Of a stretch of DNA of 64,000 nucleotides, positions 1-64,000 are shown piece after piece. Source of the stretch: Salinisphaera sp. (GTDB taxonomy: Bacteria > Pseudomonadota > Gammaproteobacteria > Nevskiales > Salinisphaeraceae). Under the pieces are notes generated by a model. It was not told where the DNA came from. It worked only from the letters and a program-made list of their open reading frames with translations, and made no database searches. Made by a program: the position numbers and the translations under genes. The stretch lies in assembly GCA_027858915.1 (NCBI GenBank), contig JAQIBT010000127.1:1-64000 (forward strand). Reading direction: 5' to 3'. The first letter of the stretch is position 1. Each line of letters opens with the position of its first letter.

Positions 1-44
1 CAAAACAGCCCTCGGCGCGGCCTCGCACGAAACGGCAACAGGCC

Positions 45-1007
45 CTAGCTACCGTCGGCGATCCTTCGGTTAGGGTCGTGACCGATCGGCTCGGGAATAC
101 CGTCGGCGGTCTTGACCACGCGCTCGGCAACGTCCCAGTTGACCGGTGCCTTTGGGTTCGACTTGGTTGCGGCGATCAGGGATTGCACCCACGGCGTGTA
201 GTTGCGCACCGGCGCATTGCCGCCGGCATCCGGCGAATGGGCTTCCATCACCAGCTCCTGGCCGTTCCAACCGACCTTGTAGGGTTGGCTGACAATATCC
301 ACCGGGGTCCCTGGCCGGACCATCGAGAACAGCGCCGCGATATCCTCGGGGAACAGGCGAATACAGCCGTGTGACACTTTCATGCCGATGCCGGCAGGCT
401 TGTTGGTGCCGTGCATGAGATAAGCGGGCAGCGCGAGGCGCAGCGCATACTGGCCGAGCGGGTTATCCGGCCCTGCCGGCACAACATCCGGCAATGGATC
501 GCCCTGCTTGGCGTGCTCGGCCTTGATCGAGGCCGGCGGCGTCCAGGTGGGGTGGGGAATTTTCTGCGTAATCCGGGTCGTGCCTAGTGGCGTGCTCCAA
601 CCCTGGCGGCCGATGCCGATAGGGAAGGTGAAGACCTTGCCTGCGTACTGGCTGTCGGGCCGTGGAAAATAATAAACCCGCATTTCTGGAAGATTGACGA
701 TGATGCCGCGTCGTGGGCCGTCCGGCAGCACGTAGGCGCTCGGAATGATCAACGGCGTCCCGTTGCCGGGCAACCAGGGATCCACGTTTGGATTGGCCTC
801 CTGCAGCTCGCGGTAGCCGACATCGTATTTCCGCCCAAGCGACACGAAGGTATCGGAGGCCTTGGTCTTGATGTGCTGGACCTTGCCGATGACGTCCGAG
901 CCCTTGGGCGGCATGGGGTACATCGCCGCCTGCGCCGAGACGCTGAGAAAGACAATCGCAACCGCAACAAGCTTGGCAAGCACCGGGCTCGCCGCACGCA
1001 AGATCAT
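45..1007 (-). CDS. L,D-transpeptidase (YkuD family) with N-terminal LysM-like segment
   Basis: Predicted periplasmic L,D-transpeptidase of 320 residues that would cross-link peptidoglycan or attach proteins to it. The start chosen is the ATG at 1007, because it is preceded by a GGAG ribosome site and opens a clear signal peptide (MILRAASPVLAKLVAVAIV, then an AQA cleavage site). The open frame continues upstream but lacks such features. After the signal comes a LysM-like stretch (KTKASDTFVSLGRKYDVGY), then the YkuD catalytic domain with the histidine of MHGTNKP and the nucleophile motif SHGCIRL. It resembles the ErfK/YbiS group. Which cross-link it makes cannot be told from sequence. Confidence 0.93.
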   Translation of the reverse strand: MILRAASPVLAKLVAVAIVFLSVSAQAAMYPMPPKGSDVIGKVQHIKTKASDTFVSLGRKYDVGYRELQEANPNVDPWLPGNGTPLIIPSAYVLPDGPRRGIIVNLPEMRVYYFPRPDSQYAGKVFTFPIGIGRQGWSTPLGTTRITQKIPHPTWTPPASIKAEHAKQGDPLPDVVPAGPDNPLGQYALRLALPAYLMHGTNKPAGIGMKVSHGCIRLFPEDIAALFSMVRPGTPVDIVSQPYKVGWNGQELVMEAHSPDAGGNAPVRNYTPWVQSLIAATKSNPKAPVNWDVAERVVKTADGIPEPIGHDPNRRIADGS

Positions 1008-1056
1008 AATCCACTCCAGCGCCAGATGACGGTGGTAGCCATTCGCCGCGGCGCCA

Positions 1057-1698
1057 TCACGGCGCCAATCGTTCAATGTGCCATACATCGCCGTTTTGGC
1101 GGTAACACAAACGATCATGCAGCCGACTGCGACGAGCCTGCCAGAATTCCACGCTCTGCGGTGCCAGGACATAACCGCCCCAGTGGGCAGGACGCGGCAC
1201 ATCGCGGTCGGCAAATTCCGCCTCGACGTCGCGCAGACGCTGGTCCAGAGCTGCGCGATCGGCCAGCGTGTGGCTCTGGGGCGAAGCATGTGCGCCCAGT
1301 TTGCTGCCGCGCGAGCGCTGTGCAAAATAGCTGTCGGATTCGGGCGCCGGCAATTTGCGGACGTGACCGGTCACCCGCACCTGACGTTCGGTGGCTTCCC
1401 ACCAGAACACCAGTGCGGCCGCTGGGTGGGCAGCCAGTGCGGCGCCCTTGCGGCTTTCGTAGTTCGTATAAAACCGGAATCCGCGTTCGTCCACGCCCTT
1501 GAGCAAGACGATTCGCGCCGACGGCGTGCCGTCAGCGTCGACCGTTGCCAGGGTCATGGCGGTGGGCTCGATCATGCCGCAGGCCTGGGCCTCGGCATAC
1601 CACGCCGAAAACAACGCGAGCGGTTCGGCCGGCACGTTGGGCTCGATCAGATCATCACGATCCAGATCGCCCTGCCATTGACTGGGTTGATCCGGCAT
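1057..1698 (-). CDS. pdxH: Pyridoxamine 5'-phosphate oxidase
   Basis: FMN-dependent enzyme of 213 residues that oxidises pyridoxine or pyridoxamine 5'-phosphate to pyridoxal 5'-phosphate, the last step of vitamin B6 synthesis and salvage. The sequence shows the split-barrel core (ARIVLLKGVDERGFRFYTNY, then SRKGAALAAHP) and the family C-terminal signature (EFWQARRSRLHDR, then WHIERLAP). Length is normal for the family. Its ATG overlaps the dodecin stop codon by one base (TGATG), so the two genes are probably translationally coupled. Pairing a flavin enzyme with a flavin-storage protein is functionally sensible. Confidence 0.96.
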   Translation of the reverse strand: MPDQPSQWQGDLDRDDLIEPNVPAEPLALFSAWYAEAQACGMIEPTAMTLATVDADGTPSARIVLLKGVDERGFRFYTNYESRKGAALAAHPAAALVFWWEATERQVRVTGHVRKLPAPESDSYFAQRSRGSKLGAHASPQSHTLADRAALDQRLRDVEAEFADRDVPRPAHWGGYVLAPQSVEFWQARRSRLHDRLCYRQNGDVWHIERLAP

Positions 1699-1907
1699 CA
1701 GTTATCGAGAGTGAAGCCAATCTTGACCGTGACCTGCCAGTGCGCGATCTCGTTGTTCTCGATATGGCCGCGCGTGCCGGTGACCTTGAACCAGCGCATG
1801 TGCTTGACCGTCTTGGCGGCGGCGGCAATCGCCTTGCGCACCGCATCTTCCTGACTGACTTCCGACGAACCCGTGAGTTCGATCGACTTGTAGACGTTGT
1901 CGCTCAT
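1698..1907 (-). CDS. Dodecin flavin-binding protein
   Basis: Small protein of 69 residues of the dodecin family, which forms hollow dodecamers that store or buffer flavin. The start is the ATG at 1907 ([13 protein letters not shown]), preceded by a GGAAAC-type site; the upstream extension of the frame has no family similarity. The flavin-stacking tryptophan (MRWFKV) and the conserved glutamine in [10 protein letters not shown] are present. The gene is one base away from overlapping pdxH fully, so it is the first gene of a two-gene unit. Confidence 0.93.
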
Positions 1908-2033
1908 GAATATGTTTCCTGGAGTGGAAGATTGGCCTGCCAGCCTACGCTGGCTCGACATGACGCTCAAGATATTGTTCCTGCGCCGTGATGTGTTACA
2001 AGAAAGGCCTGTTGTTCGCCACCGGAAGCCTAC

Positions 2034-3020
2034 GTGAGAGCGCTACGTATCATCGATACCGACGACGGCCCGCGCGGTCGACTGACCACTATGGATCGGC
2101 ACGATCTGACGGACGGCAATGTCGTTATCAGAACGTCTTACTCATCCCTGAACTACAAGGATGCGCTGGCGGTCACCGGTGCGGGCAAGATCGCGCGGAA
2201 ACGCCCACTCAATGCGGGTGTCGATGTCTCGGGCGTAATTGAATCCAGCACGGATGACCGATTTGCCAAGGGCGACGAAGTGTTGGTCACCGGCTGGTTT
2301 CTCGGCGAGAAACGCGATGGCGGATTGGCAGAGTATGTGCAGGTGCCGGGCGAACTGATTACCGCGCTGCCGCAAGGCTTGACGCTGTGGGAGGCCATGG
2401 CGCTGGGCACGGCAGGCTTTACCGCCGGCATGGCCATCCAGCGCATGCGCGACAACAGCCAGGCGCCCGGCCATGGACCGGTTCTGGTGACCGGCGCGTC
2501 AGGCGGGGTGGGTATGTTTGCTATTGATATGCTGGCCAGAGCAGGGTTTTCGCCAGTGGCCGTGACGCGGCGCGTCGATACGCAAGGTGACGCCCTACGG
2601 GCGATTGGCGCGAGCCAGGTGATATCGCCGGACGCGCTGTCGCTGGATGGCAAGCCGCTGGGCGAGACAAGCTACGCCGGTGCCATCGACGCGCTGGGCG
2701 GCGAGGTACTGGCGAACGTGTTGGGTCATATCAAGCCATACGGCAACGTGGCGGCCATCGGGCTGGCAGCCAGTCCGCAACTCGCCACGACCGTCCTGCC
2801 GTTCATCCTGCGCGGGGTATCGCTGCTGGGCATCCACTCCGTGGAGTGTCCGACGCCGCTGCGCGAGTCAATCTGGCAATCGCTGGCGGGCGATCTGAAG
2901 CCCACTCACTTGCAGCGCATCGCTGCCTCCACCATCGGTCTGGACGAGGTGGCGGACGTCTGTAGTGCGATCATCGCGGGCACGCACAGTGGTCGCACCG
3001 TCGTGGATCTGCAGCGCTGA
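2034..3020 (+). CDS. acuI: Acrylyl-CoA reductase (NADPH), AcuI/YhdH family
   Basis: Medium-chain dehydrogenase/reductase of 328 residues, predicted to reduce acrylyl-CoA to propionyl-CoA with NADPH. Starts at a GTG with a GGAAG site upstream. The N-terminal GroES-like domain carries [17 protein letters not shown], typical of the YhdH/AcuI quinone-oxidoreductase subgroup. The Rossmann motif is [14 protein letters not shown]. There is no zinc-binding cysteine cluster, as expected for this subgroup. It lies 58 bp upstream of prpC, so its product would feed the methylcitrate cycle directly. AcuI also detoxifies acrylate in dimethylsulfoniopropionate-degrading bacteria; no other gene of that pathway is in the window. 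Confidence 0.9.
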
Positions 3021-3078
3021 TCCATGGTCTTTCGCATCGCGTCATAAAAATACGGCACACGTTTCGAGGAGACTTCTT

Positions 3079-4209
3079 ATGAGCAAGAGTGAGAACAGCG
3101 CAGGCCTGGCAGGCGTCACCGCTGGCAAGACCGCAATCTGCACGGTTGGCAAGCAAGGTGTGGGGCTGACCTATCGCGGCTACCTGATCGAGGATCTGGC
3201 GGCGCACGCCGAGTTCGAGGAAGTCGCCTATCTCATGCTCTACGGTGAATTGCCGACCCAGGCCCAGCTTGCCGATTACAAGCAGCGTCTGGCGAGCATG
3301 CGCGGCCTGCCGGAAGGCGTAAAGACCGCACTGGAAGTGTTGCCCAAGAACACGCATCCCATGGATGTCATGCGCACCGGCGCATCGGTGCTGGGTACCT
3401 TGGAACAGGAAACCGACCCGGCATCGCAACAGCATCACGTAGCCGATCGGCTGCTGGCGAGCTTTCCGTCAATGTTGCTGTACTGGTATCACTTCGTGGA
3501 ATCCGGCAAGCGCATCGAAGTCGAGACCGATGACGACAAGATCGGCGCGCATTTTCTGCATCTGCTGCACGGCGAAAAGCCCTCAGACGATGCAATCCGG
3601 TGCCTGTCCACCTCGCTGATCCTGTACGCAGAGCACGAGTTCAATGCCTCGACTTTTACTGCCCGCGTGATCACCGCGACCCTGTCGGATTTCTATTCGG
3701 CTGTGACCGGCGCGATCGGCGCCTTGCGCGGCCCGCTGCACGGCGGGGCCAACGAAAAAGCGATGGAGCTCATCCAGACCTTCAAGGATCCCGACGACGC
3801 CGAACAGGGGCTGAAAGCCATGCTCGCGCGCAAGGAAAAGGTGATGGGTTTCGGACACCGGGTTTACAAGAAAGCCGACCCGCGTAACGCCATCATCAAG
3901 GACTGGTCGCACCGCCTGGCCGGCAACGACGAGTATCGTTGCCGGTTGTATGCCATCTCCGAGCGGCTGGAACAGGTAATGCTCGACGAGAAAGGCATGT
4001 TCCCCAACGCCGATTTCTATCACGCCACGGCGTATCACTTCCTGGGAATTCCCACGATGTTGTTTACGCCGATCTTCGTGATCTCGCGATTGACCGGCTG
4101 GGGCGCGCATATCTTCGAGCAGCGCGCAGACAACCGTCTGATCCGGCCGAGCGCCGACTATATCGGCCCGGATGTGCGCAAATTCACGCCGATCCAATCG
4201 CGCAGCTGA
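3079..4209 (+). CDS. prpC: 2-methylcitrate synthase
   Basis: Condenses propionyl-CoA with oxaloacetate to 2-methylcitrate, the entry step of the methylcitrate cycle; 376 residues. The ATG at 3079 follows a GAGGAGA site, and the 38 extra in-frame residues upstream overlap acuI and are not family-like. Citrate-synthase-type catalytic residues are visible: histidine in LHGGANEK, histidine in GFGHRVYKKADPR and aspartate in NADFYHATAYHFLGIP. The short length and the VGKQGVGLTYRGY N-terminus favour PrpC over citrate synthase. The nearby prpD-type gene supports this. No prpB (methylisocitrate lyase) is in the window. Confidence 0.92.
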   Translation: MSKSENSAGLAGVTAGKTAICTVGKQGVGLTYRGYLIEDLAAHAEFEEVAYLMLYGELPTQAQLADYKQRLASMRGLPEGVKTALEVLPKNTHPMDVMRTGASVLGTLEQETDPASQQHHVADRLLASFPSMLLYWYHFVESGKRIEVETDDDKIGAHFLHLLHGEKPSDDAIRCLSTSLILYAEHEFNASTFTARVITATLSDFYSAVTGAIGALRGPLHGGANEKAMELIQTFKDPDDAEQGLKAMLARKEKVMGFGHRVYKKADPRNAIIKDWSHRLAGNDEYRCRLYAISERLEQVMLDEKGMFPNADFYHATAYHFLGIPTMLFTPIFVISRLTGWGAHIFEQRADNRLIRPSADYIGPDVRKFTPIQSRS

Positions 4210-4242
4210 TAGACGCTCGATAACCATAGGGGGAAACCGACC

Positions 4243-4635
4243 ATGATCCTGGCTTTCTGGTGTGTTCTTGTCGCTGCTTTCATGCCAGTGGCATTGGTAG
4301 GCTATGCGAAATTTACCGGCAATCGCCGGATGAGTCCGAAGGAAAACCATCATCCCCGCGTCTGGCTCGAGGACAGCGAAGGGCCGCAGAAACGGGCGTA
4401 CTGGGCCCAGCTCAACTCGTTCGAGGCTTTTCCGCCGTTTGCCGCTGCGGTGATCATCGCGGTGATCGCTGGTGGTTCGGTCACAGCGATCAATATCCTG
4501 GCGGTGTTGTTCATCCTGCTGCGCGTGCTCTACGGCTGGTGCTACATCACCGATCGGGCGTCGTGGCGTAGCATGGTGTGGTTCGGAGCCACGCTGTGCA
4601 CGATTGCGCTGTTCATCGTGGCGGCCGTGGGCTGA
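4243..4635 (+). CDS. MAPEG family membrane protein
   Basis: Integral membrane protein of 130 residues with about four hydrophobic helices, of the MAPEG family (membrane-associated proteins in eicosanoid and glutathione metabolism). Signature segments are NSFEAFPPFAAAVIIA and LRVLYGWCYITDRASWR. A strong AGGGGG ribosome site precedes the ATG. Bacterial members are mostly uncharacterised; some act as glutathione transferases or peroxidases. It sits 33 bp after prpC and may be co-transcribed, but a link to propionate metabolism is not evident from sequence. Confidence 0.88.
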   Translation: MILAFWCVLVAAFMPVALVGYAKFTGNRRMSPKENHHPRVWLEDSEGPQKRAYWAQLNSFEAFPPFAAAVIIAVIAGGSVTAINILAVLFILLRVLYGWCYITDRASWRSMVWFGATLCTIALFIVAAVG

Positions 4636-4738
4636 AGTACAATAGCTAATACGCCCATAACGGGCCTGCAGGCCAAACGCCGTCAAACCGAGTCAGAGGG
4701 CCACAAGGCCGGATCGTGTGCAATCAAAAGTCGTCTTT

Positions 4739-4769
4739 GCAAAAGTCCCGAAGGGCGTAGACTTTTTGC
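4739..4769. terminator. Stem-loop between the MAPEG gene and the WS/DGAT gene
   Basis: The arms GCAAAAGTC and GACTTTTTGC form a nearly perfect stem around a 12-base loop, with a run of five T in the descending arm. It could end the acuI-prpC-MAPEG transcript, although it stands about 100 bases past the stop codon and is not followed by a longer T tract. It could equally be a regulatory element upstream of the acyltransferase gene. Confidence 0.4.
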
Positions 4770-4838
4770 CATAGGCAAGCACGCGATCGCGGTCTGACAG
4801 CTCATCGAGATATCGCGGCTCGTTCAGCGAGGAGATGC

Positions 4839-6419
4839 ATGAAAACGAAACGACTCAACCTGGTCGATGCCGCCTGGCTCAACGTCGAGACGGCGAATGC
4901 GCCGATGCAGGTCGGCGGCCTGCTCACATTCCAGATTCCCGATGACGCCCCGGCCAACTTCTGCCAGCAGGTCTATGACGAGTGGCGTACCCACAGTGAA
5001 GTCGAGCGTCCCTGGAACCAACGACTGCGACAAGGTCGTTTCAGATCTGTGTCGCCCGAATGGGAAATGCTCGATGAAATCGACGTCGATTATCATTTTC
5101 GACACTCGGCGCTGGCCGCGCCGGGCGGTGAGCTGGAACTCGGTGCGCTGACTTCACGCCTGCACAGTCATCCGATCGATCTCGAACGTCCGCCTTGGGA
5201 ATGCCACCTGATCGAAGGGCTGGCCGGGCGTCGCTTTGCCATGTACCTCAAGATTCATCATTCGCTGCTGGACGGCGTGGCCGGCATGCGTCTGCTCGCC
5301 CGTGCGCTGGCGACCGATCCCGATGAGCGTGGTCGACCGCCGTTCTGGGCGATCGAGCCAAAGAAGCGCAAGCGACGCGCGCCGGAAGAGCAGCAGGCCG
5401 GGCTGTATCGGGCCACCGCCCAGTTGATCAACGACACGAAAGATCAGGTGACGTCGCTGGCGGGGTTTGCCGGCGTCGTGCGCGACATGCTGAGTGCTGC
5501 CCGTTCTGGCCATCACGCCATGGGGCTGCCGTTCGCTGCGCCCAGCTCGGTGCTCAACGGGCGTATCGATGCAACGCGCCGCTATGCTACCCAACTGTAT
5601 TCGCTATCCGAGCTCAAGCAACTGGCACGCGACGCGGGCGTGACTGTCAACGATATCGTGCTGACCATCTGTGCCACGGCGCTGCGGCGGTATCTGATCG
5701 GTATCGATGCGTTGCCGGTCAAACCGCTGACCGCCGGTATTCCGGTGGCGGTCCGGCCGTCTGGCAACGACGAACATGGCAATGCCATAACCTTCATCAT
5801 CTCGACGCTGGCGACCCACGAGCCGGACATCCGCAAGCGGCTCGAAATCATTTCCTCGTCGACCCGCAGTGCCAAGGCGAGCCTGGAGAAACTCTCGGCG
5901 TCGGCTATCACGCAATATACCGTGGCGCTGATGGCGCCGTACGTGCTGTCGCTGGTCACGGGCATGGCCGGACGTACGCGCCCGGTGTTCAACGTCACCG
6001 TGTCCAATCTGCCGGGGCCGCGTCGTCCGCTGTATGTCAACGGCGCGAAGATGGAGGCGTTCTATCCGACGTCGCTGGTCACCCACGGCCAAGCACTCAA
6101 TATCACCGTGCACGGCTATGCCGATACGCTCGGGTTCGGTTTCATTGGCTGCCGTGACAGCTTGCCGTCGATGCAGAATCTGGCGGTTTATGCTGGCGAG
6201 GCGCTGGCTGAGCTGAAATCGATCTACCAGCCGCAGCAGATCAACCAGGCCGTGCAGTCAAAGAAAAGCCAGGCAGCCGGCAAGACAGCCAAGACGTCAG
6301 GAACCACAAGTGCCAAATCGCGTTCGCCGTCGAACAAGGACGGAAGTCCCAAAAAGGCGACGGCCAAGAAGCGTGTGCGCAAGCAGCCCGCGGCGCGCGG
6401 TCCTCAGACCGACAGCTGA
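4839..6419 (+). CDS. Wax ester synthase / acyl-CoA:diacylglycerol acyltransferase (WS/DGAT)
   Basis: Bifunctional acyltransferase of 526 residues that esterifies fatty alcohols or diacylglycerol with acyl-CoA to make storage wax esters or triacylglycerol at the inner membrane. The start follows a GAGGAG site. Visible are the N-terminal MQVGGLLTF region, the catalytic HHSLLDG motif (HHxxxDG) near residue 142, and the later family motifs NDIVLTICATALRRYL and FNVTVSNLPGPRRPLY. The last 55 or so residues form a Lys/Ala/Ser/Thr-rich tail (KKSQAAGKTAKTSGTT onward) absent from typical family members and resembling histone H1-like tails. Acyl-CoA supply links it loosely to the propionyl-CoA genes around it. 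Confidence 0.93.
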   Translation: MKTKRLNLVDAAWLNVETANAPMQVGGLLTFQIPDDAPANFCQQVYDEWRTHSEVERPWNQRLRQGRFRSVSPEWEMLDEIDVDYHFRHSALAAPGGELELGALTSRLHSHPIDLERPPWECHLIEGLAGRRFAMYLKIHHSLLDGVAGMRLLARALATDPDERGRPPFWAIEPKKRKRRAPEEQQAGLYRATAQLINDTKDQVTSLAGFAGVVRDMLSAARSGHHAMGLPFAAPSSVLNGRIDATRRYATQLYSLSELKQLARDAGVTVNDIVLTICATALRRYLIGIDALPVKPLTAGIPVAVRPSGNDEHGNAITFIISTLATHEPDIRKRLEIISSSTRSAKASLEKLSASAITQYTVALMAPYVLSLVTGMAGRTRPVFNVTVSNLPGPRRPLYVNGAKMEAFYPTSLVTHGQALNITVHGYADTLGFGFIGCRDSLPSMQNLAVYAGEALAELKSIYQPQQINQAVQSKKSQAAGKTAKTSGTTSAKSRSPSNKDGSPKKATAKKRVRKQPAARGPQTDS

Positions 6420-6557
6420 GAGTCAACAGCTTGAGAGGCGGCCTCGGGCAAGAGGCCACCTCTGGTATCGAACGTCCAGCCACTCGGCGTGACGGCTATT
6501 TGGGAATTGCCCTCATGTAGTGGCAAACTCCCGCAATTGTCCGAACCAGGCTTTTTC

Positions 6558-8003
6558 ATGTCCGCTGATATCCGTTCTGCCAGCCGCGTCGACTTCGATA
6601 CCGTCATCAGCAAGATTGCCGATTACGTCTGCGATTACCAGGTCGAGAGCGCTGAGGCGTTGGAAACTGCCCGTTACTGCTTGATTGATACGCTCGGTTG
6701 CGGCCTTCAGGCGCTGAGTTATCCTGCCTGCACCAAGCTGCTGGGCCCGGTGGTCGAAGGCGCGACACTGGCCAACGGTGCTCGCGTGCCGGGAACCTCC
6801 TATTCACTGGATCCGGTGACCGCTGCGTTCAATATTGGCTGCATGATCCGCTGGCTGGATTTCAACGATACCTGGCTGGCTGCCGAATGGGGCCATCCCT
6901 CGGATAATCTGGGCGGCATTCTCGCGGTAGCGGATTATGTCTCGCGCCGGAATATTGCCAGGGGCGAGGCGCCGCTGACGCTGCGCGATGTGCTGGTCGC
7001 CATGACCAAGGCGCATGAGATACAGGGCGTACTCGCGCTGGAAAACAGCTTCAACCGAGTGGGCCTCGATCACGTGCTCCTTGTACGTATCGCGACCTGT
7101 GCGGTCGTGACTGCTATGTTGGGGGGCAATCGCGATGAAGTTACCAATGCCGTGTCCCATGCGTTCATCGACGGCGGCGCGCTACGTACGTATCGACATG
7201 CGCCGAATACCGGCCCGCGCAAATCCTGGGCGGCAGGCGATGCGACTTCGCGTGGTGTGCTCCTGGCCCTGCGCGTGCTGCGCGGTGAAATCGGCTATCC
7301 CTCGGCCCTGACTGCGCCCACCTGGGGATTCCAGGATGCCTTGTTCCGTGGCAACGAGATCACGCTGGGCCAGGAATTTGGCAGCTATGTGATGGAGCAG
7401 GTGTTGTTCAAGATCTCCTTTCCGGCGGAATTCCATGCACAGACGGCGGTCGAGGCAGCGGTGACCCTGCATCCCGAAGTCGCCGCTCGATTGGACGATA
7501 TCGAGAAGATCGTTATCGAAACCCAGGAATCGGGCGTGCGCATCATTGACAAGACCGGCCCGCTCGACAACCCCGCTGATCGTGATCATTGCATTCAGTA
7601 CATGGTGGCCGTGCCGTTGATCTTCGGTCATCTCACAGCAGCGGACTACGAAGATGCGGTAGCGGCCGATCCGCGGATCGACAAGCTTCGCGACAAGATG
7701 CAAGTGGTCGAAAACGAGCGATTCACCCGTGAGTATCTCGAAGACGACAAACGGGCGATCGGCAACAGCGTGCAGGTGTTCTTCAGCGACGGTTCGCAGA
7801 CCGAGCAGATATCGGTGGATTATCCAATTGGCCATCGTCGACGTCGTGACGAAGGTATCCCCGAGCTCAAGAAGAAGTTTGCGCATAATCTGGCACTGAA
7901 GATTGCGCCGAAGAACATCAGCGCCATCCAGGCCGTTGTGGCCGATCAGGGGACCGCCGAAGCGACTCCGGTGCCTGCCTTTACCGATCTCTTCGTGGTC
8001 TGA
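6558..8003 (+). CDS. prpD: 2-methylcitrate dehydratase, MmgE/PrpD family
   Basis: Predicted cofactor-free dehydratase of 481 residues that converts 2-methylcitrate to 2-methyl-cis-aconitate. The ATG at 6558 ([14 protein letters not shown]) is chosen over an earlier in-frame ATG at 6489 because family similarity begins here. Matching segments are [42 protein letters not shown] and the C-terminal [15 protein letters not shown]. The length fits PrpD (about 480). It is separated from prpC by the MAPEG and acyltransferase genes, an unusual split of the prp cluster. A hairpin after the stop likely ends the transcript. Confidence 0.92.
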
Positions 8004-8022
8004 GGCCCCGCCAGCCGTGCTC

Positions 8023-8068
8023 CCAGCAAGACCCGTATGCGTCGATGCGGGCCTTGCTGGCTTGTTTT
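8023..8068. terminator. Bidirectional terminator hairpin between prpD and the convergent secreted-protein gene
   Basis: The arms CCAGCAAGACCCG (8023-8035) and CGGGCCTTGCTGG (8048-8060) pair over 13 bases with one mismatch around a 12-base loop. On the plus strand they are followed by CTTGTTTT. The hairpin lies between the convergent stop codons of prpD (8003) and the next gene (8072), so it can serve both. Confidence 0.75.
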
Positions 8069-8071
8069 GGT

Positions 8072-8458
8072 CTACCAGCGGCCAAAGAAATCCTGATGCC
8101 CGTTTTGGGTGTACTGCTCAGCATAGCGATGGGTATCACGCCGATGTTCGTATCGATCATGGCGGTGTTCGTCACGATAGCCGTAGCGTCGGTTATACCG
8201 CTGGTTATAGCGCTCGTGGCGGCGGTCGCGTCCATCGTCCCGATGGTCTTCATGACGGAAGCCGCGGCGGTAGCTGTCGTCACGATTGTGTCGGTAATCG
8301 TCGCGATCACCGTGGTGCGCTACCCGGACCGTATCGCTAGGGGCATATGCGCCGACACCCGCCTGGGCGGCCATTCCGGCGCCTAGCAGAATCAGGCCGG
8401 CCAGCGGAGCTGCAAACCGGCCAAGGCGACGACGGCTACTGTTTAGGGATTTACTCAT
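8072..8458 (-). CDS. Secreted Arg/His/Asp-rich low-complexity protein
   Basis: Protein of 128 residues with a clear signal peptide (LAGLILLGAGMAAQA) and a mature part built almost wholly from Arg, His, Asp and Tyr, in motifs such as RHNRDD, RRHERYNQRYNRRYGYRDE and RHDRYEHRRDTHRY. An excellent AAGGAGAG ribosome site precedes the ATG, supporting a real gene. Function is unknown. Such composition could bind metal, polyanions or nucleic acid in the periplasm, but that is inference. The reverse strand shows a long hydrophobic frame that is only the antisense of these codons. Confidence 0.8.
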   Translation of the reverse strand: MSKSLNSSRRRLGRFAAPLAGLILLGAGMAAQAGVGAYAPSDTVRVAHHGDRDDYRHNRDDSYRRGFRHEDHRDDGRDRRHERYNQRYNRRYGYRDEHRHDRYEHRRDTHRYAEQYTQNGHQDFFGRW

Positions 8459-8770
8459 ATGAACTCTCCTTCCAGCGGGGCCCGGCTCTTAGCTGATCTG
8501 AGCCGGACGATGAAGTCAGGGTAATTCGTTCGTATGAATCGTTCATTAACAACTGAACGAACCGTCTTGTCGCGGGCTCGCAGGGCTGGTGTATTGGCTA
8601 TGCCTTCACGCGTGAGTCTGAGACAGGCAGAGGGATCGGCCGATCCAGCTCGGCGGCAATTGCCGGCAACAGGCCGCAAGCGACCGTTTCACGCGCCCGT
8701 GAGTCGAATCCGCTATGCCGATTCCGCAAGCCATGATGCAGCCGGTTGCTGCCCCCCAGTGGTGGCCGGA
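8459..8770. other. Intergenic region upstream of the secreted-protein gene
   Basis: No gene is supported in these 312 bases. They hold the upstream region of the secreted-protein gene and the end of the chemoreceptor gene. The one clear structure is an inverted repeat, CGTTCA (8540-8545) and TGAACG (8554-8559), flanked by further GTTCG/CGAAC copies, about 90 bases upstream of the start at 8458. This is a plausible operator for a dimeric repressor, but no consensus promoter is certain. Confidence 0.45.
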
Positions 8771-10858
8771 TCAGAAGGCGCGCCATTCTGGTTCGTCATC
8801 TCCGGTCGTCTGCACCTGTGTGGTCACGGGTGCGATGTGCGTCGGTGCAGCGGCTTCGGCGAAACTCGACGATGCAGGCGTCTGTTCGATCGGCTTGGGT
8901 GCTGGCTGATTCCTGGCTGTGGCAGCGTTGCCCAACGAGAATGCTGACATCAGTCGTTCCAGCTCTTCGGCCTGCTCGCGCACGATGCCGGCGGCGCGGG
9001 TCGACTCATGGACCATGGAGGCGTTCTGCTGGGTCGTGGTTTCGAGTTCGCTCACCGCGACGTTGATATGCTCGATCCCCTGGCTCTGCTCGGTGGTGCC
9101 GACGCTGATCTCACCGATCAACGCGGTAACGCGCTCGACCGACGACTTGATATCGTGCATGTGTGTAGAGGCATTCTGTACCTGCTTGTCGCCGTGCTGG
9201 GCATTCGCGATCGATTGATCGATCAGCCTCTGGATATCGCTGCCGGCGCGGGCGGCGCGGTCGGCCAGCGCCCGAACCTCGCTGGCTACCACGGCGAAGC
9301 CGCGACCGTGCTCCCCGGCGCGTGCCGCTTCCACCGAGGCGTTGAGGGCCAGGATGTTGGTCTGGAACGCTAGATCGTTGATCAGGGTCAGGATGTCGCC
9401 GATCTGGCGTGACGAGTCGTTGATGGCCTTCATCGACTGTTGCGACGCTGCCATCGCATCGCTGCCCTGGTCGGCCAGGCTGGAGGTTTCGTGGGTGAGC
9501 GTCTGTGCGTGATTGGCGCCGTCGGCGGTGTTACGCACAGTGGCCGTGATCTGTTCGAGCGAGGCCGAGGTCTGCTCGAGGCTGCTGGCTGCCTGTTCGC
9601 TGCGCACCGACAGTTGTTCTGTGTCACGAGCGATGGTGGCAGCGCCGTTGACCAGCCGGCCGACGCTTTCCCGGACACGCGAGACGATATCCGTGAACTC
9701 GCTCCCGATGCTGTTCATGGCGGCCACCAGCTGGCCGATCTCGTCGCGGTTTCGATACTCCATGCGTTGATCCAGCCGGCCGGCCGCCAGTGATCGGCCC
9801 AGATCAGCCAGCCGCGCCAGCGGCCGGGTGATCATCCGGCGCTGCAACAGGTACAGCCCGCCGGCCAGCAGCAAGGCAGCCAGCAGCCCAGCGATGAGGG
9901 CCTGATTGCGCAGCTGGTGAATGCCTGCCTCGATCTCACTATCGACGACCGTGCTGGCAATGACCCAGTGCCATGCCGGATAGGCCAGATAATAAGTGCT
10001 GCGCGCGCGCTCATCCCCGCCGCTCGGACGATAGTGAAGCACGCCTGAGGTCTGCTTGAGCAAGGGGCTGAAAATCGAAGCGCCGCTGGCAGAGACCAGC
10101 TTGGTCAGCGACTTGCCTTCGTAGGGGCCGCCGGCGATGACATTGCCGCTGTCGTCGACCAGCATGGTGTAACCGCTGGGCCCATCGCCCATGGCGCGGA
10201 TACGTGCGCCCAGGGCGGCCAGCTCCTGGCTGATATTGATACCGATGAAGGAAGCCCCGATCACATCGCCACCGGCGCCAACAATCGGCTGATACTTGGT
10301 GATGTAGCGCGTGCCAAACAGGCTGGCGATGCCGATATAGGGTTTGCCGGCAGACAGCATGGCGTAGCTGGCGCCGTGGCGATCGAGCAGAGTGCCTTCG
10401 GCGCGGCTGCCGTCGGCTTTCTTCAGCGATGTGGTCACGCGCACGAAATCCTTGTCGTCGCGGGCGAATATCGTGACCGGCGCATTGGTCTCATGGGTAA
10501 ACCGATCGACGGCGTCGTAATGCCCGTTGAGAACCTCGCCGCCGTTGCGAAACACGGGCGTCGAACGCCCAGCGACGTCCACGCGTTCCCCCGGCGTCAG
10601 CGAAAAGTCTGGCGCCATACCGGTCAGAAACAGATTGAGAAACTGGGAAGCCTGATGCTGGAGCGTGCGATCGAACAGGCCAATCATGTCGGCGGTCTGT
10701 TTCTGCTGTGCCGCCATGCGCTCACCGCTTGCCATGCGCAGTTCCGAGCCGGCCCGGTTGGACAGCCACAGGCTGAGCCCGGCGAAACCCAGCAACAAGA
10801 ACAACGCGCTGGCAAGCGAGAGTTTGAGGCCCGCGCTGGCGTCTCGAAAGGTTTGCAT
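8771..10858 (-). CDS. Methyl-accepting chemotaxis protein with periplasmic Cache-type sensor and C-terminal xWxxF tail
   Basis: Transmembrane chemoreceptor of 695 residues. A first membrane helix (residues about 12-30) is followed by a periplasmic Cache-like sensor to about residue 310, a second helix (LIAGLLAALLLAGGLYLL), a HAMP domain and the cytoplasmic coiled coil. The hairpin tip that binds CheA and CheW is INDLAFQTNILALNASVEAA followed by RAGEHGRGFAVVASEVRALA. Conserved Gln/Glu methylation-type sites flank it. The protein ends in a Pro/Ala-rich linker and the pentapeptide EWRAF, which matches the W-x-x-F pattern of CheR/CheB tethers. The ligand is unknown. It is a single gene with no che neighbours. 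Confidence 0.95.
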   Translation of the reverse strand: MQTFRDASAGLKLSLASALFLLLGFAGLSLWLSNRAGSELRMASGERMAAQQKQTADMIGLFDRTLQHQASQFLNLFLTGMAPDFSLTPGERVDVAGRSTPVFRNGGEVLNGHYDAVDRFTHETNAPVTIFARDDKDFVRVTTSLKKADGSRAEGTLLDRHGASYAMLSAGKPYIGIASLFGTRYITKYQPIVGAGGDVIGASFIGINISQELAALGARIRAMGDGPSGYTMLVDDSGNVIAGGPYEGKSLTKLVSASGASIFSPLLKQTSGVLHYRPSGGDERARSTYYLAYPAWHWVIASTVVDSEIEAGIHQLRNQALIAGLLAALLLAGGLYLLQRRMITRPLARLADLGRSLAAGRLDQRMEYRNRDEIGQLVAAMNSIGSEFTDIVSRVRESVGRLVNGAATIARDTEQLSVRSEQAASSLEQTSASLEQITATVRNTADGANHAQTLTHETSSLADQGSDAMAASQQSMKAINDSSRQIGDILTLINDLAFQTNILALNASVEAARAGEHGRGFAVVASEVRALADRAARAGSDIQRLIDQSIANAQHGDKQVQNASTHMHDIKSSVERVTALIGEISVGTTEQSQGIEHINVAVSELETTTQQNASMVHESTRAAGIVREQAEELERLMSAFSLGNAATARNQPAPKPIEQTPASSSFAEAAAPTHIAPVTTQVQTTGDDEPEWRAF

Positions 10859-11108
10859 TTAATGACACCTGGTCAGTTGGTTGACGCCCACGACGCGGTT
10901 TGACGAACCCTGGCCGCTCATACGAGGCCGATGGCGTTCTAACGGCCAATCAGCGCAACGCTTGAGCGTGATCCCTGAACGGTATGGGCTGGATCGCGGC
11001 TTGCGGTGTGCTTCGCCAAGGGGATCGCCCAGGATTTGCTCGCGGTGTGCGATCTGCGCCATGAGCGAGCGCCAAACGCTCAGTTGATTGCAGGTCAATC
11101 CAGAAATA

Positions 11109-11136
11109 CACTACTTGCGTGTACACAGCCATAGTG
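11109..11136. promoter_or_regulatory. Candidate operator of the toxin-antitoxin operon
   Basis: The perfect palindrome GTGTACAC (11119-11126) is nested concentrically between CACTA (11109-11113) and TAGTG (11132-11136); both pairs share the same centre. It lies just before the antitoxin ATG at 11142, where VapB-type antitoxins usually bind as dimers to repress their own operon. Assignment rests on symmetry and position only. Confidence 0.55.
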
Positions 11137-11141
11137 CAATC

Positions 11142-11363
11142 ATGAAAAACATTACTCTCAGTGCCGACGCAGCACTTATCGAAGCCGCGCGCGCCCGGGC
11201 GCGCGCCGAGCACACGACGCTCAACGAACAGTTCCGGCGCTGGCTCGATGGCTATGCGCGCCGCGAGCAGCAGTTATCAGAGGCGCGATCTGTTATCGCC
11301 GAGCTCCGGGGCCGCTTGCATGTGGGACGCAAGCTGACTCGGGATGAAATGAATGAGCGTTGA
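11142..11363 (+). CDS. Antitoxin of a VapBC-type pair (ribbon-helix-helix-like)
   Basis: Protein of 73 residues starting MKNITLSADAALIEAARARA, typical of small ribbon-helix-helix antitoxins. The C-terminal part (GRLHVGRKLTRDEMNER) would bind the toxin. The ATG at 11142 is preferred to upstream in-frame codons because the RHH fold begins there; the ribosome site is weak. The gene overlaps the PIN toxin by 11 bases, the usual coupled arrangement. Confidence 0.85.
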   Translation: MKNITLSADAALIEAARARARAEHTTLNEQFRRWLDGYARREQQLSEARSVIAELRGRLHVGRKLTRDEMNER

Positions 11364-11769
11364 GTTTTTTGTCGATACCAATGTCTTCATCTATCAACTC
11401 GAAGGGCTTGATGCGCGCAAGCAGTCGATCGCTGATGCGGTGGTGGATGACGCTATCGGCAATGGCTGTATCAGCTTCCAAGTGGTGCAGGAATGTCTCA
11501 ACACCATCGTGCGCAAGGCCGAAATACCCCTGACCTCGGCCGAGGCACAGCGCTATCTCGAATCGGTACTAAGCCCGTTGTGGTTCGTCATGCCTAGCGC
11601 TGGCTTTTACCGTCGAGGCATCGATATCCAGAGCCGCTATCAATACGGTTTCTACGACAGCCTGATCATCGCCGCGGCGTTGGAGGCGGGATGCAAGCGG
11701 TTGCTCAGCGAAGATATGCAACATGGCCAGCGCATCGGTCGGCTGACGATCGAGAATCCATTTCGTTGA
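11353..11769 (+). CDS. PIN-domain toxin (VapC-like ribonuclease)
   Basis: Predicted endoribonuclease of 138 residues. The acidic metal-binding residues of PIN domains are visible: Asp in FFVDTNVFIYQL, Glu in VVQECLNTI and Asp in GFYDSLIIAAAL. The RNA target is not predictable. It overlaps its antitoxin by 11 bases and is followed by 136 bases before glnS, so it appears to be a self-contained two-gene module inserted between housekeeping genes. Confidence 0.9.
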   Translation: MSVEFFVDTNVFIYQLEGLDARKQSIADAVVDDAIGNGCISFQVVQECLNTIVRKAEIPLTSAEAQRYLESVLSPLWFVMPSAGFYRRGIDIQSRYQYGFYDSLIIAAALEAGCKRLLSEDMQHGQRIGRLTIENPFR

Positions 11770-11905
11770 TGCACCGCGGCCGGCAGCGCGCCGTAGTGCA
11801 GGTGCTTTGCCGGATACGGGGCGGTGAGGCAGGCACAAAGCCATTACAATCAGCCGCTGATCGAACACATGCACGGCGCCTCAGCTCGTGCGCCTATGGA
11901 TAGCC

Positions 11906-13612
11906 ATGACCGACAACGCATCTTCCGATCCCTCTTTGGAATCCAAAACCCGCAACAACTTCGTTCGCAATCTAATCGCCGAGCAGATCGAGCGCGGCGA
12001 GCACAGCGGCGATGTGGTTACGCGTTTTCCGCCGGAGCCCAACGGGTATCTGCATATCGGCCACGCCAAGTCGATCTGTCTGAATTTCGGGCTTGCCGAG
12101 CAGTTTGGGGGCAAGTGCCGGCTGCGCTTCGACGACACCAATCCGGAAAAAGAGAATCAGGAGTACATCGACTCCATCCAAGCCGATGTGCGATGGCTCG
12201 GTTTCGACTGGGACGGCGAGGTGCGATTTACCTCGCAGTATTTCGATAGGCTCTACGGCTATGCGCTTCACCTGATCGAAAATGGGGATGCCTACGTCGA
12301 CGAGTTGAGCTCGGAGCAGGCGCGCGAATACCGCGGCGACTGGAATACCCCGGGCCGGAACAGCCCTTATCGCGATCGCAGCGTTGCGGAGAATCTGGCG
12401 GCTTTCGAGCAGATGCGGGCCGGCGAATTCGCCGAGGGCCAGGCTGCGCTGCGGGCAAAGATCGACATGGCCGCTGGCAATATGAACCTGCGCGATCCGG
12501 TCATCTACCGGATCCGGCATGCGGCGCATCATCAGACAGCCAATACCTGGTGTATCTATCCGTCCTATGATTTTGCGCACGGCCAGTCGGACGCGATCGA
12601 GGGCGTGACCCATTCCATCTGTACGCTGGAATTCGAGGATCATCGGCCGCTCTACAACTGGTTTCTTGAGCATCTGCCGGTGCCTTGCCGGCCGGTACAG
12701 ACCGAGTTTGGGCGGCTTAATCTCAACTACACCATCACTAGCAAGCGCAAACTCAAGCGGCTGGTCGACGAAGGATTTGTCGACGGCTGGGATGATCCGC
12801 GCATGCCGACTATCAGCGGCATCCGCCGGCGCGGCTACACGCCGGAATCGATTCGCAATTTCTGCGAGACGATCGGGGTGTCACGAGGCGACGGCGTGGT
12901 TGACGCCAGCGTGCTCGAAGCGGCTATCCGCGACGACCTCAACGTCAGCGCGCCGCGTGCGATGTGTGTGATGGATCCGCTGAAAGTAGTGATCACCAAT
13001 TATCCGGAAGATCGCGTCGAGACACTTACCGCGCCCGGACATCCCAGTCGCGAGGATCTGCCGGCGCGCGAGCTGCCGTTCACCCGCAAGCTGTATATCG
13101 AGAACGACGATTTCCGCGAACAGGCCAACAAGAAATACAAGCGTCTGGTGCTGGGCAAGCGGGTACGCCTGCGTAATGCCTACGTGATCGAGGCGACCGA
13201 TGTGGTGAAGAACGAACGTGGCGAGATTGTCGAGGTGCACTGCCGCTACGACGCCGACACGCTGGGCGACAACCCAGCCGACGGCGTCAAGCCCAAGGGC
13301 GTGATCCACTGGGTTTCGGCCAGCCACGGCCGGCGCGCGCTGGTGCGCCAGTACGATCGACTGTTCTCGGTCGAGCAGCCGGGGCGCGGTGACAGCGATT
13401 TTCTGGATGATCTCAATCCCTTGTCGCTGCGGGCATTCAACCAGTGCTGGATCGAACCGGGGCTGGCCGATGTGCCCGCCGAGCATCGGGTGCAGTTCGA
13501 GCGCAGCGGGTATTTCGTTGCCGATCGCTACGATCACCAGCCGGGCGCGCCGGTGTTCAATCGGATTGTCGCGCTACGCGATACCTGGGCGAAGACACGA
13601 GACCAGGAGTAG
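11906..13612 (+). CDS. glnS: Glutaminyl-tRNA synthetase
   Basis: Class I aminoacyl-tRNA synthetase of 568 residues that charges tRNA-Gln. The ATG at 11906 (MTDNASSD) fits the family N-terminus better than the frame's earlier codon. The HIGH motif is HIGH within [11 protein letters not shown] (about residues 50-53) and the KMSKS-like loop is [22 protein letters not shown] and the C-terminal anticodon-binding barrels are also present. It is a stand-alone essential gene between the toxin-antitoxin pair and rsmG. Confidence 0.97.
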
Positions 13613-13706
13613 CGGGTACGGGAACGCATCGTGTGGGGGACCCGGCGCGTATAGCTTAGCCTTATCTGCATCGCATATATTGGGCTGACAAAGAAGGGGG
13701 GGGTAG

Positions 13707-14354
13707 ATGGCAATGACCGACTGGGAGGCCTGCGCTGCGCGGCTGGCGGAGGGCGTCGATGCGGCGGGGCTGTCGATTGCGGCGCCTGCTCAGGCTCAGT
13801 TGGTCGCGTATCTGCGGGAGCTGACCACCTGGAACGCAACCTATAACCTCACTGCTGTCCGTGAGCCGATGGCCATGGTCACGCGGCATCTGCTGGATTG
13901 CCTGTCAGTGGTCGATTTTGTGACTGGCAGGACATTGGCTGATGTGGGTAGCGGCGCGGGCCTGCCGGGCCTGGTGCTGGCGATTGTCCGCCCGAAGCTG
14001 GCCGTGACGCTCATCGAGAGCAGTCGCAAGAAAGCGGCATTTCTGCGTCATGTCCGGCGTCAACTGGAGCTCGGCAACGTCGACGTGGTGCAGGAGCGCG
14101 TTGAAAGGTATCGGCCAGCGGCGCGGTTCGACTGCGTCACGTCACGTGCCTTCGCCACCGCTGGCGATACGGTGCGCTGGGCGGGCCATCTGGTGGCGCC
14201 GGGCGGGCGGTTCGTTCTGCTCAAGGGCCGCGACCCGGTCGCGGAAATGGATGATCTGCCGCTTGATTACCGTCATGTGGTCACGGTATCGCTGAACGTG
14301 CCGGGCCTTGGGGCAGAACGACATGTGGCGATACTGGAGCCGGGTCTGATCTAG
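13707..14354 (+). CDS. rsmG: 16S rRNA (guanine-527-N7)-methyltransferase
   Basis: SAM-dependent methyltransferase of 215 residues (formerly GidB) that modifies G527 of 16S rRNA. The SAM-binding motif is LADVGSGAGLPGLVLAI, with NLTAVREPMAMVTRHLLDCLS before it and FDCVTSRAFA after it, all diagnostic. A G-rich ribosome site precedes the ATG. It lies upstream of parAB as in many gammaproteobacterial origin regions, but mnmG, often its neighbour, is not here. Confidence 0.95.
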   Translation: MAMTDWEACAARLAEGVDAAGLSIAAPAQAQLVAYLRELTTWNATYNLTAVREPMAMVTRHLLDCLSVVDFVTGRTLADVGSGAGLPGLVLAIVRPKLAVTLIESSRKKAAFLRHVRRQLELGNVDVVQERVERYRPAARFDCVTSRAFATAGDTVRWAGHLVAPGGRFVLLKGRDPVAEMDDLPLDYRHVVTVSLNVPGLGAERHVAILEPGLI

Positions 14355-14744
14355 AACCTGCTTGCCGTGTCATACGACGCTGCTCTGGCGGTCCCATGAA
14401 AATTTTTCCAGGTTCGCAAGATAATGCGCACGCAGCGCGTTGTAGCCGAGCTATAAGAGCGAGTTGCAACGCCAGATTGCGGAAAAATGACCGGCGCCCC
14501 GGCGGATTTTGGACAAAAATCGCGCCATATGGCGTTGCAGGATTTGCCCGTACAATGACTGCCGCCGGCGCGCTGCGCCTTGCCGGACACGACTTTGGGT
14601 CGCAGAGCGGTGCCGTATGACATAGCAACAGGGCCAGAGCCGAATTCAGTGCTGGCGTGCTCCGTGCTTTAGACTCATCGATCAATTGGACGGCGAACCT
14701 CGTCGTCCTTCGTATTTGAACGGGCCATTGCGACCGCTAATGTC
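14355..14744. other. Structured intergenic region between rsmG and parA
   Basis: No gene is supported in these 390 bases. They contain a perfect 12-base palindrome CGCCATATGGCG (14523-14534). There is also a pair of 9-base inverted arms TGCAACGCC (14465-14473) and GGCGTTGCA (14531-14539), and a distant pair TGTCATACG (14368-14376) and CGTATGACA (14614-14622). This could be the parAB promoter region or a structured RNA. No parS-like site was recognised. Confidence 0.4.
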
Positions 14745-15581
14745 ATGAGCCATATCATCGCCATTGCCAATCAGAAGGGCGGCGTCGGCAAGACGACTAC
14801 TGCCATCAACCTGGCCGCGGTTCTTGCCGAAGCCGAGCAGCGCGTGCTCCTGGTCGATATGGATGCCCAGGGCAATGCCACGATGGGCGTCGGCGTTGAC
14901 AAGAACGCGCTCGAGGCCACCGTCTGCGATTTTCTACTGGGCGACAAGGGCGTTTCCGAAGCGCTCGAAGTGGTGCTGGACGGAGATTTTTATCTGCTGG
15001 GCGCCAACGCCGACATGACCGCAGCCGAAGTTGGCCTGCGCGACATGCAGAACGGGCGCACCGCGCTCAAGAGGGCGCTGGCCGAGATCTCAGACAGTTT
15101 CGATTATGTAATCGTCGACTGTCCGCCGGCGCTATCCATGCTGACCATCAACGCGCTGGCGGCGGCCCGCGGCGTGATCATCCCCATGCAGTGCGAATAC
15201 TATGCGCTGGAAGGGCTGTCGGATCTGCTCGGGACGATCGACAGCGTGCGCCAGATGATCAATCCGCAGCTAGCCGTCGAGGGGGTGCTGCGTACGATGT
15301 ACGATGCGCGCAACCGGCTCACCGGCGATGTGTCGTCGCAGCTCATCGATTACTTCGGCGACGCGGTGTACGAGACCGTCATTCCCCGCAACGTACGGTT
15401 GGCCGAAGCGCCCAGTCATGGTTTGCCGATCATCCAGTACGATGGCGCAGCGTCGGGAGCTGTAGCCTATCGGGCGCTCGCCGCGGAGATTCTCGGCCGT
15501 GACGATAGCGAGATGGTTCAGGCGCCCAGCAGCGGCGCACGACGCGCGGTGTCGGCCCTGTTCAGTCGACGTCGGCGATGA
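14745..15581 (+). CDS. parA: Chromosome partitioning ATPase ParA (Soj)
   Basis: Deviant Walker-type ATPase of 278 residues that moves ParB-parS complexes on the nucleoid. The Walker A motif is NQKGGVGKTTTAINLAA at the N-terminus, with VDMDAQGN and VIVDCPPALSMLT following. It lacks the long N-terminal DNA-binding domain of plasmid ParA proteins, as expected for the chromosomal type. It is followed 94 bases later by parB and lies beside rsmG and the atp operon, an origin-proximal arrangement. Confidence 0.95.
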   Translation: MSHIIAIANQKGGVGKTTTAINLAAVLAEAEQRVLLVDMDAQGNATMGVGVDKNALEATVCDFLLGDKGVSEALEVVLDGDFYLLGANADMTAAEVGLRDMQNGRTALKRALAEISDSFDYVIVDCPPALSMLTINALAAARGVIIPMQCEYYALEGLSDLLGTIDSVRQMINPQLAVEGVLRTMYDARNRLTGDVSSQLIDYFGDAVYETVIPRNVRLAEAPSHGLPIIQYDGAASGAVAYRALAAEILGRDDSEMVQAPSSGARRAVSALFSRRRR

Positions 15582-15675
15582 TCTCAGGAGCGGGTCTGCC
15601 TCAAGCGATCGCCAGGGGCCGGCGCAGTAGTCGGCGTCGAGTCAGATAGGCTGCTAGCACAGGAAAAATTTCGTT

Positions 15676-16554
15676 ATGGCACAGAAGAGACGTGGGTTGG
15701 GGCGCGGGCTGGAGTCCCTGCTGAGCAAGGATCTCGAGGCAGCGGCCGCGCACGGCGCGCTGATGGAGCTCGCGCTCGACGATCTGTCGCCGGGACGCTA
15801 TCAGCCAAGACGCGATATGGACGCCGATGCGCTGGAGGCGCTGGCGCAGTCCATTCGTGCCCAGGGTGTCGTGCAGCCTTTGGTTGTACGCCAGGTCGGC
15901 GACAAGCCCGGCTCAGGCTACGAAATCATTGCCGGCGAGCGGCGCTGGCGGGCTTCGCGTCTGGCTGGCTTGCAGACGGTGCCTGCCGTGGTCCGTGATA
16001 TGCCGGACGAAGTGGCCATGGCGGTGGCCCTGATCGAGAATATTCAGCGCGAGGATCTCAATCCACTGGAGGAATCGGCGGCACTCAAGCGTTTGATCGA
16101 GGAATGCGGCATGACCCATGCGGCCTGCGCGCAAGCGGTCGGACGTTCGCGTGCCTCGGTGTCGAATCTACTGAGGTTGGCGGATCTGAATACAGACGTC
16201 GGCGATATGTTGCGTGCTGGCCATATCGAAATGGGCCATGCGCGGGCCTTGCTGGCGCTAAACGGCCCGAGCCAGTCGGATATTGCCCAGCGCGTGCTCG
16301 CACGTTCGCTGACGGTGCGCCAGACCGAAGCGCTGGTTCGCCGGACTCTGTCTGGCGAGGTGGAAGACTCGGGGGCTGCGCGCCGCGATGCAGGTCTCGT
16401 CCGGTTGGAATCGAATCTGGCCGAACGCTTGCATGCCGGCGTGAAGATCGAGACCGACCGCCGCGGCGGTGGGCGCGTGATCATTCGTTATCGCAATGCC
16501 GAACAGCTCGAGTCTCTTGTCAATCGCTTCGATAAGGACCCCAAGGATGATTGA
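15676..16554 (+). CDS. parB: Chromosome partitioning protein ParB (Spo0J)
   Basis: parS-binding CTPase of 292 residues. Visible are the N-terminal Lys/Arg-rich start (AQKRRGLGRGLESLL), the CTP-binding segment ending GERRWRASRLAGL, the conserved ENIQREDLNPLEES and a helix-turn-helix (HAACAQAVGRSRASVSNLLRL). The C-terminal dimerisation region follows. Length is typical. A conserved parS sequence was not found in the surrounding kilobases, so its binding sites lie elsewhere. Confidence 0.95.
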   Translation: MAQKRRGLGRGLESLLSKDLEAAAAHGALMELALDDLSPGRYQPRRDMDADALEALAQSIRAQGVVQPLVVRQVGDKPGSGYEIIAGERRWRASRLAGLQTVPAVVRDMPDEVAMAVALIENIQREDLNPLEESAALKRLIEECGMTHAACAQAVGRSRASVSNLLRLADLNTDVGDMLRAGHIEMGHARALLALNGPSQSDIAQRVLARSLTVRQTEALVRRTLSGEVEDSGAARRDAGLVRLESNLAERLHAGVKIETDRRGGGRVIIRYRNAEQLESLVNRFDKDPKDD

Positions 16555-16593
16555 TTCATCATACATCAGCCGCGTTCCGGGCATATTTGATTG

Positions 16594-16599
16594 TATAAT
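16594..16599 (+). promoter_or_regulatory. Possible -10 element upstream of atpI
   Basis: A perfect TATAAT stands in an AT-rich patch of the 244-base gap between parB and atpI. No convincing -35 hexamer lies 16-18 bases upstream. It is the only consensus-like -10 box in the gap and may serve the atp operon, leaving a leader of roughly 200 bases. Confidence 0.3.
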
Positions 16600-16798
16600 G
16601 AATAATAAAAAATTCAGTAAAAACAGAGCCGTGATTGACTATAAATCGATCGAGACGGCTCGGCGGAGCGCTTGGCGTGTTTGCATAGGTTCTGCCTATA
16701 GCAGGATAGCGATTCCCGATGTGCGTGGGATTGAAATGTTATCGCGTCTGACGGTAGACTCGCTTTCAATCAAAGACTGACGGGCTTGACGCAGCGAC

Positions 16799-17185
16799 AT
16801 GGGTAAAGTGCTTGTTCGCTTGCTGACGATCCAGGCATTGGTTGGCCTGGTGATCGCTGCGGGGTTTTTTGTGTATGCGGGGCTTGGCGGGGCAGTAGCC
16901 GCCATATTTGGGGTATTCATTGGCTTGGGCGTGACATTGCTTCTTGGCTGGCGCATGGCGCGGGCCAGCAGATCCGGCGTGTCGCTTGCGCCGCTGATGA
17001 TGGGCGCGGCCGAGCGAATGCTGTTTGTCTGTGTCGCGTTCGGGGTGGGTATCGCATGGTTGCGACTGGCGCCTGTCGCGATACTCGTCGGATTCATGGG
17101 TGCAGAATGTTCTTATTACGTGCTCGCAGGCCCGATGAGGCGATACATGGTGGCATCAATGGGAAGACAAGCTAATGGCGACTGA
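16799..17185 (+). CDS. atpI: ATP synthase protein I
   Basis: Membrane protein of 128 residues with about four hydrophobic helices (VRLLTIQALVGLVIAAGFFVY, VAAIFGVFIGLGVTLLLGW and two more). AtpI proteins help assemble the c-ring. Identification rests on size, topology and position as first gene of the atp operon. It overlaps atpB by 11 bases, so the two are translationally coupled. Confidence 0.85.
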   Translation: MGKVLVRLLTIQALVGLVIAAGFFVYAGLGGAVAAIFGVFIGLGVTLLLGWRMARASRSGVSLAPLMMGAAERMLFVCVAFGVGIAWLRLAPVAILVGFMGAECSYYVLAGPMRRYMVASMGRQANGD

Positions 17186-18038
17186 AGGCAGCTCCGCCGG
17201 GTACATCACCCATCACCTGACGTCCTGGTGTGTCGGCTGTAGTGCAGAAACGCATCAGCCGAATGGCCTCGTGGATTTCGGGGCCTTTACCATCGACCTT
17301 CTCTTTATGGGATTGCTGTGCGCGGCTGCCATCTGTGTGCTTGGTCTTTTGGTTCGCCGCAATCTCAGTGTCGACAACCCTGGCCGCCTGCAGCTCGCTT
17401 TTGAAGGTGGGGTCGAGTATATCGGCGATCAGGTAGGACAGGTCTTTCACGGTCAGAATCATTTTGTTGGCGCGATGGCGTTGGCAATTTTCATGTGGGT
17501 CGCCACCATGAATCTGATCGACGTGCTGCCAATCGATCTCATTCCCGGTATTGCGCAGGTTGTCGGGCACACGTTCGGTGCGCACGAGGTATTTTTTCGA
17601 GCGGTGCCAACCGCTGCGCTGGATACGCCTTTTGCAATGGCGCTGGTGGTGTTTGTGATCATGGTTTACTACCAGATCCGCGCCAATGGCATGTCGGGCT
17701 ACGTCAAACGGTTTTTGACCCATCCCTATGGCAAGTACGGCGCACCCGCCAATATTCTGACTACGCTGATCGATGATATCTCGAAGCCGATCAGTCTCGC
17801 GTTGCGATTATTTGGCAATATGTTTGCCGGCGAATTGATCTTTGCGTTGCTCGCCATGCTGAGTGTCAGCGCCTTCAGCTCGTTGAGTTCCGGCATCTTC
17901 ATCTGGCCCGTGCTGCATTTCATCACTGGTTTTGTGTGGAGTTTGTTTGATACGTTCATCGCACTGCTGCAGGCTTTTATCTTTGCCGTGCTGACCATCG
18001 TCTATCTCGGTATGGCGCAGCAGACAGAAGACCACTAG
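17175..18038 (+). CDS. atpB: ATP synthase F0 subunit a
   Basis: Proton-channel subunit of 287 residues in the inner membrane. The essential arginine lies in SKPISLALRLFGNMFAGELIFALL, the diagnostic subunit-a segment. Several membrane helices and the C-terminal FIFAVLTIVYLGMAQQTEDH agree with the family. The first roughly 35 residues before the first helix are polar. It is followed by a 243-base gap before atpE, longer than other spacings in the operon. Confidence 0.96.
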   Translation: MATEGSSAGYITHHLTSWCVGCSAETHQPNGLVDFGAFTIDLLFMGLLCAAAICVLGLLVRRNLSVDNPGRLQLAFEGGVEYIGDQVGQVFHGQNHFVGAMALAIFMWVATMNLIDVLPIDLIPGIAQVVGHTFGAHEVFFRAVPTAALDTPFAMALVVFVIMVYYQIRANGMSGYVKRFLTHPYGKYGAPANILTTLIDDISKPISLALRLFGNMFAGELIFALLAMLSVSAFSSLSSGIFIWPVLHFITGFVWSLFDTFIALLQAFIFAVLTIVYLGMAQQTEDH

Positions 18039-18281
18039 CATCGCCGTCTGTTCTCGCATGTGCTGCAGTCTCTTGCAGTAGCAGGCTAGAAACTGCAATC
18101 TCACCCCAGAACAGGCGCAACGAAAAATTGTGAGTATCACGAAAAAGAAGCAGTGCGTCGTTGCACTGTGGCATGGTGCGGATAATGGGTTCGTGCCGAT
18201 GGGTCGCCGGCTTCGGGTCTGCGAAAATAGTTTCAACACATACCGGTTCCTAGCTGACAATCCGATCAAGGAGTAGAAAAC

Positions 18282-18572
18282 GTGGGTGCACATCCAGAAC
18301 TTATAGCGCAAATCGTCGCCGCAACCGCCATTGGCGTCGGCCTCATGTTCGCCGCTGCCGGTCTCGGCTCTGCGATCGGCTGGGGTCTGATCACATCGAA
18401 GGCGCTGGAAGGTATTGCGCGCCAGCCTGAAATGCGGCCTCAGTTAATGGTCAACATGTTCATTTTTGCCGGCCTGATGGAATCCTTCCCGTTCATTCTG
18501 TTCGGGGTGTCGATGTGGTTCATGTTTGCGAACCCCTTTGTCGGATCCTTTACCAGTCTTGCCGGCGGTTAA
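18282..18572 (+). CDS. atpE: ATP synthase F0 subunit c
   Basis: Ring-forming proteolipid of 96 residues with two membrane helices joined by the ARQPEM polar loop. The start is GTG with an AAGGAG site 8 bases upstream. The ion-carrying carboxylate is Glu in FAGLMESFPFILFG, where Escherichia coli has Asp, and it is followed by Ser. The position of the sodium-coordinating glutamine of sodium-type rings is Trp here (IGWGLI), so proton coupling is more likely. A short C-terminal extension (NPFVGSFTSLAGG) is present. Confidence 0.95.
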   Translation: MGAHPELIAQIVAATAIGVGLMFAAAGLGSAIGWGLITSKALEGIARQPEMRPQLMVNMFIFAGLMESFPFILFGVSMWFMFANPFVGSFTSLAGG

Positions 18573-18584
18573 CGAGAGCGCGTC

Positions 18585-19061
18585 ATGGTAGCTATTACCG
18601 GATCACTGATTGTCCAGATTCTGATCTTCCTGGCCTTGGTTTGGTTTACCCGGCGATTTGTCTGGGGGCCGGTCGTGCGTGTCATGGACGAGCGCAAGAT
18701 CAAGGTGAGCGAAGGCCTTGCGGCTGCTGATCGCGGCAAGCGCGAGCTCAACGAGGCGATCGCAGATGCCGAAAATCGCATGCGCGAAGCTCGTGAGCAG
18801 GCACAGGAGCTGCTGACGAGCGCCCAGCGGCAGGCCAACGAGACCGTTGATCGCGCCCGCTCTGAAGCGCGGGCCGAAGGCGATCGCATCATTACGGCGG
18901 CACGCGAAGAGATCGACCAGGCTGTGGTTTCGGCCAAGGCCGAGCTGCGCCGCGAGGTCGGCGCCCTGGCGGTGGCCGGTGCCGAGCGTATCCTCAAGCG
19001 GGAAATCGACGCCAAGGCGCACAACGACATCATCGATGATCTCGTCGCAGGGATTCGCTGA
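18585..19061 (+). CDS. atpF: ATP synthase F0 subunit b
   Basis: Peripheral-stalk subunit of 158 residues. A single N-terminal membrane helix (GSLIVQILIFLALVWFTRRFV) is followed by a long charged amphipathic helix (RDRGKRELNEAIADAENRMREA-like heptads) that dimerises and binds delta. Size and position between atpE and atpH are standard. Confidence 0.96.
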   Translation: MVAITGSLIVQILIFLALVWFTRRFVWGPVVRVMDERKIKVSEGLAAADRGKRELNEAIADAENRMREAREQAQELLTSAQRQANETVDRARSEARAEGDRIITAAREEIDQAVVSAKAELRREVGALAVAGAERILKREIDAKAHNDIIDDLVAGIR

Positions 19062-19063
19062 TC

Positions 19064-19600
19064 ATGGCTGAGATCTACACGTTGGCGCGGCCGTACGCAG
19101 AGGCGGTTTTTCAACTGGCCGAGGACAGTGGCGATTTTGCTTCCTGGTCCGATGCGCTGGCGGCGCTGTCGGCGGTGGTTAGCAACGAGGATGTTGCGGC
19201 GCTGATGAGCAATCCAGCGATCGACGACGCTACGCTGGCCGACGCGATCATCGATATCGCTAGCGACGATATTCACGACCGGGCGAGAAACCTGGTTCGT
19301 GTGTTGGCAGACAACGGTCGGCTGGTGCTGGCGCCAGCGGTTGCCCAGTTGTACGAGGCAAATCTGGCCGAGCGCGAGAATCGGGTGGACGTCCACGTCT
19401 GCTCGGCCGCCGACCTGTCAGACACCCAGCAGTCTGCGCTCACCGAAGCGATTGAAAAACGCCTGTCGCGCAAGGTGCAGCTCAGTTTCGAACGCGATGA
19501 GTCGGTAATCGGGGGCGCGGTGATCCGTGCCGGTGACCTGGTGATCGATGGTTCCCTGTCGGCTCAGCTCGAGCGTATGCGCCAGTCGCTTACGCACTAG
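19064..19600 (+). CDS. atpH: ATP synthase F1 subunit delta
   Basis: Stalk subunit of 178 residues that joins the b dimer to the top of F1. Starts MAEIYTLARPYAEAVFQLAE, the typical N-terminal helix, and ends in the conserved FERDESVIGGAVIRAGDLVIDGSLSAQLERM-type C-terminal domain. Two bases separate it from atpF, so the genes are coupled. Confidence 0.96.
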   Translation: MAEIYTLARPYAEAVFQLAEDSGDFASWSDALAALSAVVSNEDVAALMSNPAIDDATLADAIIDIASDDIHDRARNLVRVLADNGRLVLAPAVAQLYEANLAERENRVDVHVCSAADLSDTQQSALTEAIEKRLSRKVQLSFERDESVIGGAVIRAGDLVIDGSLSAQLERMRQSLTH

Positions 19601-19669
19601 TGCAGGCGTGACGACGCACACCGCCGAGGGCAAATGCCGCGGCGATATGGATATAGAGGAATAAGGTCA

Positions 19670-21211
19670 ATGCAACTCAATCCGGCGGAAATTTCAGACC
19701 TCATCAAGAAACGGATCGAGAACTTCGATACCGTTACCGAGTCGCGCAACGTCGGCACGCTGGTCAGCTTGGCGGACGGCATTGCCCGTATTCACGGGCT
19801 GGCGAACGCGATGCAGGGCGAGATGCTTGAATTCCCGGGCGGCACCTTCGGCATCGCGCTCAACCTCGAGCGTGATTCGGTCGGCGCGGTGCTCATGGGT
19901 GAATATCGCCATATCTCCGAAGGCTGCGAGGTCAAGACAACCGGTCGTATCCTCGAAGTGCCGGTGGGTGATGAGCTGCTCGGGCGCGTGGTCGACCCGC
20001 TCGGCATCCCGGTCGACGGCAAGGGCGAGCTGGGTACGACCCAGACATCGCCGATCGAGAAGGTGGCGCCCGGCGTGATTGCCCGCCAGTCGGTGGATCA
20101 ACCCGTACAGACCGGCCTGAAGGCGATCGACGCTATGGTGCCGATTGGCCGAGGCCAGCGTGAGCTGATCATTGGCGATCGCCAGATCGGCAAGACAGCG
20201 GTTGCGATTGACACGATTATCAATCAGAAAGATACCGGCATCAAATGTATCTACGTCGCTATCGGGCAGAAAAACAGCTCGATTGCCGCGGTGGTGCGCA
20301 AGCTCGAGCAAGAAGGCGCGATGGATCACACTATCGTCGTCGCCGCGGGTGCTGCGATCTCTCCAGCGCTGCAGTACATCGCGCCCTATGCCGGCTGCTC
20401 GATGGGTGAGTATTTCCGCGACAAGGGCGAAGACGCGTTGATCGTCTATGATGACCTGTCAAAGCAGGCCGTTGCCTATCGTCAGATATCGCTGTTGCTG
20501 CGTCGTCCTCCAGGCCGTGAAGCGTATCCGGGCGATGTGTTCTATCTCCATTCCCGTCTCCTGGAGCGTGCGGCTCGTATCAACGCCGAGTACGTGGAAG
20601 AGCTCACCAACGGCGAGGTCAAGGGCAAGACCGGATCGTTGACTGCGTTGCCGATCATCGAGACTCAGGCAGGTGACGTGTCGGCGTTCGTGCCTACCAA
20701 CGTGATCTCGATCACCGACGGTCAGATCTATCTGGAAACCGATATGTTCAACGCCGGCACTCGACCGGCTGTGAATGCCGGTCTGTCGGTATCGCGTGTC
20801 GGCGGCTCGGCCCAGACCAAGATCATTAAGAAACTTGGTGGTGGTATCCGTCTGGCGCTGGCCCAGTATCGAGAGCTGGCCGCTTTTGCCCAGTTCGCTT
20901 CCGATCTCGACGAGGCGACTCGTTCGCAGCTCGAGCGCGGCGAGCGCGTCACCAAGTTAATGATCCAGAAGCAGTACCATCCGCTATCTCTGGCGTTGAT
21001 GGCTGCTTCGCTGTTCGCCGCTGACAAGGGTTATCTGGACGACGTCGACGTCGACAAGGTCGTGGACTTCGAGGCGTCGCTGCATCAGTACCTGGAATCC
21101 GAAAAGACCGAGCTCGTTGACGAGATCAATGACAGCGGTGATTTCAGCGATGAGATCCAGCAATCCCTGCACGCGGCAATCAAAGAATTCAAAGAGACGC
21201 ATACGTGGTAG
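19670..21211 (+). CDS. atpA: ATP synthase F1 subunit alpha
   Basis: Non-catalytic nucleotide-binding subunit of 513 residues. The ATG at 19670 ([17 protein letters not shown]) is preceded by GAGGAATAAGG and is the family start; the 12 in-frame residues before it are not conserved. Walker A is GDRQIGKTA at about residue 169. The arginine-finger region ([12 protein letters not shown]) is intact. Length is normal. Confidence 0.98.
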
Positions 21212-21272
21212 CGCGCTTCGTCCACCGGTCGGTTCGGCCGGTGGTGTGGACCCAACCTAACGGAGTCTGTTG

Positions 21273-23611
<2,339 letters not shown>

Positions 23612-23681
23612 GCGTCACGTCTGCATGAATTCCGCAGCAGCGGCCTCCGGGTCGCGGTTGCTACCCGCATAGGCAATAGTC

Positions 23682-24095
23682 ATGAAAATTCACGTCGACG
23701 TCGTCAGTGCCGAAGGCGAAATCTATTCGGGTTCGGCTACCAGGGTATTCGTACCGGCATTGATGGGGGAAATGGGTATCCTGCCGCGTCACGCGCCGCT
23801 GCTGACCCGTCTCAAACCGGGCGACCTGCGAATCGAGAAGGAAGGCGAGGAGGACGAGCACGTCTTTGTCTCCGGCGGGCTGCTCGAAGTGCAGCCTCAT
23901 CTGGTCACTGTGCTGGCGGACATTGCAGAGCGCGCCAAGGATATCGATGAGGCGGAGGCAGAAAAAGTCAAGCAGCGTGCTGAAGAAGCTGTCGCGGCGG
24001 CCGATAGCCATGTTGATATCGCGCGTGCACACGCTCAGTTGACTGAAGCCGCCGCCCGTCTGGAACTGGTCAAGCGTATTCGGGGCGGTCACTAG
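23682..24095 (+). CDS. atpC: ATP synthase F1 subunit epsilon
   Basis: Rotor and regulatory subunit of 137 residues; the N-terminal beta sandwich (HVDVVSAEGEIYSGSATRVFVPALMG-type) and the C-terminal helical hairpin rich in Ala/Glu are visible. It closes the atp operon. A short GCACC/GGTGC hairpin at about 24098-24119 without a T run follows. Confidence 0.96.
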   Translation: MKIHVDVVSAEGEIYSGSATRVFVPALMGEMGILPRHAPLLTRLKPGDLRIEKEGEEDEHVFVSGGLLEVQPHLVTVLADIAERAKDIDEAEAEKVKQRAEEAVAAADSHVDIARAHAQLTEAAARLELVKRIRGGH

Positions 24096-24180
24096 AGCGC
24101 ACCGTGCGTTAAGGTGCGGTTCTGTGGTGGTTTGATGGGACTGTTGCAGCGCGACAAACGACTTCTGCACGAGTCTTGTC

Positions 24181-25407
24181 ATGATGCCGATAATGTGTCG
24201 AGTACCTGCTGTTATGGCGGCTCTGGTTGTCATGGCAGCCGTACTGGCGCCACCACCGGCCGGGGCAGCCGGCTCCGACTACATCACCCCGTTCTCCTCC
24301 AGCGATCTTCGCCGCCAGATCCAAGGTCGCCAGCGCGAGCTCGATTTGTCGGCTGCTGGCCGAAAACTCGGTGATGCCCGCGTATTTGCTGGCTTGGACG
24401 CGCTCAGCACCGCCAGGCAGAAATATCTGACCAGTGGCCTCCAATGGGAGAGCGCGAAAGGCCCGACACCGGCGCTGCAACTCTCGGCGCTGCATACCGA
24501 ATCAACCGAGGCCAACTTCGGCAGCCAGACGTTGATACGGGCCGAGAGCCGCCTCAATCTCGGCCAGCGCTGGTATATGCCGGTCCTGACCACCGAGATC
24601 GCGCAGGTCAGCCAGGGCGGTAGCGCGGCTCTGGGTGGGCGAGCGGCCCACATCGGCTTCAGTCACGCGGTAGGGCGCGGCCGACTCAATATCGGCTACT
24701 TTGCAACGGATTCTGCCTTCCATGCGCTCGGCAGCGATCTGGCGGCAGGCGACAGGGGGTTTGAACTGTCTGGTCAGCAGGCACTCATTGGCCGCTGGCA
24801 GCTGAGCAATACGCTGCGCCTGCATCGGTCGGCAAACGCGACCGCGACCTGGGACGGCATCGTGCAGCGCTGGACGCTGGCGCAGCGGCCGGAGCTTACT
24901 GATATTGGTCAGCCCTGGCGTCTGAGCGCCCAAATCGGCAGTGCGACTGTGGTAAACGGCGCAGGGCATACGCCGTTGTCGCTGGAGCTCGCTGTTGAAA
25001 CCATGCGCTGGCGCGACTGGCGCGTGAACTCCACGGTTGGATGGTTCGGAGCCGGTATGGCGACGCCCAACGCGTTGCCTGTGAGCGGGGGCATGTGGCA
25101 GATGGCTGCCTCGCATGTTCTGGATATCGCCGGCCTGCAGGCGCGGATATCGCCTACCTTTGCCGTCGGCGGCAGCCCCTACAGAGGCGCGGGGTTGGGC
25201 AGTCGAACGGGGCTTGGTATTGCGCTCCCCGGCCTGGGGAGCGGGCTCAACTTCAATGTCGACTATCTGTCAGCGGGTTGGAGCTCCACCAGCCGGCACG
25301 ATGACGTTCGAGTAACGCTCAATTACTCGCACGCGGCGGGCGGGCTGATGCCTGACTTATCGTCACTGGGGGAGCATCTGAGAGCGCCTTGGTCGCATCG
25401 ATACTGA
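24181..25407 (+). CDS. Secreted beta-rich protein of unknown function, possible outer-membrane barrel
   Basis: Protein of 408 residues that I do not recognise. It has a signal peptide (VMAALVVMAAVLAPPPAGAAG), a short helical stretch (SSSDLRRQIQGRQREL), and then alternating hydrophobic strands with aromatic ends (LNIGYFATDSAFHAL, WQLSNTLRLHRSA, LNFNVDYLSAGWSS, VRVTLNYSHAAGG). This suggests an outer-membrane beta barrel or a periplasmic beta protein. The ribosome site is weak and two ATG codons stand in tandem at the start. It lies between atpC and opgG, so an envelope role is plausible. Confidence 0.7.
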   Translation: MMPIMCRVPAVMAALVVMAAVLAPPPAGAAGSDYITPFSSSDLRRQIQGRQRELDLSAAGRKLGDARVFAGLDALSTARQKYLTSGLQWESAKGPTPALQLSALHTESTEANFGSQTLIRAESRLNLGQRWYMPVLTTEIAQVSQGGSAALGGRAAHIGFSHAVGRGRLNIGYFATDSAFHALGSDLAAGDRGFELSGQQALIGRWQLSNTLRLHRSANATATWDGIVQRWTLAQRPELTDIGQPWRLSAQIGSATVVNGAGHTPLSLELAVETMRWRDWRVNSTVGWFGAGMATPNALPVSGGMWQMAASHVLDIAGLQARISPTFAVGGSPYRGAGLGSRTGLGIALPGLGSGLNFNVDYLSAGWSSTSRHDDVRVTLNYSHAAGGLMPDLSSLGEHLRAPWSHRY

Positions 25408-25555
25408 TGCGGCCAACCAAGGCCTGTTGCCGAAGCGGCAGATGCTGCGGTTAAGCTAGGGTTAGGAGCGTCTGATAGCTTATAGGTCTTTGCGCGAGGT
25501 ATTCGGCATACTGCATGCAGTGCTGAAGCCGACTCGGTGACGACTGGAGAAAAGA

Positions 25556-27295
25556 ATGAAGCGCCACTGGCCTACCGGCCTTCTCTTAAGTGCATTGTGT
25601 CTCGCGTCGATGACGGCGCTGCCGGCGGCGGCCGCTGGTGCCGGTTCAGACAACAAAGACGGTTCCAAGCCCGAGTCCGCAACCACTGGCAAGGCTGCCG
25701 CGACCCCGGCCAGCGCACAGCCAAAGAGCTCCTCTGAGACTGATAAAGAATCCAGCAGCTCTGCAAAGAGTGATAGTGGCGTCAAGAGCGGCGGCACCAA
25801 GGATAACAACGACAAGGCAAAGTCTAACGCTTCTGTAGTGTTTAGCTACGACCAGCTGATTGCGCGTGCCAAGAAGCTTGCGAGTCAGGATTACAAAGCA
25901 CCGGTGAAGGTGCCAAAGTTCCTCAGCGACATGAGTGCCGATCAACTGTCGCAGATCCAGTTCAAACGCGATGACGCGCTGTGGCACAAGGCACAACTGC
26001 CGTTTGAGGTGATGTTCTATCACCCGGGGTCGTATTACACCCACGCCGTGAAAATCCACGTGGTAAGCGATGGCAAGGTGACGGATTACAGCTTCAATAA
26101 AAACAATTTTAACTATCCGAATCAGGACTTGAAAAATAAAGTCCCCGACGATGTCGGTTATGCCGGGCTGCGCCTGCTGCACACTTTGAACAACCCCAGC
26201 AAGCTCGATGAGGTGATGTCGTTTCTGGGCGCTTCCTATTTTCGGGCGCTGGCGGGCGATGAGCATTACGGGCTGTCGGCCCGGGGGTTGTCGATCGATA
26301 CCGGGAATCTGGAAAAAGGCGAGGAGTTTCCAAACTTCACCGAGTTCTGGTTAGTCAGGCCGAACGCCAAGTCGAAAGACATGACGCTCTACGCCATGCT
26401 TGATTCGCCTAGTGTGACAGGGGCCTACGAATTCATCGTGACGCCAGGCAAGGAAGCCACGCATACGCATGTGGAAGAAACGCTGTTCACCCGCAAGGCA
26501 ATAGACAAACTGGGTGTAGCGCCACTGACGAGCATGTTCACCTGGGGTGAGAACAGCCTGACCCGGCTGGACAATTATCGGCCCGAAGCGCACGACTCGG
26601 ACGGGATGCTGATCTCGTCGGCCAATGGCGAATGGCTGTGGCGTCCACTGGTGAATCCGACCAAGCTCCGGCTCAATCAGTTCAATGCCTCGAACATACG
26701 AGGTTTTGGTCTGATGCAGCGTGACCGCAAGTTCGACGATTATCAGGATCTGGACTATGAATACGAAAAGCGGCCGAATGCCTGGATAACGCCGGAGGGC
26801 AATTGGGGCGACGGACATCTCGAACTGGTCGAGATTCCCTCTGACAGTGAGGTCAACGACAATATGGCTTTGTACTGGGTGCCCAAGGCGCCGGTCAAGG
26901 CGGGCCAGCAGATGCATTTTGCTTATGACATCAAATGGTCGAGCAAGCTGCAGGTGCCCGAGTCAATGGGGCATACAGTGGCGACGCGTGTGGGCATGGC
27001 CGCTGTCGCTCCCGGCCAGCAGAAAAATCAGGTCCGGGTAGCGATCGATTTTGTCGGCGGCGAGTTGTCCAAGCTGACGGATCCGAATTCGGTACAGCCG
27101 CGAGTTACGGCCGGGCGTGACGTCACGATCAGCGATATTCAGGCCGTGCGTAACCCACACACGAGCGGTTGGCGGTTGATGTTTCTGGTGCCCACCAGCG
27201 CGCTGGACAAGCCGCTGGACCTGAGAGCCTATCTGGCCGATGCGAACGGCGGCGGGCTGACCGAAACCTGGACCTATCAATTGAAAACACCGTGA
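25556..27295 (+). CDS. opgG: Periplasmic glucan biosynthesis protein OpgG
   Basis: Periplasmic protein of 579 residues needed for osmoregulated periplasmic glucan synthesis. A GGAGAAAAG site precedes the ATG. The signal peptide ends at about residue 27. It is followed by an unusual Ser/Lys/Asp-rich low-complexity linker of about 65 residues before the OpgG domain starts at VVFSYDQLIARAKKLA. Family segments include QIQFKRDDALWHKAQLPFEV and FGLMQRDRKFDDYQDLDYEYE. The stop codon overlaps the next gene's GTG (GTGA), linking it with opgH. Confidence 0.95.
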   Translation: MKRHWPTGLLLSALCLASMTALPAAAAGAGSDNKDGSKPESATTGKAAATPASAQPKSSSETDKESSSSAKSDSGVKSGGTKDNNDKAKSNASVVFSYDQLIARAKKLASQDYKAPVKVPKFLSDMSADQLSQIQFKRDDALWHKAQLPFEVMFYHPGSYYTHAVKIHVVSDGKVTDYSFNKNNFNYPNQDLKNKVPDDVGYAGLRLLHTLNNPSKLDEVMSFLGASYFRALAGDEHYGLSARGLSIDTGNLEKGEEFPNFTEFWLVRPNAKSKDMTLYAMLDSPSVTGAYEFIVTPGKEATHTHVEETLFTRKAIDKLGVAPLTSMFTWGENSLTRLDNYRPEAHDSDGMLISSANGEWLWRPLVNPTKLRLNQFNASNIRGFGLMQRDRKFDDYQDLDYEYEKRPNAWITPEGNWGDGHLELVEIPSDSEVNDNMALYWVPKAPVKAGQQMHFAYDIKWSSKLQVPESMGHTVATRVGMAAVAPGQQKNQVRVAIDFVGGELSKLTDPNSVQPRVTAGRDVTISDIQAVRNPHTSGWRLMFLVPTSALDKPLDLRAYLADANGGGLTETWTYQLKTP

Positions 27296-29811
27296 TACAA
27301 GCCGACCCACCGGCCGACGCCATGGCAACGGTCGAGGCCTACCTCGACCAGCTCAATCTTGACCACAGCCGGCGTATGGAACTACGCGACGCGGTCGCCA
27401 GCCAACAGCCGGCCGACCGCGAGCAGGCGATGGCCGCTCTCGACCGTGTGCTGGCACCGGCTGCCGACCATGATTCGACGGCCGTCGATGATCAGCTCAG
27501 CGCGCGGATCGAAAGGCGCTATCCGGCCATGTCGGCCCGCCGCCAGAGCCGGGGCAGCGGGCGGTATCGCGGTTCATCCATGCCGCCGATGTCGCGCTGG
27601 CCGATGTCGCCGGCATCGATTGATCGACGGCCGTGGCGATTTCTTGCGCGATTCATCCCGAGTATGAGACGCCGCCAGCGATTGCCGAAAGCAGTTCCCA
27701 GTCGGCTGCGCGGCGTTGTGCTCAAGCGTCAGTTCCTGCTGTTGCTGATGGTTGCTTTCCCGGCGGCCAGTGCGACCTTCTATATGTTGACGGTACTGCC
27801 GCACAAGGGCGGCACGCCTCTGGAAGTCGTCATTCTGACGCTGGCTTCGCTGTTGTTTGCCTGGATCCTGGTTGGGTTCTGGACCGCCGTCGCAGGCTTC
27901 TTCGTGCTATGGCAAGGCGATCGCTATCTTATCTCGGACCGACGCGTATCGTGGACTGATGAAACACTCCAGTCGCCGCCGAACTCCGGCATATCGACTG
28001 ACGGCCCGGCGCGTACGGCTATCGTGATGCCGATCTATGAAGAAGAAGTCACGCGGGCGTTTGCTGGCCTGCGTGCGATCTATGAATCGCTGGCGGACAC
28101 CGGTCGGCTCGATGAGTTCGATTTCTTTGTGCTCAGCGATTCGGTGAACCCGGATACCATTGCCGCCGAAGAGCAGGCCTGGGCCGAGATGTGCAAGGAG
28201 CTGGGCGCGTTCGATCGCTTCTTCTATCGTCGCCGACGCGCGCGCGTTGCCCGCAAGAGCGGCAACCTGGCTGACTTCTGTCGACGTTGGGGCGGCGCCT
28301 ATCGGTATATGATCGTGCTTGACGCCGACTCGATCATGATCGGTTCGACGCTTACCGCCATGGTTGACCGTATGCAGGCGAACCCTGCGGTGGGCATCAT
28401 CCAGACGCCGCCAACCGCAGTCAATCGATCGAGTTTCCTGTCGCGGGTGCAGCAGTTTGCCACCCGTGTCTATGGGCGGATGTTTGCCGCCGGTCTGCAT
28501 TACTGGCATCTGGACAATGCGCATTACTGGGGGCATAACGCGATCCTCCGAATCGAGCCGTTCATGGCGCACTGTGCATTGCCGCGACTGCCGGGGCGCG
28601 GCGCCCTGTCGGGAGAGATTCTGTCGCATGATTTCGTCGAGGCAGCGCTCATGCGCCGCGCCGGCTGGGGCGTCTATATTGCCTACGATCTACCCGGCAG
28701 TTATGAAGAGGTCCCGCCCACACTGATTGATGAGCTGGGCCGCGACCGGCGCTGGTGTCAGGGCAATATCCAGCACATCCGGCTGTTGTTCTCGGACAAT
28801 CTGGCCCCTGCCCACCGCGCCTTGTTTGCCAACGGCGTGATGGCCTATACCTCGGCGGCGGTCTGGTTTGTCTTCCTCGTGTTGTCGAGTACCGAAGCGG
28901 TGATGGAGGCAGTGACCACGCCGGATTATTTCCCCTCGCCTGGCGCTCTGTTCCCATCCTGGCCGGTGTGGCAGCCCATCTGGGCCTTGAGTCTGTTCAT
29001 TGCCACGCTGGTCGTGCTATTCCTGCCGAAGGTTCTGGGCATGCTGATGATCATTGGGCGCGGGCGTCAGGCCGACTTCGGCGGGGTGGGCAATTTGATT
29101 GCGTCCACGCTGATCGAAATCATTCTCACTTCGCTGCTGGCTCCGCTGCGTATGCTGGCGCATACCGTATTTGTGTTCACGACGCTGATCGGCAAACAGG
29201 TGAAATGGAACAGTCAGCAGCGTGGCGACGCCCAGGTGCCGTGGCTTGCGGCCCTGCGTTTTCATCTGCCGGGGATGATACTGGCCGTGATATGGGGTGC
29301 GATCCTGTATTACTACACGCCCGGATTTGCGCCCTGGTTGGCGCCTATCCTGGTGCCGTTGTTTTTTGCTCCGATCATCACGGTGGTGACTTCGCGGGTC
29401 GATATCGGCATATGGATGCGCCGCAATGGGTTGCAGGTGATTCCCGAAGAGCAGCATCTGCCCCGTGAGCTGGCGCGGATCATCGAACTCGAGGCAAATG
29501 CGCCGGCCGAGGCCGACTTCGAACGCGTCGTGGTCGATCCGGTGCTCAATGCCTTGCATATCGGCCTGCAAGGACGCGCGCGGCGCTTTGCGCCAGAGAT
29601 TGCCGGCTACCGCCAGGAACTGGCCGAGCGCGCGCTCGGCCAGGGTAGCGACAGCCTGTCGATTCCCGAGCAACGCCAACTGATGGCAGATCCGCACTGG
29701 ATGGGTTGGCTACATAGTCGGGTATGGGCGGCCGATAACGATTCACCCTGGTCGTCGGCCTGCCAGTCGCAGTCGGTGACGGTTACGCAAGCCGCGGCTG
29801 CAGCGGTATAG
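27292..29811 (+). CDS. opgH: Glucan glucosyltransferase OpgH
   Basis: Inner-membrane family-2 glucosyltransferase of 839 residues that polymerises and exports the beta-glucan backbone. The start chosen is the GTG at 27292, whose GTGA overlap with the opgG stop signals coupling; an ATG at 27322 is an alternative. Membrane helices flank the catalytic domain with AIVMPIYEEEVTRAFAGL, VLDADSIM, HDFVEAALMRRAGWG and the Q/RxxRW-type motif DRRWCQGN. It ends at 29811. Confidence 0.95.
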   Translation: MIQADPPADAMATVEAYLDQLNLDHSRRMELRDAVASQQPADREQAMAALDRVLAPAADHDSTAVDDQLSARIERRYPAMSARRQSRGSGRYRGSSMPPMSRWPMSPASIDRRPWRFLARFIPSMRRRQRLPKAVPSRLRGVVLKRQFLLLLMVAFPAASATFYMLTVLPHKGGTPLEVVILTLASLLFAWILVGFWTAVAGFFVLWQGDRYLISDRRVSWTDETLQSPPNSGISTDGPARTAIVMPIYEEEVTRAFAGLRAIYESLADTGRLDEFDFFVLSDSVNPDTIAAEEQAWAEMCKELGAFDRFFYRRRRARVARKSGNLADFCRRWGGAYRYMIVLDADSIMIGSTLTAMVDRMQANPAVGIIQTPPTAVNRSSFLSRVQQFATRVYGRMFAAGLHYWHLDNAHYWGHNAILRIEPFMAHCALPRLPGRGALSGEILSHDFVEAALMRRAGWGVYIAYDLPGSYEEVPPTLIDELGRDRRWCQGNIQHIRLLFSDNLAPAHRALFANGVMAYTSAAVWFVFLVLSSTEAVMEAVTTPDYFPSPGALFPSWPVWQPIWALSLFIATLVVLFLPKVLGMLMIIGRGRQADFGGVGNLIASTLIEIILTSLLAPLRMLAHTVFVFTTLIGKQVKWNSQQRGDAQVPWLAALRFHLPGMILAVIWGAILYYYTPGFAPWLAPILVPLFFAPIITVVTSRVDIGIWMRRNGLQVIPEEQHLPRELARIIELEANAPAEADFERVVVDPVLNALHIGLQGRARRFAPEIAGYRQELAERALGQGSDSLSIPEQRQLMADPHWMGWLHSRVWAADNDSPWSSACQSQSVTVTQAAAAAV

Positions 29812-29841
29812 TCCCGCCCAGAGTTCAATCCGGTTCCGATT

Positions 29842-31218
29842 ATGGGTCTGCACGTCGTCATACTGGCCGCTGGCCAGGGAAAACGAATGAATTCGGCATT
29901 GCCGAAGGTACTCCAGCCGTTGGCCGACCGGCCGCTGCTCAAGCATGTGGTCGAGTCGGCACAGGCGCTCGCCCCCGAGCGTATTCACGTGGTTTACGGC
30001 CACGGCGGCGAGCAGGTGCAGTCAGCGCTGGGTTATCTGGACGTCCGCTGGGTATATCAGGCCGAGCAACTGGGTACTGGCCATGCGGTGGCCCAGGCGA
30101 TCGGTGACGTGCCCGACGACGCCCAGGTGCTGGTGTTGTATGGCGATGTGCCATTGATGCGGGCCGCGACGTTGACGCATCTGGTCGGCACTGCCGGGGA
30201 TAATGCGCTGGCGCTGTTGACCGTGGTGCTGGCCGATCCGTCTGGCTATGGGCGCATCGTGCGCAATGACGACAATCGGGTTGTTGGCATCGTTGAGGAA
30301 AAAGACGCCAGTGCCGATGAGCGCCATATCCGTGAAACCAATACCGGGCTGATGTGTGCCCAGGCCAGCCATCTGCGAGGCTGGCTGTCGCGCCTGACCA
30401 ACGCCAACGCTCAGGGCGAGTACTACCTGACCGATTGTATTGCACTGGCCGCCGCGGATGGGGTTTCGGTGGTGGCCGGGCAGGCCGGTACCGTCGACGA
30501 GACCCAGGGCATCAACAACAAGCTCGATCTGTCGCGTGCCGAACGTATTCTGCAGCGTCGACAGGCCGAAGTGCTGATGGCACAGGGGCTGATGCTGCGT
30601 GATCCCGATCGTTTCGATCTGCGCGGCACCCTGCGCGTCGGACGCGACACGGTGATCGATATCAACGCCGTGATCGAAGGCGACGTGGTGCTGGGCGACA
30701 ACGTGAGCATCGGCCCCCACTGCGTGCTGCGCCACTGCACTATCGACGATAACACTCAGGTGCTCTCGCATAGCGTCATTGAGCACGCGGTGGTCGGTGC
30801 CCATTGTCAGATCGGTCCGTTTGCCCGTCTGCGTCCGGAGACCCGCGTCGGTGATCGGGCCAAGATCGGTAATTTCGTCGAAACCAAGAAGATCTCGCTG
30901 GGCCGCGGCAGCAAGATCAATCATCTGAGCTACGTCGGCGACGCCAGCGTCGGCGATAACGTGAATATCGGCGCCGGCGTCATTACCTGCAACTACGATG
31001 GCGCCAACAAGCATGTGACCACGATCGGCGACGACGCTTTCATCGGCTCGGACACCCAGCTGGTGGCCCCGGTATCGGTGGGCAACGGGGCGACGATCGG
31101 TGCCGGTTCAACCATCACCAAAACCGCGCCGGCCCAAGCACTTACGCTGTCGCGTAGCAAGCAGTTCACGGTCGACGGCTGGACCCGGCCGAAGAAAGAC
31201 AATCCGGGTCATTCATAG
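29842..31218 (+). CDS. glmU: Bifunctional UDP-GlcNAc pyrophosphorylase / GlcN-1-P acetyltransferase
   Basis: Cytoplasmic enzyme of 458 residues for the last two steps of UDP-N-acetylglucosamine synthesis. The N-terminal uridyltransferase has VVILAAGQGKRMNSALPKVL; the C-terminal left-handed beta helix carries hexapeptide repeats and the acetyltransferase region NFVETKKISLGRGSKINHLS. It lies directly upstream of glmS, supplying the same pathway. Confidence 0.97.
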   Translation: MGLHVVILAAGQGKRMNSALPKVLQPLADRPLLKHVVESAQALAPERIHVVYGHGGEQVQSALGYLDVRWVYQAEQLGTGHAVAQAIGDVPDDAQVLVLYGDVPLMRAATLTHLVGTAGDNALALLTVVLADPSGYGRIVRNDDNRVVGIVEEKDASADERHIRETNTGLMCAQASHLRGWLSRLTNANAQGEYYLTDCIALAAADGVSVVAGQAGTVDETQGINNKLDLSRAERILQRRQAEVLMAQGLMLRDPDRFDLRGTLRVGRDTVIDINAVIEGDVVLGDNVSIGPHCVLRHCTIDDNTQVLSHSVIEHAVVGAHCQIGPFARLRPETRVGDRAKIGNFVETKKISLGRGSKINHLSYVGDASVGDNVNIGAGVITCNYDGANKHVTTIGDDAFIGSDTQLVAPVSVGNGATIGAGSTITKTAPAQALTLSRSKQFTVDGWTRPKKDNPGHS

Positions 31219-31263
31219 ATACTTCGTCGGCCATGCGTCGGCACAATCGGGACATACGACAAG

Positions 31264-33099
31264 ATGTGTGGAATTGTTGGAGCCAGTGCGCAGCGCAACG
31301 TCGAGCCGATCCTCATGGAGGGCCTGCGTCGGCTTGAGTATCGAGGCTATGATTCGGCGGGGGTTGCCCTGCTGAACAACGGTCGGCTGGAACGCACGCG
31401 TGCGGTGGGCAAGGTGCAGGCCCTGGCCGATCGGCTGGAAAGCGAACAGAACGGTGCGGTCGACGGCCGTCTGGGTATCGCCCATACGCGCTGGGCGACC
31501 CACGGCGGGGTGACTGAGGGCAACGCCCATCCCCATCTGTCGTCTGAACGTGTGGCGGTGGTGCATAACGGCATCATCGAGAATCACGAACCGCTGCGTC
31601 GGCGCCTGCAGGACGCGGGCTATAGCTTTGTATCGGAAACCGATACCGAGGTGGTCGCGCATCTGATCGATAGCTATCTGGACGACGCCGACGACCTGGC
31701 CGGTGCCGTGCGCCTGGCGGCGGCTGAACTGCACGGCGCCTACGCGCTGGCCGTGATCTGTCGTGACAATCCGGAAATGCTGGTTGCAACCCGCAGCGGC
31801 TCGCCGCTGGTGTTGGGCGTGGGCATCGGCGAGCATTTCGTGGCCTCCGACGTTGCCGCGCTGCTGCCGGTCACGCGTCGCTTCGTTTATCTCGAAGAGG
31901 GCGATATGGTCGTGCTTGATCCGCACGGTTTTGTCGTCACCGATCTCGCCGGTGTGCCGGTCGAGCGCGAAGTCAAGGAATCCGGGCTGAGCATCGATGC
32001 GACCGAAAAAGGCATCTATCGGCATTTCATGCTCAAGGAAATCTACGAGCAGCCGCAGGCGCTGGTCGATACCTGGCAGGGACGTCTTTCAGACGATGGC
32101 GTGCTGGCCTCCAGCATCGGCCCTGGTGCAGAAGCGCTGCTGGCAAAGGTCGAAGCCATTCATATCGTGGCCTGTGGCACCAGCCATCACGCGGGTCTGG
32201 TGGCCCGTTACTGGATCGAGGCACAGGCGCGTATTCCCTGCAACGTCGAGCTGGCCAGCGAGTATCGATATCGCGATCCCGTGGTGCCGAAGAACTGTCT
32301 GTTCATCACCCTCAGCCAGTCAGGAGAAACGGCCGATACCCTGGCCGCGCTGCGCTATGCCAAGAGCCTAGGTGACCACGGTTATCTCGGCACGCTTGCC
32401 ATCTGTAACAAGCCGGAAAGCTCGCTTACCCGTGAATCCGATCTGGTGATGATGACCCGTGCAGGCCCCGAGATCGGCGTTGCCTCGACTAAGGCGTTTA
32501 CCACTCAGCTCATGTGCCTGCTGCTGTTGTCGGGCATGCTGGCGCGCGACGAGTCGCGCAGCGCGCGGCTGGCCGCCGATATCCGGGGGGTCGAAGCCGC
32601 AGTGGTCAGCGTGCTGTCGCTGGACGAGGCCATCCGGCATCTGGCCGAGCAATTTGTCGATAAGCACCACGCTCTGTTCCTGGGGCGTGGGCCGATGTAC
32701 CCCATTGCCATGGAAGGCGCGCTCAAGCTCAAGGAGATTTCCTATCTCCACGCCGAGGCCTATGCGGCAGGCGAGCTCAAGCACGGCCCGCTGGCGCTGG
32801 TCGACGAAAGCATGCCGGTGATTGCCGTTGCACCTACCGACGAGTGGTTGGAGAAGGTCAAATCCAACCTGCAGGAAGTACGCGCGCGCGGCGGCGAACT
32901 GTATGTGTTCGCCGACGAGAACTCCGGGCTGGACAGCGGGCCGGGCATCACCGTGCTCGACATGCCGCACGTACCGGACGCGCTGGCACCGATCGCCTAC
33001 ACCATTCCGCTGCAGCTGCTGGCCTATCATGTCGCGGTCGCCAAGGGCACCGATGTGGATCAGCCCCGTAACCTAGCGAAATCGGTCACGGTGGAGTAG
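31264..33099 (+). CDS. glmS: Glutamine-fructose-6-phosphate aminotransferase
   Basis: Makes glucosamine-6-phosphate from fructose-6-phosphate and glutamine; 611 residues. The N-terminal nucleophile cysteine is in MCGIVGAS, followed by the glutaminase domain and two SIS domains ([34 protein letters not shown]). The 3' end encodes the conserved [13 protein letters not shown], whose DNA is the recognition site of Tn7 TnsD in other bacteria. A transposon end begins 24 bases past the stop. Confidence 0.98.
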
Positions 33100-33122
33100 G
33101 CCTGTTGCCGTTTCATACGGCC
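33064..33122 (+). other. attTn7 target: glmS 3' end and insertion point
   Basis: The last glmS codons plus 23 bases downstream of the TAG (33097-33099) correspond to the known Tn7 attachment region. Tn7 inserts about 23-25 bases past glmS. The first base of the transposon-like end is 33123. The five bases before it (CGGCC, 33118-33122) would be one copy of the target duplication; the second copy was not located in the window. Confidence 0.75.
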
Positions 33123-33190
33123 TGTAGCCGGGTAATAGTTATGTGAACTGTGAATTAGTTACGTGAACTCGGTAATAGTTGTGTGAACTG
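33123..33190 (+). repeat. Tn7-like transposon end: TGTAGCCG followed by three contiguous 20-bp repeats
   Basis: The terminal octamer TGTAGCCG (33123-33130) agrees in 6 of 8 bases with the Tn7 terminus TGTGGGCG. It is followed without gaps by GGTAATAGTTATGTGAACTG (33131-33150), TGAATTAGTTACGTGAACTC (33151-33170) and GGTAATAGTTGTGTGAACTG (33171-33190). Eight terminal bases followed by adjoining transposase-binding repeats is the Tn7 end layout, where TnsB binds. The site after glmS makes the assignment strong. No matching opposite end was recognised in the window. Confidence 0.85.
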
Positions 33191-33549
33191 CTAAATACAT
33201 CGAGATACCATGTAACGGCATATGCAACTCTCGAACTAGGAAGCTCGATCGACCGGTTAGTAAAACGGTCCGGGACTGAAGCGAACAATCCGGCCCCAAA
33301 CTTCGTTGCGGGGCCGACCGCGCCATACTGGAGCGCCGGGCACCTTTTGAATAAGGTGCTCATCTTGGAGGGATGCCTGATTGGCTAATGTTAGTGGTAC
33401 TTCGACGTCGGGAATGCCGCAGCTTAGGTCAGGTGCCGGCCAGAAGCGGTCATTAAACGCCTGGCATTAACGGCAGCCCGTAGCGTTGTCCGCTGCGCGG
33501 ACGTCCTAAATCTTGAAATAGAGCCACAGGAACAACCTATCCGGAGTAG
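33191..33549. other. Non-coding stretch inside the transposon end
   Basis: No gene is supported in these 359 bases. Two hairpins are visible: CGGCCCC (33291-33297) with GGGGCCG (33310-33316), and GCACCTT (33340-33346) with AAGGTGC (33353-33359). Neither is followed by a T run. They may insulate the element from glmS transcription or end the convergent KAP-type gene. Confidence 0.4.
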
Positions 33550-36500
33550 TTACTTGCGCCTTCTATTCACCTTGATTCTTGATCCCCTGACGACGTAGCT
33601 TTTAACGATGTGGTGCGTTTTGAGGATATCGAGCAGCGATCGATCGGCGGCAGTATCGGGAATCTCGACCTTATGCCGGCCAACTGACGTTAGCTTGGGA
33701 TAGTCGGCGCCCATCGAGCCGAGAATGGTGAATAAGTCCTCGCGCTCGAGCGATGGAAGGTGTGGCTCAAGCAAGGCCATCACATGCGGAGCTCCCGCAC
33801 CGCCGAGTGCCAATTGCTTTACGACCTCCAGTTCCAGCGAGAGGCTTTGTTGCGCCGCGACTCGCGCGATTTGACTCATGCCGGCGCGGTCAGCCCTGGG
33901 GACGTAGTCGCGAGCCTGCCTTGCGATCTCCATCTTGATCGCCGGTTCGACTTTGTCGCTCTGTAGCAGCCTCGCGAGATCGTCTCGCACGAGATCCGGG
34001 CTCATGTATTCCTTGAATTCGCGCGACTCTCGAATGTATGCCTCGCGGGTCGACCAGTCCATCTCGCCGAGGTGGGCGTAGGTTGCAGCCTCATCCTTGA
34101 TCAGGTTGTACTTCAGAAGTAGCGCAAAGAGCTCACCACTTTCAGCCGCGATCTCGCCTGTTTCTAGGGGGTGGGCCAGGTTCAGGCTTGCAACCAGCTT
34201 TGTGCGGAGCTTTGCGGAGAGAAGCTCTTCATCCGCCGACAGGATCGCTCGCGCGAGTCCTGCCCTCGCTTCGTCGTCGGCCTTGTCGGCTCCTTTGATG
34301 GTGCCTGCGGAGGTCAAAACGTTGGCCAGGCTCGCGTCAACTGCTTCCAAAATACTGACGTAGCGCTCCACATTCCCGAAAGTCGCAGGGAAGCGTTCGT
34401 TCTCTGCCAGTCGAGGCCAGGCCTCTGACGAGACCTCGGCGAGGTCAGCGACGACACAACCCGGCGATGCGTGCGCAATGACGTCCCCGAGTCGGGCCGA
34501 ATCATGCTCGAGCACATCCTCGATCACGGAAATAAAGCGCTCGGCGCCCTCTACGGTCGGCGACACTCCCTCCACCGCTGATATATATGCACTCAGATTA
34601 TCGAGCGTGTACTCATAGACGGACTGATGAGCGGCCTGAACAATATCCAGCGCCAAGCTCGTCCTAGTGCCAATGGCCACCTCGATATTCTCGCGCCTGA
34701 TTTCGTAAAGGCTGCGATCGACGAACGCGCGGCGCATGTTCTCTGTCAACGGCGCCAGAAGCGGTAGCCTAATGCTGGCTTGAGCGAAGAGATCGCCAAT
34801 GCGTTCCGCCTGAGCGAGTGGGACATCGTCGGACGTCAGCGTCGCAAGTTCGGCGTATCGGTCAGCCAAATAAGATGAGACAGCGGGACACGTTTGATAC
34901 TTGTCGTGACCCAAGTGTTGGAGAGCAGCGTCGACGAGTTCGAGCTGCAGAGCGTCATCCACCTCCGCCCGGCTTACGAGATAGACCAGCACTCCCGAGT
35001 AAAACGGCGTCAGCCGTGCAATCAGCCTTGCCTGCTGAGTACCGCCATTAAGATAGGCCTGCATGAAGCTTGTTTGGCGGTCGCCGAATCCGACCAAGGA
35101 ACGAATCATGATCTCCGCCGCCGCGATATTGGTCGACAGCAGATGGTCCAAGAGATCGATGTTGTAAAGCGACGGCTCTTTGAGGGCGTCCTCGCCACAT
35201 TCTTGAACGACGTCATCGACATCACCCGGGTCCAGTTTGAACTGCGCGTCCATCAGGTTGCGCTCGACGTGATGGATGATGAAGTTGGTTGCCGCCGAGC
35301 TTACGCGGTCCCCGTGAAAGGTGGATGTATAGAGCGTGAAGTTACTGTTGATATAGCCGGCACGCACCAGTTCGTACGCCAGCCCGGATTTGAGAAGTTT
35401 GCTGGCAGTCGCGGCGAATGACTGGTCAATATCGCCGTGCTCAACAAGAAAGTCAGATCGCTCGATAAGATCCTCCAGATCGGCGCCACGCAGGAACTTG
35501 AGATCCGCGCTTATATCCTGAAGCCGCTCATTTATATGTTGGCGATCCGCGTCATCCCAACTCGCGGCGTCCAATGGATCAGAAAGCTCAGCAGCAAGGT
35601 GCGCTTTGGTGTACCGAAGGGCTGGAAGTCCGTTGATCATCCAATCCAAGGTTGGATTGCCATCGGCCGAGGTGAACTTTTCCCAAAACTCTGCACTCAG
35701 AAGATCATCCGGCTTCAACTGTTGGCTAGCGAACACATACTGCCCATTCGGGTTGATATGAGTTGCAGCCTGTACTGTCCTCTGCACATGATCGTGGAGA
35801 CGCTTGCCAAGATGCCTGCTACGTGTCGCAGCGCCATCAATTTGTGACAGACGCCTCTGCGTTGCGAGTCTCTCACGCTGCAACCGTTGTGTGTTCTGAC
35901 TAATCAAATTACGGCTGACTTCGTAAAGCGTATCCAAATTGCTTTTGCGCAAACGTATCGCCTCGAAGTCTGTGAGATGCGTGCTCTTGTAGAGCATCAT
36001 CGCGAACAGGTCAGTTTCGTTTAGCTTCAGCGGGTTGCTATCACTCAAGATGATGCGATCACGGAATACAATGAACTCATTGCAGACGTTTTTGAGCAGC
36101 CGCATTTCCGGCACATACCCAGCAGCGAGATCAAGCAGCTTCTTGTCGACATGGTTTTCGAACCGATCGAGAAGCTGCGCGGCGAGGTTGCGAGCGCTTC
36201 GATGAGTGATGAATGGAACCACTGGAATGACGAGATCAAAGAACTTCGTCCGGTTCGCACGTACGGTCTCGGATTGGGCGGGGTCCTCGCTCGCGTCTAG
36301 GTCCTGATCGGGCCTAAGATCGCTCTTTTGCAGGCCGATTCGGTCGAATATGCTGTCCTTGATGGCGTAGATGAAGCGGATTGGTCGGTCGATCTGCGGT
36401 GAGGTATTGAGGAGAGTGTTGAGCGAGCGGAGCGTCTCGAAGATGTGCGAATCGTTGAAGCGGTCGATGTCCTCGAAGATAACGATGTCACGTTTCGACA

Positions 36501-37290
36501 CATCGAAGAAATAGACGATCTCATCGAGATACTGATCGAAATACGACACGGACTTGTTGTCTAACGTAACCGTGGTAGAGCCTGCGGAGAACTGCGTGAT
36601 GCTTAGTTGGCCGCGGAAAAAGTATCGAGCCCCCAAACAGAGCACTGCTGCCAGCGTCCAGACCAGCGGATGAATCAAGAGGCCGAAGTCGATAAGGGGT
36701 GAGAAAGCTGAGGCAATTTGTTTGGACCAACCCATCAGCAAGAAGATAATCGCGACGGGCAGTCCAAGCAGAAGCGCTATCGCAAGCTCGCGCCGCCACT
36801 TAAAGCGACCAAGGCGATGGAAACGGGAGCCTGGCGTTTTATGCGGTTCCTCGCGGTAGAGTAGCTGCTTGACTATTTCTTGTTGGATACGGTTCGTCGG
36901 CGTCATCGCCTGTTTTGGGACCGACTCGTCGACGTCTGATGTCTCAATCGGGGCAAGCGTCGATAGCGAGAGCTCGACGACACGATCTTCATGGCAGCGG
37001 ATCACCTCTCGCAGGATGCTGCTTTTGCCAACGCCGTAACTACCGGACAGCGCGATGTTCCATATCTTTTTATCACGGAGCGCGGCTGCGATCGCCTTAA
37101 CGTATTTGCCGTGCTCTAATTCTTTATAAGTAGGTGTAAGCGGGACTAGGTCCCACCGGTCTTCGCTGGCAAGCTCGCTCGAACTATCGTTCTTGCGACG
37201 CTTGGCTGTACAGCATTTCCATATCCACCGGCTTGGTCGGCTACGCATTACTGTGCGCCCAGTTCCTATGACGGTGGCTGGCAATGGCAT
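33550..37290 (-). CDS. Large KAP/YobI-like P-loop NTPase with two membrane helices inside the ATPase domain
   Basis: Protein of 1246 residues. Numbered from the ATG at 37290 (AAGAGA site nearby; an in-frame GTG lies 12 codons upstream), Walker A is GSYGVGKSS (83-91). Two hydrophobic helices follow (about 169-188 and 202-224), then Walker B IVIFEDIDRF (269-278). Insertion of a membrane hairpin between Walker A and B is the hallmark of KAP-family NTPases; the YPLTPTYKELEHGKYVKAI-like start resembles YobI-type proteins. The remaining roughly 900 residues are helical repeats without a recognised domain. It is the first gene inside the Tn7-like end and has less GC-rich codon use than glmS, suggesting transferred cargo, perhaps anti-phage. 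Function is not proven. Confidence 0.8.
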   Translation of the reverse strand: MPLPATVIGTGRTVMRSRPSRWIWKCCTAKRRKNDSSSELASEDRWDLVPLTPTYKELEHGKYVKAIAAALRDKKIWNIALSGSYGVGKSSILREVIRCHEDRVVELSLSTLAPIETSDVDESVPKQAMTPTNRIQQEIVKQLLYREEPHKTPGSRFHRLGRFKWRRELAIALLLGLPVAIIFLLMGWSKQIASAFSPLIDFGLLIHPLVWTLAAVLCLGARYFFRGQLSITQFSAGSTTVTLDNKSVSYFDQYLDEIVYFFDVSKRDIVIFEDIDRFNDSHIFETLRSLNTLLNTSPQIDRPIRFIYAIKDSIFDRIGLQKSDLRPDQDLDASEDPAQSETVRANRTKFFDLVIPVVPFITHRSARNLAAQLLDRFENHVDKKLLDLAAGYVPEMRLLKNVCNEFIVFRDRIILSDSNPLKLNETDLFAMMLYKSTHLTDFEAIRLRKSNLDTLYEVSRNLISQNTQRLQRERLATQRRLSQIDGAATRSRHLGKRLHDHVQRTVQAATHINPNGQYVFASQQLKPDDLLSAEFWEKFTSADGNPTLDWMINGLPALRYTKAHLAAELSDPLDAASWDDADRQHINERLQDISADLKFLRGADLEDLIERSDFLVEHGDIDQSFAATASKLLKSGLAYELVRAGYINSNFTLYTSTFHGDRVSSAATNFIIHHVERNLMDAQFKLDPGDVDDVVQECGEDALKEPSLYNIDLLDHLLSTNIAAAEIMIRSLVGFGDRQTSFMQAYLNGGTQQARLIARLTPFYSGVLVYLVSRAEVDDALQLELVDAALQHLGHDKYQTCPAVSSYLADRYAELATLTSDDVPLAQAERIGDLFAQASIRLPLLAPLTENMRRAFVDRSLYEIRRENIEVAIGTRTSLALDIVQAAHQSVYEYTLDNLSAYISAVEGVSPTVEGAERFISVIEDVLEHDSARLGDVIAHASPGCVVADLAEVSSEAWPRLAENERFPATFGNVERYVSILEAVDASLANVLTSAGTIKGADKADDEARAGLARAILSADEELLSAKLRTKLVASLNLAHPLETGEIAAESGELFALLLKYNLIKDEAATYAHLGEMDWSTREAYIRESREFKEYMSPDLVRDDLARLLQSDKVEPAIKMEIARQARDYVPRADRAGMSQIARVAAQQSLSLELEVVKQLALGGAGAPHVMALLEPHLPSLEREDLFTILGSMGADYPKLTSVGRHKVEIPDTAADRSLLDILKTHHIVKSYVVRGSRIKVNRRRK

Positions 37291-37823
37291 GAAATATTCT
37301 CTTATCGGATTTCTTTTTGCCTTCACTACGCGAATTCGTACGGGCGTTCAAGCAATGAACGAAATGGGGTCTGCCCTACTTAGTGTTCATCCATAAACTC
37401 TTAAGTGTATGATTTTGCTTATAATACCGGACGTTAACGAATTTAGATTTTCGATCGCCAATATTTTGGCTAAATTTCCAACTATATGATTTTATTGCAC
37501 ATTTATTGGGTCAGCTAATATTATAAACGGCACAATTGCAAAATATCAGTCAAAATGTGCAATCATTTATTGCCGATTAATTTAACGGTATCAATGAGAT
37601 ACGAGTTTCTGGATGGACACTACTTAACAGCGGTGATGGATCTTGTTCTTGGGCCCGGCGGGGTCATGAGATTTAGATGAATTCGGCTATAGCCGACGCG
37701 CACAACATAGAATGAATGACGCTCAAGAGGGCGACTACGCTGGCGAATGTCCGCTTTGGGTCGCTACCTGATCACGAGCGATCGGCCGGATATTGACGAT
37801 TCCGTTCAACAAAAGGAATCGTC
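37291..37823. other. AT-rich intergenic region between divergent NTPase and recombinase genes
   Basis: No gene is supported in these 533 bases, which are strikingly AT-rich compared with the surroundings. They contain the 11-base inverted arms ATTGCACATTT (37494-37504) and AAATGTGCAAT (37553-37563), a candidate operator or recombination site. A perfect 9-base hairpin, GACGATTCC (37795-37803) with GGAATCGTC (37815-37823), abuts the recombinase ATG. The AT-rich block is the likely promoter region of the large NTPase gene. Confidence 0.5.
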
Positions 37824-38467
37824 ATGGAGTATATCGACCAGTGGGAAGGCGCTCATTCTAAAGGCCCCATCATTCCGTGGAACAAAGGCCGCTTAGTAGG
37901 CCCGAAGCCACCGCTAAAGCTCAAGGAAATCTGGGGCATTCGGGTACGGCTACAGCTTGCAACCCAGACGCGGGATCTCGCACTGTTCAACCTCGCAATC
38001 GACAGCAAGCTACGCGGGTGTGATCTGGTTAGGCTGAAGGTTCTCAAGACGTCGCGCACGGTGGCCGCGTACTGTCCCGCACCGCGATTGTTCAGCAGAA
38101 AACGGGCCAACCTGTACAGTTCGAACTGACAGAGCAAACGCGTACCTCGATCGAAGCATGGATAAGCGCCGTCGCGCTGCGAGCCAATGATTATTTGTTT
38201 CCGAGCCGGGTATCGAGTTCTCCACACCTATCCACGCGGCAATACGCCCGAATCGTTAAATCGTGGGTTGAGAGCATCGGCCTTGACCCTCTCGAGTACG
38301 GCACGCCCTCAATGCGTCGCACGAAAGCGACGCTGATATATAGGCGAACACGCAATTTACGCGCCGTGCAGCTCTTGCTGGGACATACGAAGCTGGAAAG
38401 CACGGTGCGCTATCTCGGCATCGAGGTCGATGATGCGCTCGAGATGTCGGAGCAGACAGAGGTATGA
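37824..38467 (+). pseudogene. Tyrosine recombinase (integrase) with a frameshift and a lost catalytic histidine
   Basis: Two frames together encode about 214 residues of a site-specific tyrosine recombinase. The first part runs from MEYIDQWEGAHSKGPIIPWNKG to DSKLRGCDLVRLKV. A one-base loss (or two-base gain) near 38042-38050 then moves the reading to the frame with DVAHGGRVLSRTAIVQQKTG, LFPSRVSSSPHLSTRQYARI and LGHTKLESTVRYLGIEVDDA. The catalytic tyrosine (TVRYLG) and arginines remain, but the box-II histidine of GTHSMRRTKAT-type proteins is proline here (GTPSMRRTKAT). The gene is therefore almost certainly inactive. It is a remnant of an integrative element next to the Tn7-like cargo. Confidence 0.85.
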
Positions 38468-38567
38468 CGTTGGCGCCGAACGAGCCAACTGTGCGGTTCG
38501 TTCGGCACCTACACGTATCAGACAGAAGCGGACCTTTAGGCCGGGTTTGAAGGCGTGGATTTTATTT

Positions 38568-40064
38568 TCATCGTCGCCAGAATTCAGGCGTGAATATGAC
38601 GAGCAGCGTAAAAATCTCCAGCCGCCCGCCAATCATCGCCACAATGAGAAACCATTTCGCCGCTCCCGGTAGCGGACTGAAGTTCGATGCCGCAGCGCCT
38701 AATGCGGGCCCCGCGTTGTTGATACAGGCGGCGACGGTCGAGAATGCTGTCAAACCGTTCAGCCCGATCGCCATGAGGATCAGCACCATGACCGCATAAC
38801 CCGCAACATAAAGGAAGAAGAACGCCCAGACGCCGCGCAGAATAGACTCTGACAGCACACGGTTTTCCAGCTTCACTGCGAACGCAGCGTTCGGGTGCAC
38901 GATTGCCCTCAGTTCTCGCCAGGTCTGTTTCAGGATCAACACCAGCCGAACGATCTTGATCCCGCCGGAGGTCGATCCCGCACAACCGCCCAAACAAGCG
39001 AGCAGCATCAACAGGATCGGAATAAAACTCGGCCACTGCGAGAAATTTGCGCTGCCGAAGCCGGTATCGGTCATGATCGATACCACCTGAAAAGTGCCCT
39101 GGATGAGCGCGTCCTTGATCGAGCCATAGGTCCCGTGCAGGTAGAGCGTCGCTGCCACGAGCAAACTGGCGCCTCCCATGATCAGCGCATAAAAGCGCAG
39201 CTCGATATTACGCAGGTACGGCAGCAGACTGCCGTTGCGCCAGCAGATGAAGTGCAGCGAGAAGCTCGCACCGGACACGAACATGAAAAAGATGGATGCA
39301 ATCAGAATGGGATTGCTGTGGAAATGCGCCATGCTGTCGTCGTAGTTGGCGAAACCGCCTGTCGCAAGCGTGCCGAAGGCAAGGGTGATCGCATCGAACG
39401 GGTTCATGCCAAGCAGCCAATAAGTGCCCGCGCACGCCAGGGTAATCGTGGTGTAGGTCCACCACAGTGCCGAGGCGGTCTTCTTGATGCGAGGGGCCAG
39501 CTTGTCGTCTTTGATCGGGCCGGGGGTTTCGGCCTTGACGAGCTGCATGCCGCCGGTGCCGAGCATCGGCAGTATGGCGACGGCGAGCACGATGATGCCC
39601 ATGCCGCCAATCCAGTGCAGCCACTCGCGCCAGAAGAGAATCGCATGCGGCAAGGTATCGAGGCCGACAATCACGGTGGCGCCGGTGGTGGTCAGCCCTG
39701 AAACCGATTCGAATGCTGCGTCTGTTAAGGCCAGGGCGGGACGCGTCGCCAGCAGCAGCGGTAGCGCGCCGAACAGGCCCAGCACGGTCCAGAACAGGCT
39801 GACGATCAGAAAACCGTCGCGAATCTTCATGTCCCGCGACACGCGGCGCACCGGGAACCACAACGCCACGCCGGTCGAGAACGCGATGAGGAACGATACG
39901 CCGAACGCCTCCATCCCGCCGTCGCCATAGATCAGGCCGATGACCACGGGTATGAGCATCGTCGCCGAAAAGAAGATCAGCAATACACCCAGAACACGCT
40001 GCACGACCGCCCAAGGATGATCGACAATCAGAAAACGCTGGCTTTTCACCACGGCTTTTCGCAA
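38568..40064 (-). CDS. trkH: Trk-type potassium uptake membrane protein
   Basis: Potassium-translocating subunit of 498 residues in the inner membrane, with four pore repeats. The selectivity-filter segments are LTTTGATV, LATGGFAN, MTDTGFGSA and NNAGPALGAA. The frame opens at a TTG (40064) without a clear ribosome site; GTG codons at 40052 and 40049 are equally possible starts. It usually works with the cytoplasmic NAD-binding TrkA, which is not in this window. It is divergent from the kdp locus, so two potassium systems share the intervening region. Confidence 0.93.
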   Translation of the reverse strand: MRKAVVKSQRFLIVDHPWAVVQRVLGVLLIFFSATMLIPVVIGLIYGDGGMEAFGVSFLIAFSTGVALWFPVRRVSRDMKIRDGFLIVSLFWTVLGLFGALPLLLATRPALALTDAAFESVSGLTTTGATVIVGLDTLPHAILFWREWLHWIGGMGIIVLAVAILPMLGTGGMQLVKAETPGPIKDDKLAPRIKKTASALWWTYTTITLACAGTYWLLGMNPFDAITLAFGTLATGGFANYDDSMAHFHSNPILIASIFFMFVSGASFSLHFICWRNGSLLPYLRNIELRFYALIMGGASLLVAATLYLHGTYGSIKDALIQGTFQVVSIMTDTGFGSANFSQWPSFIPILLMLLACLGGCAGSTSGGIKIVRLVLILKQTWRELRAIVHPNAAFAVKLENRVLSESILRGVWAFFFLYVAGYAVMVLILMAIGLNGLTAFSTVAACINNAGPALGAAASNFSPLPGAAKWFLIVAMIGGRLEIFTLLVIFTPEFWRR

Positions 40065-40200
40065 ATCGGAAACAAGGGCCGAAGTCTCGCCCGCGCGGCT
40101 GTTTAAATGCCGTAGTCAAAATGACCAAGCGTTGTAAAAAATCTGTATACGAGCGACCGCGGCGCTATGGCGATAGCGGATCGACCTACCCGCCAAACTA

Positions 40201-40249
40201 TTGTTTATGCGTCGGTAAATCGACTGTTTATCGCTTGTTTACGCGATAA
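40201..40249 (+). promoter_or_regulatory. Candidate KdpE operator region upstream of kdp
   Basis: Three TGTTTA repeats (40202-40207, 40225-40230, 40236-40241) lie in the trkH-kdp gap, the last two within an inverted repeat TTATCGC (40228-40234) and GCGATAA (40243-40249). KdpE binds an AT-rich repeat region upstream of kdpF in other bacteria. Position and symmetry suggest the same role, and divergent trkH might also respond. Confidence 0.4.
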
Positions 40250-40325
40250 GCGGCGATTGGATATCGCTTTTAAACAGACCCCTGGCCGAGCACCCACTCA
40301 TCGATTCAATCATGAGGAGCAATCG

Positions 40326-40409
40326 ATGAGCGTCGTTATATATGGTCTCGGGCTGGCCTGTTTTGGCGTGTTGTTTGCCGTGGTCGCGGCCTGTGAGCGT
40401 CTGTCATGA
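40326..40409 (+). CDS. Small single-helix membrane protein upstream of kdpF
   Basis: Tiny ORF of 27 residues, MSVVIYGLGLACFGVLFAVV followed by AACERLS, one hydrophobic helix with a charged end. An AGGAGC ribosome site stands 5 bases before the ATG, and its TGA overlaps the kdpF ATG (ATGA). Small proteins of this type with an R/D-rich tail are often found before kdpF, but no function is established to my knowledge. The strong ribosome site and coupling argue it is translated. Confidence 0.7.
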   Translation: MSVVIYGLGLACFGVLFAVVAACERLS

Positions 40410-40498
40410 GCGGCGTGCTCGGCATCATCGTGATCGCGGCGGCGGTGGGCAGCTTCGGCTACCTCGTCTACGTGATCGTGCGTCCCGACCGGTTCTAG
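40406..40498 (+). CDS. kdpF: Potassium-transporting ATPase small subunit KdpF
   Basis: Membrane peptide of 30 residues (MSGVLGIIVIAAAVGSFGYL, then VYVIVRPDRF). The C-terminal RPDRF is typical of KdpF, which stabilises the KdpABC complex. It starts inside the stop of the preceding small ORF and ends 10 bases before kdpA. It is intact although its partners kdpA, kdpB and kdpC are not. Confidence 0.9.
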   Translation: MSGVLGIIVIAAAVGSFGYLVYVIVRPDRF

Positions 40499-40508
40499 GA
40501 GAAGCGCG

Positions 40509-42174
40509 ATGACCTGGCTATTTCCAATCACCGTGCTGGCGGTGCTGATCGGTGTGTCATGGCAGCTGGGACGGTACATGCACCGGGCCATGGCGCCGGC
40601 GGCCCCGGGCTCGATACGTAATCGCGGCGAAGCCTTTGCCGTGGCCGTGATCGGCTCGCGCGCCGCCGCGGACCAAGACTGGAAGCGCTATGCGCTTTCC
40701 ATGCTGGTGTTCAATCTCGGCTGTTCACGCTGGCCTACCTGATCTTCGTGGTCCAGGGCGGGCTGCCGCTGAATCCGGACGGCAAGACCGGGCTCTCGCC
40801 GGATCTGGCGTTCAATACGGCGGCCAGCTTCACCAGCAATACCAATCTGCAGCATTATTCGGGCGAGCAGTCGCTGTCGTATCTGACGCAGTTGACCGCC
40901 ATCATGTGGCTGCAGTTCGTATCCGCGGCCACCGGTATCGCGGCCGTCACCGCACTTTGTCGGGCGCTGGCCGGCGAACCCAAGGTCGGCAATTTCTATC
41001 GCGACCTCGCGCGGGCAACGGCTCTGATTTTGTTGCCGTTGTCGTTTCTGCTGGCGCTGGCTCTGGTGTTCCTCGGCCTGCCGATGACGTTTCAGGGCGC
41101 GGCCGTGGCGCATACGCTGGAAGGCGCGGTACAGACCATCGCACGCGGCCCGGTTGCCGCGGTGGTTGCGATCAAGCAACTCGGCACCAACGGCGGCGGC
41201 TTTTTCGGGCCCAATTCGTCACATCCGCTGGAGAACACCGTCTTCGTGTCGAACGTGCTTGAGAACATGGCGATTCGGCTGATCCCGATGGCCACCGTGT
41301 GGATGTTCGGCCGGATTACAAAGCACCGGCGTCACGCCGCTGTGGTATTCGCAGTCATGCTCGTGATGCTGGTGGCGCTGGCCGGCTTGGCCACGTTCAC
41401 CGAGCAGGCGCCCACGCGGGCGCTCGATAATCTGCCGGTGGCCACCGCGCCGAATCGGGAAGGCAAGGAACTGCGCTTCGGAGAAGCGGCCGGGCCGTTG
41501 TGGGCGGTATCCACGACCGCGACCTCCAACGGTTCGGTGAACGCGATGCACGATCGCTCAATCCGCTGACCGGGCTCATGCCGATGATCGGCATGTGGCT
41601 CAACGTCATTTTCGGCGGGGTCGGCGTCGGGTTCATCAACATGTTCGTGTTCATTGTGGTGACGGTGTTTCTCGCCGGCCTGATGGTCGGGCGCACGCCG
41701 GAATATCTGAACCGCAAGGTCGAAGCCCGGGAGATGAAGCTGGCCACCCTGACCCTGCTCGTGCATCCGCTGTGCATCGTCGGCGGTGCGGCACTGTTCG
41801 TGCTCACCGGCTGGGGGCCGACCACGGTCAACAACTCGTGCAGTCACGGCCTGTCGGAAATCATCTACGAGTTCTCGTCGGCCGCGGCCAACAACGGCTC
41901 GGGTTTCGAAGGTCTGGGCGACAACGCCGCCCCCTGGAACATCGCGACCGGCATGGTGATGCTGTTGGCTCGTTTTATTCCGATCATCGTGCCGCTGGCC
42001 ATCGCGGCCCCGCTGGCCGGCAAGCGTCATGTTCCGGATAGCACGGGCACTTTTCGCGTGGACACGCCGCTGTTCGGCGTACTGCTTCTGGCCACGGTCG
42101 TAATCGTCGGCGCATTGCTTTTCATGCCGCTCGGCGTTCTGGGGCCGATCGCTGAATACCTGGGTGGACAATGA
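40509..42174 (+). pseudogene. kdpA: Potassium-transporting ATPase subunit A, two frameshifts
   Basis: Potassium-channel-like subunit of the KdpFABC pump, about 555 residues if repaired. The first 72 codons read MTWLFPITVLAVLIGVSWQL to FNLG. A one-base loss near 40720 moves the frame to LFTLAYLIFVVQGGLPLNPDG. A second one-base loss near 41553 follows SNGSVNAMHD and moves to SLNPLTGLMPMIGMWL. All family segments are otherwise present (TNGGGFFGPNSSHP, GRTPEYLNRKVEAREMK, NNGSGFEGL). Adding two bases restores a length divisible by three. As it stands the product is truncated after 77 residues. Recent decay or base-call error are both possible. Confidence 0.88.
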
Positions 42175-44283
42175 CCATGAGTAATTCTCGGAACACAAAC
42201 AAGCGTAAGGGCCAGGCCGCCTCACAGGCCCTGATCGACCCCAGTACCCTGCCCAGCACCTTGCTGCGCGGTGTGACCATGCTCGATCCGCGGGTGATGG
42301 TTCGCAATCCGGTGATGTTCGTCACCGAGATCGGTGCGGTGCTCACCACGCTCTATCTCATCGCGGCATTGCTGGGCGATGCGAGTTCAGCCGGCAGTAC
42401 GGCGTATCGGGTGGTGCTGGCGTTCATGCTCTGGGCCACGGTCTATCTGGCCAATATCGCCGAGGCGCTGGCCGAAGCGCGCGGCAAGGCCCAGGCACAG
42501 AATCTGCGCGGCGCGCGCCAGGATCTGCAGGCGCGAAGGCTGCCGGCGAACGGCGGTTATCGCGACGCGGCGCAGGCCGAGGAGGCGCCCGCTGCGGCGC
42601 TGCAGCCGGGCGATCGGATCGTGGTGGACGCCGGCGAGCTGATCGCCGCCGACGGTGATGTGGTCGAAGGCATCGCCTCGGTCGACGAATCGGCCATCAC
42701 TGGCGAATCGGCACCGGTTATCCGCGAAGCCGGCGGCGATCGGTCGGCGGTGACCGGCGGTGACCGGCGGCACCCGCGTGCTTTCGGACTGGATCGTGGT
42801 CGAAGTCACCACCAAGCCGGGCGAATCTTTCCTCGATCGCATGATTTCGATGGTCGAAGGCGCGGATCGCCAGAAAACGCCCAATGAGATCACACTCACC
42901 ATCGTGCTGGCCGGGTTCACGCTCATGTTTCTGATCGTGTGCGTGGGCTTGTATCCGCTGGCGGGGTATTTCAACGCCACGCTCGATATCCCGACGCTGG
43001 TGGCGCTGCTGGTCTGTCTCATTCCGACGACCATTGGGGCCTTGCTCGCCGCCATCGGTATCGCCGGCATGGCCCGGCTCGGCGCACACAAGGTGCTGGC
43101 AATGAGCGGGCGCGCGGTCGAGGCGGCGGGGGATGCCGATGTGCTGCTGCTGGACAAGACCGGCACGATCACTTTCGGCAACCGACAGGCCGATGCGTTC
43201 ATACCGGCCGAAGGTGTCAAGGAATCGGAACTGGCGGAGCTGGCCGAGCTGGCCGAGCTGGCCGACGAAACCCCGGAAGGCCGGAGCATCGTCGAGCTGG
43301 CACGTAGCCGCTACGACCTCCCCGAACGCGAGGCCGCCGATGTCGAAGGCGAAGTAATCGCATTCTCGGCAAACACCCGGATGAGCGGCCTGGACTTGGC
43401 TGATCGGCGTATCCGCAAAGGCGCGGCCAGCCAGATCACCGCGTGGGTGAAGGAAAACGGGGGCTCGGTACCGGGCACGCTGGATCGCGTGGTGTACCGC
43501 ATATCGGAATCCGGCGGCACGCCGCTGGTGGTGGCGGACGCACAGCGGGTACTCGGGGTGATTCATCTCAAGGACATCGTCAAACCCGAGATCAAGGAAC
43601 GTTTTGCCGAACTGCGCGAAATGGGCGTGACCACGGTCATGGTCACCGGCGACAACGCCACCACGGCCGCAGCGATCGCGGCCGAGGCCGGCGTCGACGA
43701 TTTTCTTGCCGAGGCCACGCCGGAGGCCAAGCTCGATCTCATTCGGGACTATCAGGCCAAGGGCCATCTCGTAGCCATGACCGGCGACGGCACGAACGAT
43801 GCGCCGGCGCTGGCGCAGGCCGATGTCGCGGTCGCCATGAACACCGGCACCCAGGCCGCCAAGGAAGCCGGCAACATGATCGATCTGGATTCGAGCCCGA
43901 CCAAACTGATCAGCGTGGTCCAGGTCGGCAAGCAGATGCTGATGACACGCGGCTCGCTGACCACGTTCTCGATCGCCAACGATGTCGCCAAATACTTCGC
44001 CATTCTGCCGGCGATCTTTGTGGTGGCGCTGCCCCAGATCGCGGCACTCAATGTCATCCATCTGCATACGCCGCGTTCGGCCATCCTCTCGGCCGTCATC
44101 TTTAATGCGCTGGTGATACCGGGGTTGATCCCGATCGCGCTCAAGGGCGTGGCTTATCGCGCGGTTTCCGCGGATGCCCTGTTATCGCGCAACCTCTTGA
44201 TCTACGGGCTCGGCGGGCTGGTCACGCCGTTCGTGGGGATCAAGATCATCGACCTGATACTGACCGCCTGTGGTCTGGGTTAG
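42171..44283 (+). pseudogene. kdpB: Potassium-transporting ATPase subunit B, frameshift by 10-bp duplication
   Basis: P-type ATPase subunit of the Kdp pump, 700 residues if repaired. The ATG overlaps the kdpA stop (ATGA). The N-terminal helices and the TGES motif (SAITGESAPVIREAGG) are read correctly. A perfect tandem duplication of TGACCGGCGG (42751-42760 and 42761-42770) then shifts the frame. Removing one copy joins DRSAVTGG to [12 protein letters not shown] and gives an uninterrupted frame with the phosphorylation motif DKTGTITFG and [17 protein letters not shown]. The current product would lack the phosphorylation and nucleotide domains. Confidence 0.9.
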
Positions 44284-44296
44284 AAAGGAGTTCGTC

Positions 44297-44870
44297 ATGA
44301 TTGAAGAACTGATGGCCACAAGCCGATTGATGCTCGCCAGCCTAATCGTCTGCAGTGTGATCTATCCGGCCGCCCTCTGGGCCATCGCGCAGGGCGCGGT
44401 GCCCGGCCGGGCCAACGCCAGCCTGGTCATGAATGATGGTCAGGTCGTGGGCTCCAGCCAGATCGCGCAGGCGTTCAGCCAGCCGCGTTATTTCTGGCCG
44501 CGTCCCTCGGCCGTGGATTACGCGGCCAACGCCGCCGGCGGCTCCAACTGGTCGCCCACCAACGACAAGATCACGGCGCGGGCGCGCGCTCATCGCACCG
44601 CTCGGCGCCACGCCGGCTGACCCGGTGCCGGCAGATCTGGTGACCGCCTCTGGTTCCGGCCTCGACCCGGATATTTCGGTAGCCGCGGCACACTACCAGG
44701 CCGATCGCGTAGCCAAGGCCCGCGGGATCGTGCTTAGCGACGTGGAGGCCCTGATCGCGCGCGCTACCCGCGAGCGTTGGACCGTACCCCTGGGCGGTGC
44801 GCCAGTGGTCAATGTGCTGGCCCTGAATATGGCGCTCGACCAGGCCGGATCGAGCGGCGCAACACGGTAG
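44297..44870 (+). pseudogene. kdpC: Potassium-transporting ATPase subunit C, frameshifted
   Basis: Accessory subunit of the Kdp pump, about 191 residues if repaired. The N-terminal helix and [21 protein letters not shown], then [18 protein letters not shown], read in one frame. The conserved C-terminal half ([34 protein letters not shown]) is one base out of phase. The lesion lies in the run of alternating G and C at 44573-44590, as a one-base gain or a two-base loss. It starts 13 bases after kdpB with an AAAGGAG site and ends 9 bases before kdpD. Confidence 0.88.
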
Positions 44871-44879
44871 ACTGCGGCC

Positions 44880-47555
44880 ATGTCGTCCCCGACTTCCGAT
44901 CAACGTCCGAATCCCGATGCGCTGCTCGAGGCCACGCGCGAAGCGCACGACGAATCGGGTCGGGGGCGGCTCAAGATCTTTCTCGGCGCCGCGCCGGGCG
45001 TCGGCAAGACGTATGAAATGCTGACCGAAGCCGCGGCGCTGGCGCGCTCGGGTGTGCGCGTGCTGGCCGGCCTGGTCGAAACCCACGGCCGGCGCGAAAC
45101 CGAAGCCTTGCTGCGCGGCATCCCCCTGGTGCCGCGGCGGCGGCTTCGTTATCGGGGTCGGCATTTCGAGGAACTCGATCTCGATGCGGTATTGCGTGCG
45201 GCGCCGGACCTGGCGCTGATCGACGAACTGGCGCACAGCAATATCCCGGGCAGCCGCCACGAAAAACGCTGGCAGGACATCGAGGAACTGCTGAATGCCG
45301 GTATCGATGTATTCACGACGCTCAACATCCAGCATCTGGCCTCGCTCAACGATGTGGTGGCCCAGATCAGCCGAGTGCGCGTGCGTGAGACCGTGCCCGA
45401 CAGCGTGCTCGAGGCAGCCGATAGCATCGAGATAGTGGATCTGCCGCCGGACGAACTGATCCAGCGTCTGCATGAAGGCAAGGTCTATGTGCCCGATCAG
45501 GCCGCACGCGCGGTCGAACATTTCTTTTCCCGAGGCAATCTGGCGGCGCTGCGGGAAATCGCGCTGCGAGCGGCGGCCGAGCGGGTGGATGCCGATGTAA
45601 GAAATCACCTGCGCGCCCGCGCGGAAGCAGGTATCTGGCCAACCCAGGAGCGCCTGCTCGTGGTGGTCGGCGAAGGGCCGGCCGCAGAATCCATGGTGCG
45701 GCTGGGCAAGCGGCTGGCCGAGCGCCGGCAGGCCTCATGGATCGCCGCGCATGTCAGACGCGGCACCGCTGCCGCCGAGCAAGCCAAAGGGGTGGACGAT
45801 GCATTGCGTCTCGCCGAGAGCCTGGGTGGCGAAGTCGCCACCATCTCGGGCGTGGACCTGGTGGCCGAGATCAAGGCCTTTGCCCGCAACCAGAACGTGA
45901 CCGAGATCCTGGTCGGGCGCTCGCAGCGGCCGCTGCGATGGTTCGCGTTTCGCCGCTCACTGGCCGGCACGCTGCTGCGTGAAGCCAACGAGTTCACGGT
46001 GACCCTGGCGCCGCGGCCCGAGGGCGCGTCAGCCAAGCGCGGCGCCGTGATGCGCAAACCGACCTCGGTGCGATGGCTCGATGCCGCGGATATCGGCTGG
46101 GTGGCGGCCACCAGCGCGGTTTCGGCGGCGCTCGCATGGCCGCTCTCGCTGGTGGTGGATACCGGTTCGTTGTCGCTGATTTTCGTGTGTTCGGTATTGC
46201 TGGTGGCGGTACGCCGGGGCATTGGCGCAGCGGTCGCGGCGAGCCTGGTTTGTTTTCTGATCTTCAATTTCCTGTTCACCGATCCGCGGCTCACGCTGAC
46301 GGTCTACAGCACCCACGACATCCTGACGCTGGTATTTTTCTTGATCGTCTCGCTGATCGCCGGCAGTCAGGCGGCGCGCATACGCACGCAGATGACCCTG
46401 ATCCGCACCGCGAGCGAGCGGCATGCGCGGCTCTACGATTTCTCGCGCCGGATCGCCGGGGCCGTAGGTCCGGTGGATCTGGCCTGGACGATCACCGAAT
46501 ATCTGGAAACCGCGCTCGGACTACAGAGTCTGGTGCTTTACCCGGATGCCGACGGCCGACTGGCCCACGTCGCGGGTGACGGCGGCAGCGAAGGGCTGGT
46601 TGACGTGGATTACATCGCCGCCCGCTGGGTGTACGAGCACAATATGCCGGCCGGGCGCGGCACGGGCACGCTGCCGCGATCCCGCTGGTTTTTCGTGCCG
46701 TTACGCGGGAGCGACGAAATGCTGGCCGTCGTCGGGGTGGCCTGGACGGATCGAAAGCAACGCCTGGATGTCGAAGAACAGCGCCTGCTGTTCGCAGTGC
46801 GCGATCAGGCAGCGGTGGCGCTCGGCCGTTCCCGACTCGCCGCCGAGATCGAATCGGCCCAGTTCGCACAGGAAACCGCGCGTCTGCGTGCGGCGCTGTT
46901 GTCATCGGTATCGCATGATCTGCGTACGCCGCTGTCCTCGATCATCGGCAGCACGGCGCTGCTGCGCGATCGATTCGATCAGCTGGACGCCGAGGAACGG
47001 CTGGAATTGCTGGACGGCACGATCGACGAAGCCACCCGGCTTGATCGCTTCGTGCAGAACCTGCTGGACATGACGCGCGTCGGTTACGGCGCACTCATGC
47101 CCGAGCTCAAACCCTGTCCGATCCGCCCGGAAGTCGAGGCCGCGTGGCTGTCGCTCGGCGCTCCGGTGAGCCAGAACCTCAAGTTCGATATCGCCTACAA
47201 TGCACGCGTCGTGCTGGCCGATGCCACGCTGCTGCGGCGGGTCCTGGCCAACCTGCTCGACAACGCGGCAAAGTATGCGCCGGCCGCAAGCGAAATCGTC
47301 ATCGAAACCCGGGCTGCGGACGATGAAGTCACGATCGCGATCTGCGATCCCGGGCCCGGCATTCCCGCGGCCGAACAATCGCGTGTCTTTGATATGTTCT
47401 ATCGCGTGGAACAGGCGGATCGCAGCGCGCCGGGCACCGGGCTGGGACTGGCGATCTGCAAGGAGTTGACCGAGATCATGGGGGGACATATTCGCGCCGT
47501 GTCGCCGGCCGTCGGCCCCGGTACACGCATCGAGGTCAGCTTGCCATCGCCATAA
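44880..47555 (+). CDS. kdpD: Sensor histidine kinase KdpD
   Basis: Osmotic and potassium-responsive histidine kinase of 891 residues. In order: the KdpD domain with Walker A GAAPGVGKT (36-44) and DELAHSN; a universal-stress-protein-like domain (LLVVVGEGPAAESMVRLGKR); four membrane helices (around 400-500); a GAF-like domain; the phospho-acceptor His679 in SSVSHDLRTPLSSIIGS; and the ATPase domain (NLLDNAAKYAP, DPGPGIP, GTGLGLAICKEL). It is uninterrupted, unlike the pump genes before it. Its TAA overlaps the codon where kdpE should start. Confidence 0.95.
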   Translation: MSSPTSDQRPNPDALLEATREAHDESGRGRLKIFLGAAPGVGKTYEMLTEAAALARSGVRVLAGLVETHGRRETEALLRGIPLVPRRRLRYRGRHFEELDLDAVLRAAPDLALIDELAHSNIPGSRHEKRWQDIEELLNAGIDVFTTLNIQHLASLNDVVAQISRVRVRETVPDSVLEAADSIEIVDLPPDELIQRLHEGKVYVPDQAARAVEHFFSRGNLAALREIALRAAAERVDADVRNHLRARAEAGIWPTQERLLVVVGEGPAAESMVRLGKRLAERRQASWIAAHVRRGTAAAEQAKGVDDALRLAESLGGEVATISGVDLVAEIKAFARNQNVTEILVGRSQRPLRWFAFRRSLAGTLLREANEFTVTLAPRPEGASAKRGAVMRKPTSVRWLDAADIGWVAATSAVSAALAWPLSLVVDTGSLSLIFVCSVLLVAVRRGIGAAVAASLVCFLIFNFLFTDPRLTLTVYSTHDILTLVFFLIVSLIAGSQAARIRTQMTLIRTASERHARLYDFSRRIAGAVGPVDLAWTITEYLETALGLQSLVLYPDADGRLAHVAGDGGSEGLVDVDYIAARWVYEHNMPAGRGTGTLPRSRWFFVPLRGSDEMLAVVGVAWTDRKQRLDVEEQRLLFAVRDQAAVALGRSRLAAEIESAQFAQETARLRAALLSSVSHDLRTPLSSIIGSTALLRDRFDQLDAEERLELLDGTIDEATRLDRFVQNLLDMTRVGYGALMPELKPCPIRPEVEAAWLSLGAPVSQNLKFDIAYNARVVLADATLLRRVLANLLDNAAKYAPAASEIVIETRAADDEVTIAICDPGPGIPAAEQSRVFDMFYRVEQADRSAPGTGLGLAICKELTEIMGGHIRAVSPAVGPGTRIEVSLPSP

Positions 47556-48235
47556 AAGCACTCATCGTCGACGATGACCCCGGCATTCGCCGGTTTTTGC
47601 GCATCGGCCTCAAGACCGAGGGGTATGATGTGTTCGAAGCGACCTCCGGCAACGAGGCGCTGCGCGCGGTTTCGGCTCGTCGTCCGGACATCATCGTACT
47701 CGACCTCGGCTTGCCCGATGTCGACGGTCAGGAACTCCTGCCGGCCATTCGCGGCGTGAGCGACGCCGTACTGATCGTATTATCCGTCCGGGACGCCCAG
47801 CAAGAGAAAATCGCTGCGCTGGACGCAGGCGCCGACGATTACCTGACCAAACCGTTCGATTTCGCGGAACTGGCAGCGCGGCTGCGTGCCAATCGGCGCA
47901 AAGGTCTCAGCACGCCCAATCCGGCTATCCTTGAGTGCGGCGATCTAGCGCTCGACGATGCCGCTCACCGCGTGACGTGGAACGGTTCAAACGTTCGCTT
48001 GACGCCGAAAGAGTTCGATCTGCTTAAAGAGCTCATGCGCTATCCGGACAAGGTCGTATCCCACGCTCATCTTTTGGAGAAGCTCTGGGGCCACGTTCAC
48101 AGCGATGAGACCGCTTATTTGCGCGTCTATATACAACGACTGCGTCGCAAACTGATCGAGGTTGGGGCGAGCAAATATCTGATTGATAGCGAACCCGCGG
48201 TTGGATATCGCTTGAATACGTCGGGGCACCTGTAG
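47552..48235 (+). CDS. kdpE: Response regulator KdpE lacking a standard start codon
   Basis: OmpR-type activator of 227 residues. Family similarity starts at IKALIVDDDPGIRRFL, and the codon at the expected start (47552) is ATA, overlapping the kdpD stop as ATAA. A single G-to-A change from ATGA would produce this while leaving kdpD a stop codon. No ATG, GTG or TTG lies just upstream in frame; the next TTG (47597) would remove the acidic pocket. The receiver aspartate (VLDLGLPDVDG, about residue 51), the KPF lysine and the winged-helix domain (LTPKEFDLLKELMRYPDKVV) are intact. Either it starts at a rare ATA or it is a start-codon pseudogene. Confidence 0.8.
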   Translation: MKALIVDDDPGIRRFLRIGLKTEGYDVFEATSGNEALRAVSARRPDIIVLDLGLPDVDGQELLPAIRGVSDAVLIVLSVRDAQQEKIAALDAGADDYLTKPFDFAELAARLRANRRKGLSTPNPAILECGDLALDDAAHRVTWNGSNVRLTPKEFDLLKELMRYPDKVVSHAHLLEKLWGHVHSDETAYLRVYIQRLRRKLIEVGASKYLIDSEPAVGYRLNTSGHL

Positions 48236-48269
48236 TCGAAAGTCTGCTTCGGGTCGCGTTCGGACGTGC

Positions 48270-51200
48270 TCAGCCCCGCGCGCCTTCTGACAACACCTCT
48301 TGCACGCTATGGTAAAGTGCGGCCTTGAAGGCATCGTCTTGAGCGTGAAGTCTATAAAGCTCGAGCTCTTCTCTCCTTCTGCGCAGCATCACGTCTCTCA
48401 TAATCTTTTCGAACGCAAGGTTCCGGGCGTATGGATCAGGGTTCTCCCTGAATTTTTCCTCGAAATCAGGATGTGCCTTAACGCTGTCCACAATGTTCAG
48501 AAACTTCACGCGCTGTTCTTCGGGCGTTGCGCTCCATCCTTGAAACCAACGCTCGTTGAAGTTTCGGATGATTTCCTCTAACGGATCTTCTTGAACCTCG
48601 CCGTCTCGGTATCCACGTGGATTAGTGTTCTGCGGTTCTACTTCTGACTCGTCCGCGTCTAGCTCGATCGTATGGTTCAGCTTTGTTCTGCCGAGCCCAT
48701 AAGAGGAAAGGTCCACTGACTCAAGCAGTTCGTCGAGCGCATCCTGGTTCGGGTCCTGGATTTTCAATTTCGGGACGAGAAACTTGAGGAACCAGAACAG
48801 CTTCTCCCAGGCGACCACTTCGAAGGAGATGATCGAGGCCATCTGGCCATAGATCTTCACGAACTGCTTGGCCTTGATTTTGTAGTCGATCTTGTCGTTA
48901 TCTTCGAGTTCCAGCTCTTGATTGAAGCGGTCAGCCGCCATGTCAATCAAGGGGCTGAGCTTCTGAGCGTCTTCCCCATCAAAAAAACGTGTGCAGAACG
49001 TCTCAACCTCAGACCACTCATAGACGCCGGCATCGTCCAACGTTGCTTTTAGCTCATGAAGCACGTTCACGTCAGTCGCTTCCGATAGCGAGGTGACGGT
49101 AAAGAAGGGATCGAAGGCAGCCTTGATATCGTCGGTCGAGTTGAAGAAATCGAGGACGAAAATATCTTCGGTGCGCTTGCCCAGCTTTGGAGCCGACCGG
49201 TTCAAGCGTGAGAGCGCTTGTACGGCGAAGACCGACTGCAACTTCTTATCGATATACATCGCGCAGAGCTTCGGCTGATCGAAGCCAGTCAGATATTTGT
49301 TCGCCACAACCAGCAGCCGGAACTCGTCCTTATCGAACGACTTGCGAGTCTTTTCCTCCGCGAAGCCGTTCATTTCGGCCTCAGTATATTTGATCCCGTC
49401 GACCTCTTTCTCGCCTGAAAACGCGATCAGCGCCTTGAACGGATGCCCGCGGCGTTCCAACTCGGCCTGGACTGCCTTGTAGTAACGGATCGCCACTTCG
49501 ATGTTCTGGGTGACGATCATCCCCTTGCCCTTGCCGCGCAGCTTCTTCGTGTTCACCACGTTGTCGACGAAATCCTCCACCATGATCTCAGTCTTGGTGT
49601 TGATCGTCTGCTGGCTGCGCTCGACATAGGCGCGAAGTTTCTTCTGCGCCTTGGCCGTGTCGAATAGGGGATTGTCCGCGATCGACTTCTGGATCTCGTA
49701 ATAGCTCTTATAGGTCGTATAGTTGGCCAGCACGTCGAGAATGAAGCCCTCCTCGATCGCCTGCTTCATGCTGTAAAGATGGAAAGGCTTGAACCGCCCG
49801 TCCGACTGCTGCGTACCGAACTTTTCCAGCGTGGTGTTCTTCGGTGTCGCCGTGAAGGCGAAGTAGGAGGCATTACCCCGCATCTTTCGCGCCTGCATCG
49901 CCGCTAGGATCTTGTCCTGTGGGTCGTCCTCGTCCGGGTCATCGCCGCCGCCCATCGCCTTGTTCATCGTGTCGTGGGCAAGGCCGCTCTGGCCACTGTG
50001 GGCTTCGTCGATGATCACGGCGAATCGCTTGTCGCTCATATCCGCGATGCCATCGATAATCCATGGGAACTTCTGGATCGTCGTGATGATGATCTTCTTG
50101 CCGTGCTCCAGCGCCGCTTTCAGATCCGCGGACCGCATCGCCGGGGCGACGATGTTCTTCACCTCCGAAAAGTCGCGGATGTTGTCGCGTAACTGCTTGT
50201 CCAGCAGGCGGCGGTCCGTCACCAAGATCACGCTATCGAACAGGGGCGCATCCAATGCCCGGGCGCCGGGCAAATCCAACCGCTCCGGATAGGTCTCGAT
50301 CAGCTGATAGGCGGTCCAAGTGATGCTGTTCGACTTGCCCGACCCGGCAGAGTGCTGGATCAGATAGCTACGCCCTACGCCATGTCTAGCGGCGTGACCC
50401 AGAAGCTGTCGTACGACGTCTAGTTGCTGGTAGCGCGGGAAGATCAAGGTCTTTTTCGCCAGCGGATCGGTCTTTTTGCCCTCGAGCAGAACGAAGTGCT
50501 GAATGATGCCGGCGAGGCTTTCAGGCTGAAAAACCTCTTCCCACAGATAGGCGGTTTTATGGCCATCGGGGTTGGGCGGGTTCCCAGCGCCTTCATTGTG
50601 GCCCTTATTGAACGGCAGAAACCAGGTCGAGCCGCCCGACAGCTTCGTTGCCATCCAGACCTCATCCGTGTCGGCGGTCATGTGGACCAACGTGCGCCCG
50701 AACTGCATCAGAGGTTGCGACACATCCCGTTCCCGATATTGCTTCTGGCCGTGGTAACGAGCGGTCTGGTGCGTCCAGGCGTTCTTGAGCTCCAGCGTGA
50801 CGATCGGTAAACCGTTCAGAAACAGCACCATGTCCACGGATTCATTCGGGTTCGCCTGCGAATGGCGAACCTGCCGGGTCACGCTCCAGATATTGGCGGC
50901 GAAGTTGTCGTGAACCTTCTGCGCGGAACTGGCCAAGGGCGCGGGATACATCAGGGTGAAATGTGCGTCGTCGACGGGCAGTCCCTTTTTCAGGACATGC
51001 AGCACGCCCTTACGCTTCACCAGCTTGTCGAACTGGCCGAGGATCTTGGCCCGCCAGTCGGCCGGGTTGCGGCTCTCGAGCTTCTCGAGCGCTTTACCCT
51101 GCGTGGCCTCGAGGAAATCCCAGAACAGCGCGGTGTCGAGCGCGAGGGCAGCATCAAAGTCAGCGGCCCTGCCGATGCGGTAAGGACCAGTCGGCGTGGA

Positions 51201-51296
51201 GCCCGCGGCTAGTTCTTCCGAGGTGGCGCCGGTCAATTGCCGCTCAATGGCCTGCTCGAGCGCGATTTCCTTGGTGTTGCTTCCCCGGGTGCTCAT
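48270..51296 (-). CDS. hsdR: Type I restriction enzyme R subunit
   Basis: ATP-dependent translocase and endonuclease subunit of about 1008 residues. The ATG at 51296 follows an AAGGGG site; a GTG one codon upstream is also possible. The N-terminal nuclease motif is ESVDMVLFLNGLPIV followed by TLELKN. The helicase motifs are SAGSGKSNSITWTAYQL, VTDRRLLDKQL, IIDEAHSGQSG and FTATPKNTTLEKFG, then RLNRSAPKLGKRTEDIFVLD. The gene is intact and is the last of hsdM-hsdS-hsdR. Its 3' end converges on kdpE with 34 bases between stops. Confidence 0.96.
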   Translation of the reverse strand: MSTRGSNTKEIALEQAIERQLTGATSEELAAGSTPTGPYRIGRAADFDAALALDTALFWDFLEATQGKALEKLESRNPADWRAKILGQFDKLVKRKGVLHVLKKGLPVDDAHFTLMYPAPLASSAQKVHDNFAANIWSVTRQVRHSQANPNESVDMVLFLNGLPIVTLELKNAWTHQTARYHGQKQYRERDVSQPLMQFGRTLVHMTADTDEVWMATKLSGGSTWFLPFNKGHNEGAGNPPNPDGHKTAYLWEEVFQPESLAGIIQHFVLLEGKKTDPLAKKTLIFPRYQQLDVVRQLLGHAARHGVGRSYLIQHSAGSGKSNSITWTAYQLIETYPERLDLPGARALDAPLFDSVILVTDRRLLDKQLRDNIRDFSEVKNIVAPAMRSADLKAALEHGKKIIITTIQKFPWIIDGIADMSDKRFAVIIDEAHSGQSGLAHDTMNKAMGGGDDPDEDDPQDKILAAMQARKMRGNASYFAFTATPKNTTLEKFGTQQSDGRFKPFHLYSMKQAIEEGFILDVLANYTTYKSYYEIQKSIADNPLFDTAKAQKKLRAYVERSQQTINTKTEIMVEDFVDNVVNTKKLRGKGKGMIVTQNIEVAIRYYKAVQAELERRGHPFKALIAFSGEKEVDGIKYTEAEMNGFAEEKTRKSFDKDEFRLLVVANKYLTGFDQPKLCAMYIDKKLQSVFAVQALSRLNRSAPKLGKRTEDIFVLDFFNSTDDIKAAFDPFFTVTSLSEATDVNVLHELKATLDDAGVYEWSEVETFCTRFFDGEDAQKLSPLIDMAADRFNQELELEDNDKIDYKIKAKQFVKIYGQMASIISFEVVAWEKLFWFLKFLVPKLKIQDPNQDALDELLESVDLSSYGLGRTKLNHTIELDADESEVEPQNTNPRGYRDGEVQEDPLEEIIRNFNERWFQGWSATPEEQRVKFLNIVDSVKAHPDFEEKFRENPDPYARNLAFEKIMRDVMLRRRREELELYRLHAQDDAFKAALYHSVQEVLSEGARG

Positions 51297-51305
51297 CACT
51301 ACCCC

Positions 51306-52598
51306 TTATGTGACCTTAATCTTGCCGGTAACCGCCTCGTTGATCAGGCTCGCCTTGTATTCCTTCAAAGTATTAATCTGTGATTTTTTAAGCCTGATGG
51401 CGCCGTCAATTTTCTCGGTGACGCCATAAATGTATTTGACGATTTCCTGCTGCTCGCCGTAGGTAGGCACGGGAACAGAAATAGAACCGAAGTTCTCGGT
51501 GTAGAGACGCATGAAGCCCGACGAACCTGTTCCCAAACCCCGGGAGGACAATCTGAACCTATTTCCCATCAAGGCTGTCTTGAACAAATTCAGATAGAAC
51601 GGGCCAAATAGATTGTCGCGCACGTCGAAGGTTGCATAGTCTGGACTGACAAGTCCCGGGTGGTCGACGATACCGAACAAGCCAATGGACGCACGCATGC
51701 GATTCATGACCAGCTGACCCGCGTAAACCTTTTTGTAGTCGACCAAATCCGCATCGGTGATTAGTTTTTCCGACACATCGTCGTGCGGCACGAGGCCCTC
51801 TACCATGCGCAGGGAAAACAGGGTTTCTTCACCTGTTCTAGTTCGTCTGTTGCGCTCTCGGAAAAGACGCTTGAGCGGGACGGCTTCCCAATGCGCCGGA
51901 ATCTCGCCGATCCAGTCGATACCGCTATCCTTCATGGGGGCGTCGGGGTTCAGGCCGCGGGTGACGGCCTGCTGGATCAGGATCTGCCTGCGCTCGCGCA
52001 AGAGCGTGATCTGTTCCTCTTTGATCCGCACCGCCTCATCAATCTTCGCGCATTTTTTATCTAGGAACGCCGCTATTGCTCGTTGTTCGGGAAGCGGCGG
52101 GAGCAGAACTGGGATTTGACGCATTCGAGACTGGTTGAGGTCCCATTGCCCAATACGAACGCCGTCTGAGGCCGAGCCGAAATATGAAATGTAGAGCCTG
52201 CTCCGGATTGCTGCGTTGAAAAAGTTCGGATCAACCCCTCGAACGAAGTCAAAGATGAAGTAGGCCGGGCTGACAATACCTGTATATGGAGAGACCCCGT
52301 AAGAGCCCTGCCAGGCCTTCATCTTGTTCATTCCGAACTGGCCTTTTCGAAGAACCTTATAGCCGCTTAGGTCGTCCGGAATGAAGTTATGATTGCTGTC
52401 TTGGTCTTCGACATCGCGTTCGATCACACCTTGTTCGCGAGTAATCGACAGAAGGGGTAGGTCCGGACGATTCTTTTTCGAAATCGGCTTAAGGATCGAA
52501 CCAAGCTTCTCGACACTCCAATGGGAAGGTACATCTCCAACCCAATCGAAGCCAGATGGCTCGAAGCTGTTGTGCTTAGGTAGGGCCACGGTCTTCAT
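51306..52598 (-). CDS. hsdS: Type I restriction enzyme specificity subunit
   Basis: Target-recognition subunit of 430 residues. Two target recognition domains are visible by their paired starts (SGFDWVGDVPSHWSVEKLGS and GIDWIGEIPAHWEAVPLKRL) and their ends (LPEQRAIAAFLDKKCAKIDE; YGEQQEIVKYIYGVTEKIDG), followed by conserved helices. The two halves set the two parts of the recognition site, which cannot be read from sequence. The start overlaps the hsdM stop by 4 bases; 6 bases separate it from hsdR. Confidence 0.94.
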   Translation of the reverse strand: MKTVALPKHNSFEPSGFDWVGDVPSHWSVEKLGSILKPISKKNRPDLPLLSITREQGVIERDVEDQDSNHNFIPDDLSGYKVLRKGQFGMNKMKAWQGSYGVSPYTGIVSPAYFIFDFVRGVDPNFFNAAIRSRLYISYFGSASDGVRIGQWDLNQSRMRQIPVLLPPLPEQRAIAAFLDKKCAKIDEAVRIKEEQITLLRERRQILIQQAVTRGLNPDAPMKDSGIDWIGEIPAHWEAVPLKRLFRERNRRTRTGEETLFSLRMVEGLVPHDDVSEKLITDADLVDYKKVYAGQLVMNRMRASIGLFGIVDHPGLVSPDYATFDVRDNLFGPFYLNLFKTALMGNRFRLSSRGLGTGSSGFMRLYTENFGSISVPVPTYGEQQEIVKYIYGVTEKIDGAIRLKKSQINTLKEYKASLINEAVTGKIKVT

Positions 52599-54988
52599 TC
52601 CGCCGGCTCCAACTCAGAAGTGACTTCAACGCCCAAGATATCCCCGATCAGCCCGTCGGCCTTTTTCTCCAACGCTAAGATGTCCTGCGTCACTTCCTCA
52701 AGACTGCGCAGCGGCTTGTGCCGGTAGAAATACTTGTTGAAGCTGATCTCGTAGCCGATCTTCACGCTATCGAGATTGATCCAGGCTTCCTCGACATGCG
52801 GCTTCACCTCGGCCTGAAAGTAGCGGTGGATGCTGTCCTTCAACGGCACGCTTTCCGCATCGCGAAGGTCATTCGCGGTTTCGTAGGTCAGGTAGCGGCC
52901 GTCGGACTGGCGGTAGTATCCGAAGTCCGCTAGATGGTCGATGGTACAGCCCAGGTGAGTGGTCAGCTCTTCGAGATCGCTGGCGGACAGTTTGTGCCGT
53001 TTGGCGATGACCTTCTCGGCCGACTCGTCATACCAGCTGACGGCATTGAGAATCGTGTTCTTCTCGCTCGCCGAGAGCTTGATCTTGCGAGCCTTAATCC
53101 CCTTGTTTACCGCATCGCGGAAGGCGTTGAAGTCGTCAGTCTCGTCGGTACCGATATCCTCCATGAGGAACGTCGCGGTATTCAGCAAGTCGCGGAGCTT
53201 GGTCCAGTATTTGGTATCGGTCAGTTTGTTGCGCTGCTTGGTATTGAGCGTGACGCCCTGATCTTCGCACCACTCTGCGATCGCCTTGGTATGATCCTTT
53301 AAAAAACCGGGCTCATAGACGTTGTTCCCATGCTCCCGCCAGAGCCGTTCCATGGGTTCGCGGAGCTTCTTGTCGAAGCGCAGCGTTTCGATCCTTTCGG
53401 CGCTGAATGCGGCACGGCGCCGGTCCGGACGTTCGATGGTGACCTTGTAGTAGCCGAAGTCTTCGTTATCGAACAGCTGGGCGGCGATGCCGACGGAATC
53501 ATTGTTAGCGTCGATCTCGCGCTCGATGGGGGCGAAGCCGAGGTAGGCTTCGGTGATCTGCTGGATATGATGTGCGGAGAACTCGCAGTTCTTATCACCC
53601 AGGTTCTTACGCAGCTTGCGGTACAGCCGGTTGGCATCGATCAGCTGGACGCGGCCCTTGCGCGCCTCGGGCTTGGCATTGGTGAGCAGCCAGATGTAGG
53701 TGGTGATGCCGGTGTTGTAGAACAGGTTGTTCGGCAGCTGGATGATGGTGTCCAGCATGTCGTTCTCGATGATGTGGCGGCGGATATTGGACTCGCCGCT
53801 GCCTGCGTCGCCGGTGAACAGGCTGGAGCCGTTATGGACGGATGCAATGCGCGAGCCGAGCGGACTGGTGCCCGCAGGCTTCATTTTATTCACCATCTCA
53901 ATGAGGAAGAGCAGTTGGCCGTCCGAGGAGCGCGGCGTAGCGTCGACGGTGTCCCTGTTGCCCCAATAATCGGCCAGCTCGACTTGGAAGCGCGGGTCGA
54001 TGACGTCCTTGCCTTCCTTGATGTATTTGACCTCGCTGCTCCAGCTCTTGCCGTAGGGCGGGTTGGACAGCATGAAGTCGAAGCGATCGGCGGAAAATTC
54101 ATCTGTGGACAGGGTGGAGCCGGGGCGGATGTTCTTAGGGTTATTGCCCTTGATCATCATGTCCGACTTGCAGATCGCGTAGGTCTCGTCGTTGATTTCT
54201 TTCCCGAAGAGATACACGTCGCCCGATGCCTGGATCAGGCCGTCGGCATCCTTGATGTAGTTCTGCGCCTCGGTCAGCATGCCGCCGCTGCCACAGGCCG
54301 GGTCGTAAATCGTCATGACTGGCGGCAGCTGACCCTTGATCGGATCGAACATGAGATGGGTCATGAGGTGGATCACCTCGCGAGGGGTGAAGTGCTCCCC
54401 CGCTTCCTCGTTGTTCTCCTCGTTGAACTTGCGAATCAGCTCTTCGAAGACGTAGCCCATGCCCAGGTTGGACAGGCCCGGGAGCATGTTGCCATCGGGG
54501 TCTTCGACCGGATGCGGCGCGAGGTTTATGTAGGGGGAAACGAACTTCTCGATGACATCAAGCAGCACCTGCTTATCCGCCATGTGACGCATTCGCTGTA
54601 ACAGATTGAATCGCGTAATAATTTCTTTGACGTTGCCGCTGAAGCCGTCGAGATAGTCCTCGATATTCGCCAGCAATATTTGCTGGTTGTTGGTAGCCGT
54701 GCCGTAGATCTTCTTCAGCGTCCATTGGCTGGTGTTGAAGAACACGTAGCCCGAGGCCTCTTTCAGCGGCTCGTCGTCCAGCTCGGTCGCGCCGTCCTCT
54801 TCCTTCTGGTAACGCACTTCCTTGAGCACGGCTTCCTTCGTCGGCTCAAGCAGAGTGTCGAGACGGCGCAGCACCACCATAGGCAAGATCACGTCGCGAT
54901 ACTTGCCGCGGACATAGATGTCCCGCAGGCAATCGTCGGCAATGCGCCAGATGAACGAAACAAGTTGGTTATGCGACTGCTGGTTCAT
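52595..54988 (-). CDS. hsdM: Type I restriction enzyme methyltransferase subunit
   Basis: N6-adenine methyltransferase subunit of 797 residues. The SAM-binding region is TIYDPACGSGGMLTEAQNYI and the catalytic motif is LSNPPYGKSW. The segment AGEHFTPREVIHLMTHLMFD is typical of HsdM. It is longer than the roughly 500-residue classical HsdM through a C-terminal helical extension (about residues 500-797). It is the first gene of the operon. The 555 bases upstream contain no antirestriction or regulatory gene. Confidence 0.95.
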   Translation of the reverse strand: MNQQSHNQLVSFIWRIADDCLRDIYVRGKYRDVILPMVVLRRLDTLLEPTKEAVLKEVRYQKEEDGATELDDEPLKEASGYVFFNTSQWTLKKIYGTATNNQQILLANIEDYLDGFSGNVKEIITRFNLLQRMRHMADKQVLLDVIEKFVSPYINLAPHPVEDPDGNMLPGLSNLGMGYVFEELIRKFNEENNEEAGEHFTPREVIHLMTHLMFDPIKGQLPPVMTIYDPACGSGGMLTEAQNYIKDADGLIQASGDVYLFGKEINDETYAICKSDMMIKGNNPKNIRPGSTLSTDEFSADRFDFMLSNPPYGKSWSSEVKYIKEGKDVIDPRFQVELADYWGNRDTVDATPRSSDGQLLFLIEMVNKMKPAGTSPLGSRIASVHNGSSLFTGDAGSGESNIRRHIIENDMLDTIIQLPNNLFYNTGITTYIWLLTNAKPEARKGRVQLIDANRLYRKLRKNLGDKNCEFSAHHIQQITEAYLGFAPIEREIDANNDSVGIAAQLFDNEDFGYYKVTIERPDRRRAAFSAERIETLRFDKKLREPMERLWREHGNNVYEPGFLKDHTKAIAEWCEDQGVTLNTKQRNKLTDTKYWTKLRDLLNTATFLMEDIGTDETDDFNAFRDAVNKGIKARKIKLSASEKNTILNAVSWYDESAEKVIAKRHKLSASDLEELTTHLGCTIDHLADFGYYRQSDGRYLTYETANDLRDAESVPLKDSIHRYFQAEVKPHVEEAWINLDSVKIGYEISFNKYFYRHKPLRSLEEVTQDILALEKKADGLIGDILGVEVTSELEPAE

Positions 54989-55543
54989 TGTGTCTTGGAA
55001 TACCTTGTGTTCAGTGTAGTTGCATCGTTGGGCTGATCATTCACCCAATGACGCGATCGCCAAATTTACGCTATCGGCCATAGCCAACGTCGCTGCCTAC
55101 GAGTCGTCGTGTGCTGTGTTGTAACCTGTTGCCACGAACAAGTCTCATGTTTCGGCGCGCCGCATGTGTCCCCGCTTCTTGTTCTACCCCCGCGTTTGTC
55201 GGGTTCGCTGCGACCAGACGAGCGAGCCACTTTGAGACTGCGCCCCGGTCTCGTTTAACAGCGCAATTTACCTGTATCAAGGTCGATTTCGACTTTCACT
55301 CGCCCATCGCCAAGTGGGTTCTACGCTGTTTCGGCGGCCGGATGAGGAAAGGTTTACGGATGGTTTCGGATGATCGGGCTCCAGATCAGCGTGCTACTCA
55401 ATAGCGGGGGATGGTCGCACCGCCCAGGTAATTAGCCAAAAAAAGGCCGCGGTCGGTGACCGGCCCAGCGTGGCGGACAAAAATTTTGACCTCAGGTAAT
55501 GGCTCAAGTCCGCTACTGAGGATCCGATATCGGCTGGTCCATG
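54989..55543. other. Intergenic region between hsdM and tniQ
   Basis: No gene is supported in these 555 bases. The left part must contain the hsdM promoter. Near the right edge are nested inverted repeats: GCGGAC (55473-55478) with GTCCGC (55508-55513), and CCTCAG (55490-55495) with CTGAGG (55516-55521), around a TTTTGACCTCAGG segment. They lie between the two genes' facing ends, and could be a transposon end or the terminator of tniQ. Confidence 0.4.
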
Positions 55544-56827
55544 TCATGCTCGGCGGGCGGCCGTAACCGCAGAGCCGTCCGCGTCGGACTCATGGTCCTG
55601 CCGAATACGGCGCGCGCATTCAAAAATTGCGCTGCCCCCGAAACGCAAGAATTTTTCGACCTCGTGGACATTCGCGCCGTGGGTGATGCAGGCCTCACTC
55701 AGCGATGCGCCGTCACCGAAGGACGCCAATGCACGAACAGTCGATCGCGCGGTAGCTTGAGTGAAATTCGGTAACCCGCGCCGCTTCAATGCCGCAGACA
55801 CAGCGCCATCCGAACGGCCGAGAAACAGCGCGGCCGTGCGATAGCTGCCGCGCGCTCGGTAATACGTTCGTTGCATGACACTGTCATGGGTTGCGCTGTC
55901 GTTATGGCTGCCGTGTGGACTCGCGTGCGGCGATTCCTCGCTTGTCACCGGGCCAGCCAGGCACTCCAGGGTGGATTCGGTATCCTCAAACAGAATGCAG
56001 GCCATTACGCATAGTTTAATGGCCGCATTCGAATTGGCGGTCAGTGCGCCGTCGAGCGAGGCCCATGGGCATTTATCGCGATTGTTGATCCGGCCGAGCA
56101 AATCGGCGACAGCGTCGCTATCCAGCCGTTGTTGGGCGTAAGCGCCCAGTGATAATCGCGAGCTCGGCGCCCCGGATCGGACCCGAATGTCGAGTTCATT
56201 CGCGCGGCGTCGCAGTCGCCTGACAACAACGCGTGCCGACGGTCCGGGCGGCATCGTGATCAATGTCTGGCATAGGCGCATCAAACGCAGGGCCATCGGC
56301 GCTGGACGATCATCGACGCCCGTGCGGTTCCGATCGCAAGTGCTGCCGAACTCAGGTGCGTGATCGGGACAACCGTTCCGTGGCGACCATTGTGTCTCGG
56401 TCAGTATGTGCTCATGCGTCAGGCACCAGGTCATCCCGGGTAACTGGTGCACAGTCCGCCATATGGCGAAACCTCGCTGTGCCCGATCCTCGGCCACGCA
56501 GTCGGGGCAGAATCGGAATCGGTGAAACGGCTGCACAAGGCTGTTTGCGGCGAATTTCAACCGGCGGCTCTGCTGTGCGTGCTCGGGTCCATCAAACCGT
56601 CCCAGAAATGGCATGGGTGAATGTCGCCCTATCAGCTCGTCGCACGACAGGCCGAAAATCGCGGCCAGCGGCTCAATGATGGCTGGCGAGCGCCATTGGG
56701 CAGGTTGCCCGAGCAGAATGCGAAATACCTCGTTGGCACTCGCGCCGTTCAGTAAAGCGCAGCGGCCGAGTGCACCGGTAAAAAATTCACCCGGCAGACA
56801 TGTCGGTATCACCAGTCCCGCGTTCAT
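55544..56827 (-). CDS. tniQ: TniQ/TnsD-family transposition target protein
   Basis: Protein of 427 residues of the TniQ/TnsD family, which brings Tn7-like transposases to target DNA. The N-terminus has the family start (LPGEFFTGALGRCALLNG). The zinc-binding cluster is CPDC (107-110) followed by CLTH (135-138), with the conserved W and PGM between them. The C-terminal roughly 110 residues (YRARGSYRTAALFLGRSDGA through KFLRFGGSAIFECA) form a second unit, also found as a fragment at 59.07-59.46 kb. The ATG overlaps the stop of the XRE regulator gene. It is on the strand opposite tnsABC. Confidence 0.85.
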   Translation of the reverse strand: MNAGLVIPTCLPGEFFTGALGRCALLNGASANEVFRILLGQPAQWRSPAIIEPLAAIFGLSCDELIGRHSPMPFLGRFDGPEHAQQSRRLKFAANSLVQPFHRFRFCPDCVAEDRAQRGFAIWRTVHQLPGMTWCLTHEHILTETQWSPRNGCPDHAPEFGSTCDRNRTGVDDRPAPMALRLMRLCQTLITMPPGPSARVVVRRLRRRANELDIRVRSGAPSSRLSLGAYAQQRLDSDAVADLLGRINNRDKCPWASLDGALTANSNAAIKLCVMACILFEDTESTLECLAGPVTSEESPHASPHGSHNDSATHDSVMQRTYYRARGSYRTAALFLGRSDGAVSAALKRRGLPNFTQATARSTVRALASFGDGASLSEACITHGANVHEVEKFLRFGGSAIFECARRIRQDHESDADGSAVTAARRA

Positions 56828-57156
56828 CGCGCGCGCTTCCGATGCCGGCCGATGGCACCCAGCGCTCTGAGGATGGCCGCGATCTCGCGTGCTTCATCCG
56901 GCGATCCGTCCCAGCAGTCGTTCAAGGCATCTCGGATGATCTGTTCGCCCGCATCGCGTTCTGCCGTGTCGTCGGGTAACAGGAGCTCGCATATTCGGCG
57001 GTAGGTACGCGAGCGGGTCGGGCTCGAGCCTGACAGCAGGCGGGACACGTGCCCCTGGTCGCAGCCGATGGCGGTCGCGATGTCGGCCTGCCGCAACCCC
57101 TGACGTCTGAGCTCCGAGCGCAGCCGGGACGGTGAAATCTGGTTTGCATCAATCAT
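56824..57156 (-). CDS. Small helix-turn-helix (XRE-like) regulator coupled to tniQ
   Basis: Predicted DNA-binding protein of 110 residues. The helix-turn-helix is LRRQGLRQADIATAIGCDQG followed by HVSRLLSG. The start at 57156 (MIDANQISPSRLRSEL) is chosen because the upstream in-frame residues are Cys/Phe-rich and unlike any HTH protein. The C-terminus is Arg/Lys-rich. Its stop overlaps the tniQ start (ATGA), so it probably controls tniQ expression, or helps TniQ bind DNA. The latter is speculation. Confidence 0.75.
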   Translation of the reverse strand: MIDANQISPSRLRSELRRQGLRQADIATAIGCDQGHVSRLLSGSSPTRSRTYRRICELLLPDDTAERDAGEQIIRDALNDCWDGSPDEAREIAAILRALGAIGRHRKRAR

Positions 57157-57389
57157 TGTGACCAAGAATGCATAAAAACATATGCACAAACAAGTATTGA
57201 AGATGCGATCAACCATGTGCCCGACTCTGGCGCACAGCTTGGCCAAGGTGACCGCCGACGATGAGGGGGCCTCATGTGCCTATGGGATGTGAGACTGAGG
57301 TCGTGTATTTCGCTGGTATCTGCCGACTGGGGTATCGGCAGACGTGGCCGATACGTATGCCGCGCGCCCGTACGCGGGGGCGTTCAGCT

Positions 57390-57830
57390 CGGACTAGCGG
57401 CCTATTGGGATGGATCCTCCTCGTGCGCCTGCGGATCGCTATCGAGGGCGCTTTCGAAGCCTCTGCCGCCATGGGCCCAGCACTGAGCGTGCGTGACCCC
57501 CGGCCGGGCCGCGGCATAACGGGCAGAGGCCGCATAGCTATCGGTGACCAGCGTGCCCTGTAAGTGATCGGCCAGGGTGTCTTCGATGTTTTTTCGCCCC
57601 CGGCTCGGACTGACCTTGAAGCTGATCTCGTCGGCGCCGCCATATAGCGGCCACACGTAGCCGGGTTCGAGTTCGCCGTGGACCTTGTGTTCGGCTCCGA
57701 TGGCGTTTCATCCATGGCGAGTACACGGGACTCGAGCATATGTTCGAGCTGGGGAGAGGGATCGGCGCGAGCAGCGCGGCGCTGCGCGCCACCAGTTGTG
57801 TCAGCGTGGCCCGGCTAGCGTGATGCTGCC
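57390..57830 (-). pseudogene. IS66-family transposase remnant
   Basis: Pieces of an IS66 transposase in at least two frames. SRATLTQLVARSAALLAPI, then LESRVLAMDETP with the first catalytic Asp, then after a frameshift GYVWPLYGGADEISFKVSPS, LVTDSYAASARYA with the second Asp, and CWAHGGRGFESAL. The rest, including the catalytic Glu, is missing. It is fused to the end of the ISL3-like remnant, so one element was inserted into or deleted together with the other. Confidence 0.75.
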
Positions 57831-58898
57831 GGCCGCCCTCGAGACGCGCAGTGGTGATGGGATGCTCGGCATAGTTGCAGATGCCGGTGCGGTGGCGGTG
57901 GCCAGCTCGCACCATTGATACAGGCGCTGGCCCATGTGGGCGCTACTGGCCGGCGCGTGCCACAGCTGCTGGAGCTGTCCTTTCAAGGCATAGACCGCGT
58001 TCAGCGGGCCATTCGCCGCCAACAGCTCATCGAGCCGGGCGGCATGGCGGTCGCTCAAGCGCTCGGCGTTCTTGAGCAGCCGATAGCGACTGCCGGCCAG
58101 CACGTTGCGCTCAGCCGTCGACGCTTTCTTGAATTCGCATCGACAGACCTGATCGATCGCCTTCGAGTACTGGGACATGACGTGGAAGCGATCGAAGACC
58201 ATGGCCGCATGAGGCAACGCCTCGCGCACCGCTTGTTCGAAGGGTTTCCACATGTCCATGGCCACAGCCTGGATGCCCTTGGCGATAGGCTTATCGAGCT
58301 GATCGAAGAGCGCCACCAGGCCGGCCGTGCTCCGGCCCTCGGTGACCCAGACCAAGTCACCGCAAACCAGGTCATAGACGATCGTGAGATAGTCATGCCT
58401 CTTGGCACGCGCGACTTCGTCGATGCCCCGAACCCCGCCGGCCGATCAGCGCCCCGGATCCAGGGCCGGCAAGTCGCGCGTCAACGTCCGCTCATCCATG
58501 GCCTTGACCCTGCGCCAAGCCAAGCCGGTGTAACACGCCATGGCCGCGATGCTCATATGCCGGGTCAACTGGCTGACAAAACGCGCGAAACGCCAGGTGA
58601 AACCGTGGCCCGGTTCGACAAACGACAGCCGCTCCATGCGCCGATCCGTCGCCCCGATCTTGAGCTAGCAGTACTCGATCGATAGCACGATGGGACGTCC
58701 CCAGACCGGCAGATCCAGCACCTCGCGACGCAGTCGCCGGTTGACTGTGCCGCGAGCGCCCGTGCGGTGATCCACTGGCCTGAATCGGCGGTCTCGGTTG
58801 CAGTGAAAGACCAGCGCGTCGCGCTGCTCATCCCACGTCACCTGCTTGACGCACTGGCCACGCAGGCCAACAATTCAGATTGGGATGGTTGCCGCCAT
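57830..58898 (-). pseudogene. ISL3-family transposase remnant with in-frame stop codons
   Basis: From an ATG at 58898 one frame encodes a recognisable ISL3 transposase broken by three stop codons: TGA at 58877, TAG at 58667 and TGA at 58448. Family segments are EPGHGFTWRFARFVSQLTRH, GIDEVARAKRHDYLTIVYDL, AVAMDMWKPFEQAVREALPH and VFDRFHVMSQYSKAIDQ. The C-terminal NYAEHPITTARLEGG follows in another frame, so a frameshift is also present. It is dead and lies in the gap between the tniQ operon and tnsA. Confidence 0.8.
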
Positions 58899-59072
58899 GT
58901 ACAAGCTTCTCCGTTATTGGTGTAGGATCTTGTATTGAATAGGTTTTGCGGCCGGCACTCATCCTTTCCGGGCGAACATCAGTGCAGAAGAGCCCCCGTT
59001 ACAAGCCAAGAGGCACGGAACGAGGAGCAGTATAGGACGACAATTACTCTGTCCGGCCGGCCAGAATAGTTG

Positions 59073-59460
59073 ACGTCAGATAGAGCAGCGGCGCGCAGGT
59101 CGCAACAAGGACAGCACGACCCCGGATAAAGTTCTAATCCGAACCTATAACCGAGCGCACGGCAATTACACGAACACGGCGCGCTTGCTGGGCAACGATA
59201 GCCGGGCTGTGGGCGGGGCATTACGGCGTCGGGGACTGCCGAATTTTAAATTGGCCATACGTCTACCGACCATCAAAGCCTTGGTCGCCTTTGGCAGGGG
59301 CGTCTCTCTACATGAAGCATGTGTCGACCACGGAGCTGATATCACAGAGGTCGAGACGCTCTTGCGTTTTGGAGGCGATGCGGTTTTTAAATGCGCGAAT
59401 CGCATCATGGAAAACCGCGAGTCAAGCGACCCGATTGCTCGCGGGCATGCGCATGCTTGA
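59073..59460 (+). pseudogene. Truncated C-terminal fragment of a second TniQ-like protein
   Basis: An open frame without a start encodes a segment close to the C-terminal unit of the intact TniQ. Matching blocks are LIRTYNRAHGNYTNTARLLG, ALRRRGLPNF, EACVDHGADITEVETLLRFG and DAVFKCANRI, about half of positions identical by eye. It is on the plus strand, unlike the intact tniQ, and ends 436 bases before tnsA. It looks like the tail of a deleted tniQ from another element. Confidence 0.75.
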
Positions 59461-59896
59461 AATATTTCCGCCAGATTATCTATAACTGTTTGAAAATTAG
59501 TGAGTATAGGGCAGGTACTTTGCGCCATCGAAGCCGGATTGCGACGGAATGTCGTCTATAGGTTGCGGCGCCCACCGCAATCCGCTAGCGTCGCTAAAAC
59601 CCGCTTACGGTATCCAGAATGCGCATCACAGGGGTGGGGTCTCCCACCCTTCATATGTCTAGGGTGTAGCGATACATTGCTTTGATGGCGTTGGCGTTTC
59701 CAAGCATCGCGCGAGGTAATGCCACGACAGCGTGACATTAAAAACGCTTGCAGTAGGCAAACTGCGAGCGCTCTTCAGCTCGGACTGGCTATCTTCTAAC
59801 TAGGTTTGCGCGGTTTCTCGGCCGGGTCGAGAGGCGGTTCTCCCTGCGCATGACTTCAGGGGCAGATAGCTGCTTGCCATGCGCCAGGAGGCGTCT
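59461..59896. other. Region upstream of tnsA, likely holding a transposon end
   Basis: No gene is supported in these 436 bases. A perfect hairpin, GGGTGGG (59632-59638) with CCCACCC (59643-59649), may be a terminator. The ATG at 59879 is followed by AGGAGG and a second ATG at 59897. In Tn7-like elements this position next to tnsA carries transposase-binding repeats, but I could not find repeats as clear as those beside glmS. Confidence 0.4.
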
Positions 59897-60796
59897 ATGC
59901 GTAAGGGTCGGCAGTTTAATGCCCGTAAGCTCCAGCGCTGGGCAGAGGCAGGTCGCGGTGAGGGTCGCCACAGCGCCTATCAGCCTTGGCACCAGGTCCG
60001 CCGGGGGGATCCGGCGAGCCTGGGGCGCAGCCACTTGCAGCTGAGTGCGCTGGCAGATCGTCATCAGCATCTGCTCTCTGACGGTGAACTGCTGGCACTC
60101 ATGTGCGTGTGGGCGTTGCCTGGTGTCACGGATGTGCTTGAGCAATTTCCTCTGGATATCGAGCCCGGCGCTCATGTACTGGCGCGCTACTACCAAGGAT
60201 TTGCCTCGGGTGTTTATCCGGGTACGAAGGCGCTGGCGGAGCGACTTTCGATTCAGCACCCCCGGATCAGAGATGGCGCTTGCCTCGTCGATCAATGGGT
60301 GATGTCAACAGATATCCTTGCGATCTTTGATTCGCCGAGTTGGCGGTGCCTGGCCGTTTCCGTCAAGCCATCGTCGAAAGTCACGAACCGAGTCGCTGAA
60401 AAATTGCGCTTGGAGGAGGCTTATTGGCTGGAGCGGGGCCAGGCATGGCACCTGTTCATCGGCGAAACGATCCCGGTCAAAGCGCGCTATTCGATCCGGT
60501 CGATGGCGCCTTACGTGCTACCGCATGCGCAGCCCCCGCCGGAAGTACGCCAGCGCGTCGTCGATGCAATTGGTGAGATCTCGTCAAAGAGCATCGCGCA
60601 AGCTTTGGCGGCCGTGCAGGCCGAGTTCCGCATGTGTCTCGAAGACGCGCAAGCGTTGTTCTGGCAAGGGGTGTGGCTCGGTGATCTCCCAGTCTGCCTG
60701 CAGAGCCATTTCGGGCGCGGTGGCGCTGCGCTTCGGCGCGCGCGACCGGACGTCTCCCCAGCTTGGGCCCCCTTACTCAGGAGTCTGGCGTCATGA
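59897..60796 (+). CDS. tnsA: TnsA-family transposon endonuclease
   Basis: Endonuclease subunit of 299 residues of a heteromeric TnsAB transposase, which cuts the non-transferred 5' strands so the element moves by cut-and-paste. The ATG at 59897 is chosen because AGGAGG ends 5 bases before it. Candidate active-site residues by comparison with TnsA are Glu64 (LLSDGELLAL), Asp139 (STDILAIF) and Lys157 (VSVKPSS); EQFPLDIEP is also typical. The stop overlaps the tnsB ATG. Confidence 0.85.
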   Translation: MRKGRQFNARKLQRWAEAGRGEGRHSAYQPWHQVRRGDPASLGRSHLQLSALADRHQHLLSDGELLALMCVWALPGVTDVLEQFPLDIEPGAHVLARYYQGFASGVYPGTKALAERLSIQHPRIRDGACLVDQWVMSTDILAIFDSPSWRCLAVSVKPSSKVTNRVAEKLRLEEAYWLERGQAWHLFIGETIPVKARYSIRSMAPYVLPHAQPPPEVRQRVVDAIGEISSKSIAQALAAVQAEFRMCLEDAQALFWQGVWLGDLPVCLQSHFGRGGAALRRARPDVSPAWAPLLRSLAS

Positions 60797-63051
60797 CAAT
60801 GCCCCACGACATTCAAGCGGATTCACTGATTCGCATCGAGGAACAATCAGGAGTAGCTATCTGGCGCACGATATGCCCGGATCATTTGTCCGGCACCTAC
60901 GTGCTCGCCCGCACTCCGATCGTATGCGAGCAAGTGGTAGGCGAGCAAGAGGTTACGATCTCAGCCAGTTCGGTCCGTAATCTGCAGCTCACCGTTCGTC
61001 GAGTGCCCTTCGATGATATGCCGTCGATGATTGGTCTTGGCTTGTTTGTGCCTGTTGAGTGCAAATTTCGGGGGGCGGTGACGCAGTCTCTGCCGGGTCT
61101 GAGTGTCGCCGCACAAGCTAGCGCTCGATTGCGGATCGCGGTCATGTCGGCCTTTCTGGATCCCGAACGTTTAATGACGAATTTTAGAACGTCGGACAAT
61201 TTCGGTTTGTTGGTGCGAGAAGCGTACACAAAGGCACAGCATCTGAGGGCTGAAACGCGCGAACCCAACGGCAAATTTCACGATCTGCCGGTTAATGAGT
61301 CAATCAGCCGCCCGATTATATACCAATGGCTCAAGTGCCTGATTACCTATGGATTCCGCGCAAGCTCGCTGCATCCGCGCTTCGACGAGCGGGGTGGCTC
61401 GGGCACCGGGGGGCGCATATACGGTCACGGTACTGGCCGTCGCAAACCCGGCCGCCGGAGCGAGGCAAACCGCCTGGGCAAGGCATCTTTTGCACAGACT
61501 GGGCAATCAGAAGAGGAGCAAGTCCGGATCATTGCGCTCGCGCGTTCGCAGATCGGTATCGGGGGCTCTTATCGTAAGGCCTACGATAGCGTCTTGGCGA
61601 CGCAATATTCGCACAGAATCAGGGGCCCCAATGGCGAAGTGGCGCTGACATTGCGGCCGGCCGGTCAGTACCCGAGTTTCGATCAATTCCGATACCTGGT
61701 GAAAACCCGTATTTCCTCTTTGGATCGGTTTGCACGCCGGACGACGATGCCGCATTTCACAAGGAACCATCGGGGTCTACACGGATGCTCTCGTGATGGC
61801 GTGCTGGGCCCCGGTCATGTATATGCCATCGATTCGACCGTCGCGGATGCCTACCTGCGGTCCGGCTTCGATCGAACGCTTCTCGTCGGACGACCCGTCG
61901 TTTATTGGGTCGTGGATGTTTGGTCGACGGCTATTGTCGGGTTCTACGTGTGTCTGGCCGCGCCGAGTTGGGACAGAGCGAAATGCGCGCTTTTTTGTAC
62001 GATCGCGGACCGCGACCTCCTGTCGCGTTTGTTCGGTTTCACCTTTCCCAATGTCTTGCACCCGGCGCCGACACTCATGGCTCGGCTTCTCTGTGATCGT
62101 GGCGAGTACCTTTCAGAGGGAGCGTCCAGAACAGCCCAAGAGGTGGGCTACTCTGTGGAATATAACCCGTCGTATCGACCCGACCTGCGCGGTACCGGCG
62201 AGCGATTCCATCGGATTGCCAAAGACGCACAGTTCGGTTTTGTTCCGGGCGCCTTCGATGCGCGTCGCAAGGAGCTGGACCTACGACCCGATAAGAGCAC
62301 CGCGACGCTGACCCTATACGAGTACTACGCGTATTTGGCGTATCTGGCGGCCGAATATAACGTGACGGCGGATCGTGAACACCTGTTTACCGCGGAATTG
62401 GCTGCATCGTGTGTCGATATGACGCCCGCCGGGCTCTGGGCATGGGGCCATGAAGTGGGGTTAGGCTATCGTAAAGCGATTGGCCAAGATGAGCTTGTGC
62501 GATCGTTCCTACGTCAGGCGCCGCTGAAGCAGCTGGAAAACGGGATTCATTTCGAACGCATGCGGTATTTGCCGGCAGACGGCGATGCTGAGCTTGCCTG
62601 CCGAGCGCGCTGCTTTGGGCGCTTTGATGTGCCCGGTTATGCATTGCCTGCTGTGGCGGGTCACGTGTTCGCGGATCTGCCGGATACCAATAGCGTGACG
62701 CTGCTGGAGCACGCACCGCTTCAAGTTGTTGGAGAGTATGACAGCTTCTTTGACTACGCGGATGCCGAAGCGCAGCGCTTGGTCAACAAAGTCACCGGAC
62801 GTCACGCAATCGATCAGTCTCGCGTGAATTATCGCGAAAAGATGCGTGAGATCGTGGATAGTGCCAGCGAAAAAACGCAATCTGTTGGAGGCGAAAAATC
62901 CCGGTTGTCAGTCCGGGATGCCCGGCAGCAAGAGATGGCGCCGCAGTCTGCGACCACTGTATCCGATGAATGTGCGGCGCAAACGACGGTCGAGGAGGAG
63001 CCGCAGGGACGTATCGGCGCACTTATCGGCAAAATGGTGGGCAGCCCGTGA
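60793..63051 (+). CDS. tnsB: TnsB-family DDE transposase
   Basis: Integrase-fold transposase of 752 residues that binds element ends and joins 3' ends to target DNA. The start overlaps the tnsA stop (ATGA). The catalytic triad reads Asp347 (YAIDSTVADAYL), Asp435 (LLCDRGEYLS) and Glu470 (RPDLRGTGERFHRI). DNA-binding domains precede it (EEEQVRIIALARSQIGIGGS) and a C-terminal tail that would contact TnsC ends in GRIGALIGKMVGSP. The gene is intact. Its stop overlaps the tnsC start. Confidence 0.9.
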   Translation: MTMPHDIQADSLIRIEEQSGVAIWRTICPDHLSGTYVLARTPIVCEQVVGEQEVTISASSVRNLQLTVRRVPFDDMPSMIGLGLFVPVECKFRGAVTQSLPGLSVAAQASARLRIAVMSAFLDPERLMTNFRTSDNFGLLVREAYTKAQHLRAETREPNGKFHDLPVNESISRPIIYQWLKCLITYGFRASSLHPRFDERGGSGTGGRIYGHGTGRRKPGRRSEANRLGKASFAQTGQSEEEQVRIIALARSQIGIGGSYRKAYDSVLATQYSHRIRGPNGEVALTLRPAGQYPSFDQFRYLVKTRISSLDRFARRTTMPHFTRNHRGLHGCSRDGVLGPGHVYAIDSTVADAYLRSGFDRTLLVGRPVVYWVVDVWSTAIVGFYVCLAAPSWDRAKCALFCTIADRDLLSRLFGFTFPNVLHPAPTLMARLLCDRGEYLSEGASRTAQEVGYSVEYNPSYRPDLRGTGERFHRIAKDAQFGFVPGAFDARRKELDLRPDKSTATLTLYEYYAYLAYLAAEYNVTADREHLFTAELAASCVDMTPAGLWAWGHEVGLGYRKAIGQDELVRSFLRQAPLKQLENGIHFERMRYLPADGDAELACRARCFGRFDVPGYALPAVAGHVFADLPDTNSVTLLEHAPLQVVGEYDSFFDYADAEAQRLVNKVTGRHAIDQSRVNYREKMREIVDSASEKTQSVGGEKSRLSVRDARQQEMAPQSATTVSDECAAQTTVEEEPQGRIGALIGKMVGSP

Positions 63052-64000
63052 GCCAGACGTCTTCGATACCAGCGGTGCACTCACAATCGGCACCTGATAA
63101 TCCCCTGATGTTGCCGCTTGGCATTATCCCGACTGATGAGGCCTTGATCTCCGGTATCACGAATCTACCTGAATTTGCCTGTTCCTCCATACCCATGCAT
63201 GAAAGGCCCTATGCGATTGAGGCAGTTCGGTCGTTTTCGGTACCCGACGAGGCCTCGGTTGCTCTGGCCCGGGCACTGGATCGAATGCTGAGATCCGCCT
63301 GTATGGCCCGCCATCCGGCGAGCCCGGCGACGGCTCGGTTGCTGTACTCAAGTTACGACGCCGCATTACCTGGAGAGCAGCAGCCAAGGGGGATGTTTGT
63401 ACAGGGCCTGTCCGGTGTCGGCAAAACCACTGCTCTGCAACGGAGCCTGAGCCGCTATCCCCAATGTTATGAGCACCGGGAGTTTCCCGCTTTCGTCGGC
63501 GGCTTACGGCAGCTGGTCTGGCTGCACATCGACGTGCCAGCGACCGGTAAACTGAAGGATCTGGCAACAAGTCTCATATTCGCGACAGCCGCGGCTTTGG
63601 ATCTGGATTCCGACTATATCGACCGGGTGATGGCCGGGCGTAGGACAGGCACCGAGCTTTTTCGCGCTTGGTCACAGCTTGCTAAGGCGCACTTTTTGGG
63701 TGTGCTTGTGCTGGACGAAGCACAGAATATTTTTCGACTGACTGCATTGAACGAAAGGAAATCGCCTAAATCGGATCACCTGCGTGTTGCGGAGGATGCG
63801 CTATTAAAAGAGCTTTTACTGTTCATTAACTCGAGCCAGGTCGCGGTGGTGCTATCGGGTACGCCAGATGCGGCGGCACTCCTGAGTAGGCGGATGAGTA
63901 TTGCACAACGTCTCACAAGCTATGGCTACCACGAGCTCGATCCGTTCAGCGGCCCCGATGACATCGCCTTTAAAGCTCATTTCTTGCCGGCTTTGTTGAG
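63048..64000 (+). CDS. tnsC: TnsC-family AAA+ ATPase, cut by the window edge
   Basis: Transposition regulator ATPase; the first 317 residues are visible and the frame is open at the edge. It starts at a GTG overlapping the tnsB stop (GTGA). Walker A is GLSGVGKTT (120-128) and Walker B is LGVLVLDEAQ (Asp about 223); SGTPDAAALL resembles sensor I. TnsC links the target-selecting TniQ/TnsD to TnsAB. The coupled tnsA-tnsB-tnsC overlaps indicate an intact, expressed operon. A further tniQ or cargo may follow outside the window. Confidence 0.88.
   Translation, partial: MSQTSSIPAVHSQSAPDNPLMLPLGIIPTDEALISGITNLPEFACSSIPMHERPYAIEAVRSFSVPDEASVALARALDRMLRSACMARHPASPATARLLYSSYDAALPGEQQPRGMFVQGLSGVGKTTALQRSLSRYPQCYEHREFPAFVGGLRQLVWLHIDVPATGKLKDLATSLIFATAAALDLDSDYIDRVMAGRRTGTELFRAWSQLAKAHFLGVLVLDEAQNIFRLTALNERKSPKSDHLRVAEDALLKELLLFINSSQVAVVLSGTPDAAALLSRRMSIAQRLTSYGYHELDPFSGPDDIAFKAHFLPALL

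Follow-up and report, generated by a model that had tools for sequence, protein, structure and literature searches.

The product of a single gene in Salinisphaera sp. is, as judged from its sequence, a distant relative of Tmn that lies outside the canonical Tmn clade, and in some of its relatives Tmn-like genes sit inside type I restriction-modification (RM) operons, an arrangement that we believe is new here. We give a probability of about 60% to the reading that the protein works on its own as a Tmn/YobI-type immune switch, perhaps forming a second line behind restriction. The window, that is, the whole stretch of DNA analysed, comprised 64,000 nucleotides (Table 1).

Table 1. Coordinates of the gene, its protein features and the surrounding element in the window
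Feature	Position	Strand	Remarks
Tmn/YobI-like membrane NTPase gene	33550..37326	-	single intact frame, up to 1258 aa, start unsure
YobI-ATPase domain (Pfam PF20693)	35935..37104	-	residues 75-464; 372.5 bits
Walker A GSYGVGKS	37021..37044	-	residues 95-102; kept in 70/70 alignment rows
Walker B IVIFED	36469..36486	-	residues 281-286; ED pair in 70/70 rows
Predicted membrane hairpin	36625..36795	-	residues 178-234; hydropathy; two long helices in structure model
C-terminal arm	33553..35766	-	residues 521-1258; model pLDDT 91.2; 479-1258 homologous to Tmn arm
glmS, insertion site	31264..33099	+	TIGR01135
glmS-proximal end of Tn7-like element	33123..33197	+	three 20-bp-spaced end repeats
trkH	38568..40064	-	cargo, outside proposed system
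kdp cargo	40690..48235	+	kdpA and kdpB in pieces, kdpD, kdpE; outside proposed system
hsdR, type I RM	48270..51299	-	
hsdS, type I RM	51306..52598	-	
hsdM, type I RM	52595..54988	-	
TniQ protein	55544..56827	-	
TnsA	59879..60796	+	
TnsB	60763..63051	+	by place; without Pfam match

Gene, protein architecture and genomic setting

The initial annotation had placed the gene at 33550-37290 with 1246 residues. The frame was indeed intact from the in-frame ATG at 37290, which gives the 1246 residues, but it reaches a GTG at 37326 and then encodes 1258 residues. The true start is unsure, since the first 45-55 residues have no counterpart in most of seven compared relatives. The YobI-ATPase domain was matched with an E value of 4e-111 and 372.5 bits, against a curated cut-off of 27 bits, and its place was confirmed by a second scan. 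R289 was invariant in 70/70 rows of the family alignment. Hydrophobic stretches at residues ~178-204 and ~210-234 both lay between Walker A and Walker B (Kyte-Doolittle hydropathy), and two separate hydrophobic 19-mers were present in 69/70 rows. Two membrane helices are thus predicted between the Walker motifs, and the KAP/YobI architecture proposed earlier was borne out by the Pfam match, the motifs and the hydrophobic pair.

The structure prediction of the C-terminal part that had been proposed as a check was run, and modelled an arm of ~740 residues, mostly helical, comprising a small mixed domain, an alpha-solenoid and a beta end. Structure searches with the arm returned general HEAT/ARM-type solenoids (best Z 7.1), four Foldseek matches at E <=0.001 included none that was specific, and a sequence comparison gave no relative with a solved structure. 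The NTPase part resembled ORC/Cdc6 (Z 13.1, 5.3 Å, 246 residues) and the defence NTPases RdrA (Z 11.8), BrxC (11.2), Avs3 (10.4) and Avs4 (8.7). As modelled, these are common AAA+/STAND folds and give no pointer to function.

The gene came first among the cargo of a Tn7-like element of 33.4 kb inserted at glmS, in line with the transposon supposed in the initial annotation. The end motif TGTAGCCGGG lay at 33123, 24 bp beyond the final base of glmS, and the far end was located at contig position 66497, outside the 64-kb window. The element measured 33,375 bp and had Tns genes, the glmS site, repeats at both ends and a 5-bp direct duplication (CGGCC) at each end; a TniB/AAA ATPase occupied the place of TnsC, and TnsD was recognised by Pfam. 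A fixed tie of the gene to this element was rejected, as the window TnsA, TnsB and TniQ were matched at 0/93 loci.

The impression of a transferred gene also held. The YobI-ATPase domain was found in 0/60 relatives of its own genus, family and order (1/61 genomes, its own), the four proteins closest to its product by path length on the tree belonged to another phylum, and the G+C of the gene was below that of the flanking core. The branch occurs mainly in Actinomycetota and Pseudomonadota. Contexts of the gene and its relatives included transposons, plasmids, viral contigs and conjugation genes, with many chromosomal contexts left unclassified. Viral contigs accounted for at least three loci with relatives, out of 600 candidate stretches, and the phage genome records searched for relatives gave no match.

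Relation to Tmn

The profile alignment of the window protein with Tmn spanned 1121 columns. When the arms only were compared they were co-linear, with a score of 86.1 (E 2.4e-9) against at most 15.8-19.8 for reversed controls, at 13% identity; the last 400 residues alone fell below significance against Tmn in profile alignment (probability 10-18%). The earlier view that the C-terminal region matches no known domain was therefore abandoned. The curated Tmn profile was covered by the window protein only at positions 24-473 of 1273, with 165 bits in all, whereas two E. coli proteins scored 2059 and 2225 bits over nearly its entire length. The NCBIfam scan of the window protein assigned no family. 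With 165 bits over a third of the one profile and no name from the other, the branch is thinly covered by annotation.

The five canonical or near-canonical Tmn rows and the 84 rows that include the window protein fell on opposite branches, both with an SH-aLRT of 100, in a quick tree (LG+G4) that carried warnings on composition and on two long branches. If Tmn is understood in the broad sense, as co-linear homology including the arm, the window protein belongs to it. Because the clades are separate and the arms only 13% identical, its trigger, and even its effector, may differ from those of canonical Tmn. The suggestion of an undescribed system was accordingly narrowed to that of a distant branch of the Tmn family, the members of which in E. 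coli protect against phages (PMC11846954).

Association with restriction-modification operons

Among 88 loci of relatives examined, the Tmn-like gene was part of a type I RM operon at 11, and in six of these operons it was joined by an exact 4-bp stop/start overlap. A type I RM operon was absent from the flank examined at the other 77/88, and 10/88 loci have <=6 kb upstream. The genome loci in these counts are the best 80 of 110, with gene borders set by a simple longest-frame script, and the 88 retain near-copies (L093/L094/L095; L069/L075/L076/L096; L077/L107). In one further relative (L056) the gene followed a type III operon; a type III methylase lay within 10 kb in 2/40 genomes, judged by eye, namely L056 (in its own operon) and L068 (on the other strand). 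The gene had an HsdM within 10 kb in 11/50 genomes against 0.49 expected, for which the P value of 5e-13 is far too small, as it treats loci as independent. The RM label changed seven times on the tree, which could represent one gain and six losses.

Within the 11 operons, hsdS was recognised by clustering in eight, and Pfam identified it in L025 and in L037, a Methylobacillus locus with the order hsdM-hsdS-tmn-hsdR; the L029 gene in the place of hsdS was left out of the Pfam scan, and L073 was without a called hsdS. A local profile seeded with the window HsdS found no HsdS at the relatives' loci. In L061, hsdR was split over two overlapping frames. Single neighbours in or adjoining the RM operons matched AbiJ, Ppl and SIR2-type defence profiles; the proposed homolog search did find RM and other defence genes beside part of the relatives. 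The description of the gene as solitary was upheld for the window and for the majority of relatives; it fails for the 11 operon members.

Tmn-like proteins 95% identical to each other were paired with unrelated RM enzymes (26-29% identical), and Tmn-like proteins only 50% identical were paired with very similar RM enzymes. Since closely similar partners on either side have divergent mates, the pairing must have been re-formed. In the window itself, the gene lay outside any RM operon; it shared its strand with hsdR but was ~11 kb distant, and trkH and kdp separated the two; because of this distance the RM link in the window is only suggestive. Membership of the window RM genes in the family of the relatives' coupled RM genes was ruled out (20-28% identity). 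Among the genes listed up to 5 kb from each of three E. coli Tmn genes, none belonged to an RM system. Titles and abstract openings in the mostly open-access literature on Tmn, KAP, YobI and RM-embedded genes contained no report of Tmn-like genes in RM operons.

Proposed mechanism and comparison with known systems

The immune-switch reading draws on the co-linearity with Tmn, the invariant motifs, the likeness of the NTPase part to defence NTPases, the patchy spread, the nearest relatives in another phylum, the RM operon membership, the excess of HsdM nearby, the swapping of partners, the neighbours with defence profiles and the phage blocking by Tmn in E. coli (PMC11846954). The resting protein would sit on the inner membrane, where the arm may sense something made by the phage or a host process that has been perturbed. 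Binding or hydrolysis of NTP would then alter how the protein assembles, whereupon the hairpin or a partner would damage the membrane or halt growth, stopping phage multiplication. Members of the branch may often back up RM by catching phages that outlive restriction, as the relatives would suggest.

More tentatively, the branch could be a portable, membrane-bound guardian of restriction that fires at evaded restriction or at phage DNA modification. Such a guardian would fit unrelated type I and type III operons by reading a common consequence of infection and not one RM protein. Phages evade E. coli Tmn when their DNA-modification gene nmad5 carries a substitution, which would fit this trigger, although deletion of nmad5 gave no escape (PMC11846954). 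A large sister branch of Tmn that repeatedly enters restriction operons offers a concrete, testable clue to what Tmn-like proteins watch.

It is unlikely that the protein instead acts at the membrane to stop DNA from entering or replicating and leaves the cell unharmed. The predicted hairpin would suit such a direct, non-abortive defence; the harm done to the cell by Avs and other NTPase switches with a similar fold counts against it. At low phage dose, infected cultures with Tmn grew as uninfected ones and one phage caused lysis from without, which does not decide between an abortive and a non-abortive action (PMC11846954).

We consider it quite unlikely that the protein is an RM accessory without its own immune action that cooperates at the membrane with the restriction enzyme, for example by tethering the enzyme where phage DNA enters or by regulating its activity. 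The operon membership and 4-bp overlaps speak for this; the many loci without a type I RM operon and the near-identical proteins with divergent RM enzymes speak against it, as does the finding that canonical Tmn functions alone in E. coli (PMC11846954). It is very unlikely that the gene merely hitchhikes, gathered like any mobile gene by RM operons and transposons, and maintains an element or plasmid: plasmid and transposon carriage, and the toxin-antitoxin genes that adjoin canonical Tmn on plasmids, would agree with this, but the exact overlaps and the repeated pairing with different RM families would be hard to reach in this way, and the protein is homologous to one whose defence activity has been tested. 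That the gene encodes a membrane protein for housekeeping or potassium and travels with the adjoining trkH and kdp is most improbable given the patchy spread, and a conserved tie to potassium transport was rejected (TrkH at 0/93 loci, KdpD weakly at 1/93, with the window proteins as queries).

The immune-switch reading is closest to Tmn (PADLOC PDLC02220), an anti-phage transmembrane ATPase of E. coli, with which the window protein shares the YobI/KAP NTPase with a membrane hairpin, a single gene of ~1260 aa, a co-linear arm and carriage on mobile DNA. Avs, RdrA and BrxC have an NTPase core of similar fold and are soluble, whereas the window protein has a membrane hairpin inserted in the NTPase. 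With Tn7-like transposons that carry defence cargo, the window element has in common the glmS site, Tns genes, 5-bp duplication and RM cargo; a word search of the main text of a survey of such cargo gave no mention of Tmn or KAP (PMC8649781). Like PrrC, the RM-embedded suicide gene of EcoprrI, the Tmn-like gene of some relatives is an extra gene in a type I RM operon. PrrC joins an ABC-ATPase to a HEPN nuclease, whereas the Tmn-like relatives have a P-loop NTPase with a membrane hairpin; one of them accompanies a type III operon, and the window gene is not embedded in RM. If the branch does guard restriction, it would play at the membrane a part that corresponds to that of the nuclease guardian PrrC.

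The window protein and its relation to Tmn

The window gene was an intact reading frame of at most 1258 residues counted from a GTG. The initial annotation had chosen an ATG 36 bases inside this frame; the frame itself was upheld, but the start is unsure, as the first 45-55 residues have no counterpart in most relatives. The expected KAP/YobI NTPase with a membrane hairpin was recovered: Pfam YobI-ATPase covered residues 75-464 (E 4e-111), and two hydrophobic stretches lay between Walker A (residues 95-102) and Walker B (residues 281-286). AlphaFold2 modelled residues 60-1258 with a mean pLDDT of 84.9 and a pTM of 0.60. The C-terminal arm, for which structure prediction had been proposed, reached 91.2 and 0.65 when modelled alone (residues 521-1258); its model showed a long alpha-solenoid besides a small mixed domain and a short beta end. 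The NTPase model resembled the NTPases of ORC/Cdc6, RdrA, BrxC, TnsC and Avs, a widespread fold.

The PADLOC profile of Tmn, which is described as an NTPase of the KAP family that has two transmembrane domains (PMC11846954), matched the window protein with 165 bits (E 3.8e-49), the match being confined to positions 24-473 of 1273. Two proteins from E. coli plasmids scored 2059 and 2225 bits, and the annotation of one reads 'anti-phage transmembrane ATPase'. A profile-profile alignment of the window family (55 rows) with five Tmn rows (the two scanned with PADLOC, and three that were 27-84% identical to the first) was co-linear over 1121 columns, including the arm. To rule out that the NTPase dragged the arm into the alignment, the arms were compared alone; residues 479-1258 matched Tmn 420-1273 with a score of 86.1 (E 2.4e-9, 713 columns, 13% identity), against 14.6-19.8 for reversed Tmn arms and 12.6-15.6 for NTPase versus arm. 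The C-terminal region, initially considered to match nothing known, is thus homologous to that of a tested defence protein. Smaller pieces of the arm matched less well, and the last 400 residues reached a probability of only 10-18%, so that the homology is least certain towards the C-terminus. The Tmn rows and the window branch were separate in a quick tree of 94 rows (genome loci being the best 80 of 110). Judged by sequence, co-linear arm homology and separate tree position place the protein in the Tmn family in the broad sense, outside canonical Tmn; the gene is real and intact and belongs to a distant branch of Tmn, and is not the undescribed kind of system first supposed.

Carrier element and transfer

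A Tn7-like element at glmS carried the gene as its first cargo, in agreement with the annotated transposon carrying a restriction system. End motifs flanked on both sides by CGGCC (Table) give an element of 33,375 bp, starting 24 bp beyond the last base of glmS. Three repeats with 20-bp spacing began just after glmS, and three inverted repeats lay further along the contig. The element encoded TnsA, a TniB/AAA ATPase in the place of TnsC, and a TnsD protein with a TniQ domain; TnsB is assigned by place alone, to a protein of 762 aa that lies between TnsA and the ATPase and had no Pfam match. Further cargo included trkH, kdp genes (kdpD and kdpE look whole), a type I restriction-modification (RM) system, hsdM-hsdS-hsdR, and a second TniQ gene, which could be an additional target selector or a remnant.

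Coordinates of features in the window, its contig and the loci of relatives (L numbers)
Sequence	Feature	Position	Strand	Observation
Window	glmS	31264-33099	+	Site of element
Window	End motif	33123
Window	Tmn/YobI-like gene	33550-37326	-
Window	kdpA/kdpB	40690-44283	+	Several overlapping frames, as if frameshifted (decay or sequencing error); kdpA match reaches only 77-344 of 548; kdpB broken across 42171-42887 and 42760-44283
Window	Second TniQ gene and HTH gene	55544-57246	-	Additional to far-end TnsD
Window	ISL3 transposase fragment	57801-58355	-	Inside element
Contig	Three inverted repeats	66359-66487
Contig	End motif	66497
L018, Nocardia plasmid	Tmn-like protein	10082-13761		Divided in the annotation between two neighbouring genes, one for the NTPase part and one for the arm (split or frameshift)
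L025	Ymh-family gene (PF09509)	6130-6864		Between hsdS and hsdR; also L033, L036, L041 (four loci)
L031	YgjP-like metallopeptidase gene	9348-10097		Between hsdR and Tmn-like gene; also L036, L041, L073 (four loci)
L038	Frame of 535-586 aa class	8157-9917		Between hsdR and Tmn-like gene, 4-bp overlap with latter
L040	Frame of 535-586 aa class	8310-9917		As L038; no Pfam match; matches PADLOC candidate PDC-M36A
L114, Bacillota plasmid	DNA cytosine methyltransferase	3079-4488		0.4 kb upstream of YobI-type gene, outside window branch

YobI-ATPase was found in one of 61 genomes, the window's own (the other 60 represented its genus, with 13 genomes, its family and its order). Matches occurred in 7/398 genomes of the phylum, own included; only two of the other six were near full length. 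Among plasmids, 629 records matched, eight of them covering at least 80% of the query (29-54% identity), and no match was found in the phage records searched. The species-genome scan gave 110 loci; the 80 best came mostly from Actinomycetota, with Pseudomonas, Acidithiobacillus, Marinomonas and others. In the tree, the window protein fell inside an 18-row group mixing Actinomycetota and Pseudomonadota (SH-aLRT 99), and its four nearest rows by path were actinobacterial (at most 58% identical), which speaks for transfer between phyla, as the gene's appearance had suggested.

Restriction genes beside the relatives

Local profiles seeded with the window's RM proteins placed HsdM and HsdR genes beside the Tmn-like gene in 12/89 loci. 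Among the 88 loci in which a Tmn-like gene was assigned, 11 had them in one packed array on its strand (genome loci in both counts being the best 80 of 110); in the twelfth, L085, they lay on the opposite strand. The usual order was hsdM, hsdS, [Ymh-family gene], hsdR, [YgjP-like gene], Tmn-like gene, with hsdS recognised in 9/11 arrays; in L037 (Methylobacillus) the Tmn-like gene lay between hsdS and hsdR. Representatives were named by Pfam (HsdS in L025 and L037, Ymh in L025, YgjP in L031 and L036) and the rest by clustering. An exact 4-bp stop/start overlap directly preceded the Tmn-like gene in six loci (L025, L029, L036, L037, L038, L040). The Ymh-family gene is possibly a further suicide gene of the operon.

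Elsewhere, the Tmn-like gene began 19 bp past a type III Res gene and ~3.6 kb downstream of a Mod-type methylase (L056), or followed a type II restriction-like gene (L104) or a SIR2-like candidate defence gene (L079). Plasmid relatives lay near genes for a NACHT protein, a KAP NTPase, HNH proteins or a restriction endonuclease, among others, and the conjugation-type genes found in plasmid locus L016 fell into clusters that also held genes of several actinobacterial loci. The anticipated defence context held for a part of the relatives; in many loci nothing was recognised.

Chance proximity was weighed in 50 relatives' genomes (219 Mb, 91 N6_Mtase matches), where 11 loci had N6_Mtase within 10 kb against 0.49 expected; the naive P of 5e-13 is much too low, as the loci are related. 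The RM label changed seven times on the tree, as gains or losses (76 rows with enough upstream sequence). Partner swapping is the stronger argument. The Tmn-like proteins of L025 and L073 were 95% identical, evenly along their length, with HsdM and HsdR at 29% and 26%; between L025 and L038, HsdM and HsdR were 86% and 83% identical and the Tmn-like proteins 50%. These mismatched identities show that Tmn-like and RM genes were newly paired on more than one occasion.

The window's own hsdM-hsdS-hsdR lay upstream of the window gene, on the same element and strand, but separated from it by ~11 kb that include trkH and the kdp genes. Its products were 20-28% identical to the RM proteins coupled to relatives. 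This arrangement is compatible with the RM link and is no evidence for it.

Possible action and known systems

The window protein is probably an anti-phage membrane NTPase. It would sit in the membrane; the arm, at 1.4-2.4 bits per column versus 2.5-3.2 in the NTPase (the hairpin inside it being an exception at 1.7), may be a sensor, an NTP-driven switch could follow, and the outcome might be membrane or growth arrest. The even conservation of the L025/L073 pair across different RM partners argues, from this one pair, that the protein may read some consequence that infections have in common, rather than the surface of one RM enzyme.

Tmn is reported to inhibit T2, P1, phiVi and phiX, and to be inhibited by a phage protein; escape phages had a substitution in nmad5, a gene for DNA modification, whose deletion left sensitivity in place, and the mechanism is described there as unexplored (PMC11846954). 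A 2025 meeting report restates these findings (PMC12908700). In the titles and abstract openings returned by literature searches on Tmn, KAP, YobI or RM-embedded genes, no report of Tmn/YobI proteins inside RM operons was found. PrrC and PARIS are described as guardians detecting RM inhibition (PMC12707154); prrC is embedded in EcoprrI (PMC3874165), and Ymh and some AbiJ genes occur in RM operons (PMC3710099). The window gene represents a Tmn variant with a testable and, as it seems, unreported tie to restriction, within a kind of system already described.
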